34,731 bases of DNA from a virus: positions 1 through 34,731 of the IMG/VR virus record IMGVR_UViG_3300035701_002817; one strand, 5' to 3'. The notes under the pieces were generated by a model. The model was given only the letters and a program-made list of their open reading frames with translations. It ran no database searches and had not been told where the DNA came from. Shown here piece after piece: positions 1-34,731 of this stretch. The translations under genes and the position numbers were made by a program. Within the stretch, counting starts at the first letter, position 1. Each line of letters opens with the position of its first letter.

Positions 1-186
1 TGGAAAGCGACCTCGGCGAAAACAAAACTACCCCAGTTAATGGTTGGTTATGTACTGGCCCGCCTGCTTCCCGATCTGATCAAAGACAAGTATATCCAAC
101 GTATGGTCAGTTGTGACTGCTCGCCTGAAGCGGTGATCGCCCCGACTCCTCCTGTAGAGGAACAGCCAAAGGCAGAGTCAGTCTGA
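1..186 (+). CDS. 3' end of an unknown protein (partial)
   Basis: The first frame is open from base 1 to a TGA at 184-186, giving 61 C-terminal residues of a gene that starts before the window. The visible part has a short hydrophobic stretch (LMVGYVLARLLPDLI), a CDC triplet near residues 39-41, and a Pro/Glu/Ala-rich tail typical of disordered C-termini. I do not recognise a family. Its stop overlaps the start of queD (TGATG), so the two are probably translationally coupled. That is the only hint that it could belong to the deazaguanine pathway. Confidence 0.7.
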   Translation, partial: WKATSAKTKLPQLMVGYVLARLLPDLIKDKYIQRMVSCDCSPEAVIAPTPPVEEQPKAESV

Positions 187-605
187 TGGTTGAACTCTTC
201 TATGAAGCAAAGTTCGATGCGGCCCACCGGTTAATGCACCACGAAGGCAAGTGCAAGAATCTTCATGGTCATACTTGGAGGGTCTCAATCGGAGTAGCAG
301 GGAATCCAGATCCCAAGACGGGAATGGTAGTGGACTTCGCTGTCCTAAAACTTTCGGCGATCAGTTTGGTCATGCACTACTTTGATCATGCTACCATCCT
401 AAACTCCGCAGATCGTGAGTTGTGGATGGCTCTTGAGAAATACAAGTTGTTTCTCATTGATGGTGAACCCACCTGCGAGAATCTGGCCCGGATGATCTTC
501 GATAAGATCAAAGAAAAACTTGACTGTTCACTTTTCACTTTCGTCCTGTCGTCAGTTACTGTGTGGGAATCAGAGACTTCCTCGGCCCGTTACTGCGGGC
601 TCTAG
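186..605 (+). CDS. queD: QueD, 6-carboxy-5,6,7,8-tetrahydropterin synthase (PTPS family)
   Basis: QueD converts dihydroneopterin triphosphate, the FolE product, to 6-carboxytetrahydropterin, the second step of preQ0 synthesis. At 139 aa it has normal family length. Visible signatures are FDAAHRL (zinc ligand H14), CKNLHGH at 23-29 (catalytic C23, zinc ligands H27 and H29), MVVDF, a FDHATILN segment, PTCENLA and a terminal VTVWESETSSARY. The C-x3-HGH arrangement is that of bacterial QueD rather than mammalian 6-pyruvoyl-tetrahydropterin synthase, although the fold is shared. FolE, QueE and QueC elsewhere in the window support the queuosine-type assignment. The ATG overlaps the preceding stop. 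Confidence 0.93.
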   Translation: MVELFYEAKFDAAHRLMHHEGKCKNLHGHTWRVSIGVAGNPDPKTGMVVDFAVLKLSAISLVMHYFDHATILNSADRELWMALEKYKLFLIDGEPTCENLARMIFDKIKEKLDCSLFTFVLSSVTVWESETSSARYCGL

Positions 606-633
606 TATAAAATCTCTAACAAGGAGTAAACAG

Positions 634-849
634 ATGAGTAAGATACTGACACCAAGTCAACTGGTGGAGGAACGAGTGGGGCTTCTTGAAGGCAACTCAC
701 TCCCAACAAAGGTCATGAAGGAGAACTTAGTGGCTTTCCTTCATGAGTTTTCCTACTTCACTGTCGCGGAGAAGCAAGCAGTTTTTGAGCATCTTGAGCT
801 GGTCTCTCCCAATGCTAGAAGGGCCTTAGTAAGAGTATTCTCGATCTGA
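634..849 (+). CDS. Small hypothetical protein, 71 aa
   Basis: The start is taken at the ATG at 634 because AAGGAGT at 621-627 lies 6 bp ahead of it; a longer reading from 520 would run through the end of queD in another frame. The product is mostly helical by residue composition (VEERVGLLEGN, MKENLVAFLHEF, AEKQAVFEHLELV), soluble, with no cysteine and no membrane segment. I do not recognise it. It sits 28 bp downstream of queD and is followed within a few bases by another small gene. Confidence 0.7.
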   Translation: MSKILTPSQLVEERVGLLEGNSLPTKVMKENLVAFLHEFSYFTVAEKQAVFEHLELVSPNARRALVRVFSI

Positions 850-851
850 TC

Positions 852-1022
852 GTGAAGGAATACAAAGACACTCTCGGCATTATTAACGAGATTCCTGGTG
901 AGTGCATTGATACCAGAAACCGAATCAAGGCCTGCCGAGAGTTCCTTTTTCGCAAGTTACAGGAACAGGAAAAAGGTACTAGTGATAAAAAAGTTCCTAT
1001 GGAAAATTGTGATGGTCAATAA
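852..1022 (+). CDS. Small hypothetical protein, 56 aa, GTG start
   Basis: This frame opens with GTG at 852, two bases after the TGA of the previous gene, and ends in TAA at 1020-1022. The product (VKEYKDTLGIINEIPGECID..., then FLFRKLQEQEKG) is charged and soluble with a helical Arg/Lys/Glu-rich centre. It is preferred over the longer overlapping frame 898-1194, which would read hydrophobic, low-quality sequence across the hairpin region. There is no clear Shine-Dalgarno, so translation would rely on reinitiation after the upstream stop. No family is recognised. Confidence 0.55.
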   Translation: MKEYKDTLGIINEIPGECIDTRNRIKACREFLFRKLQEQEKGTSDKKVPMENCDGQ

Positions 1023-1193
1023 CAAGGTGGTGTTTAATTATAATAAGGCCTCATTGGGCCCTGATGGGCTCATCTTGTTTATAGGGATTCTATATTTTCT
1101 ATTTTCTCAATGGGACACGATAGAGCGCTTTAGCGCTCTAGCGGGACCCAGTCCGAAACGGACCACGCGGCAAGGCCGCGTACAGGAACTTTA
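1023..1193 (+). ncRNA. Structured intergenic region with four hairpins (leader or small RNA candidate)
   Basis: This is the longest non-coding gap in the window and is unlike its surroundings. An AT-rich start contains TATAAT (1039-1044). Four stems follow: 1055-1061 with 1066-1072 (one G-U pair), 1121-1128 with 1133-1140 (8 bp, TTTA loop), 1151-1155 with 1159-1163 (AAA loop) and 1166-1171 with 1175-1180 (AAG loop). TGGG at 1111-1114 can pair with CCCA at 1147-1150 to enclose the second stem. GGAC at 1144-1147 can pair with GTCC at 1151-1154 in competition with the third. The last stem ends 3 bp before the AGGA ribosome site of the next gene. It matches no preQ1 riboswitch consensus I know. 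It could be a 5' leader, an ncRNA or a processing site. Confidence 0.5.
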
Positions 1194-1943
1194 GTGACAG
1201 AAAAAAGATTTGCTCCTGCCGACCTCTCAGGAACTGAGATGGTAGGGTTCCTTTCAACCGAAAGTATTTACAAGCAAATTGCCACCCAGTTCAATGAGTT
1301 TTGTTGGTACTACCAAAAGCGTCCTAGTTGGTTTTACAAAGGCACTATGTTGAGATCAGCCAGTTCGCGAGCAAAGGTCGAGGAGCAAATGCGAAAGTTG
1401 ATTCTCCTATCAGTTGCCCTTGAAGAGGAGATTACGATCTTCATGAAGGCCCAGTTCGAAATGTTGGTGCCTTATTTTTCAGCTAGGAAGATCCCGGTTC
1501 GTTTCGAAATGATGGTTACTGACAAAGCCATTGATCGGTTCCTTCGGTACAAAGAAAGGATCAAGGCTCAGTTCAAACTCGAGTCAGATCGTGATCGGGA
1601 GTTCTACAAGGTTCCGAAGAAGGATCTGGTCACGGCGATCTTCAACTCGGGAGAGGTATACCATTCGGTCCTGATCAAGAAACAGGAGCGACTGGGACGA
1701 CTGCCGGAACCAGAGGAGGCGTTGGAAATACTGGAGGTCATGGCACGGGCAGGTATGGTAACCCGCCTTTATGTTGCCACCTCCCCGTTACTAAAGATGG
1801 TTGATGGGTGGTCGGAATTCTTAACCAAGCATATTTCGGACACCTGGGGGATGCTAACAAAAGAGGAATCATACGAACTGCAGAAAGTTCGGGATGAGTT
1901 AACCAAGACGATTGAAGAAAGTGAGGTAGGAAAGTATGTCTGA
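1194..1943 (+). CDS. Hypothetical protein, 249 aa
   Basis: A GTG start at 1194 is preceded by AGGA at 1184-1187, just after the hairpin cluster. The protein is soluble and rich in charged helices, with no cysteine pair or nucleotide-binding loop. A stretch near residues 118-150 (DKAIDRFLRYKERIKAQFKL) looks coiled or helical. I do not recognise a family. It overlaps the helicase gene by 8 bp, so it may be a replication accessory factor such as a helicase loader or partner. That is inference from position only. Confidence 0.75.
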   Translation: MTEKRFAPADLSGTEMVGFLSTESIYKQIATQFNEFCWYYQKRPSWFYKGTMLRSASSRAKVEEQMRKLILLSVALEEEITIFMKAQFEMLVPYFSARKIPVRFEMMVTDKAIDRFLRYKERIKAQFKLESDRDREFYKVPKKDLVTAIFNSGEVYHSVLIKKQERLGRLPEPEEALEILEVMARAGMVTRLYVATSPLLKMVDGWSEFLTKHISDTWGMLTKEESYELQKVRDELTKTIEESEVGKYV

Positions 1944-3300
1944 TCAAGAGACCTATACAAAAGATTTTACGGAAGAAATACAACAGCGTATTGTTGCTAT
2001 GATGTTTTATGATCATGAGGCCTTCCTCATGGTGAAGGAGATAGTTAAGCCGGAATACTTTGAGAATCCTGTACTGGCTGATCTGGTTCGTCTCATGCTG
2101 AAGTACCATGATAAGTACAGTCGATGTATAGACATGGAAGAGTTGACTCAGGAACTCCTGACGTTTCTTGATAATTCAAAGCGTCCTCTTCCAAAGGAAG
2201 TTTATGTGGAGCAGTTTATTGCTCTTCTTACCGATGGTGCTGACAAAAGTTATAGATACGTTCTAGATCAGGTGGTCGCATGGACTCAGTACCAGTTGGT
2301 CAAGATCGCAATCCTGAAAAGTATCAACCTACTGCAAAAGAAAAGGGACTATCCGGGGATACTTAAGGAAATTAAGGATGCGGTGTCCATCGGGGAGTCG
2401 ACGCATGAGATGGGTTCGTTTTACTTTGAGGAACTGGAACAACGATTGGCAGATCGGAAAGGTGGTTGGTGCAGGGGGGAAATTTCTATTCCGACAGGAA
2501 TACCAATTCTTGATCGGCATCTAGGTGGTGGTTTGGCAAAGGGGGAGTTGGGTATTATTATGGGCCCAACGAAGAGAGGCAAGACAATCACTCTGGTAAA
2601 CTTTGCCCGAGGTGCTTTACTTAAAGGCAAAAACGTCCTGCACATCGGAATGGAAAGTAGTGCACGACGAACGATGGTCCTTTACGACGCCCACTTTTCG
2701 GGAGTGTCAAAAGAGAACTTGAAAGATAATGAGGATGTGATCCGAGAAAAGCTGGCGGAGACTCTGTCCACGATGCAGTGTGGTGTTCTTGTGGTAAAGA
2801 ACTTTCCTCCTTTGAAGTGCTCCGCCGCTACGATTGAGGCCCATCTTCAAAAACTTCGGAACTTGAAGAACCTCCAGGTAGACGTATTACTGCTAGACTA
2901 CCTGGGATTGATGACCACGGCAGGCAAGCTACTTGATCGTGATGGAGGCCTATACTCGAAGTTGGGCCAGATTACGAAGGAGTTGTTGGCAGTTGCACAA
3001 GAGTATGATGTTGCGATCTGGTTAATACATCAGGCCAACCGGGGCACTTTGAGCAGAGGTGGTGAGAAGGAAGCGATTGGAATGGTGGACTCTGGGGACT
3101 CTATCGAACCCATGCGAGATGCCGATATTATCCTAACATTCAATCAGTCGGAGGAAGAGGCGAAGATGGAGGCCGATAATGGGTACCAAGACTGCAGGAT
3201 CTTTTCGGCTGGTGGTCGAGAAGTTGCTGACAAGTGGAGCATTCCATTAAAGATAAACAAGGGCAAGTGCCTGATCGTTGAGCCTGGAATGGAGATGTAG
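1936..3300 (+). CDS. Replicative DNA helicase, DnaB/gp41-like
   Basis: This is a 454-aa RecA-fold hexameric helicase that would unwind DNA at the phage fork. An N-terminal helical domain (about 1-150) is followed by the motor: LGGGLAKGELGIIMGPTKRG carries the Walker A loop GPTKRGKT (about 212-219), then HIGMESS, the Walker B strand VDVLLLDYLGLM, and the sensor IHQANRG. The C-terminal part has DSGDSIEPMRDADIILTFNQ, a loop typical of DnaB-like proteins. Length fits the family. It overlaps the upstream gene by 8 bp and has AGGA ahead of the ATG. A DnaG-like primase is at 25551, so the phage appears to carry its own primosome core. Confidence 0.9.
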   Translation: MSDQETYTKDFTEEIQQRIVAMMFYDHEAFLMVKEIVKPEYFENPVLADLVRLMLKYHDKYSRCIDMEELTQELLTFLDNSKRPLPKEVYVEQFIALLTDGADKSYRYVLDQVVAWTQYQLVKIAILKSINLLQKKRDYPGILKEIKDAVSIGESTHEMGSFYFEELEQRLADRKGGWCRGEISIPTGIPILDRHLGGGLAKGELGIIMGPTKRGKTITLVNFARGALLKGKNVLHIGMESSARRTMVLYDAHFSGVSKENLKDNEDVIREKLAETLSTMQCGVLVVKNFPPLKCSAATIEAHLQKLRNLKNLQVDVLLLDYLGLMTTAGKLLDRDGGLYSKLGQITKELLAVAQEYDVAIWLIHQANRGTLSRGGEKEAIGMVDSGDSIEPMRDADIILTFNQSEEEAKMEADNGYQDCRIFSAGGREVADKWSIPLKINKGKCLIVEPGMEM

Positions 3301-3302
3301 TC

Positions 3303-4256
3303 ATGCAGAAAGAAATATTGACCACTGAGCAGGTTTGGAGAATGGCCAAAGGTATCGTTGAAGATAATGTTTGCTTTCCTCCTGACATGATCATCGGCAT
3401 CTCGCGGGGAGGAATCTACCCAGCCATGCTGGTTCAACGAATGCTATCGGAACGAACCTCTCAGAAATTTGACTTTCGTATTGTTGACCCATTCACTTCT
3501 GGTTGGATGGATGAGTTCGTGGGAAAAAGAATTCTCCTCGTTGATGACATTTGGGATACAGGCGCCACGATGCGATACTTTATAGATGAGGCAAAGAAGA
3601 AGGGACTTGCTGTTATACCAGCGGCCCTTGTTGTTAAGACGGAGGGGGAGAGAAAGCAGGAAGTTTGGTTTACCTTTCCCTGGGAAACGGAATCCGACGA
3701 ACCCGGTGGACGGAAGCAGGCGACCATCACCTTACTCCGATCAATCGGGGAGGACCCTCTGCGTGAGGGGCTTCGTGACACTCCTCGACGTGTTGCTAAA
3801 ATGTGGGACGAACTGACCTGTGGTTATACCCAGGATCCGAAGACCCTGTTAGATACCTCCTTCTCTTCTGAGTTGTATGATGAGATGGTCGTTCTGAAAG
3901 ACATCAAGTTCTACTCAACTTGTGAGCATCACATGCTTCCCTTTTATGGTAAGGTTCACTTCGCCTACCTGCCCGATAAAAAAGTCGTGGGAGTTTCAAA
4001 GATTGCCCGTCTGGTCGAATGTTTCTCTAGGCGCCTTCAGATTCAGGAACGGATGACCGTGCAGATCGGGAAGGCGTTTGAGGCGGCGGTTGCTCCACTG
4101 GGGGTTGGTGTCTTGGTGGAGGGCGTGCACTTGTGCATGATGATCAGGGGGGTGGAAAAGGAAAATGCCAAGATGGTCACCAACTATCTTAGTGGTAGTT
4201 TCCGTGATCGTCCGGAGGCTCGGGCGGAGTTCCTGAAGATCGTGGAGGCGACGTGA
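3303..4256 (+). CDS. folE: Phosphoribosyltransferase - GTP cyclohydrolase I (FolE) fusion
   Basis: Two domains lie in one 317-aa frame. Residues 1 to about 128 look like a type I phosphoribosyltransferase: IIGISRGGIYPA near 30-41, the PRPP loop LLVDDIWDTGAT at 78-89 and the closing WFTFPWE. Residues about 137-317 are GTP cyclohydrolase I: DPLREGLRDTPRRVAKMW, STCEHHMLPFYG (zinc ligands C207 and H210), GVSKIARLVECFSRRLQIQE, and GVHLCMMIRGV (C278). All key FolE residues seem present. FolE makes dihydroneopterin triphosphate from GTP, the first step to preQ0. The PRT half is unexpected; it could supply purine nucleotide or handle a deazapurine base. The frame is continuous, so this is a true fusion rather than two adjacent genes. 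Confidence 0.9.
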   Translation: MQKEILTTEQVWRMAKGIVEDNVCFPPDMIIGISRGGIYPAMLVQRMLSERTSQKFDFRIVDPFTSGWMDEFVGKRILLVDDIWDTGATMRYFIDEAKKKGLAVIPAALVVKTEGERKQEVWFTFPWETESDEPGGRKQATITLLRSIGEDPLREGLRDTPRRVAKMWDELTCGYTQDPKTLLDTSFSSELYDEMVVLKDIKFYSTCEHHMLPFYGKVHFAYLPDKKVVGVSKIARLVECFSRRLQIQERMTVQIGKAFEAAVAPLGVGVLVEGVHLCMMIRGVEKENAKMVTNYLSGSFRDRPEARAEFLKIVEAT

Positions 4257-5260
4257 AAAACCAGTACCTGATGTCCAGCGTCTTTCTCACCAGACGGTGT
4301 CCCATGCACTGTGCCTACTGCAGTCTGCGGGACTCAAAGTTGGTCGACAAAGAATTGACTGCCAAGCAATGGGCCACCGCGTTTGAGGAACTTGACAAGG
4401 TGGGTTGTTCCTTTCATCTGATCCTGGGGAACGAACCCCTCCTTCTGAAAGGTCTGGTTGATCTGGTATGGTGGATGCGTGGACGAACCCCTTACGCAAT
4501 CTATACAAGTGGCTATCCCTTGCTGATTGATAAGCACCTTCCGGCTCTGGTCGAAGCTGGTCTCCCGAATCTTAGTGGTGGGTGTGATAAGTTGATTACT
4601 GACCGCTCGCCTGCAACGGATATCGAGAGGAAGTCCAACTATGTCTTTAACGCACTTCAAAGGGCACGGGGTCTGGGGGTGAAGGATCTTCAGGGAACCA
4701 TCACCCTATCAAAGTTGAATCTTGATAGTGTGGTTGATACTATCACTACCCTCCATGAGGCGGGAATCTGGAGTGGGTTCAATATTATCCATTACAATAC
4801 GGATGGGCAGTTCGATTTCTTCCCTGAGAAAGAGGCGATCAAGGATCTCCTCTTTACTGAGGAGGACTGGCCGAAACTTCGTGAGGTGATGGGTCAGATT
4901 GTTTCAATGATAAAGTCAGGTGACTATATGATTCACCCACCTGCCGAATACTTCCAAGGGATTCTTGATCAGGGAGTTAATCTATCCTGGCACTGCACTC
5001 ATCCTCTGGTCCTGTCGGTTGACTCGGATGGGAAGATGCGGTGTTGTGGTTATAGGCGCGGCACACGGTCACCTAACTATAGTGTCTTGAAGTTGAGCAA
5101 AAACTATGAGAAGTTTTTGGCGGACAATGCCCAGGATCGGAAGGAGTGCCCAGGATGCTATTGGTCATGCTACTGGATGGCTGAGTATTATTTTGCTAAG
5201 GATCCTGACTTCGGTATAAAAGTTTTCCAGTCTCACGCGACTAGGAGGAATGATGAGTAA
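4253..5260 (+). CDS. Radical SAM protein with C-terminal Cys cluster (SPASM/twitch-like)
   Basis: The N-terminus reads FLTRRCPMHCAYC, a canonical C-x3-C-x2-C radical SAM cluster (C16, C20, C23), followed by a GNEPLLL segment in place of the usual GGEP. The C-terminal third has further cysteines: WHCTHPL, MRCCGY, ECPGCYWSCYW. This arrangement suggests an auxiliary Fe-S cluster as in SPASM/twitch enzymes. The protein is 335 aa, starts with GTG and overlaps folE by GTGA. It is not QueE, which is separate at 23267. The substrate cannot be read from sequence. Its place between folE and Gat-QueC makes a deazaguanine or pterin tailoring step plausible; peptide modification is the main alternative. 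Confidence 0.85.
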   Translation: MKNQYLMSSVFLTRRCPMHCAYCSLRDSKLVDKELTAKQWATAFEELDKVGCSFHLILGNEPLLLKGLVDLVWWMRGRTPYAIYTSGYPLLIDKHLPALVEAGLPNLSGGCDKLITDRSPATDIERKSNYVFNALQRARGLGVKDLQGTITLSKLNLDSVVDTITTLHEAGIWSGFNIIHYNTDGQFDFFPEKEAIKDLLFTEEDWPKLREVMGQIVSMIKSGDYMIHPPAEYFQGILDQGVNLSWHCTHPLVLSVDSDGKMRCCGYRRGTRSPNYSVLKLSKNYEKFLADNAQDRKECPGCYWSCYWMAEYYFAKDPDFGIKVFQSHATRRNDE

Positions 5261-5972
5261 AGAAACAATCGTCATCACTGGTGCATCCACTGGTATCGGG
5301 CGGGCGGTCCTACTTCATTTGTTCGAGAAGTTTCCGGACGCCCGGTTCATAACAGCAAACCGGAAAATAATTTCTAAGGAGGAGTTGCCTGGGGATATCA
5401 AACTTATACAGTTTCCGATTGACCTGGGGGAGTGGGATAAGCTGTCTACATTGTGTAGATGGTTAGATGGATTGATTATTGATATTCTGGTGAACAATGC
5501 AGGGACGATGCCTTTTGCCGCTATAGGTTCAGTGGGTGTGGATGATTATAACCAGACTCTGGATGTTAATCTACGAGCTCCCTTCTTCCTATCTCAGGCG
5601 TGCATTAGGCACATGCCGGGTGGTGGTCGAATCATCAATGTTGCTTCAATCGCCGGCGGGCCTTGGGTAGATCCGGATAGTTCAATCATACCCTATAGCA
5701 TCAGTAAGGCCGGTGTGATCATGTTGACGAGACAGTTGGCAAAGGCCTTTCCCACACTGCGGATCAACTCAGTTTCACCTGGGTTGGTGGCAGGTACTAA
5801 TATTGTTGGAGGTGAGCCCACACCGCAGTCCCTGATTGACACGGTCCCGATAAAGCGGGAGGTGACCACACAGGAGGTCGCCCGCCTGATCGGATTCCTT
5901 TGCTCAAAAGATGCCGATTACATTACTGGTCAAGATATCGTCATAGATGGCGGTAAGACCCTTTGGGGATGA
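5253..5972 (+). CDS. Short-chain dehydrogenase/reductase (SDR), first of a tandem pair
   Basis: This is a classical 239-aa SDR with a complete active site: cofactor loop TGASTGIG (9-16), NNAG (81-84), catalytic Ser in INVASIAG (S132) and YSISK (Y148, K152), then SPGLVAGT and the terminal YITGQDIVIDGG. It should be an NAD(P)H-dependent oxidoreductase of the FabG-like type. The ATG at 5253 is chosen over 5250 because AGGAGG at 5243-5248 is better spaced. It overlaps the radical SAM gene by 8 bp. Known deazaguanine routes do not need an SDR. Sepiapterin reductase is an SDR acting after FolE and PTPS, so a pterin role is an alternative. Confidence 0.9.
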   Translation: MSKETIVITGASTGIGRAVLLHLFEKFPDARFITANRKIISKEELPGDIKLIQFPIDLGEWDKLSTLCRWLDGLIIDILVNNAGTMPFAAIGSVGVDDYNQTLDVNLRAPFFLSQACIRHMPGGGRIINVASIAGGPWVDPDSSIIPYSISKAGVIMLTRQLAKAFPTLRINSVSPGLVAGTNIVGGEPTPQSLIDTVPIKREVTTQEVARLIGFLCSKDADYITGQDIVIDGGKTLWG

Positions 5973-6700
5973 AGATGCTAAAACTAACACGTAATCTTAT
6001 TGTTATCACTGGAGCAACTAGCGGTATTGGGAATGCTACCTTGAGGAGATTGTATCATCAGTTTCCAGTTGCCCACTTTGTCAATGTTGACAAGATACCC
6101 ATGGATATCCATGATCTTCCTATCGGATGTAATCTTTTACAATTAACTGCTGATCTCCGACTTGCCGGCGATCTGGTTTGGGCGTGTGATCAGATAGGCC
6201 TTGTCTCCCGACCGGTGGACCTTTTGGTGAATAATGCAGGGATATGTCCCTTCCGAAGATTTGAGGAACTGAGTCCTAAGGAGTATGCGGAAACCATGGA
6301 TGTTAATCTTCGCGCACCATTCTTCCTTTCACAAGTGTGTATTGCTCAGATGCCCGATGATGGACGGATCATTAACATAGCGTCAACCTCTGGGCATCGT
6401 CCGGAGACGGAACCCGAGTTGGTTGACTATAGTCTAAGTAAGGCCGGTGTGATCATGTTGACAAAGTCCCTGGCGAAACTTTATCCTCGACTTCGTATTA
6501 ACTCTATCTCTCCGGGGTTTGTGGCGGGAACTGGACTATCTGGTGTTGCTGGTCTCCCTCCAGAATTGGCAAGTTTGGTTCCACTGAAAAGGTTTTGTCG
6601 TCCGGAGGAGGTTGCTGAAGTAGTTGCGTTTTTATGCTCTGACCAGGCTGATTATATCACTGGACATGACCTGGTGATTGATGGTGGGAAGATCCTTTAG
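5969..6700 (+). CDS. Short-chain dehydrogenase/reductase (SDR), second of a tandem pair
   Basis: This is a 243-aa SDR with all catalytic motifs: TGATSGIG, NNAG (88-91), INIASTSG (S139), YSLSK (Y154, K158), SPGFVAGT and YITGHDLVIDGG. It shares long near-identical stretches with its neighbour (VNLRAPFFLSQ, SKAGVIMLT), so the pair most likely arose by duplication. Substrate-facing regions differ, for example GTMPFAAIGS versus GICPFRRFEE after NNAG. The ATG at 5969 overlaps the preceding stop (ATGA); ATG at 5975 is also possible. Retention of two intact copies suggests two different reduction or oxidation steps, or a heteromeric enzyme. Confidence 0.9.
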   Translation: MKMLKLTRNLIVITGATSGIGNATLRRLYHQFPVAHFVNVDKIPMDIHDLPIGCNLLQLTADLRLAGDLVWACDQIGLVSRPVDLLVNNAGICPFRRFEELSPKEYAETMDVNLRAPFFLSQVCIAQMPDDGRIINIASTSGHRPETEPELVDYSLSKAGVIMLTKSLAKLYPRLRINSISPGFVAGTGLSGVAGLPPELASLVPLKRFCRPEEVAEVVAFLCSDQADYITGHDLVIDGGKIL

Positions 6701-6709
6701 GAGGAAACC

Positions 6710-6904
6710 ATGATACAACTTATTTATCTTGAGCAGGCACCCCAAACAAAACGACACTATCCCTGTTTTTATTATGTAGACGGGAAGGGAACTTATCATG
6801 CAGTTGCTCATGTTATAAAGGCACGGGGAGCTGACAAAGCAATGCGAGGGGCATTCGAATCGTTAGTGGGTTCTTTGTCAAAGTTAATACCAGAGGGGAA
6901 GTAG
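6710..6904 (+). CDS. Small hypothetical protein, 64 aa
   Basis: It is preceded by AGGAGG 5 bp ahead of the ATG, a strong ribosome site, and ends 1 bp before Gat-QueC. The product is small, basic and soluble (HYPCFYYVDGKGTYHAVAHV, then ADKAMRGAFESLVGS), with a beta-rich first half and a helical second half. No family is recognised. The tight spacing inside the modification cluster suggests co-expression with the SDRs and Gat-QueC. Confidence 0.75.
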   Translation: MIQLIYLEQAPQTKRHYPCFYYVDGKGTYHAVAHVIKARGADKAMRGAFESLVGSLSKLIPEGK

Positions 6905-6905
6905 G

Positions 6906-8528
6906 ATGTGCGGCATAGTGGGTGTTTGGAATCGGGATGGAGCCTTTGATTGGGATACATACGATGAGTTGTTCTCTGCGGCGGAGAACCGAGGACAGGA
7001 TGGATTTGGGATCACTTTGGTTCCTGATATCCGAAAGAAGGAGATACTGACCTTCAAGTCCACTAAGACATACTCTGTCGACAAGTGGGCTGTCAAGAAT
7101 TGGTTAATGGATCCTGCCCCGGTAAAGGGCAGTTTGATCATTGCGAACTTCCGCGCCCAACCAGAGACGGAAGTTGAAAGTTCCGAGAAGAATCTTCAGC
7201 CGATTGTATGTACAAAGGAGGGACTGATCCTTTCCCATAATGGTTCAGTGGCAAATTTCGTGGTGAACAAATACTCCGACTATCAAACAAAGATTGATAG
7301 TGAAGTCATTCTCAAGTCCTATCAAACGAGTCGTAATATGGGGAAAGTTATGGAGGAGATGGTGGGTGGGTTTGCTTTTCTACTCTATGATCAAGAGGTC
7401 AATCGTCTGTTCTGTGTCAATGACTTCAAGCCGCTGGCGATTTGTTGTATCAGAGGAAAGGGAGTTATACTCCACTCATGTCTTGATGTAATTGAATCAG
7501 TAACCAGGAAGATCACTGATGCTCCCCGGTGCGGCATGAATGTGTGGGAGGACTGGTATTATCATTGGCAGGATGGCAACACCATTCGGGAGATTGATCT
7601 TGATAGTGGAATGGAAAGAATCACGACCTTCCAACCCAACCGATACCATCCGGTGTGGAAGCCTTCGCCGAAGATCAATAGCGAGTCCGTCCTGGTCTCT
7701 TCATCGGGTGGGATTGACAGTGGCCTGTCTGCGTTTGTCATGAGGCGTCTGGGATACCGAGTGACTCTGGTGAACTTCAACTATGGTCAGCGGGGCTGGG
7801 AGGCAGAGAGTTTGGCCTCCAGGCGCCTTGCTGATTACATGGGTTCGGAGTGGGTTGGCATTGATCTACAGAACATCTTCAAGGGAGATCCTTCGTCATT
7901 GATTAGACCGACCATTCCTATCGAGACAGGGACGGAGAGTTACATCAAGACAACGACTGCGTGGGTTAGCAATCGCAACGCAATTTTCCTATCCATCCTT
8001 GCCTCGTTGGCGGAACAGCAGATCCTGAGTAACAAGTCGGATCGAGTTCACCTCGTTACCGGAATGAGTAATCTCACCGAGGAGGGCTTCTATCCTGACA
8101 ACTCAGAGTACTTCGTTCGTGCCTTCCTGGAGATGACTAAATACTCAACACTAGTCGGTGATCGTATCACTTACGTTTCGGTTATGCAACAGATTATGAA
8201 GTCCGAGGAGTGGATCCTCGGTAAGGAGCTAGACTTTCCCTTTGGGATGACAGTGAGTTGTGACCAGCCCTACGTGAACGAGAAAAAGGAAATACTTTTG
8301 TGTCGGCAGTGCGGTTCAACTCTTCTTAGCATCTGGGCCGCCGAGATGGCTGGTGTTGAGGATCCCAGACAGTTTTATGACTTAGAGGGACTACCCGTCA
8401 TGGAAAAGAGGATTACTAAAGGAAGTAAAAATAAGGTTGACTATGCGGACCTGGTCCGGCGAATCAAACTGCCTAGTAAAAAGGACTATGATAGACTGGC
8501 TGATCTTTTGATGGGTCCGAGGAATTGA
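6906..8528 (+). CDS. Gat-QueC: class II glutamine amidotransferase fused to a QueC-like PP-loop domain
   Basis: The 540-aa protein begins MCGIVGVW, which exposes the catalytic Cys2 of class II amidotransferases after Met removal. It continues with ENRGQDGFG and LSHNGSVAN, typical of that domain. From about residue 255 a QueC-like domain follows with the PP-loop SSGGIDS (266-272), NFNYGQRGWE, TTTAWVSNRNAIFLSI, VTGMSNLTEEGFYPDNSEYF and a C-terminal LCRQCGSTLL Cys group. Gat-QueC is known in some archaea and in phages such as 9g. There it is linked to turning the preQ0 nitrile into the archaeosine amidine with glutamine-derived ammonia. A stand-alone QueC follows, so this copy probably does the amidation rather than preQ0 synthesis. 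Confidence 0.9.
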   Translation: MCGIVGVWNRDGAFDWDTYDELFSAAENRGQDGFGITLVPDIRKKEILTFKSTKTYSVDKWAVKNWLMDPAPVKGSLIIANFRAQPETEVESSEKNLQPIVCTKEGLILSHNGSVANFVVNKYSDYQTKIDSEVILKSYQTSRNMGKVMEEMVGGFAFLLYDQEVNRLFCVNDFKPLAICCIRGKGVILHSCLDVIESVTRKITDAPRCGMNVWEDWYYHWQDGNTIREIDLDSGMERITTFQPNRYHPVWKPSPKINSESVLVSSSGGIDSGLSAFVMRRLGYRVTLVNFNYGQRGWEAESLASRRLADYMGSEWVGIDLQNIFKGDPSSLIRPTIPIETGTESYIKTTTAWVSNRNAIFLSILASLAEQQILSNKSDRVHLVTGMSNLTEEGFYPDNSEYFVRAFLEMTKYSTLVGDRITYVSVMQQIMKSEEWILGKELDFPFGMTVSCDQPYVNEKKEILLCRQCGSTLLSIWAAEMAGVEDPRQFYDLEGLPVMEKRITKGSKNKVDYADLVRRIKLPSKKDYDRLADLLMGPRN

Positions 8529-8530
8529 TC

Positions 8531-9244
8531 ATGGTAAAAAGTAGACGTCCCGTCCTGATGTTCAGCGGTGGGCTTGACTCATTGATTGCCTGGTTTGCTT
8601 TGGGCAAGCCAAAGGCAGTTCATGTCCACTTGGGTCACCGCTATGGAGCATCGGAATACTTTACTTCCATGAGCCTTGCGAAAAGGTTGGGTATGGACTT
8701 GATCATTGAGAAACGATTGTACCTCGGTGATCAGGAGTCACCCGATGCCTATATTCCAATGCGTAATCTTTTCCTTGCCATGATTGGTGCACTTTACGGG
8801 GATGACATTTACTTGGTTTTCCAAAAAGGTGAGCAGTCCATTCCTGATCGTTCGCCTGAGTTCCTGGATAAGGCGTCAGAGATGCTATCGTTCCTTAATG
8901 AACGAAGGATCGTGGTGGACAGTCCCTTTCATAATATGACGAAGTCAGGCATGATTAGGTGGTACCTTGATCAAGGCAACGAAAAGTGTCCGGTTGATGT
9001 TCTCTATAAGTCATTCTCCTGCTTTGGATCGGACTCAACAAAGGTTCCTTGCGGAGAGTGTGCCGCCTGTTTCAGGCGATGGGTAGCCTTTGAGAATAAT
9101 GGACTGAGTCTTGCCCTTCGTGCAGATATCAAAGAGTGGGCAGGAATTCCTGGTTACATTAAACGGGTGAAGGCCGGAGAGTATGATCTTGATCGTGCTA
9201 GGGAAATTGAGGGGGTCTTAAGGAGGCATGGATTATGGAAGTAA
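8531..9244 (+). CDS. queC: QueC-like 7-cyano-7-deazaguanine (preQ0) synthase
   Basis: This is a 237-aa PP-loop ATPase. The N-terminus has FSGGLDSL (SGGLDS 12-17), the centre YIPMRNLFLAMIGALYGDD and PDRSPEF, and the C-terminus the zinc site with C164, C174, C177 and C180 (SCFGSDSTKVPCGECAACFR). QueC turns 7-carboxy-7-deazaguanine plus ammonia into preQ0 at the cost of ATP. The motifs match the family, although the middle is divergent. The ATG at 8531 is preferred because GAGGAA at 8519-8524 is well spaced. The start lies 2 bp after the Gat-QueC stop. Having both proteins side by side allows nitrile formation and amidine formation to be separate steps. Confidence 0.85.
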   Translation: MVKSRRPVLMFSGGLDSLIAWFALGKPKAVHVHLGHRYGASEYFTSMSLAKRLGMDLIIEKRLYLGDQESPDAYIPMRNLFLAMIGALYGDDIYLVFQKGEQSIPDRSPEFLDKASEMLSFLNERRIVVDSPFHNMTKSGMIRWYLDQGNEKCPVDVLYKSFSCFGSDSTKVPCGECAACFRRWVAFENNGLSLALRADIKEWAGIPGYIKRVKAGEYDLDRAREIEGVLRRHGLWK

Positions 9245-10326
9245 AAGTTTCCGGAGTGGAAGTTGAACGAGTCTTGAGTGCGGTATTGAGGTTTACTGAA
9301 CCAAACAATTTTCTTCCAGCAAGTGATTTGGTAATTTTTGATCGTATATACATAATTACCACCATGGTTTGGGGGGGATGCGTTCACCTCAGTAGTTTCT
9401 TCAAAACGGAGAAGCCGCTAGGTCTTCCTGTCGACTTGCTAAAGAGGGTGCGTGCGGGTCTTGAGGGTAGGTTAGATAAAGAGGTGACCATCATTCTGGA
9501 CGAGGTAGCGGAAGACATTTCCTTTAAGGTGGGACGTGATCGTAGTGTGGTCCGTGCCCAGACAGCACTGAAGTATACCACCCCTGATCGTATAAAGTCT
9601 GATGATGTCGTCTTGTATGAGGCTACTGGTGATGTGGTTGGTGATCTTCAGAAGTTGTTGTTTTCCTGTTCTGACAATCCCTATGATGTAAAGTTTAATG
9701 GTGTCTGGTGGTCGGAGGATGATCATGCCTGGTATGCGTCGGATAACTTTAGGATAACTCGTTTTCCATCGAAATGTAAGTTGGGTCTTGAGGGGAACTT
9801 TTTTGTGCCCTCAACCTTTATTGAAAAGTCCGGTGGTTCAACGGATAAACTTGAGTTTGTGGGACTTGATGAAAACTCTTGTTTGTTTTTCTTCAAGGAC
9901 TATATTACATCGTTCCTGGTGATGGAACACAAGATGCCTCCCTTTGCCTCAGCCTTTGCGGGTGCAAGGGAGGAGGCATTATCCTCAGAACAAAGATTTA
10001 CAATTAACATGCCGAAAGAGGATGTTGCACGATATCGAAAAACATTCCGAGAGGCAGGATCTGCTCCGGATATCAACATATACAAACGAGACGATGGGGT
10101 CTATATGCTGGACGCCCAGTATAAGCATACCCAAACGGGTAGTTTTGAGACGGAGGTTGATCTAGTCGATGTTTCGGGGGAGATCGCCTTTACGATTGAT
10201 GGTACCTTCCTGTTGGATGCTCTTGAGCGGTTTAGTACTTTTTACCTGGTGGAGAAAAAGCACATCTACGCAAAGAACGAGGAGTCAGGAATGGAGCAAC
10301 TTATTGCATGGAAGATAAGAGGATAA
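9235..10326 (+). CDS. Divergent DNA sliding clamp, DnaN (beta-clamp)-like
   Basis: At 363 aa it matches the usual length of bacterial beta clamps. Features consistent with DnaN are an alternating strand-helix pattern, AWYASDNFRITRF in place of the DnaN ATDGHRL segment, NFFVPSTFIEK resembling the llP-x-k block, and a C-terminal MEQLIAWKIRG in the position of the last clamp strand. There is no enzyme motif. Similarity is faint, so a T4 gp45-like or unrelated replication protein remains possible. It overlaps queC by 10 bp with AGGAGG at 9221-9226. Its place between queC and dpdA ties modification genes to the replisome module. Confidence 0.55.
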   Translation: MEVKVSGVEVERVLSAVLRFTEPNNFLPASDLVIFDRIYIITTMVWGGCVHLSSFFKTEKPLGLPVDLLKRVRAGLEGRLDKEVTIILDEVAEDISFKVGRDRSVVRAQTALKYTTPDRIKSDDVVLYEATGDVVGDLQKLLFSCSDNPYDVKFNGVWWSEDDHAWYASDNFRITRFPSKCKLGLEGNFFVPSTFIEKSGGSTDKLEFVGLDENSCLFFFKDYITSFLVMEHKMPPFASAFAGAREEALSSEQRFTINMPKEDVARYRKTFREAGSAPDINIYKRDDGVYMLDAQYKHTQTGSFETEVDLVDVSGEIAFTIDGTFLLDALERFSTFYLVEKKHIYAKNEESGMEQLIAWKIRG

Positions 10327-10328
10327 CT

Positions 10329-11357
10329 ATGGAAGAGATCCGAGACTTCAAGGTCTTCTTCGTTATGACTTCGGGGGCACTGGAGCGCATGACCCGATTT
10401 GTTCAGCAGGGAATACTTCGTCGTATCCTATCCAGTTTTGTATACAAGGATCTCATTGATAAGTTGGCGAAGAATCTTGGTCCAGAGCACACAAAGAAAA
10501 TGGACATCTTGATTGACTCCGGTGCCTTTACTGTTATGACTCAAGGGAAGGTAATAAACATTAGTGAGTATGTAGATTATCTGCGGGCCTTTACTGCGGA
10601 GGATCGGTGGGCCAGTGTCTATGCCTTCAACCTTGACGTAATTCCGGAGTTGGATAAGTTTGGCCATCTTAGTCACGAGACAGAGGAGAAAGCCGCCGAG
10701 GCGTCATTCAAGAATTATCTTTACTTAACTGAACAAGCAAAGTTGGACTTCATCATTCCCGTTTATCATTATCGAGAAAATCTTAAGTGGTTGAAGAAAA
10801 TAGTGGAGTCAGGTTGTCAGTACTTTGCTTTCGGTGGAATGTCCGGGAAGGTCAAGAGTTCGGCGGTAAAGAAAAAGGCCTTTTCAGAATTGTTCCTCCG
10901 TCTTGAGGAGTATGGATATAAGGGCAAGGTTCACATGTTGGGCCTTTGTATGCCGGAGGTCCTTTGTTCAAATGCCTGGTATTCAGTGGATGCCACTATT
11001 ACGAAGTCGGCTGGGTATGGTCATATCTATTTGTTTGACGAAAAGTCAAAGAACAAAGTTTCAGTATGCCCGGTTTCGCCGATTAGGGGAAGGCATGAGT
11101 CAGTCATGGGCGCTCACTCCTCAGACTCCTATCTTGCTGATCAACTAAAAGTGATTGGTATGGGTGATATCACTATTGAGGAAATGACCACAAGTTTCTG
11201 GGCAAGAGTTGAGGCCTGTTTCCGATCATGGTCAATGTTTGAAGATTTCGTAAATCGTCGACGAAAGGAACTTGGACGGAACTGCGTTTATGATATCGGG
11301 ATACAACGTGATGTTCATAGTTTTTGGAATGGGTTTGGTCATGACGATAAAGCGTAG
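10329..11357 (+). CDS. dpdA: DpdA-like 7-deazaguanine DNA transglycosylase (TGT fold)
   Basis: This TGT-superfamily enzyme is expected to swap guanine in DNA for a 7-deazaguanine base. Visible blocks are DILIDSGAF (D63 as a likely catalytic or base-binding Asp), YAFNLDVIPE (D103), FIIPVYHYRENLKW, the barrel motif YFAFGGMSG (165-173), VHMLGLCMPE and AWYSVDAT (D221, in the position of the second catalytic Asp). At 342 aa it resembles phage DpdA proteins rather than tRNA TGT, and I do not see the tRNA-type zinc site. The ATG at 10329 is chosen because AGAGGA lies 5 bp upstream; one at 10308 is possible. With folE, queD, queE and queC present, DNA rather than tRNA is the likely substrate. Confidence 0.8.
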   Translation: MEEIRDFKVFFVMTSGALERMTRFVQQGILRRILSSFVYKDLIDKLAKNLGPEHTKKMDILIDSGAFTVMTQGKVINISEYVDYLRAFTAEDRWASVYAFNLDVIPELDKFGHLSHETEEKAAEASFKNYLYLTEQAKLDFIIPVYHYRENLKWLKKIVESGCQYFAFGGMSGKVKSSAVKKKAFSELFLRLEEYGYKGKVHMLGLCMPEVLCSNAWYSVDATITKSAGYGHIYLFDEKSKNKVSVCPVSPIRGRHESVMGAHSSDSYLADQLKVIGMGDITIEEMTTSFWARVEACFRSWSMFEDFVNRRRKELGRNCVYDIGIQRDVHSFWNGFGHDDKA

Positions 11358-13938
11358 TAATACCAACGTCTTTTTCGATTCCGAGGAGATGCTGAGTCCT
11401 CGTGAGATAAAGGACGAGTTTGGACTTGCTATCTCTAGAAATCGGAAGTACGAGTATAGGTTGTATTCCCTGGAGGAAGTCAAACAAATGCTGACTGAGC
11501 AGGCGTTGCATCCGGTCCAGAAAACGTCGCGCACTCGGTCGGCGACCAATGGGATGGATCCCTGTTTGAAGTGTCCTCTGTACCAAGGCCCTGAGAAGAT
11601 GGTAAAGGCAACTGCCAACATTGAAACTGCAAGTGTTTTGTTTGTCGGTGAGGCGCCTGGTGAGGAGGAGGTCAAGCAGGGCACTCCGTTTGTTGGTCCG
11701 GCTGGTCGGCGTCTTCGTTGGTTCATTACTGAGGCGGGGTTGATTGAGGAGGAGTGTGCCTTTGTCAATACCTGTCGGTGCCGGCCTCCAGTCAAGGATC
11801 GGCCCTACGAGGCAGTGGAGTCGAACCGTCGGCCAGAACCTATTGAAGTTGCCCATTGCTCCCGGTATCTTGAGGATGATCTACAGCGGTTCAAGGGAAA
11901 GTTGATCGTGTTGCTTGGTAATACTCCACTTGATGCTATACTGGGAAGGTGGAGAGTGGGTACTGCACACGGTTATGGTTTCTTAAAGGAAGGTCGTCGT
12001 TATTATGTCATGTATCATCCCTCTTATATTCTTCGTGACCAAAGGCGGCGACTAGATCCCATGTATCATGAGGAGATGCGGAAGATAAAAGTATTCCTTG
12101 AATCTGATCACAAGATCCCTTATAATATAGTTGATAATTGCGATAAGACAGAAGCGATGGTTCAGTCAATTCTGCACGAGGCGGAGCAACGAGATGAGGG
12201 AGCAGTTGTGAATTTCGATATTGAGTCATCGGGATTCGACCCACTTGCTGAAGGGGCTCAGGTGGTGTCGATGTCCTTTACTCTTCGTGATGGTCCGACT
12301 TGGTGGGTGCCAATGAATCATCGCGAGAGTCCCAACCTTGATCATCATGCCGAGATTGCTGAGATCGTCAAGCCACTGTTCACTGAGCCTAGAGTCAAGA
12401 TGGTTGCCCAGAATGCAAAGTTTGACCTTAAGTTCATGCAGGCCATCTATGGGGTTAGATCAACAAACCTCTGGTTGGATACCCAACTCGCTGTCTTCCT
12501 GTTAGAGGGAAAGTATAGTCCTCAGGGCTTGCACCAGTGCGCTTGGAAGTTTACTGATCATGGAGGATGGGACATTGATGCTAGTAACTTTGTTGAGGAA
12601 AGTCTGGCGAAAATTGCTGACTATAATACGATGGACACTTTTGTCGGTGATGCTTTGGCGAAGGTATATGAAGCGAAGTTATCCCCCACTGCCTTTGAGT
12701 TTCTTATTACAATCCTGACGAAGGCGGTTTATACTCTCATTGAGATGGAGCTAGAGGGAGTGACTCTGGATCTAAAGGTACTTGAGGAAACCTATAAGAA
12801 ATACAACGAAGAGGCATGCACCCTATTTAATAAGTTAGCCTCCTACGAAGAGGTGAAGGTGGTTGCCCAGAAACTTCAGAGGGATGTAAACTTTAATTCA
12901 AGTCCCCATCTTCGTGCCATCTTGGAGGAGTTAAAACTTGTTCCAGAAAAGAAAACTAAAAAGACACACGCAGTGTCAGTTGATGAGGAGGCGTTGGAAA
13001 CAATCAAGGGGAAGCATCCCTTCGTAACCGACCTGTTGAAGTACCGGACGACAGCAAAGATCCTCAGTACCTACCTCATGCCTTATACTGAACGTAATAC
13101 TGCTGGTGTGGTTCGTGGTGAGTATATGCTGACAAGAACGGCAACCGGTCGTCCTGCCTGCCAAAAGCCAAACTTCCAGAACATACCGAAAGAGATCCGT
13201 CCGGTATTTCGATCAAAGAGGGGATTGTTCGTTGAGGTTGATTATTCTCAAATGGAACTGCGGGTGCTGGCTATGTACTCGCATGATCAAGCCTTGATTG
13301 ATGCCTTCCAAACGGGGGAGGATATTCACGAGGTGACTCGGATGGCGATCTTCGGGCCGAATGATCATCTGTCTGAGTTGGCCCAAGCAAAACAGAGGGT
13401 TGAGGCAAAGAGTGTGAACTTCGGAATAGTTTATGGTGAGTCGGCACATGGTCTGTCTAAGCAGTTAAAGATATCAATGCGAGAAGCGGACAAAAAGATT
13501 GAGGCCTTCTATACCAAGTATACCGGAGTCAAGGGATACGTTGACACGATACGGAAGCAGATTCGTAACCGGGGATATGTTGAAACCTTTTTCGGAAGGC
13601 GTAGATACTTTGCCATTGAGAATGCCCGTGAGCAGTCTGATTGGGAAGCACTTTTTCGTGAGGGGGTTAATGCACCCATTCAAGGTACAGCCAGTGATCT
13701 AGTATTAGATGCGGCGAGTCGTGTATGGATGCTAATGAGGAAACGGGATATGGAGTCGCGTATGGTCATGAATGTTCATGACATGATTCTTTTTGACTGC
13801 CCAGAGAATGAAGTTCCTGAGATGCTACTTATGATCTATGATCAGATGGAGAAGTTTAACTATCCCTGGATCAATGTTCCGATCAAAGTTGACGTAGCTA
13901 TCGGGACGAACTGGGGAGCTTTAGCAACTATTGAATAG
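11341..13938 (+). CDS. Uracil-DNA glycosylase (family 4) - DNA polymerase I fusion
   Basis: This is an 865-aa replicative polymerase with an extra repair domain. The N-terminal part has family-4 UDG motifs: Fe-S cysteines in DPCLKCPLYQG, GEAPGEEEV and GTPFVGPAG, NTCRCRPP, VAHCSRYL and YHPSYIL. A 3'-5' exonuclease follows (NFDIESSGFDP, QNAKFDLKFM, DYNTMDTFVGD). The family A polymerase then shows VEVDYSQMELRVLA (motif A), the O-helix RVEAKSVNFGIVYG and NVHDMILFD (motif C). No 5' exonuclease is fused; it is a separate gene at 16987. SPO1-type phage polymerases also carry a UDG domain, so the architecture is rare but known. The ATG at 11341 overlaps dpdA by 17 bp; upstream starts exist but have weak ribosome sites. 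Confidence 0.92.
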   Translation: MTIKRSNTNVFFDSEEMLSPREIKDEFGLAISRNRKYEYRLYSLEEVKQMLTEQALHPVQKTSRTRSATNGMDPCLKCPLYQGPEKMVKATANIETASVLFVGEAPGEEEVKQGTPFVGPAGRRLRWFITEAGLIEEECAFVNTCRCRPPVKDRPYEAVESNRRPEPIEVAHCSRYLEDDLQRFKGKLIVLLGNTPLDAILGRWRVGTAHGYGFLKEGRRYYVMYHPSYILRDQRRRLDPMYHEEMRKIKVFLESDHKIPYNIVDNCDKTEAMVQSILHEAEQRDEGAVVNFDIESSGFDPLAEGAQVVSMSFTLRDGPTWWVPMNHRESPNLDHHAEIAEIVKPLFTEPRVKMVAQNAKFDLKFMQAIYGVRSTNLWLDTQLAVFLLEGKYSPQGLHQCAWKFTDHGGWDIDASNFVEESLAKIADYNTMDTFVGDALAKVYEAKLSPTAFEFLITILTKAVYTLIEMELEGVTLDLKVLEETYKKYNEEACTLFNKLASYEEVKVVAQKLQRDVNFNSSPHLRAILEELKLVPEKKTKKTHAVSVDEEALETIKGKHPFVTDLLKYRTTAKILSTYLMPYTERNTAGVVRGEYMLTRTATGRPACQKPNFQNIPKEIRPVFRSKRGLFVEVDYSQMELRVLAMYSHDQALIDAFQTGEDIHEVTRMAIFGPNDHLSELAQAKQRVEAKSVNFGIVYGESAHGLSKQLKISMREADKKIEAFYTKYTGVKGYVDTIRKQIRNRGYVETFFGRRRYFAIENAREQSDWEALFREGVNAPIQGTASDLVLDAASRVWMLMRKRDMESRMVMNVHDMILFDCPENEVPEMLLMIYDQMEKFNYPWINVPIKVDVAIGTNWGALATIE

Positions 13939-13947
13939 GAGGAGATG

Positions 13948-14415
13948 ATGGACAAAGAATTCTTTCCCGTTGAGTTGGTGGTTGGTGGCGTAACCTATAC
14001 CATCGACTATCGTAAGGAACTCAAGTGTAGTGAGGAGACGATTAATGATGATCTGAAGGATCAGCCAAGTTTTTTTGCTTGGTATGCCGTCCTCTCTGAA
14101 GTCGCCCAGGCTGAGATGGCCGAGGCGAAGACCACACTTGAGATGGCCGAGGCAGTCCTGGATGAGAGAATACGGAAGGAGTCGGCTGGCGACAAAGTCA
14201 CTGAGACCATGGTCAAGAACAGGATTCGTTTGGATCCTACCTTCCAAGGGGCCCAGGAGAACTTTGCGACGGCACGGAAGAACGTGGGCATCTTGGGTGC
14301 AATCAAGGAATCCTTTTATCATCGTAAGGACGTCCTTATCTCGTTGGCTTCAAATATGCGGGTGCAGGCAGACCCGTCTATTTATATAAAGAAGCAAGAA
14401 TTAGCCAAACCTTAA
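13948..14415 (+). CDS. UvsY-like recombination mediator (tentative)
   Basis: This 155-aa, mostly helical protein has the pattern of phage UvsY-like mediators, which load RecA/UvsX onto gp32-coated ssDNA. The C-terminal half, with DPTFQGAQENFATARKNVGI and then KESFYHRKDVLISLASNMR, matches the repeated helix and late 'HRKDxLixLasNxR' block I associate with the family. Neighbours support the call: gp32-like and RecA/UvsX genes follow directly. The ATG at 13948 is chosen because AGGAGG at 13937-13942 is 5 bp upstream. Similarity is weak, so an uncharacterised coiled-coil protein is the alternative. Confidence 0.5.
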   Translation: MDKEFFPVELVVGGVTYTIDYRKELKCSEETINDDLKDQPSFFAWYAVLSEVAQAEMAEAKTTLEMAEAVLDERIRKESAGDKVTETMVKNRIRLDPTFQGAQENFATARKNVGILGAIKESFYHRKDVLISLASNMRVQADPSIYIKKQELAKP

Positions 14416-14429
14416 AGGAGGTACAAACA

Positions 14430-15560
14430 ATGGCAAAACTTTTTGGTGAGACTGAGACCGAATCAGCTCAACGCGTGGTTGACCAGGAGAAAAAGCGCTC
14501 TCAGGGCTTTGACTGGTCAGAGAAGTACTGGCGTCCCAAGAGTGGGGCGGATGGCAATCTGATCCGATTGCTTCCGGCAAGGGCAGGAGCGAAAGTTTCC
14601 TATCACCTTTACGCCGCCGTGCACTTCATCAAGCATGACGAGGATCAGAAAACCGAACGGTTCGTGTGCAACAGAGAGACCTACGGAACGAAGTGCCCTG
14701 CCTGCGAGGAAATGTTCCGTCTGATCAAACTGAAACAACCGGACGAGGCTAACAAGTTCCGGCCGAAGAGGTTTGGTGTCTTCAACATGATTGACCGGGC
14801 GAAGCCGGAGGATGGTGTCAAGTTATACGAGGCACCGGTGCAGGGCATCTATCAAAAGATTATGCAGATCATCTCGTCCAAGGGTCGCATGTCAAACCTG
14901 TTCGATAAGTTTGACAAGTCGGGCAAACTTGAAACCCCTGGTCGGGATCTTGTGCTGACCTTCGACAAGACCGCCCAACCGCAGGCCATGTACAACATTT
15001 ATCCTACCGACCCCATTCCGTTGGGCACTGAGGAAGAGATGACTGCCTGGGCTGAGCAGATCGTCGACCTGGATGTGAAGGCATTATATCCGGAGGCGGA
15101 CTTCGATCTGGCGGCGATCAAGACATTCGGTAATGCGGAGGAGAGAGATCTTCTTCGTGATGAGATGAGGAAGCAACGCGAGGCTGAGGCACCTGCCGAA
15201 GAGGCGGTTGCTGAGGAACAAGCGGTTGCCGAAGAGACTCCTGCTGAAGAGACTCCTGTTGAGGTTGAGGTTGAGGATACGGACGACACCATGGCCAAAC
15301 TTGAGGCCCAGATGAAGGAACTTCAAGAACGAAAGGCCACCGCCGCCAAGCAGGCAAAGGAAGAGGCGGAGAAAAAGGCGAAGGTTGAGAAGCCCAAGGA
15401 AGAGGCACCCAAGCCTAAACCTGCGGCTTCCAAACCCGCCCCGGTAGCCACCACGAAGGCTCCTACGGAGAAGGCAACTAGTGCCCCTCCGCCGCAGGAA
15501 AAGTTGGACGATATCCGAAAGAAGATCGAGGCCGCCAAGGCTCGATTGGGCAAGAAGTAA
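14430..15560 (+). CDS. Single-stranded DNA-binding protein, T4 gp32-like
   Basis: This 376-aa protein resembles gp32. It has a short N-terminal basic segment, an OB-type core with FDWSEKYWRPKSGADGNLIR and a zinc-binding group (H65, C80, C89, C92; CNRETYGTKCPACEEM), and NLFDKFDKSGKLETPGRDLV. Residues about 248-376 form a long low-complexity Glu/Ala/Lys/Pro tail, acidic first and then Lys/Pro-rich, probably disordered and used for partner binding. The tail is longer and less uniformly acidic than that of T4 gp32. AAAGGAGG precedes the ATG, and a strong terminator follows the gene, which fits high, separately controlled expression. Confidence 0.8.
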   Translation: MAKLFGETETESAQRVVDQEKKRSQGFDWSEKYWRPKSGADGNLIRLLPARAGAKVSYHLYAAVHFIKHDEDQKTERFVCNRETYGTKCPACEEMFRLIKLKQPDEANKFRPKRFGVFNMIDRAKPEDGVKLYEAPVQGIYQKIMQIISSKGRMSNLFDKFDKSGKLETPGRDLVLTFDKTAQPQAMYNIYPTDPIPLGTEEEMTAWAEQIVDLDVKALYPEADFDLAAIKTFGNAEERDLLRDEMRKQREAEAPAEEAVAEEQAVAEETPAEETPVEVEVEDTDDTMAKLEAQMKELQERKATAAKQAKEEAEKKAKVEKPKEEAPKPKPAASKPAPVATTKAPTEKATSAPPPQEKLDDIRKKIEAAKARLGKK

Positions 15561-15566
15561 CAGTGA

Positions 15567-15634
15567 GGATCCGGACTGGCTGGGGTAGCGATCGTGGCGC
15601 CCAACTTTCCTCCCTCCAGTCCGGATTCTTTTTT
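15567..15634 (+). terminator. Rho-independent terminator after the gp32-like gene
   Basis: ATCCGGACTGG (15569-15579) pairs perfectly with CCAGTCCGGAT (15616-15626), extended by one G-U and one G-C pair, and is followed by TTTTTT (15629-15634). The 36-nt apical part holds a second weak stem (TGGG 15581-15584 with CCCA 15600-15603). It separates the gp32-like gene from the recA gene. The large loop is unusual for a simple terminator. Confidence 0.85.
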
Positions 15635-15651
15635 AGGTGAAAGGTGAGACA

Positions 15652-16605
15652 ATGACTAAGACAGGTGATCTTCACAATAAACTGGGGACGATCAATCTGG
15701 CCGATCGTATTAGTGAGTTGGTTAAGTTTAGAGTGCCCACCGGCATTCTGGCAATCGACCGCGTTATCGGAGGCGGTATCCCCGCAGGAAAGTTGACTGA
15801 ACTTTTCGGCGACTTCAATACTGGGAAGAGTCGAGTTGCCTGTCATGTCATGGCTGAAACCCAGCGACTAGGTGGTCGAGCTATGTTTGTTGATACAGAG
15901 AGATCGCTTGATCAAGGACTGGTCAATCTAACTGGACTGAAGTTGGACGATACCTTCTTTTACCCAGATCCTGATACCGAACTAAAGTCAATTGAGGATG
16001 TCTTTAAGGTCATTGAGAATGGTATAAAACTTTTTCGTGCGGATAGTCCTGATCAACTCTTGACCATTGTTTGGGATTCAGTTGCCGCCACTCCAGGTAT
16101 GGAGGATCTTGAAAATGAACTGGGCGCTCCTGTAGCCGCCATGCGTCGAGCGAAAGTTATCTCCGATGGACTTAAGAAGATTATGTCGCAAGTTTATACA
16201 AGTAAGATTTGTCTAATCTTCATTAACCAGATCCGAGATAAGATGAATGTAATGTATGGTGAGAAGTATGAGACGGTGGGGGGTAAATCCATAAAGTTTA
16301 CTGCAACCATGCGTTTACATGTTCATCTTTCTGGAGCGATTCCAAATGCTACAACAAAGGAAATTGATGGATACAAAGGACGATTCGTGGTTGAGAAGTC
16401 CAAAGTCTGCCGACCCTTCGGGGTGGTGAACTTTGAGATGCTAACTGACAAACCGATTGACACCTACTCAGGATTGCTTGATTACATGGTCAGACATGGT
16501 GAGTTGGAAAGTATTGCCGGCTGGTACAAGTTTCCTGAACAGACTAAGAAGTTTCGGAGTGAGGACTTTCCTAAGAATTACGAAGAGTTCGTGGGCAAGA
16601 AATGA
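15652..16605 (+). CDS. RecA/UvsX-like recombinase
   Basis: This 317-aa RecA-fold strand-exchange protein shows PTGILAIDRVIGGGIPAGKL, Walker A GDFNTGKS (53-60), the FVDTERSLDQ strand, Walker B LLTIVWDSVAATPG and IFINQIRDK, then GGKSIKFTATMRLHV. Together with the gp32-like, UvsY-like and gp46/47-like genes it gives the phage a full recombination-dependent replication set. The ATG at 15652 is preferred over a GTG at 15637 because AGGTGA sits just upstream and the GTG overlaps the tail of the terminator region. There is no C-terminal DNA-binding domain of bacterial RecA size, as in UvsX-type proteins. Confidence 0.9.
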   Translation: MTKTGDLHNKLGTINLADRISELVKFRVPTGILAIDRVIGGGIPAGKLTELFGDFNTGKSRVACHVMAETQRLGGRAMFVDTERSLDQGLVNLTGLKLDDTFFYPDPDTELKSIEDVFKVIENGIKLFRADSPDQLLTIVWDSVAATPGMEDLENELGAPVAAMRRAKVISDGLKKIMSQVYTSKICLIFINQIRDKMNVMYGEKYETVGGKSIKFTATMRLHVHLSGAIPNATTKEIDGYKGRFVVEKSKVCRPFGVVNFEMLTDKPIDTYSGLLDYMVRHGELESIAGWYKFPEQTKKFRSEDFPKNYEEFVGKK

Positions 16606-16868
16606 ATAAGTGCATACTCTTGAAAATGTATCTGCGTCGTAGTGATCGTACTTTGGTCAGTCAGCTTGTCTATCAACTCTCAGGTCAGCGGCCGAAAGGT
16701 TTTGTGGTGGCAGGGGATAGTGCATTTCTCAGAACTCATGTGGTTCGGATGAAGGCACATAGTGGTGATGAGTTTGCGGTGACTGATGCCGATATCGGAG
16801 AGTCCTATAAAGGCGTGCCTGTCTTTTCCTCCTCCGACTTGAGGAAGGTAGGAGAGTTATGCCAATAA
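16602..16868 (+). CDS. Hypothetical protein, 88 aa
   Basis: It starts in an ATGA overlap with recA and ends 10 bp into the next small gene. The basic N-terminal half (KMYLRRSDRTLVSQLVYQLS) is followed by a small alpha/beta-like segment (GFVVAGDSAFLRTHV). There is no recognised motif. Tight coupling to recA suggests expression with the recombination genes; the function is unknown. Confidence 0.7.
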   Translation: MNKCILLKMYLRRSDRTLVSQLVYQLSGQRPKGFVVAGDSAFLRTHVVRMKAHSGDEFAVTDADIGESYKGVPVFSSSDLRKVGELCQ

Positions 16869-16990
16869 TGATCTGTGACGAGTGCGGAAAAAAGACTCGT
16901 AAACCAAAACTCCGAAAGGGCCGTGTTTACTGTCCAAGATGCTTTAGGGCTTTTCTAAAAAGATTTGTCGAGATGATTCGGAGAGCATGA
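16859..16990 (+). CDS. Small zinc-ribbon protein, 43 aa
   Basis: This 43-codon frame (ATG 16859, TGA 16988-16990) fills the space between two larger genes and overlaps both. It has two CxxC knuckles 15 residues apart (C6/C9 in ICDECGKK and C25/C28 in YCPRCFRA) in a very basic background, the classic layout of a minimal zinc ribbon that binds nucleic acid or RNA polymerase. GGTAGGAGAG precedes the ATG. The clear motif and the ATGA coupling to the exonuclease gene make it a likely real gene despite its size. Confidence 0.75.
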   Translation: MPIMICDECGKKTRKPKLRKGRVYCPRCFRAFLKRFVEMIRRA

Positions 16991-17904
16991 TGGATACCAT
17001 TACTTCACTGCTATTGATTGACGGAAACAATCTAGGCTGGATGGCATACGGGCGGTCCCCTCTATCCTATAAGGATCAGCGAACTGAGGTGATCAAGATA
17101 GGTCTGATGATGTTACGGAACTACCTTGAACTTTTCAGTCCTGACCGACTAGTGGTGGTATGGGATGGTGGGCATGATCAATCCCGTACTTCCATATATC
17201 CTGAGTATAAGAAGCGGGATAAGGAATTGACAGAGGCGGAGAAAAAGGAACGCGACCTTTTCTTTGATCAGTTGAACCGACTTAAGGATAGCATTACCAA
17301 GTTGGGAATTGATCAAGTTCGTGTACGAAGGCGGGAGGCAGATGATGTTATCTTTAGTCTACTGAATCCCGCACTACGAAGTGAGGAGCAGGCCTTCATC
17401 ATCTCGACGGACGAGGATATGTTTCAGTTGGTTGCTCACTATCCTGAGGTAGCTATCTACTCACCGATCAAGCAGATACTCTATACCAAGGAGGAGATCG
17501 AAACAAAACTAGGCTTCCCGGTTGGGTACTACCTTTATTATAAAGCCTTAGTTGGGGACTCCAGTGATAACCTTCCTGGAGTTTATGGTATTGGACCGAA
17601 GAAGGCAAAGGTTGTCATTGAGTATTTACAAAGCGGAGCCCCCACTGCCTGGGATGAGAAGCATAAAAAACTAAAGGAAACTTTGGATAGTCAATACGAA
17701 ACTTATAAAAAGATGATTGATCTTATTGAGTTTCGTTCTATTCCGAAGGAGGAGATCGCTGAGGGAGTTACCCCTGGAACGGATGAGGATATCCTGACAA
17801 ACATTTACGAGATCGCCAACCAGTATGGCTTTGATCGTGTGCTTGAAAATGTTGGAGGATTCATGGGTCCCTTCCTGGCCTTTCAGAATCGGAGAAAAGC
17901 ATGA
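16987..17904 (+). CDS. 5'-3' exonuclease / flap endonuclease (FEN family)
   Basis: This 305-aa FEN nuclease would remove RNA primers, a job absent from the phage polymerase. Metal-binding blocks are LLIDGNNLGW near the start, VVVWDGG, the RREADDVIF acidic cluster, ISTDEDMFQLV and LVGDSSDNLPGVYGIGPKKA, which is the helix-three-turn-helix DNA-binding region. It is close in size to T5 and T7-type exonucleases. The start overlaps the zinc-ribbon stop (ATGA), and thyX follows with another ATGA overlap. Confidence 0.92.
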   Translation: MMDTITSLLLIDGNNLGWMAYGRSPLSYKDQRTEVIKIGLMMLRNYLELFSPDRLVVVWDGGHDQSRTSIYPEYKKRDKELTEAEKKERDLFFDQLNRLKDSITKLGIDQVRVRRREADDVIFSLLNPALRSEEQAFIISTDEDMFQLVAHYPEVAIYSPIKQILYTKEEIETKLGFPVGYYLYYKALVGDSSDNLPGVYGIGPKKAKVVIEYLQSGAPTAWDEKHKKLKETLDSQYETYKKMIDLIEFRSIPKEEIAEGVTPGTDEDILTNIYEIANQYGFDRVLENVGGFMGPFLAFQNRRKA

Positions 17905-18545
17905 AAGTCATCAAGCAAAGTTATACCTTTATTGCTCCCCCCTGGGCCACCACTATTCTGAGACAGTTGGAAACGATTGGTCGTACCTGCTATAAGTCAG
18001 AGGATAAGATTACTAATACCTCAGCAGAATTCTTCGTGACCAAGTTGATCAAGAATGGGCACACTTCCGTACTTGAGCACATTACGATCACGGTTCGGAT
18101 CATCACCAATCGTGGCGTAACTCACGAGTTGGTGCGCCATCGCATCGCCTCCTACTCTCAGGAGTCCACTCGTTGGTGTGACTATGGTAAGGAAGGGGAA
18201 ATTACCGTTATACTTCCTGTGTGGCTTGATGAAGATAAGGTTGGGACTGAAAGGTTGGCATGGGGAAGGGCAATGTTGAACGCTGAGGCGGCATACTTTG
18301 AGATGAGGCGTTTGGGTTGGGGACCAGAGAAGGCTCGTGGTGTCCTTCCTAATGATCTCAAGACAGAGATTGTTATGACTGCCAACCTTCGGGAGTGGCG
18401 ATTGGTTTTTGGTCAGAGATGTAGTGATCGAGCCCATCCTCAGATGAGAGCACTCATGCGTGATATGCTAACTGACTTCAAGGCGATGTTTCCTATTGTC
18501 TTTGACGATCTCAATGAGAAAGGGGAAGTGGTATGCGAACCTTGA
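17901..18545 (+). CDS. thyX: ThyX, flavin-dependent thymidylate synthase
   Basis: The ThyX signature RHRIASYSQESTRW (from R79) is complete, preceded by NGHTSVLEHITITVRIITNRG and followed by LPNDLKTEIVMTANLREW and a C-terminal RCSDRAHPQMRALM. ThyX methylates dUMP to dTMP with methylenetetrahydrofolate and FAD. At 214 aa it has normal length. Local dTMP supply fits a phage that makes its own replisome and also carries a UDG domain on its polymerase, which would disfavour uracil in DNA. It is coupled by overlaps to the exonuclease and SbcD-like genes. Confidence 0.95.
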   Translation: MKVIKQSYTFIAPPWATTILRQLETIGRTCYKSEDKITNTSAEFFVTKLIKNGHTSVLEHITITVRIITNRGVTHELVRHRIASYSQESTRWCDYGKEGEITVILPVWLDEDKVGTERLAWGRAMLNAEAAYFEMRRLGWGPEKARGVLPNDLKTEIVMTANLREWRLVFGQRCSDRAHPQMRALMRDMLTDFKAMFPIVFDDLNEKGEVVCEP

Positions 18546-19552
18546 TCTTCTCCGATCTTCACGATCACAACTACCAAGAGTTTTCGACAATCAACGAGGG
18601 GGTCAACTCCCGGTTGTTGGAGCATCTGCTATGCCTTGATCTGATTGCCGAGGATGCTTTGAAACTCAAGGTAGACGTAATTGTTTTTGGTGGTGATATC
18701 TTTCATCTGAAAAACTTTGTGGACTCTCAAGTGATCAAACTTACCATGAAGAAGATGGAGGAACTTTCGGAGATAGCCCCAATCGTAATCTGTCCGGGCA
18801 ATCATGACTATCGTGGGTGGGGAAGTGATCCTATTCTTTTGGAAATACTGTCGGAGTTTTCAGGAAACATTCATCTACCCACTATCGGAACTCATAATGA
18901 AGTGACATGCTTTGGCTGGACTATCAAGATTTTTCCTTTTACTCGAGACATTGACTCCCTCAATGATCAATTGAAGGCACATCCCCGAACTTCAAAAACG
19001 ATCGCTATCCTTCATCAAGATATGATAGGATCAATGTACGGAAAGTTCCTGGTTGAGAAGGGATTGTATCCAGAGTTACTGGCCGATCGGTTCCCGTTCT
19101 CTTTCGTGGGCCACTTCCATGATCAAAAGTCAATGTCACCCACTGTCTGGTCAATCGGTTCACCCCTGATGCTGTCGTTTGGGGAGCAGGATCAAGGAAA
19201 AGGCTGGCTATTCCTTGATACGGATGAGGGGGTGGTCAAACAACTTCTTAATACGGTCTCTCCTCGTTTTAGAACGGCGATCGTTGAGGTCGGCGACGAA
19301 TTGCCCACGATTAGTGATGAGGAGGCCGCTCGCGACTTTTTCCGGTTTATCATCAAGGGGTCAACTATTCCTGATTTATCTCGATTCCATTGGAAACGAG
19401 TCAAGGTTGAGGCGGTGTCGGATAAGAAGAAAAGGACTTCAATCAGTTTTTCGGATTCAACTTTGGACTTGATTACAAAATATGTCAAGTCAAGGGGCAC
19501 TGATCTTGACGAGAATTTGTTAATTGAAACTGGGCGGAGGTACTTGCTGTGA
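18533..19552 (+). CDS. SbcD/Mre11-like nuclease (T4 gp47 type)
   Basis: This is a 339-aa calcineurin-like metallophosphoesterase. Metal motifs in order are FSDLHDH (D8, H10), VFGGDIFH, CPGNHD, an isolated ILHQD His and FVGHFHDQK (GHxH). It forms the nuclease half of the Mre11-Rad50 type complex that processes DNA ends for recombination and degrades host DNA in T4. It overlaps thyX by 13 bp and the Rad50-like partner by GTGA, the standard paired arrangement. Confidence 0.92.
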   Translation: MRTLIFSDLHDHNYQEFSTINEGVNSRLLEHLLCLDLIAEDALKLKVDVIVFGGDIFHLKNFVDSQVIKLTMKKMEELSEIAPIVICPGNHDYRGWGSDPILLEILSEFSGNIHLPTIGTHNEVTCFGWTIKIFPFTRDIDSLNDQLKAHPRTSKTIAILHQDMIGSMYGKFLVEKGLYPELLADRFPFSFVGHFHDQKSMSPTVWSIGSPLMLSFGEQDQGKGWLFLDTDEGVVKQLLNTVSPRFRTAIVEVGDELPTISDEEAARDFFRFIIKGSTIPDLSRFHWKRVKVEAVSDKKKRTSISFSDSTLDLITKYVKSRGTDLDENLLIETGRRYLL

Positions 19553-21489
19553 GATTCCTTCAACTTCAAGCAAAAAACTTCATGAGCTTTAAGGAGTTCA
19601 CTCTTGCCTTCCCACCCAATGGTCTGGTATTCGTTGGTGGTGAGATTGAGGACGGTAGAATCAGTTCGAGTAATGGTGCGGGAAAATCAGCGGTCTTTGA
19701 GGCCCTATGTTGGGGTCTTTATGGACAGACGCTTCGCAACGTAGGCAAGGGGGATGTAGTTAATCGTTCGGTGGGAAAGGATTGCATGGTCGAGATCATC
19801 TTTGAGGATGATCATGGTGAGGCCTGCATGATTGCTCGGTATCGAAACGATAGGAAACTCCAGCACTCCCTTTTGTTTTATAAGGGGGACAAGGAACTTA
19901 CATCCTCCGAGGCAAAGGAAACTCAAGTAATTATTGACTCGATTCTGGGAATGAATTGGTTGGTCTTTTCAACAGCAGTTGTCTTTGGTGAGAAGGCCCA
20001 AAGGTTCACCGAGGCAAGGGATTCTGAAAAGAAGCAAATCTTTGACGAGATTCTCATGCTTCAGAAATATCAGGATGCACAAAAGCAAGTTCGTGAGGAT
20101 CTTAGGAAATTGAAGGAGTCCTCCTCTGACTATGACACTCAACACAAAGCCGCCGAAGAGGGGTTGAAGGCGGTTAGTGAAACTCTTGCTAAACGTGAGG
20201 AAGAGTTAACCCAGTTGGAACTTCAAAAGGCAGAGGCGGAAGAGCACATCGGCTGGTTGAGATCGGGTCTTGGTGATACCAGGGCAAAGATGGAGGAAAA
20301 GCAAAAGGATGCGGAGGAGGGGCGTAAAGAGTATGCCGCCCTTGATGCTGAGAACAAGAATATCTTTACCATGGTGCAGAAACTAGAACGTGAAAAGCAA
20401 TCTGCACTTAGTGAGATCACGAACTCTGGAATGGGGAAGAAGGTTTTGCTGGCATCAACTGCGGGATCCATTCGTGATTTGGAGATTAAGAAAAGCAATG
20501 CCTCACGAATGAAAGCTGGGGCCTTATGCCCAACTTGCGGACAGAACATTACTGCGGATTCATTAACTGGTGTCACTTCTCACTTTGATATAGAGATTGG
20601 TAAGTTGAAAGTTCAGCAGGTAGAGTTGGTCTCTGAAGTTTCCGTGTTTGAAGGGAAGGAGAAAGAAGTTCGATCCAAGTATGACAAGGAGGTCGCTGGT
20701 ATAGTTGCAACAAAGACCTCAATGGATGATACCTTGTCGGCGCTATTGAAGTCATATACCGAAAAGGCCCTTGAGGCGAAGCAACTTGAAGGCACAGTTA
20801 GGACTACCGAGCAAGAGATTTCCAATCTTCAGAAAAACCTATCTGAAAAGGAAGAGGCACTTCATAAAAGTATAGAGTATGAAGGTGGAAGAATTTCTGC
20901 ATACGAGAAAACGATTCGTGATCTTGATCAGCAGTTGCGTGAACTCAATATGGAAGAGCAACTCCTCCGGTTCTGGGAAGAGGGATTCGGAAATACTGGG
21001 ATCAAGAGTCTTCTCCTTGACGAAGTTATCCCGCAGTTAAACGCTAGGGTAGCATTTTATGCGAATGCCTTGATGGATGAGGAGATCACCATTGACTTCG
21101 ATACCGAGTCAACTCTGAAAAGCGGGGATACTCGGGACAAGTTCGATGTGGGGATTACCAAGGCCGGTGAGCGGATTGACTACGCGGCCTGCTCGAGTGG
21201 TGAGAAGAGGAGGATTGACGTTGCTATCCTGTTGGCACTTCAATCACTGGTCTATGAGCGCGGGGCCTCAAACTCGAACTTAATCGTTTTAGATGAGGTG
21301 TTTGACTCATTGGATCGAGTGGGCATTGAGCGGGCGGTTGGACTTTTGGCGGAAGAGTCTCGAGAAAAGCTGATCTACGTGATTAGCCATCTCAGTGAGT
21401 TTAGAGATTACTTCTCTCAGGAATTGATCATAACTAAGTCAAACGGATTCTCAACTTTGGTCAATCAACAGGAAGGAGGCATGTCATGA
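19549..21489 (+). CDS. SbcC/Rad50-like SMC ATPase (T4 gp46 type)
   Basis: This 646-aa protein has an N-terminal ATPase half (Walker A SSNGAGKSAVFE around 40-50), a long coiled coil from about 165 to 460, a zinc hook CPTCGQ (C327, C330) in its middle, and the C-terminal half with signature SSGEKRRIDVAI (about 547-558) and Walker B LIVLDEVFDSLD. It partners with the SbcD-like nuclease just upstream. The GTG start overlaps that gene's stop. The coil is short compared with cellular Rad50, which is normal for phages. Confidence 0.93.
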   Translation: MRFLQLQAKNFMSFKEFTLAFPPNGLVFVGGEIEDGRISSSNGAGKSAVFEALCWGLYGQTLRNVGKGDVVNRSVGKDCMVEIIFEDDHGEACMIARYRNDRKLQHSLLFYKGDKELTSSEAKETQVIIDSILGMNWLVFSTAVVFGEKAQRFTEARDSEKKQIFDEILMLQKYQDAQKQVREDLRKLKESSSDYDTQHKAAEEGLKAVSETLAKREEELTQLELQKAEAEEHIGWLRSGLGDTRAKMEEKQKDAEEGRKEYAALDAENKNIFTMVQKLEREKQSALSEITNSGMGKKVLLASTAGSIRDLEIKKSNASRMKAGALCPTCGQNITADSLTGVTSHFDIEIGKLKVQQVELVSEVSVFEGKEKEVRSKYDKEVAGIVATKTSMDDTLSALLKSYTEKALEAKQLEGTVRTTEQEISNLQKNLSEKEEALHKSIEYEGGRISAYEKTIRDLDQQLRELNMEEQLLRFWEEGFGNTGIKSLLLDEVIPQLNARVAFYANALMDEEITIDFDTESTLKSGDTRDKFDVGITKAGERIDYAACSSGEKRRIDVAILLALQSLVYERGASNSNLIVLDEVFDSLDRVGIERAVGLLAEESREKLIYVISHLSEFRDYFSQELIITKSNGFSTLVNQQEGGMS

Positions 21490-22109
21490 GGGCAGGTGGT
21501 GGTAAGTCAAAGGGAAGTGCATACGAACGACGGATACGAGACATCTTAACAGCCTCCTACTATCCCGATGGTGGTGGAGAGTTTCAAAGGATCTACTCCC
21601 ATCCTATTCCCAAAAAGGGAGAGGTACGAGGTGATCTCAAGGCGCTGAAGTATATTGTTACAGGTAGTCCGCTTGATCGTGAAGAGGAGAGGGCACTGGT
21701 ATTGGATAGTAGTTTTCCCTTTGCGGTTGAGTGTAAAAACTATACTAAAGTCAAGCCCCTGTTTTGTGGACTCTACGCCTCCGAGTGTGAGTTGTGGGGA
21801 TGGATGAGGCAGGCGGTGGAAGCCTCTGAGGGGAAGATGCCTCTGGTCGTCTTTCGTCTCTTCCGAACCGCGGACGTTGCGGTTCTAAGATCAACTGACT
21901 TCGCCAAGTTCAAAGAGTTGTTCGGAGTCTATCGTCATGAGTGCTATGCTTTGACTCACTATAGTGGTGAGTCAGGAGAGATTGAGTCCTCACTTTTCCT
22001 CTTCCTCCTCAAGGACTTTTTGGAATGGGTCGACTGGGGGGTATTTCGTCTATCATCATCAACAAGATATATTCGTAGCCTCATACCGAAGGAGGATTCC
22101 AGTGGCTGA
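21486..22109 (+). CDS. Putative PD-(D/E)xK nuclease, Holliday junction resolvase-like
   Basis: The N-terminal part has the layout of an Hjc-like resolvase or related nuclease: KGSAYERRIRDIL (E14), RIYSHP, RGDLKALK (D50) and FAVECKNY (E82, K84). These give the E...D...ExK set of the PD-(D/E)xK fold. At 207 aa it is longer than Hjc, and the C-terminal third (LFLFLLKDFLEWVDWGVF) is hydrophobic-helical. The position after gp46/gp47-like genes fits recombination or replication-fork work. A restriction-like or packaging-related nuclease is the alternative. Confidence 0.6.
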   Translation: MRAGGGKSKGSAYERRIRDILTASYYPDGGGEFQRIYSHPIPKKGEVRGDLKALKYIVTGSPLDREEERALVLDSSFPFAVECKNYTKVKPLFCGLYASECELWGWMRQAVEASEGKMPLVVFRLFRTADVAVLRSTDFAKFKELFGVYRHECYALTHYSGESGEIESSLFLFLLKDFLEWVDWGVFRLSSSTRYIRSLIPKEDSSG

Positions 22110-22488
22110 TGATAAGTTTGGCATGAAGGACGAAGGGGAAAGGAAGACATACAACACTGGGGCTATTGAGGAAGTGAAGACGGGCAAGGGAAAATATGTT
22201 CTGATCTCTCCCTATATGGAACAGCGCCTGGCTCGTATCATGGAGAAGGGTGAGCTTAAGTATGCCGCCAGGAACTGGGAGAAGGGGATGCCGTTCTCTC
22301 GTTTCATTGATTCTGCTCAAAGACACATCACTCAGTTCAAGATGGGCATGACCGATGAGGACCACCTGGGGCAGGCAATCTTCAACCTCATGGCAATTAT
22401 GCACTTTGAAGACATAGGCAGAACGGATCTTGATGATATGCCACACTACGAGGAGAAAAAGAATGGCGCAAAAAGTAAGAGTGACTGA
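22102..22488 (+). CDS. dATP/dGTP diphosphohydrolase-like protein (DUF5664 family)
   Basis: The 128-aa product carries the conserved blocks of this phage family: YVLISPYMEQRLARIM, GELKYAARNWEKGMPFSRFI, DSAQRHITQFKMG and DHLGQAIFNLMAIMHFED. I recall the family being named as a dATP/dGTP hydrolase with an all-alpha MazG-like fold. A GTG start at 22102 is chosen because AAGGAGGA at 22089-22096 is well placed and the conserved region begins soon after. A role in shaping the dNTP pool is plausible next to thyX and modification genes, but is not proved. Confidence 0.7.
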   Translation: MADDKFGMKDEGERKTYNTGAIEEVKTGKGKYVLISPYMEQRLARIMEKGELKYAARNWEKGMPFSRFIDSAQRHITQFKMGMTDEDHLGQAIFNLMAIMHFEDIGRTDLDDMPHYEEKKNGAKSKSD

Positions 22489-22687
22489 CAAACTGATTCT
22501 TAAAGTTCAGCAGGCTTTTCAGATTATGGGTACGAAGTTCATTCACAATGGTGATGCCGGCATGACTAAGAATGAACTTCGGGCACTAGATAGGAAGGGT
22601 ATAGTGGAGAGGATGAGGACGGCAACTAAGAAATGGGCTGATACCACCGGCACTATTGAATATGTCTATCGTTTGAAGAGAGGTTGA
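22463..22687 (+). CDS. Small basic hypothetical protein, 74 aa (possible winged helix)
   Basis: The ATG at 22463 follows GAGGAG at about 22450-22455 and overlaps the previous gene by 26 bp. The product is Lys/Arg-rich, with GMTKNELRALDRKGIVERM resembling the recognition part of a winged helix and a final TTGTIEYVYRLKR resembling a wing strand. It is probably a small DNA-binding protein. No family is identified. Confidence 0.65.
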   Translation: MAQKVRVTDKLILKVQQAFQIMGTKFIHNGDAGMTKNELRALDRKGIVERMRTATKKWADTTGTIEYVYRLKRG

Positions 22688-22689
22688 TC

Positions 22690-22878
22690 ATGCACTGGTT
22701 GCCGTTACGAGAACGGGAAGAGAGAGATGATCATATAGTTGACCTCTATCGGCGGGGGTTTACTCAGCGGCAGATAGGTGAACGAGTGGGCTTGAGACAG
22801 GGGTCAATATACTATATACTGAAGAAGAGAGGAATCAAGAAAATCCATGACTATCCCAAGATTAGGAAGGAGGCGTAG
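22690..22878 (+). CDS. Small helix-turn-helix protein, 62 aa
   Basis: The sequence DLYRRGFTQRQIGERVGLRQ continuing into GSIYYILKKRG is a clear helix-turn-helix of the resolvase/sigma-region-4 type, and little else is present. It is probably a transcriptional regulator acting on phage promoters. The ATG at 22690 comes 2 bp after the previous stop; a TTG at 22684 is a poorer choice. Two small DNA-binding genes in a row suggest a regulatory pair. Confidence 0.75.
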   Translation: MHWLPLREREERDDHIVDLYRRGFTQRQIGERVGLRQGSIYYILKKRGIKKIHDYPKIRKEA

Positions 22879-23267
22879 TGAATAAGTCTGCTGTTCCTCA
22901 AACCCCCATTAAGAAAAAGGTAGATCCCTTTGATCAGGTGGTCGGTCATCTGGTATCCTATATGGAACTTGCCCGGGCAACAAAGTTTCTTTTGGGAACT
23001 ACCAAACGACTGACCCCTCCTTTGGATCTTCGGTTAACTACGGAGATAAATTTCTGCCACTTGACTTTAACAAGAGTTTGTAATCTCTCGTCAGAGGCAA
23101 TACTGGACATAGTCAAGAGATTGGTTTCCCAACCAGACTTTGCCGAGGAAGTGAAGAGTATGGCAGATTGGTTGTCTCCTAGTAAGGGTCGTGTTCTTAT
23201 CACTGTGGATGAGTTTAGTAGAATGCGTCCGCCTCTTCCCAGTAAGTCCTTATTCGGAGGTAGATGA
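22878..23267 (+). CDS. Hypothetical protein, 129 aa
   Basis: A GTG start overlaps the previous stop by one base, with AGGAGG just upstream. The protein is helical in its centre (FDQVVGHLVSYMELARATKF, SSEAILDIVKRLVSQPDFAE) with basic ends and a Pro-rich C-terminus (MRPPLPSK). No motif is recognised. Its stop overlaps the first possible ATG of queE, so it is probably co-translated with queE. Confidence 0.7.
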   Translation: MNKSAVPQTPIKKKVDPFDQVVGHLVSYMELARATKFLLGTTKRLTPPLDLRLTTEINFCHLTLTRVCNLSSEAILDIVKRLVSQPDFAEEVKSMADWLSPSKGRVLITVDEFSRMRPPLPSKSLFGGR

Positions 23268-23902
23268 TGTTAACAGTCAACGAAATCTTTGAGTCAGTGC
23301 AGGGTGAGGGTAACCATGCCGGACGAGTAGCGATCTTTATCAGATTCACTGGGTGTAACTTGAGTTGCTCGTTCTGTGATACCAAGTATTCCTGGAAGGA
23401 TGGGACGGAACTTTCAATCAAGGAGATCATGGACAAGGTTCGAGAGTTCAAGTCTATGTTTGTTATCCTCACCGGAGGCGAGCCAACTATCCAGCCTTTC
23501 GAGGATCTTCAGCATCTGGTATCATGTCTTCACCATTACGGCTATCAGGTAGCGATGGAAACGAACGGAACCAACTTTATCCATCCTTTCCATCTGCCTC
23601 TTGATTGGATAACAGTCTCTCCGAAGTCGGAAGAATTTATTCAGTCGGAAGGAGATGAGTTGAAACTTCTATACGATGGCACTCAGAACCTGGAAGTATA
23701 TGAGAAGAAGAGGTTCCGATTCTTTTATCTTCAACCGATACTTCCTGAGTATGACCTTCGTAAAGTTACTGGAATGCCTGAGCAAGTAGCTGACTTCATG
23801 GAGAGGATCAAGAGTGCAATAGAGATCTGCGTCAGGGCCGCTAAGGAGCGACCACTTTGGCGGGTATCATTCCAATCTCATAAAGTTATAGGAGTGCGAT
23901 GA
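23267..23902 (+). CDS. queE: QueE, 7-carboxy-7-deazaguanine synthase (radical SAM)
   Basis: QueE rearranges the QueD product into 7-carboxy-7-deazaguanine. The 211-aa protein shows NEIFESVQGEGNHAGR, the radical SAM cluster CNLSCSFCDTKYSW (C30, C34, C37), ILTGGEPTIQ and ETNGT, then DWITVSPK, all standard for QueE. Here the cluster spacing is C-x3-C-x2-C. The ATG at 23267 is chosen because CGGAGG ends 6 bp upstream; ATG at 23264 is also possible. It completes the FolE-QueD-QueE-QueC route but lies about 14 kb from the main cluster. Confidence 0.95.
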   Translation: MLTVNEIFESVQGEGNHAGRVAIFIRFTGCNLSCSFCDTKYSWKDGTELSIKEIMDKVREFKSMFVILTGGEPTIQPFEDLQHLVSCLHHYGYQVAMETNGTNFIHPFHLPLDWITVSPKSEEFIQSEGDELKLLYDGTQNLEVYEKKRFRFFYLQPILPEYDLRKVTGMPEQVADFMERIKSAIEICVRAAKERPLWRVSFQSHKVIGVR

Positions 23903-24510
23903 CGAATCAATCTGGTATCATCTATGTAACTCAGAATCTTCTGAATGGAAAAATCTATATTGGTATTCATACAAAAGGACGATCTAGTTATCTTGGGTCT
24001 GGCAAGTATCTTCAGAGAGCTATCAAAAAATACGGACAAGAGCACTTCAGACGAATAGATATCGATGAGTTTAACTCTATAGAAGAAGGTTGTTGTAAAG
24101 AACGATTTTGGATTTGTGAACTGAACTCAAAAGTTCCTAATGGCTATAATCTCAATGATGGTGGTGAGGGACAGTTCAATCCTTGTCAGGAAGTTCGAGA
24201 TAGAATGAGTGAAGGAAATAAGGGTGACAAGAGTCCCATGAGGAGACCGGAAGTGGCGGCTAAACATAGTAGAGCACTGATGGGCAAACCTTCTGGAATG
24301 AAAGATAAGCACCATAATAACGAGACCAAGATCAGAATGAGTATAGTGCATAAAGGCAAGTTTCATCGTAAGGAGACTAAAGATAAACTTAGTGAATTAA
24401 ATAAGGGTAAGTATAATCCTATGTTTGGTAAACATCATAGTGATAAAACAAAGACTAAGATGAGTAAGTCCCAGATGGGAAAGCATTTTGAATTGGAGGG
24501 GATAAGATGA
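23899..24510 (+). CDS. GIY-YIG homing endonuclease with NUMOD3 repeats
   Basis: The N-terminal nuclease has GIIYVTQNLLNGKIYIGIH (the GIY...YIG pair), YLGSGKYLQRAIKKYG and an ERFWICELN glutamate. The C-terminal half is made of NUMOD3-type DNA-binding repeats: RDRMSEGNKGDKSPM, IRMSIVHKGKFHRKET, DKLSELNKGKYNPMFGKHHS, KTKMSKSQMGKHF. This matches Seg-type free-standing homing endonucleases of T4-like phages. The gene is visibly AT-richer than its neighbours, which suggests a separate origin. It overlaps both queE and the following gene by ATGA, so it was fitted in without breaking either. Confidence 0.92.
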   Translation: MTNQSGIIYVTQNLLNGKIYIGIHTKGRSSYLGSGKYLQRAIKKYGQEHFRRIDIDEFNSIEEGCCKERFWICELNSKVPNGYNLNDGGEGQFNPCQEVRDRMSEGNKGDKSPMRRPEVAAKHSRALMGKPSGMKDKHHNNETKIRMSIVHKGKFHRKETKDKLSELNKGKYNPMFGKHHSDKTKTKMSKSQMGKHFELEGIR

Positions 24511-24707
24511 GTCCAGATATTTGTATGTGCACCGGGAGTTCCTGTCCGATGGCTGTTGAGTGTTATCGTCATCTTGCAACTGAGGATAGGTACCAATCAT
24601 ATTTTAGCCAACCGCCCGTGGTTAAGGATGAGGAAAACAAACTTGCCACTTGTGAGTATTTCTGGCCAGTTAAGGGGAGGAAAAAGTGCAAGCACGATTC
24701 CAAGTAA
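24507..24707 (+). CDS. Small Cys-rich phage protein, 66 aa
   Basis: The pattern MCTGSSCPMAVECYRHLA, YQSYFSQPPV and CEYFWPVK matches a small conserved phage protein that I have seen in many genomes without a function. Cysteines at the start (CMC, C-P, C-Y) and the late CEYFWP and KKCKH could bind a metal. AGGGG precedes the ATG, and the start overlaps the endonuclease stop (ATGA). Confidence 0.75.
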   Translation: MSPDICMCTGSSCPMAVECYRHLATEDRYQSYFSQPPVVKDEENKLATCEYFWPVKGRKKCKHDSK

Positions 24708-24805
24708 CAACAGGGGATGTGGTAGTATTCGTTGTGATCGGTTTCGTCTGCGGATTTGTTTGTGCCTGGTCACTGGTTAAGTTGGGGTTGATGTTGGTGA
24801 AGTGA
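24686..24805 (+). CDS. Small membrane protein, 39 aa
   Basis: A GTG at 24686, 5 bp after GGGGAGG at 24674-24680, opens a 39-codon frame ending in TGA at 24803-24805. After a short polar N-terminus (QARFQVTTGD) it is almost one continuous hydrophobic helix (VVVFVVIGFVCGFVCAW), then VKLGLMLVK. This is a single-pass inner-membrane type peptide. It overlaps both neighbours in the usual style of this genome. The function is unknown; small phage membrane peptides can affect lysis or host membrane processes. Confidence 0.6.
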   Translation: MQARFQVTTGDVVVFVVIGFVCGFVCAWSLVKLGLMLVK

Positions 24806-25551
24806 TGGAAGATAAAAACAGCATGCTTTATTGGTGGCCTAAAGTCAAGGATCTTTCTATTCCTCAGCCCAAGACAATTATGGTGAAGGTGGATCCTAAA
24901 ATGGCGTACGAAGTTGAGGATGGTGGAAAGTATCCCCAGATGGATGAGTTTAAGGAGGCAGTTACAATACTTGGTCTTCCCGTCTTTATCCGAACTGATC
25001 AATTGTCAGGGAAGCACGAGTGGTCGAAGACTTGTTTTCTGAACAGTTATGCCGAGAAGGATCTTCAGCAACACATCTGGGCTCTTACCGATGCAACTTT
25101 GGGATGTGATGTGATGGGTCGTCCAGTCAATGCTTTCGCTTTTCGAGAATACATTCCTATGGCTTCCAAGTATACGGCCTTCTTCGGACAGATGCCGGTT
25201 AACCCGGAACGAAGATATTTTATAGAAAATGGAAAGGTACTTTGTCATCATTCGTATTGGATAAAAGAGGCTATTGTCAATCCCAGTGTGAAGAACTGGT
25301 CCAAATTGTCCGATAAAATGAATGAGGAGACAACTGGTGAGATAGTCTTACTTATGGGATATGCTCTCCGAGTGGCGGATGTGATGAAGGGGTTTTGGTC
25401 TGTGGACTTTTGTAAGGCTCGAGATGGTCGATGGATTCTTATTGACATGGCGCTGGGTGAGTCTTCCTGGCATCCTGAGGAGTGCCAAAACAATAGGACA
25501 GTTGAGATCGACTATATGAAGATGTTTGTTGAGAAGTTAAAGGGTATGTGA
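24805..25551 (+). CDS. ATP-grasp domain protein, 248 aa
   Basis: The protein looks like the ATP-grasp type found as DUF4343-like proteins in phages: PVFIRTDQLSGKHEWSKT (ATP-binding lysine/arginine strand), NAFAFREYIPM, RYFIENGKVLCHHSYW, and the metal/ATP region FWSVDFCKARDGRWILIDMA followed by LGESSWHPEE. ATP-grasp enzymes join a carboxylate to an amine or thiol using ATP. No partner domain shows the substrate. It starts at the ATG at 24805, overlapping the membrane peptide stop. Position near queE allows a role in base tailoring, but a peptide or amino-acid ligase unrelated to DNA is equally possible. Confidence 0.7.
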   Translation: MEDKNSMLYWWPKVKDLSIPQPKTIMVKVDPKMAYEVEDGGKYPQMDEFKEAVTILGLPVFIRTDQLSGKHEWSKTCFLNSYAEKDLQQHIWALTDATLGCDVMGRPVNAFAFREYIPMASKYTAFFGQMPVNPERRYFIENGKVLCHHSYWIKEAIVNPSVKNWSKLSDKMNEETTGEIVLLMGYALRVADVMKGFWSVDFCKARDGRWILIDMALGESSWHPEECQNNRTVEIDYMKMFVEKLKGM

Positions 25552-26498
25552 TGCTTGATCAATTGTTTCCAAAAGGACAGTGGGCGAACTCTGACGAGTT
25601 TGTCATTCCATGTCCCTACTGTCCTGACGGAGATCATCCAACTCATAGTCACTGCTTCCTAAATCCTGAGAAAGAGGTATACCATTGCTTTCGTTGTGGT
25701 GCTAGTGGATCACTTCGTGCACTACTTCGGGACTCTGGTGTTGACGAAACTATCATTGAGGAAATGCGATTAGGTGCTCCGAAGCCGGATGCTTTTCTTC
25801 ACCAGCCCATTCCGTTTGACTTCAAGCCGATCGGCCTTTCTGGTTTGTTTTCAGAAAGGAAAGCAGTTGAGTATTTGAAGGCACGGGATCTTGACGAAAG
25901 TGCCTTTACCAAGTACGACATACGATATACGAATACGGGCAGGTATGGTGGGCGTGTGATCATTCCCATCTATGAATCAAGACGGATGGTTTGTTTCGTT
26001 GCCCGTGCGGTATTCAAGTCCCTTTACCCAAAGTATCTTTACCCTCATCGTGGGGAAACTATACTGACAGCCGGAGAGGCGATCTTTGGTTACGAGGGGT
26101 ACTCAACAAAGAAGGTGCTATTGGTCGAGGGCGTTTTCGATGCGATCTCGGTCAGGAAGAAACTAGGTACGGATGAGTTCAATATTATGGCAATCTTGGG
26201 CAAGTCACTGAGTAACTATCAGGCGGCGAAGTTGTGGCGATTACCAACTAGTGCCTTTTATATCATGTTGGACAAGGATGCCCGGGTGGATGCCATTACC
26301 CTGGCAACGAAGTTGCTGAGGACAAGACGTAATGAGAAGATCGAAATTCGTATCTGTTTTATACATTCAAAAGACCCTGCTGAGGCGTCCGTAGCGGACT
26401 TGACCAAAGCAGTGGGGGAGGCAGAGTCGGGGTTTGATGATCTAGCCGCTGGGAAATTGTTATTGGAGACTTTTTGTGTACGACAAAGAAACGATTGA
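25551..26498 (+). CDS. DNA primase, DnaG-like (CHC2 zinc ribbon plus TOPRIM)
   Basis: A 315-aa primase. The N-terminal zinc ribbon has C21, C24, C46 and C49 (CPYCPDG and CFRCGASGS). The core includes ARDLDESAFTKYDIRYTNTG and GGRVIIPIYE, and the TOPRIM domain has VLLVEGVFDAISV and IMLDKDAR with the acidic metal residues. It is shorter than bacterial DnaG and lacks a clear helicase-binding C-terminal domain. It pairs functionally with the DnaB-like helicase at 1936, though about 22 kb away. The ATG overlaps the previous stop by one base. Confidence 0.9.
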   Translation: MLDQLFPKGQWANSDEFVIPCPYCPDGDHPTHSHCFLNPEKEVYHCFRCGASGSLRALLRDSGVDETIIEEMRLGAPKPDAFLHQPIPFDFKPIGLSGLFSERKAVEYLKARDLDESAFTKYDIRYTNTGRYGGRVIIPIYESRRMVCFVARAVFKSLYPKYLYPHRGETILTAGEAIFGYEGYSTKKVLLVEGVFDAISVRKKLGTDEFNIMAILGKSLSNYQAAKLWRLPTSAFYIMLDKDARVDAITLATKLLRTRRNEKIEIRICFIHSKDPAEASVADLTKAVGEAESGFDDLAAGKLLLETFCVRQRND

Positions 26499-27156
26499 TC
26501 GCTTGTTCAGGAAGTATTGTGAGACCGGAGATCCCAAAGTCTTTGAGGAACTGATCGGAGCCTGCCGACCTCTCGTTGCCGTGATACTTTCAAAGTACCC
26601 ATCCCACATGCCCTGGTTTGAGGATATCTCGCAAGATGTGCTACTCAAGATGTGGAAGAACCTAAGTAACCCTGATCAATTGAAACGGCACTTGGTGGCA
26701 CCCACTAACTTCCTTTACTCCAGGATCTGGCCTTATATTTACTATAGTCTTGAGGGAGTATCTAAGCAGAATGGGATACCAATGGCCCTGAGTGAGAAAG
26801 AAAGGCTTATTATTAAATTAAAAGAGGAAGGGGAACTGTCCTTTGACAGGATTGCTGAAGCAACTGAGTTGGCACCCTCTACGGTAAAGTGTCTTTTTTA
26901 TATCGGACGACAGAAACGAGATCGGATGATCAGGATGGATCCTGATGATCAAAGAGGAACTGGGGAGGTGATTGGTGAGTTTCTAGATCCTGCAAAGCAA
27001 CTAGAGGTTCGTGAGACTAGGAAGGAGTGGTGTCTAAAGGTTCTTGATCGTCTCTCGTCACACCTGTATTACAAGAACAATAGAAAGGCACTGGCCCGGG
27101 TGAAGAAACTTTTACAGGAAGTATTGGAAGAGAGTGGAGTCGATGACCAAAGCTGA
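26476..27156 (+). CDS. RNA polymerase sigma factor-like protein (ECF/phage late sigma type)
   Basis: The 226-aa product has a sigma region 2-like segment (VILSKYPSHMPWFEDISQDV then LLKMWKNLSNP) and a region 4-like helix-turn-helix (ALSEKERLIIKLKEEGELSF, DRIAEATELAPSTVKCLFYI, GRQKRDRM). It would redirect host RNA polymerase to phage promoters, as T4 gp55 or SPO1 gp33/34 do. It overlaps the primase by 23 bp with a GTG start and is the second-last gene before the late module, the expected place for a late-gene activator. Confidence 0.75.
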   Translation: MYDKETIDRLFRKYCETGDPKVFEELIGACRPLVAVILSKYPSHMPWFEDISQDVLLKMWKNLSNPDQLKRHLVAPTNFLYSRIWPYIYYSLEGVSKQNGIPMALSEKERLIIKLKEEGELSFDRIAEATELAPSTVKCLFYIGRQKRDRMIRMDPDDQRGTGEVIGEFLDPAKQLEVRETRKEWCLKVLDRLSSHLYYKNNRKALARVKKLLQEVLEESGVDDQS

Positions 27157-27556
27157 AAAGATATTCCTTGAGGCCATGGTATCTGTGGCGGAAACCTATC
27201 CAACTTCGGTCCTTGGGGACCTACTCATGTTATTTCCTCCGGAAGTTTCTGTCAAGTTGGTAGTCACCTTTGCAGGTGATACAGTCTCGTTCCCAAAGTT
27301 AGATACCATTTGGAAGACGTACCGATCAAAGGTGATTCGTAACTCATTGGTTGCCAAGAATGATTCGGTAACAAGAACCCGGTTGGCTCATTACTTTGGG
27401 GTTTCAACCAGAAAAGTTTCAGAGATCTTCCATGCCGAAAAGGATAAGGAGAAGAAAGTCACTGATACCCTCCTTGCTAAGTCGGCTCGTCGCGTTTATC
27501 GGCACGAGTTGGATAATCTTCTTAAAGACGTAAAGGATGCTTTAGGTTCTAAGTAA
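27143..27556 (+). CDS. DNA-binding protein, Mor/HTH-like, 137 aa
   Basis: The centre reads SFPKLDTIWKTYRSKVIRNS then SVTRTRLAHYFGVSTRKVSE, close to the C-terminal helix-turn-helix pattern of Mu Mor/C-type activators. The C-terminal part is basic and helical (LLAKSARRVYRHELDNLLKD). The ATG at 27143 is chosen, 14 bp inside the sigma gene, with GGAG just upstream. Coming right after a sigma-like gene and right before an AT-rich gap and the head genes, it may co-activate late transcription. Family assignment is tentative. Confidence 0.55.
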   Translation: MTKAEKIFLEAMVSVAETYPTSVLGDLLMLFPPEVSVKLVVTFAGDTVSFPKLDTIWKTYRSKVIRNSLVAKNDSVTRTRLAHYFGVSTRKVSEIFHAEKDKEKKVTDTLLAKSARRVYRHELDNLLKDVKDALGSK

Positions 27557-27623
27557 CTTGTGATACCAATAGAAACTTATAATATATATAATGAAAAGTA
27601 GTTGTAGTGAGTAAGGAGTAACA
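27557..27623 (+). promoter_or_regulatory. Promoter-like AT-rich gap before the late genes
   Basis: This 67-bp gap holds TATAAT at 27578-27583 and again at 27587-27592 (TTATAATATATATAATG), with TTGTGA at 27558-27563, which is too close (14 bp) to the first for a standard sigma70 promoter. AAGGAGT precedes the next ATG. Lack of a well-spaced -35 box plus a strong TATAATA core resembles late promoters read by phage sigma factors. A TTATAATA core also occurs at 1038-1045. Confidence 0.5.
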
Positions 27624-28097
27624 ATGGTTAAAGAAGAAACACTTGCCGTTGCTCAAGCAGAGATCGCCGCTGAGACAGCCGCAGTTCAAGTTTTACGTGG
27701 TGAGGTGGTTGATGTTACTTATCGTACGGTAGCTCGTGCACAGGCAAGACTCAAAGCATACAATAGTGTTTACGATAACTATGAGAAGTTCATAGTTGAT
27801 CAAGCCGAGAAACTTGCTAAGGGGACTTTTGCCGCATCTACCTATAAGGAACTAGGGGTTGCCCGACTGATCTCTTTGTGGGTTATTGAGTCGGAGCAAT
27901 TTCTTGATGCGGTTGCACCACTGCTTGGTGAATCAGAACGGAATATCCGAAAGGGTTTTGTTGAGCAGAGTTTTGAGCAACTGCCTGAAGAATTCAAGTC
28001 TGTCCTTCTGGATGAGTTGAATAAAAAGAAGCAGGAGTTGCTGGTTTGGTTCGTCCAGGAGATTCAGAAGGTTCAAGAGAAAGTGAAGGCGACGTAA
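27624..28097 (+). CDS. Hypothetical helical protein, 157 aa (first gene of late module)
   Basis: A mostly alpha-helical protein. An Ala/Val-rich N-terminus (EETLAVAQAEIAAETAAVQV) is followed by charged helices and a C-terminal coiled segment (DELNKKKQELLVWFVQEIQK). No HTH or catalytic motif is seen. Position two genes before the large terminase makes a small terminase subunit or head assembly factor possible, but the sequence does not show it. It is the first gene after the promoter-like gap. Confidence 0.75.
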   Translation: MVKEETLAVAQAEIAAETAAVQVLRGEVVDVTYRTVARAQARLKAYNSVYDNYEKFIVDQAEKLAKGTFAASTYKELGVARLISLWVIESEQFLDAVAPLLGESERNIRKGFVEQSFEQLPEEFKSVLLDELNKKKQELLVWFVQEIQKVQEKVKAT

Positions 28098-28495
28098 TGG
28101 ACAGAAAGCAAGGTATTGTTCCTCCAGCATTCTTTGATGAGATTAGGAACTCATGGAGTAAGGATACTGCCTATCCTAAGTGTGCTGATCAGTGGGATAA
28201 ATGTAATCCATCGTTAGGTCAGTGTGCAGTGACGGCGCTTATTGTTCAGGATCGCCTGGGCGGAATAATTAAATTCAATCGTCCAAACAATCACTTCTTC
28301 AATGAGATCAGAGGGAAGGTGGTTGATCTGACGATTGATCAGTTCCTTCGTCAGGGAGTTGAGATTGATTTTAGTGATGCTACGGAGGTCACTCGTGATT
28401 GGATCCTTCATGGTGAGGGTAGTGCACGAAGTAGAACCTGGGAGCGATACATTCGTCTGACGATCTCAGTGAAGATGCTGAAAGAAAAGAAGTAG
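28097..28495 (+). CDS. YunG-like conserved protein, 132 aa
   Basis: The conserved blocks NPSLGQCAVTALIVQDRLGG, NHFFNEIRGKVVDLTIDQF and the opening W-S-K-D-T (NSWSKDTAYP) match a family found in Bacillus (YunG) and many phages. The invariant Cys in GQC and the later Asn/His/Asp suggest a papain-like or transglutaminase-like catalytic centre, though no activity is established that I know of. The ATG overlaps the preceding stop (TAATG). It sits directly before terL. Confidence 0.65.
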   Translation: MDRKQGIVPPAFFDEIRNSWSKDTAYPKCADQWDKCNPSLGQCAVTALIVQDRLGGIIKFNRPNNHFFNEIRGKVVDLTIDQFLRQGVEIDFSDATEVTRDWILHGEGSARSRTWERYIRLTISVKMLKEKK

Positions 28496-30475
28496 ATGGA
28501 ACTCGATCTCTTGAAGATAGTTGAGTCGGTGAATCGTAACTTACTATCCCTTGATACAATAGATTTGGATATGGCTTCGATCTACCGAGAAGGAAGTCCA
28601 CCCGTAGACATTGAGCGGTTCCTTGAGGACGATTACTTCATGGGCAAGGTAGCGAAGGACCTCTATCCAGACAACAGACCGGACTTGATAGACATCTTCA
28701 ATCCCAACAAGACATATATTGAAGTGATCCTCACTGGGGCAACCAGTATAGGCAAGACATTCATGGCCGCGTTGGGTATGTGTTACATGGTCTATAAGAT
28801 AGGATCCTTCAACTCTCCTCATCGGTGGTTGGGCGGGTCAGAGGCTTCTCCCATTGTCTTGATCAACATGTCCGTGAATGCTCAGAAAGCACGCGAAGTT
28901 ATTTTCACGAGAGTTAAAACTATGGTTGACATGTCTCCCTACTTTCGTGAAAGATTCCCACGGGACCTCCGGTTGGGCGACACTTTGGTTTGGCGAACCT
29001 CTCGTGATCAAGAGGACCTGCGGAACAGAACGGGCTCACAGATCATGTTCAAGCCTGGTACAGGAGATTCGTTGTCAGCCTTGGGCGACGATATCTACGC
29101 CGGGATAGGTGACGAACTAAACTTCTTCCGAGTGATTGAAAAATCTAAGCGCACCTATGGTGAATCCTTTGATCCTGCCCAACGTTTATACGATGTTATC
29201 TCACGAAGAATGAAGGGCCGGTTTTCGGCTGGGGGCTTGCCTCTGGGGAAGTTCTTCCTCCTATCGTCTGCTCAGTATCCGGACGACTTCATTGAACGCA
29301 GAATAGCCGAAGCAGAGGCATCTGGTGAACTAGGGACGACAGTCAAAGTCATCCGAAAGTCAATTTGGGAAGCAAAGAAGGGGCATTACGTTCAGGGTAG
29401 CGAAGTATATAGTGGCAAATCTTTCCGTGTAGAGGTAGGCTCCTCTCGTCGAGGATCACGCCTCTTGGATTCCTATATAAAGAAAACGGGAGAGGTGATC
29501 AGCAAAGAGTTGACTGACATGGAAGGTAAGATCATCAATCCACCCGTTGAGTTTTGGGATGACTTTGTCCGGGATGTTGAGGGCGCCGTCCGAGACTTCG
29601 GTGGTGAAGTAACTCGGGCAATCTCGCCTTTCTTCCAGGATACCGATGTGATCTGGGCCGCCTGTGATCCGACTGGTGTGATCAATCATCCTTGGACAGT
29701 TGAACAAACGACACTTGAGGATGGATCGGAGTTGATGTTGGACAAGATTTTCCTCTATGACGAAAAGGAAAAGAGGAAACGACCTAGGCGACATCCCAAC
29801 AAACCCCGCTATGCTCACATCGACTCCTCGAAGTCGGGGGATTCAACAGGATTGGTCGTGGTGCATCTGTCGGGATGGAAGAACGTGATGCATGCTGGAC
29901 GACAGGTGGAGGAACCGATGTTTGAGGTTGATCTGACTTTGAGGATCAATCCTCCCTATGGTGGTGAGATCCGATTCAAGAAAGTTCGTGAGATCCTTTA
30001 CCTTTTGCGAAACAATGGAATGGGATTCGGCCGAGTGACCTATGACTCCTGGAACTCAACTGAGGCAATTCAGGAATTGAACTCAAAGGGATTCCGAGCT
30101 GAGGAACTATCGGTTGATCGGGACATTGCTCCGTACCAGTACCTGAAGGATTGCTTCTTTGACTCACGAATCATCATCTACCATTACGAACATTTGATCA
30201 CTGAACTTTCCCGCCTGGAGAAAAAGGGAGACAAGGTTGATCATCCTGCCAATGGATCAAAGGATGTTTCCGATGCTTTGGCCGGGGCGGTATGGGGATG
30301 CTATGTGAACTCCTCAAGCCTATCAGATGCTGAGCAAGAGGCACGGTTACCACAACCAAGTGGTCATCAGAATCCTTTAAGGAATGAAAAGGCAGAACGT
30401 ATGAAAGTGGAAAAGGCAAATATGGAAGAGGATTTACGAACTTTTATGGGCGGAAGTAAGATCATAAGGAGATAG
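28496..30475 (+). CDS. terL: Terminase large subunit
   Basis: This 659-aa packaging motor has an ATPase with EVILTGATSIGKTFMAALGM (Walker A about 80-87), RTSRDQEDLRNRTGSQIMF, and Walker B AGIGDELNFF. The C-terminal RNase H-like nuclease has AHIDSSKSGDSTGLVVVHLS (first acidic site), VTYDSWNSTEAIQEL and GSKDVSDALAGAVWG (last acidic site). All active-site groups are present. An insert of roughly 100 residues lies between the ATPase and nuclease parts (around 300-400). The T4-type layout agrees with the portal downstream. Confidence 0.93.
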   Translation: MELDLLKIVESVNRNLLSLDTIDLDMASIYREGSPPVDIERFLEDDYFMGKVAKDLYPDNRPDLIDIFNPNKTYIEVILTGATSIGKTFMAALGMCYMVYKIGSFNSPHRWLGGSEASPIVLINMSVNAQKAREVIFTRVKTMVDMSPYFRERFPRDLRLGDTLVWRTSRDQEDLRNRTGSQIMFKPGTGDSLSALGDDIYAGIGDELNFFRVIEKSKRTYGESFDPAQRLYDVISRRMKGRFSAGGLPLGKFFLLSSAQYPDDFIERRIAEAEASGELGTTVKVIRKSIWEAKKGHYVQGSEVYSGKSFRVEVGSSRRGSRLLDSYIKKTGEVISKELTDMEGKIINPPVEFWDDFVRDVEGAVRDFGGEVTRAISPFFQDTDVIWAACDPTGVINHPWTVEQTTLEDGSELMLDKIFLYDEKEKRKRPRRHPNKPRYAHIDSSKSGDSTGLVVVHLSGWKNVMHAGRQVEEPMFEVDLTLRINPPYGGEIRFKKVREILYLLRNNGMGFGRVTYDSWNSTEAIQELNSKGFRAEELSVDRDIAPYQYLKDCFFDSRIIIYHYEHLITELSRLEKKGDKVDHPANGSKDVSDALAGAVWGCYVNSSSLSDAEQEARLPQPSGHQNPLRNEKAERMKVEKANMEEDLRTFMGGSKIIRR

Positions 30476-30477
30476 AG

Positions 30478-30753
30478 ATGGAGTGGCAGTTTTTTCCCTT
30501 TGGTCAGTACCGAGAGGCACGAGCCTGGGTACGAGAGGGAAACATTGCTGTCTATCCCAACATAGTGCAATACAAAGGCAAGGAAACGATGCACTTGATG
30601 ATCGGAGGTCTTTCGTTGACCCAGTTGGGACAGGTGGTGCGGGAACTTGGTCTAAAAACTGAGTGGTTGCACCATAAGCATTACCAGCCCCACTTTGATT
30701 TATTTGGAACACCATTGAAAAAGGCACTACGAAAGTGTGGAGTGAAACCATGA
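30478..30753 (+). CDS. Hypothetical protein, 91 aa (DUF4031-like)
   Basis: The second half, MHLMIGGLSLTQLGQVVREL, then LKTEWLHHKHYQPHFDLFGT and PLKKALRKCGV, resembles the DUF4031 pattern of a short helix, a W/H-rich core and a final 'pHYdL...r..Ai..G' block. The function is unknown. AAGGAG precedes the ATG. It lies between terL and a DUF4406-like gene and is coupled to the latter by ATGA. Confidence 0.55.
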   Translation: MEWQFFPFGQYREARAWVREGNIAVYPNIVQYKGKETMHLMIGGLSLTQLGQVVRELGLKTEWLHHKHYQPHFDLFGTPLKKALRKCGVKP

Positions 30754-31160
30754 GAAAAGTAAGAGTCTTTATAGCAGGGCCGATTACACCGACTGGGCGG
30801 TTAACGCCTTCCTCAAACGCAGGACAGAATCAGGTGGCCGAATATCTGGACAATGTTCGGCAAGGAATAGATGCGGCAACTAAACTAATCACTAGAGGGT
30901 TTGCCGCCTATTGTCCTTTCGTGGACTTTATGTACTTTATTGCACGGGCACCAGAGGAGATGTTGTTAACGGGTGCCACGATGCAATCGGCTGACCTCTC
31001 ATGGTTGGAGTGTGCTGATGCAATTCTATTACTCCCAGGATGGGAAACCTCTGGGGGTGTTCGAGGTGAGCTGGAGCTAGCGAATAAACTTGGCATTCCA
31101 GCGTACTATTCAATTGACGATCTCGTCCGGTACTTCGGGGAGAACGCAATTATATGTTAG
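30750..31160 (+). CDS. DUF4406 / nucleoside 2-deoxyribosyltransferase-like protein
   Basis: The 136-aa product has VFIAGPITPTGRL, ATKLITRGFAAYCPFVDFMYF, SADLSWLECADAILLLPGWE and TSGGVRGELELANKLGIPAY, the family pattern for nucleoside 2-deoxyribosyltransferase-like folds (DUF4406), with the conserved Asp and Glu present. These enzymes cleave or exchange N-glycosidic bonds of deoxynucleosides, but phage members are uncharacterised. ATG at 30750 is chosen for its ATGA overlap. It lies between terL and the portal, an odd place for metabolism. Confidence 0.75.
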   Translation: MRKVRVFIAGPITPTGRLTPSSNAGQNQVAEYLDNVRQGIDAATKLITRGFAAYCPFVDFMYFIARAPEEMLLTGATMQSADLSWLECADAILLLPGWETSGGVRGELELANKLGIPAYYSIDDLVRYFGENAIIC

Positions 31161-31172
31161 AAGGAAGAGACC

Positions 31173-32771
31173 ATGCCTGAAGATAAATTTGTAGACACAG
31201 TGAGGAAGGGGCTTGCCCGTTTCTTTTTCGGTCCCACTGACTCAAAGTTCTCGACTGAACTTCGACCAGACATGGGTCTTGGGTTCTCCTCTTTGTTAAG
31301 AACCTATCGAGATCAGTATTCGGACCTGATGGGAATATCGGGTTCCCGTTCGGATAAGTACGACCAGTATAACTACTTGGACAAGAACCTGGCTGAAGCG
31401 GCCGCGTCTCTCAATGTCTACGCTGACAATGTGGTCTCCGGGACAGTGGGCGGTGATGATAGTTACTATGTTATGATTGACGAAGACGAGCCTAACATTG
31501 ATGAGTTGGAAGAGATCGTTGAGGATACCGAAGATCGTACCTTGATCAAAGACATGATCTGGAGCATCGCCAGGGCCCTGAACCGGGATGGTGATGTCTT
31601 TGGTGAGAATGTTATTGCGAAGAACGCTGGTGAGGAGATGCGGTTAGAGAAACTGAAGATCCTACCGACTAAAGAAATAATTGCCGTTGTTGATGAACGA
31701 GGCGTCTGGAAAGATCCGAAGTTTCCTTATGCCCAGGTGGTTGCAGGAACTACCACGCCGATTCCTTTTGACTGGTGGAGAATCATTCACTTCAAGGTCG
31801 GTAACGATATCTATGGGGTTGATTACTCGTTGTTTGCCAATGCGGCCTTGAGAGTCGGTCGTCAGTTGATCTGGGTTGATGAGGCGCTGGTGTTGGCCCG
31901 ACTTAGCCGTGCGTGGCAAAGGTTCGCCTACTTCATTGATACAGGCAAACTCGGTCCTGATGAGGCCTTGACCTTCGTTGAGAAGTTTATGACCAGACTC
32001 CGGACTCAGCGTTCCATTACTAATAAAACGACCGGACAGACAACGGTAATGGATGCCCCGTTACTTCCTGATGAAGACGTAGGCATTCCAGTGGGTGATG
32101 GCGCGAAGGCGGATGTGAAGCCACTGTCTGGAGACACTAACATTGGTAACATTCGAGACGTCGAGTATCTTCAGAGTAAGTTCCTCATGGCAACCACGAC
32201 TCCGAAGGCATATGTTGCTCTGGAGGAGGGAGTCAATGCGAAGGCGACTCTGGGGCAGATTGACGTGCAGTTTGCTCGTCAGGTCCGCCGGCGTCAGCAG
32301 TCACTCATTCCTGGACTGCGTCAGTATTACAAGTTGGTATTCATCCTTTCAGGAAAAGATCCTGATTCTTTTAAGTGGGAGATAGTCTTCCCGGAATTGG
32401 CGACCACGGATGAGATGATCAAGTGGGAGATACTGGCAGTCAAGGCCGGCATTGCGAAGGTCCTGGCGGTTGATGTTGGGGTTATCAATAACCTATACAT
32501 CATGAAGGAACTCCTGGGATTCGATGACGATGAGATCCAGAAGTATGCCGCCATGACGGATGATGATGATAGTGGCGATGGTGATATGGGTGTCGGGGCA
32601 GTTCAGATTCCTCCCCAACTTGCCGCCTTGGTTCGTAAGGATCCAGAGGTTCGGGCCATGTTGCATGACTTGAAGGATCTAGTCGCCGCACGTGCCATGC
32701 GAGACACACTCACCGCCGGAAAGAGGAAGGTTGGGATTGATAGAAGGGATACTTTGATCAAGAAGGATTAG
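31173..32771 (+). CDS. Portal protein, T4 gp20-like
   Basis: The 532-aa protein follows the myovirus portal pattern: KYDQYNYLDKNLAEAAASLN near the N-terminus, SIARALNRDGDVFGENVIAK, PFDWWRIIHFKVGNDIYGVD, EALVLARLSRAWQRFAYFID and VEYLQSKFLMATTTPKAYVA, then a long helix EKFMTRLRTQRSITNK. It forms the dodecameric ring through which DNA enters the head and docks TerL. AAGGAAG precedes the ATG. The acidic segment DDDDSGDGDMG near the C-terminus may be disordered. Confidence 0.9.
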   Translation: MPEDKFVDTVRKGLARFFFGPTDSKFSTELRPDMGLGFSSLLRTYRDQYSDLMGISGSRSDKYDQYNYLDKNLAEAAASLNVYADNVVSGTVGGDDSYYVMIDEDEPNIDELEEIVEDTEDRTLIKDMIWSIARALNRDGDVFGENVIAKNAGEEMRLEKLKILPTKEIIAVVDERGVWKDPKFPYAQVVAGTTTPIPFDWWRIIHFKVGNDIYGVDYSLFANAALRVGRQLIWVDEALVLARLSRAWQRFAYFIDTGKLGPDEALTFVEKFMTRLRTQRSITNKTTGQTTVMDAPLLPDEDVGIPVGDGAKADVKPLSGDTNIGNIRDVEYLQSKFLMATTTPKAYVALEEGVNAKATLGQIDVQFARQVRRRQQSLIPGLRQYYKLVFILSGKDPDSFKWEIVFPELATTDEMIKWEILAVKAGIAKVLAVDVGVINNLYIMKELLGFDDDEIQKYAAMTDDDDSGDGDMGVGAVQIPPQLAALVRKDPEVRAMLHDLKDLVAARAMRDTLTAGKRKVGIDRRDTLIKKD

Positions 32772-32775
32772 GCTG

Positions 32776-34731
32776 ATGTTTCTCACACTAGAGAGTATCA
32801 ACTATATCATAGATCGACTCGAGGAGTCCGACAAAGCTATTTCTGGAGCCACTGCTCGTGATCAGTTGATGTGGGGGCAGACAACGATGTTTGCCAATCT
32901 GGGAATTGCCAACAAGGAACTGATGAAGAAGGGCATGGAACTTTACTCCCAAACGATGGCAACCTTCAAGACAGATATGATGTCCCTGATCTCAGATTAT
33001 CAGAGGGGATCGTTGAACTATGCCAGCGCCATCGCAAAGTTCAAGTCGGTCACTGGTACCCATTACCAGACCTTGTTCAAGGCGGGCGCTGTCGCCATGG
33101 GCAATCCCTACTATGATGATCCTGCTATCGGATTGACCAAGAGGGATCTGTCGTTCATTCAAAAGGCACGGAACTTCGAGAGCAAGTTCCTCCGAAAGTT
33201 CCTTATAGATATTAAGAACCCGGACTTCAAGCCGCGGTATGACTTTCAGACACGGGCCGGGTTCTATGCGGATTCAGGCAAGGCACAATTCTTCAATGGT
33301 ATGGTCAATGGGGCAGGAGACAATGTCGAGATTCACTGGGTGATGTCAGAGGCGGTTGAGGAACATTGTGATGTCTGCCCCATTCTGGCCTCAAAGGTTT
33401 ATACCTGGAAGACCTTGCCCACCACGCCCCGTGCGGGGGATACTCCTTGTTTATTCAATTGCAAATGTGAACTAGAGATCGTCCCGAAGCAAGCCTCGGC
33501 ACCAACTGGGCAGAGTTTCAATCCTTATACGCCAGGCTCAGGTACGCCGAAGGCGATGGAAGTGCCTGGTCGATGGGCTCAGGTCACCAGAGGCGGTGAG
33601 ACGATGGTCGGGCAGTTATCAAAGGATATTGAGGACCTGTACCAGCAGATGTATAAGGCTCGGCAGATGATCACGGTGACTCATGGAACGTCTGAGGCGA
33701 AGGAGTGGATTGCCCTCCGTCGTGATCTCAATGCCCAGATCATTCAGAAGGCGGGATCAGCAAAAGTTCGAGTCACCCCGACAGTATCCGTCTTTCAACT
33801 GCAGAAGGCTTTGGAGACTGCAGTGGGCAAGGGAGTAGGCGGGATACTGCCTCTGAACGCGCTAGAGGCAGGTTCGGAAGTTGTACTACTGAGAGGTAAC
33901 TTCTGGACGACAGGGGTGGTACAACTTCGTGGAGCTACCGCCTATGTGAAGACTGCTAAAGGTACATCTTTTCAAGTAAATGACAATACAGATATAGTAT
34001 TTGGTATGAAGAAAAGTCAGGCCGTCATTCCTGAGTTGGGGGTAATAGGTGCAGATGGTATTCGAACTCTTACTGATCTGCAAACGTTTGCCTCCACTGC
34101 TGACGTTATACCAACCCAACTTGGTGGGCATGATCTATATACTCATGCTGTTCGTTATCCTAGTGAGCTTGATAATATCTTATCGGGTGGAATTAAACCT
34201 GGGGGGAGCGGTAAGGTCTATGCTTCATCAGGAATTGTTCGTGATCGTGGTGCAGGATTTGTAATCTTTAAGGGAACCGGTCTTGACATTAAGAGAGGCA
34301 TTGACGTCGTTGAGCCGGGACTTTCCTATCCTGAGTACGTGATCACTGGTTCAGTGCCTAAGTCAAACATAGTTAAGGTCGTTCGTCAGTTTCAGGTTGG
34401 TGGATTCTCTATGCGGGAAGATGAGTTGGCACGATATGCTTTGCAGAATCAGGGTTTAGATACTCCTGATATTCGGGCACTTCCTAAAGAATATAGACGA
34501 TGGTTTAACCTGGCAAGTGGAAAGAAAGAGACATTAGAACAGGAGAGTATTATGGAAGAATTCTCTTTGAATAGAAGCCGTCGGCGTCTTCTGTTGAAGT
34601 CAATCTTCTTTGATCATCAGGAATGGTTCGATGTCTATCTGAAGTTTTATCAGGATGCACTTTCTAAGGATTCAGCAATTCCCCACGAAGTGGCCATGAT
34701 CAAGTTTCGTGAACTCTATGATGAGACACCT
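32776..34731 (+). CDS. MuF-like minor head protein with long C-terminal extension (partial, cut by window end)
   Basis: An open frame starts at ATG 32776, 4 bp after the portal stop with AAGGA ahead, and runs 652 codons to the window end. Residues 1 to about 235 match minor head proteins of the SPP1 gp7 / MuF class, ending in VEEHCDVCPILASKVYTW and GDTPCLFNCKCELEI (CxxC and CxC cysteines). Beyond that lie a Pro-rich linker, a beta-rich stretch (GSEVVLLRGNFWTTGVVQLR) and, around 451-530, HDLYTHAVRYPSELDNILSG, GIKPGG and YPEYVITGSVPKSNI. This last part has the look of an ADP-ribosyltransferase-like domain. MuF proteins fused to toxin domains are known. The ART reading is tentative. Confidence 0.75.
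   Translation, partial: MFLTLESINYIIDRLEESDKAISGATARDQLMWGQTTMFANLGIANKELMKKGMELYSQTMATFKTDMMSLISDYQRGSLNYASAIAKFKSVTGTHYQTLFKAGAVAMGNPYYDDPAIGLTKRDLSFIQKARNFESKFLRKFLIDIKNPDFKPRYDFQTRAGFYADSGKAQFFNGMVNGAGDNVEIHWVMSEAVEEHCDVCPILASKVYTWKTLPTTPRAGDTPCLFNCKCELEIVPKQASAPTGQSFNPYTPGSGTPKAMEVPGRWAQVTRGGETMVGQLSKDIEDLYQQMYKARQMITVTHGTSEAKEWIALRRDLNAQIIQKAGSAKVRVTPTVSVFQLQKALETAVGKGVGGILPLNALEAGSEVVLLRGNFWTTGVVQLRGATAYVKTAKGTSFQVNDNTDIVFGMKKSQAVIPELGVIGADGIRTLTDLQTFASTADVIPTQLGGHDLYTHAVRYPSELDNILSGGIKPGGSGKVYASSGIVRDRGAGFVIFKGTGLDIKRGIDVVEPGLSYPEYVITGSVPKSNIVKVVRQFQVGGFSMREDELARYALQNQGLDTPDIRALPKEYRRWFNLASGKKETLEQESIMEEFSLNRSRRRLLLKSIFFDHQEWFDVYLKFYQDALSKDSAIPHEVAMIKFRELYDETP

What the first reader, a model, noticed from the sequence alone, without database searches (positions are those of the whole stretch)
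4253..6700. Radical SAM - SDR - SDR cassette inside the deazaguanine cluster: possible undescribed tailoring of the base
A radical SAM protein with an extra C-terminal Cys cluster and two intact paralogous SDRs are overlapped head-to-tail between folE and Gat-QueC. No known preQ0 or dG+ step needs them. They could oxidise, reduce or alkylate the 7-substituent, or act on pterin intermediates (sepiapterin reductase is an SDR that follows FolE and PTPS). This is the strongest candidate for a new system in the window.
Basis: partly seen in the sequence, partly recalled or inferred. Interest (0 to 1): 0.8.

Follow-up and report, generated by a model that had tools for sequence, protein, structure and literature searches.

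The report
Phage enzyme pair decorating deazaguanine DNA
A radical-SAM enzyme and a partner dehydrogenase sit inside the gene set that these phages appear to use to swap guanine in their DNA for 7-deazaguanine, and the enzyme keeps that company in two dozen diverse virus contigs, pointing to a further, possibly sugar-like, decoration of the DNA base that I could not find described.

Summary
In detail: rSAM 4253-5260, SDR1 5250-5972 and SDR2 5963-6700 overlap head-to-tail between PRT-FolE and Gat-QueC. QueE is a separate gene (23264-23902), so the rSAM is extra. Profile scans left 23 distinct loci with this rSAM, all with deazaguanine genes: DpdA in 22 (the other contig ends before it), an SDR with the rSAM in 18. 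Three queries found none in 50,697 GenBank phages. The CxxxCxxC and four auxiliary cysteines, and the SDR Ser-Tyr-Lys triads, are conserved wherever that part is present. The rSAM model's best solved match is BlsE, which acts on a nucleobase-linked sugar. Eleven relatives add a GT4-type glycosyltransferase and a PIG-L-like deacetylase; one adds a heptose-kinase-like protein. I conclude that the pair is the tailoring core of an undescribed deazaguanine DNA hypermodification; most likely the rSAM makes a ketone on a hydroxylated, sugar-like group and the SDR reduces it, as AprD4/AprD3 do. Pathway membership is well supported; the chemistry is inferred, 4 loci lack the SDR, and the window has no such glycosyltransferase. 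New variant of a known kind.

The parts
186..605 (+). QueD (6-carboxytetrahydropterin synthase)
   Evidence: PF01242 3e-34; TIGR03367 91.6 bits over its cut-off 89.25; phrog_2389
3303..4256 (+). phosphoribosyltransferase-FolE fusion
   Evidence: PF00156 1e-11 and PF01227 5e-71
4253..5260 (+). twitch-type radical SAM enzyme, the constant member of the cassette
   Evidence: PF04055; conserved Cys; model (pLDDT 85.5); best solved match BlsE Z 24.3
5250..5972 (+). SDR1, classical short-chain dehydrogenase/reductase, intact catalytic Ser-Tyr-Lys
5963..6700 (+). SDR2, paralogue of SDR1 (49% identical), intact catalytic Ser-Tyr-Lys
6710..6904 (+). 64-aa ORF of unknown role, 97% identical in L014, not found in L016 or L011 by tblastn
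   Evidence: no Pfam, NCBIfam or PHROGs match
6906..8528 (+). Gat-QueC
   Evidence: PF06508 plus GATase; relatives in dG+ phages such as 9g (27% identity)
8525..9244 (+). QueC2, a second QueC-family ATP-dependent enzyme with the P-loop and Zn-type Cys set but a divergent substrate motif
9235..10326 (+). DNA polymerase processivity (clamp)-like protein, syntenic in L014, L016 and L011
   Evidence: phrog_947 1.6e-4
10308..11357 (+). DpdA-like DNA guanine transglycosylase
   Evidence: phrog_887 5e-29; DSGA, H209 and D228 conserved in 14 of 14 aligned
23264..23902 (+). QueE (the separate radical SAM enzyme of CDG synthesis)
   Evidence: the three PDB matches are all 7-carboxy-7-deazaguanine synthases (best 1.4e-24); relatives in the L014, G001 and L011 records

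Best explanation
The rSAM and SDR are the tailoring core of a phage pathway that hypermodifies 7-deazaguanine in DNA. FolE, QueD and QueE make the carboxy base, Gat-QueC (and QueC2) activate and amidate it, and the DpdA-like enzyme exchanges it for guanine; these steps are read from family membership. The inferred step: the rSAM takes a hydrogen from a carbon next to a hydroxyl in a polyhydroxylated, sugar-like group that is carried by, or destined for, the deazaguanine; the auxiliary cluster orients the substrate or takes up an electron, and a ketone results by dehydration or dehydrogenation. The NAD(P)H-dependent SDR then reduces the ketone, leaving a deoxygenated or epimerised group. In some relatives a methyltransferase may cap it. 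In the window two SDRs may share oxidation and reduction. The group would be attached either by a GT4-type glycosyltransferase with a PIG-L-like deacetylase (11 relatives) or through QueC2 chemistry on the base carboxylate (11 loci, the window among them).
For: Membership: 23 distinct rSAM loci, all with deazaguanine genes: DpdA 22, FolE 21, QueD 19, QueC 22, QueE 21. Most misses are contig ends or fragments; exceptions are QueC in L038, where a methyltransferase lies between rSAM and the deacetylase, and QueD in L011 and L036, not seen within the fetched flanks. Pairing: SDR with the rSAM in 18 of 23 (in L014 one methyltransferase apart), before it in 13 and after it in 5, and still adjacent in the rearranged L037. 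Both enzymes look active: conserved Cys and Ser-Tyr-Lys. The rSAM model's best solved match is BlsE (Z 24.3, rmsd 3.1, 293 aligned; next SkfB Z 21.0), reported to act on cytosylglucuronic acid (PMC3715490, abstract and passages). A radical SAM diol dehydratase with an NADPH-dependent reductase partner is how AprD4/AprD3 deoxygenate paromamine (PMC5461906, passages). Sugar-type neighbours: GT4-type fold and PIG-L-like deacetylase in 11 of 11 type-B loci, an RfaE-domain-I kinase in L011 (324 bits, just under its cut-off 345), an NAD-dependent epimerase/dehydratase in the near-identical G001. The top viral fold match is a 571-aa protein named 7-cyano-7-deazaguanine synthase, which suggests an rSAM-QueC fusion.
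Against: No substrate or product is known. A BlsE-like fold is not BlsE chemistry (14% identity; SkfB, PqqE and MoaA also score Z 18-21). No relative of the type-B glycosyltransferase lies in the 12 type-A loci, the window included; GT2 genes in 5 of 12 type-A records lie far from the cassette and may serve other ends; PF00483 nucleotidyltransferases: 0 of 12. The small HAD proteins of 7 type-A loci do not help: the models they pass are PNKP-phosphatase (3 of 4 scanned) and 5'-nucleotidase (L023), while capsule-phosphatase hits are weak (4 of 5 scanned). The SDR is missing from 4 loci (L026, L032, L039, L040). The rSAM staying while end modules swap also fits an action on the base itself. The second-cluster motif proposed for BlsE (CxCxxC) is not the spacing seen here.
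Confidence: 0.45

Rival explanations
1. The pair works on the deazaguanine base or a pterin precursor itself, building a reactive handle (for instance a carbonyl reduced to an alcohol) on C7 that GT4/PIG-L or QueC2 then cap.
For: The rSAM is constant and the capping modules swap: the A/B label needs 3 changes on the rSAM tree, at least 2 forced by well supported branches. FolE is next to the rSAM/SDR pair or within a few genes of it in most loci. Tetrahydrobiopterin glucosyltransferases are among the tied top fold matches of the type-B GT (Z about 21). MoaA, which acts on GTP, is the best PDB sequence match of the rSAM profiles. Pteridine-reductase models are among the SDR1 hits.
Against: The best solved fold of the rSAM is the sugar-acting BlsE. 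The window's rSAM scores about a tenth of the MoaA and PqqE cut-offs, and the pteridine-reductase hits of SDR1 are well under their cut-offs and not the best.
Confidence: 0.28
2. The fused phosphoribosyltransferase makes a deazaguanine ribonucleotide, and rSAM plus SDR deoxygenate its ribose (a 3'-keto, 2'-deoxy route), feeding the DNA polymerase.
For: A PRT domain is fused to FolE in the window, L014, L016 and L011; viperin, which dehydrates a nucleotide ribose (recalled), is among the fold matches (Z about 18); the small HAD proteins match nucleotide- and polynucleotide-phosphatase models.
Against: The PRT is clear in only 4 of 23 loci (a fifth, L023, weakly), whereas DpdA, which inserts a free base, is present in 22 of 23.
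Confidence: 0.08
3. The genes are a metabolic hitch-hiker unrelated to DNA modification.
For: rSAM and SDR are broad superfamilies, and the neighbourhood also holds replication genes.
Against: 0 of 23 loci lie outside a deazaguanine cluster; order inversions and module swaps leave the link intact.
Confidence: 0.05
4. The rSAM is a spare or replacement QueE, or otherwise raises flux to preQ0/G+.
For: It is a radical SAM enzyme beside FolE and Gat-QueC.
Against: A separate QueE is present in 21 of 23 loci; no QueE model is among the 13 NCBIfam families that match the window's rSAM; an auxiliary cluster is not part of QueE (recalled).
Confidence: 0.04

Closest known systems
Phage dG+/dPreQ0 deazaguanine DNA modification (9g, CAjan; Hutinet 2019, PMC6884629)
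   Same: FolE, QueD, QueE, (Gat-)QueC and DpdA
   Different: Adds rSAM, SDR(s) and QueC2; in relatives also GT4/PIG-L, a methyltransferase or a heptose-type kinase. The paper's main text has no word beginning 'radical' or 'SDR' (abstract, one section and passages seen).
AprD4/AprD3 (radical SAM diol dehydratase plus NADPH-dependent reductase, apramycin pathway)
   Same: A radical SAM enzyme coupled to a reductase; type-B loci also hold a glycosyltransferase and a deacetylase, as aminoglycoside pathways do (the latter recalled)
   Different: No sequence comparison with AprD4 was made; substrate unknown; sits in a DNA-modification cluster
BlsE (blasticidin S, PDB 7VOB)
   Same: Best solved fold match over nearly the whole model (Z 24.3, 293 residues); BlsE acts on a nucleobase-linked sugar
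   Different: 14% identity; auxiliary Cys spacing differs from the motif proposed for BlsE
BshA/BshB and MshA/MshB (GT4 plus PIG-L deacetylase; pairing recalled)
   Same: The pairing of a GT4-type fold with a PIG-L-like deacetylase in type-B relatives
   Different: Acceptor unknown; the deacetylase is small (about 160 aa) with weak family scores
Cap9/QatC and canonical QueC
   Same: QueC2 keeps the (S/T)GGxDS loop, Pro-x-Arg-Asn and four Cys in 9 of 9 aligned; its profile hits QueC and Cap9 structures
   Different: YxQxHxxE and YPDC motifs of PMC13329287 are altered in QueC2; it sits beside DpdA, not in a defence system
CmoX/CmoY carboxymethylcytosine handle (PMC12783734, passages)
   Same: Precedent for a base carboxylate used as a handle by an ATP-dependent ligase in phage DNA
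   Different: Cytosine, not deazaguanine; other enzymes

Membership tests
Radical SAM with twitch (half-SPASM) auxiliary cluster | Radical_SAM domain with CxxxCxxC | tested here: met
   (47.6 bits, cut-off 29.5); Cys in 22 of 22 sequences with that end
Radical SAM with twitch (half-SPASM) auxiliary cluster | CX9-15GX4C then CX2C (motif recalled) | tested here: met
   C248-x11-G260-x4-C265 and C299-x2-C302, 23 of 23; fold matches MoaA, PqqE, SkfB
Radical SAM with twitch (half-SPASM) auxiliary cluster | An auxiliary [4Fe-4S] cluster actually bound | not testable with these tools
   needs protein
Classical SDR | TGxxxGxG, NNAG and catalytic Ser-Tyr-x3-Lys | tested here: met
   the three Gly and the Ser, Tyr, Lys in 19 of 19 SDRs; Thr in 18, the two Asn of NNAG in 18 and 13
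Sepiapterin / pteridine reductase | match over a family cut-off | tested here: inconclusive
   pteridine and dihydropteridine reductase models at 103 of 288 and 109 of 325 bits for SDR1; no SDR model shown passes its cut-off; only 25 of 205 shown
QueE | match to a QueE family model | tested here: not met
   13 NCBIfam families for the rSAM, none QueE; a separate QueE exists at 23264-23902
MoaA / PqqE | NCBIfam equivalog cut-off | tested here: not met
   37.4 of 325 (archaeal MoaA), 35.6 of 284 (MoaA) and 40.3 of 381 (PqqE)
AprD4/AprD3-type rSAM dehydratase plus reductase | rSAM enzyme with dedicated SDR partner | tested here: met
   SDR with the rSAM in 18 of 23 loci, absent in 4; a works-like argument, not proof of family
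AprD4/AprD3-type rSAM dehydratase plus reductase | sequence homology to AprD4, dehydratase activity on a sugar diol | not tested
   AprD4 sequence not at hand; activity needs an assay
BlsE family | same fold | tested here: met
   Z 24.3, rmsd 3.1 over 293 residues
BlsE family | second-cluster motif CxCxxC as proposed in PMC3715490 | tested here: not met
   the paper only proposes that motif
Phage deazaguanine DNA modification | FolE, QueD, QueE, QueC/Gat-QueC and DpdA together | tested here: met
   for the window
Phage deazaguanine DNA modification | 7-deazaguanine in virion DNA | not testable with these tools
   known only as metagenomic contigs

The most novel reading that the evidence does not exclude
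Phages carry glycosylated 7-deazaguanine in their DNA whose sugar is edited by an aminoglycoside-style radical SAM/SDR pair, with exchangeable end modules (GT4 plus deacetylase, or a QueC-type ligase): a modular hypermodification system on a deazapurine, comparable to the hydroxymethyl-pyrimidine hypermodifications of other phages.
Probability: 0.37. Interest if true: 0.92.

Novelty: new variant of a known kind. Interest (0 to 1): 0.78.

Why it matters
The phage deazaguanine modifications known to me (PMC6884629 abstract, the rest by recall) carry small C7 groups: nitrile, amide, amidine, aminomethyl, carboxyl and close relatives. A conserved rSAM-SDR core with swappable glycosyltransferase/deacetylase or ligase modules would open a class of bulky, possibly glycosylated deazaguanines in DNA, with consequences for restriction evasion, for sequencing of such phages and for radical enzymology on nucleobase substituents. 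It becomes directly testable, because two groups of phage records from cultured hosts carry a related GT next to deazaguanine-type genes.

Tried and rejected
rSAM as QueE, MoaA or PqqE: rejected on family models and the separate QueE. Pterin reductase reading of the SDRs: not rejected, only without specific support. Search for the rSAM in 50,697 GenBank phages with three queries: nothing; in plasmids: 11 records, of which the 5 listed are partial matches annotated PqqE; in genome contigs: nothing with the first profile, one Halanaerobiales MAG contig of 11.9 kb with the second, which itself holds the phage-type cluster. Nucleotidyltransferase PF00483 in 12 type-A records: none. GT1 PF00534 there: only sub-cut-off matches in one. 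GT2 PF00535: in 5 of 12 records, far from the cassette, so not used as proof. DpdA in the L021/L022 records: not found (both contigs end inside the cluster). SDR elsewhere in the records of five loci without an adjacent one: not found; the tool calls such an empty answer weak. The ~95-aa HAD proteins were first taken as a sugar hint; on rechecking, the models they pass are PNKP-phosphatase or 5'-nucleotidase, so I withdrew that hint and lowered the best explanation from 0.50 to 0.45 and the novel case from 0.40 to 0.37, and raised two rivals slightly. The component called QueC also holds QueE, probably joined through the two intein-bearing genes, so QueC is counted from the profile instead. 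BtrN is not among the 50 rows shown. PADLOC and Rfam were not used. Literature: the capped lists of searches (10-25 rows of 16-307 papers each) show no title or abstract start that describes an rSAM-SDR or glycosyltransferase acting on phage deazaguanine; PMC11888242, the top row, was opened (passages) and treats bacterial dpd islands. Cui 2023 (10.1093/nar/gkad657) is not held and is known to me only by recall and by its citation in PMC12783734.


Full report
OBSERVATION. The window (an IMG/VR virus record, 34,731 bp) holds, on one strand, QueD 186-605, a DnaB-like helicase 1936-3300 (named from its sequence), PRT-FolE 3303-4256, rSAM 4253-5260, SDR1 5250-5972, SDR2 5963-6700, a 64-aa ORF, Gat-QueC 6906-8528, QueC2 8525-9244, a clamp-like protein, a DpdA-like protein 10308-11357 and a polymerase. 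QueE lies about 18 kb downstream of the rSAM (23264-23902). The successive overlaps from folE to SDR2 are 4, 11 and 10 bp. A near-identical 98-kb record (L001/G001) keeps the three genes with few and mostly synonymous changes.

RELATIVES. A single-sequence scan of viral contigs found only that record. A scan with Gat-QueC brought in L014 and L016, which also hold the rSAM at 47-49% identity, and one with SDR2 brought in L011. A 4-row rSAM profile found 14 loci and an 11-row profile 25. After dropping four rows (L001 as the window's near copy; L020, L022 and L025 as copies or close kin, 92-100% identical, of L019, L021 and L024) and adding the window and the one MAG contig (L043), 23 distinct loci remain. 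No match in 50,697 GenBank phages with three queries.

CO-OCCURRENCE. Of 23 loci: DpdA 22 (L021 is cut inside Gat-QueC; none elsewhere in its record), FolE 21 (L029 and L038 begin near or in the rSAM), QueD 19 (not in L011, L029, L036, L038); QueC 22 (not in L038; profile); QueE 21 (not in the 22-kb record of L016 nor the 16-kb record of L038). An SDR goes with the rSAM in 18: it precedes the rSAM in 13 and follows it in 5 (in L014 with a methyltransferase between), and in L037, where the cluster is reordered, the two are still adjacent. L038 cannot be judged, since its contig starts in the rSAM. Four loci lack an SDR (L026, L032, L039, L040), and three of these have a methyltransferase beside the rSAM. 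A methyltransferase of one family sits by the rSAM in 6 loci; L032 and L038 have others.

TWO SUBTYPES. Type A (QueC2): window, L014, L016, L011, L023, L024, L026, L027, L028, L040, L041; L021 is counted here by its Gat-QueC although its contig stops before QueC2. Type B (a QueC in 10 of 11, a ~130-aa protein, a PIG-L-like deacetylase and a GT, just before DpdA in most): L029, L032-L039, L042, L043. Profiles of the deacetylase and GT hit 11 of 11 type-B loci, from which they were built, and 0 of 12 type-A loci; the QueC2 profile strongly hits 11 of 12 type-A loci and type-B QueCs only weakly (the fetched flanks, plus the whole of G001). The deacetylase keeps invariant DDE and HPxH residues and matches diacetylchitobiose deacetylases weakly (E 0.002); the Pfam PIG-L model is hit by 2 of 11 at E up to 0.01, none over its cut-off, so the name is an inference. 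The GT has a confident model (pLDDT 86.8) whose matches, Z 19-23 and mostly tied, are GT-B enzymes including BshA, MshA and tetrahydrobiopterin glucosyltransferases; no NCBIfam model matched. On the rSAM tree the A/B label needs three changes, at least two forced by well supported branches: end modules have been swapped while the rSAM stayed.

SUGAR HINTS AND LIMITS IN TYPE A. L011 has an RfaE-domain-I-like kinase (324 bits against a cut-off of 345). G001 has an NAD-dependent epimerase/dehydratase (PF01370 E 2e-47) about 8 kb before QueD. Seven of 12 type-A loci have a ~95-aa HAD protein; of five scanned, four match a capsule-phosphatase model weakly, but the models actually passed are PNKP-phosphatase (3 of 4 scanned) and 5'-nucleotidase (L023), so it is no evidence for a sugar. 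GT2 genes occur in 5 of 12 type-A records, those of 80-98 kb, away from the cassette. No PF00483 nucleotidyltransferase was found.

THE ENZYMES. rSAM: CxxxCxxC in 22 of 22, the GNE at the SAM site and C248/C265/C299/C302 in 23 of 23, the spacing of a twitch auxiliary cluster (motif recalled). The AlphaFold2 model from 11 rows has pLDDT 85.5, pTM 0.87. Best solved match: BlsE, Z 24.3 against 21.0 for the next (SkfB), then PqqE, SuiB, MoaA and viperin, with DesII at 15.8. BlsE was reported to act on cytosylglucuronic acid (abstract and passages; as a decarboxylase; a later view of it as a dehydratase is recalled, not read). The best viral fold match is a 571-aa '7-cyano-7-deazaguanine synthase', which suggests an rSAM-QueC fusion (inference; its sequence was not seen). 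SDRs: Ser-Tyr-Lys in 19 of 19. In SDR2, alone of 19, an Asp stands where the others have other residues at the end of the second strand (position 37), which may mean another NAD/NADP preference: speculative. QueC2 keeps the (S/T)GGxDS loop, Pro-x-Arg-Asn and the Cys set but not the YxQxHxxE and YPDC motifs defined in PMC13329287 (first two of five parts and passages read; alignment).

MECHANISM. Shown: conservation, co-occurrence, intact catalytic residues. Inferred: rSAM makes a ketone on a hydroxylated group, SDR reduces it, optional methylation, attachment by GT and deacetylase or by QueC2, insertion by DpdA. The model is AprD4 with AprD3 (PMC5461906, passages), with the discussion of radical dehydration against dehydrogenation in DesII (PMC11434129, passages). 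I put pathway membership at about 0.9, a sugar-type substrate at about 0.45 and dehydration-reduction in particular at about 0.35.

LEADS IN GENBANK PHAGES. The type-B GT weakly matches 14 records (10 Pseudomonas, 3 Xanthomonas, 1 Erwinia). In Xanthomonas phage PhiXhv-12 the related GT (profile E 4e-21) follows Gat-QueC and a deacetylase over Pfam's PIG-L cut-off and precedes a Gfo/Idh/MocA oxidoreductase; against this, my type-B deacetylase profile does not hit that deacetylase, and no DpdA-type hit lies in that 25-kb stretch. In Pseudomonas phage PAC2 the GT (2e-19) directly follows a protein with a TGT-like DSGGFQ motif (my reading: no Pfam hit, and no hit with my DpdA profile) and lies near an epimerase, a PRT and a record-annotated 7-carboxy-7-deazaguanine synthase; in the 10 Pseudomonas records (two of them the same phage) the DSGGFQ gene ends where the GT match begins. 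The rSAM was not found in any of them. QueC2-like and DpdA-like genes sit side by side in Bacteroides phage BS162P1 and in MT835752, so QueC2 can occur without the rSAM.

NOVELTY. Searches of open-access papers (capped lists) showed nothing on such a module. Hutinet 2019 has no word beginning 'radical' or 'SDR' in its main text, and PMC11888242 treats bacterial dpd islands (passages). Closed papers and Cui 2023 were not readable here.

Noticed in passing
window 3303-4256: FolE carries an N-terminal phosphoribosyltransferase domain; it might recycle guanine released by DpdA. Clear in 4 loci only; Pseudomonas phage PAC2 has a separate PRT near QueE.
   Followed up: partly
window 11272-13938: One ORF seems to join a uracil-DNA-glycosylase-like N-terminus to a family A DNA polymerase (read from sequence); in several type-B relatives the polymerase similarity falls on two ORFs.
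   Followed up: no
window 23687-24497: Stretch not aligned in the near-identical G001 record; it holds the end of QueE and most of an ORF 23899-24510 that looks like a GIY-YIG homing endonuclease (name from sequence).
   Followed up: no
L040 11221-13386 and L024 6407-8014: Gat-QueC and QueE of these relatives appear to carry inteins (Hint/Intein_splicing matches, in L024 also HNH).
   Followed up: no
L050 and L051 (Pseudomonas phage PAC2, Xanthomonas phage PhiXhv-12): Phages with a related GT beside deazaguanine-type genes, in PhiXhv-12 also a PIG-L deacetylase and a Gfo/Idh/MocA oxidoreductase: candidates for glycosylated deazaguanine DNA without the rSAM.
   Followed up: partly
L030, L031 (Bacteroides phage BS162P1, MT835752): A QueC2-like gene next to a DpdA-like gene, with no hit of the rSAM profile in the stretch searched.
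   Followed up: partly
L004 13-1450: A second, short radical SAM ORF followed by a GT2 glycosyltransferase at the start of the G001 record, away from the cassette.
   Followed up: no
L026 5689-6315 and nine others: A ~200-aa protein with an acidic stretch and a conserved C-terminal part, in 10 loci of both subtypes; no Pfam hit for the one member scanned.
   Followed up: partly
L033 9574-9996 and ten others: A ~130-aa protein without a Pfam match (members of L033 and L029 scanned) that goes with the deacetylase and GT in all 11 type-B loci; several type-B QueC proteins lack the zinc-binding end.
   Followed up: partly
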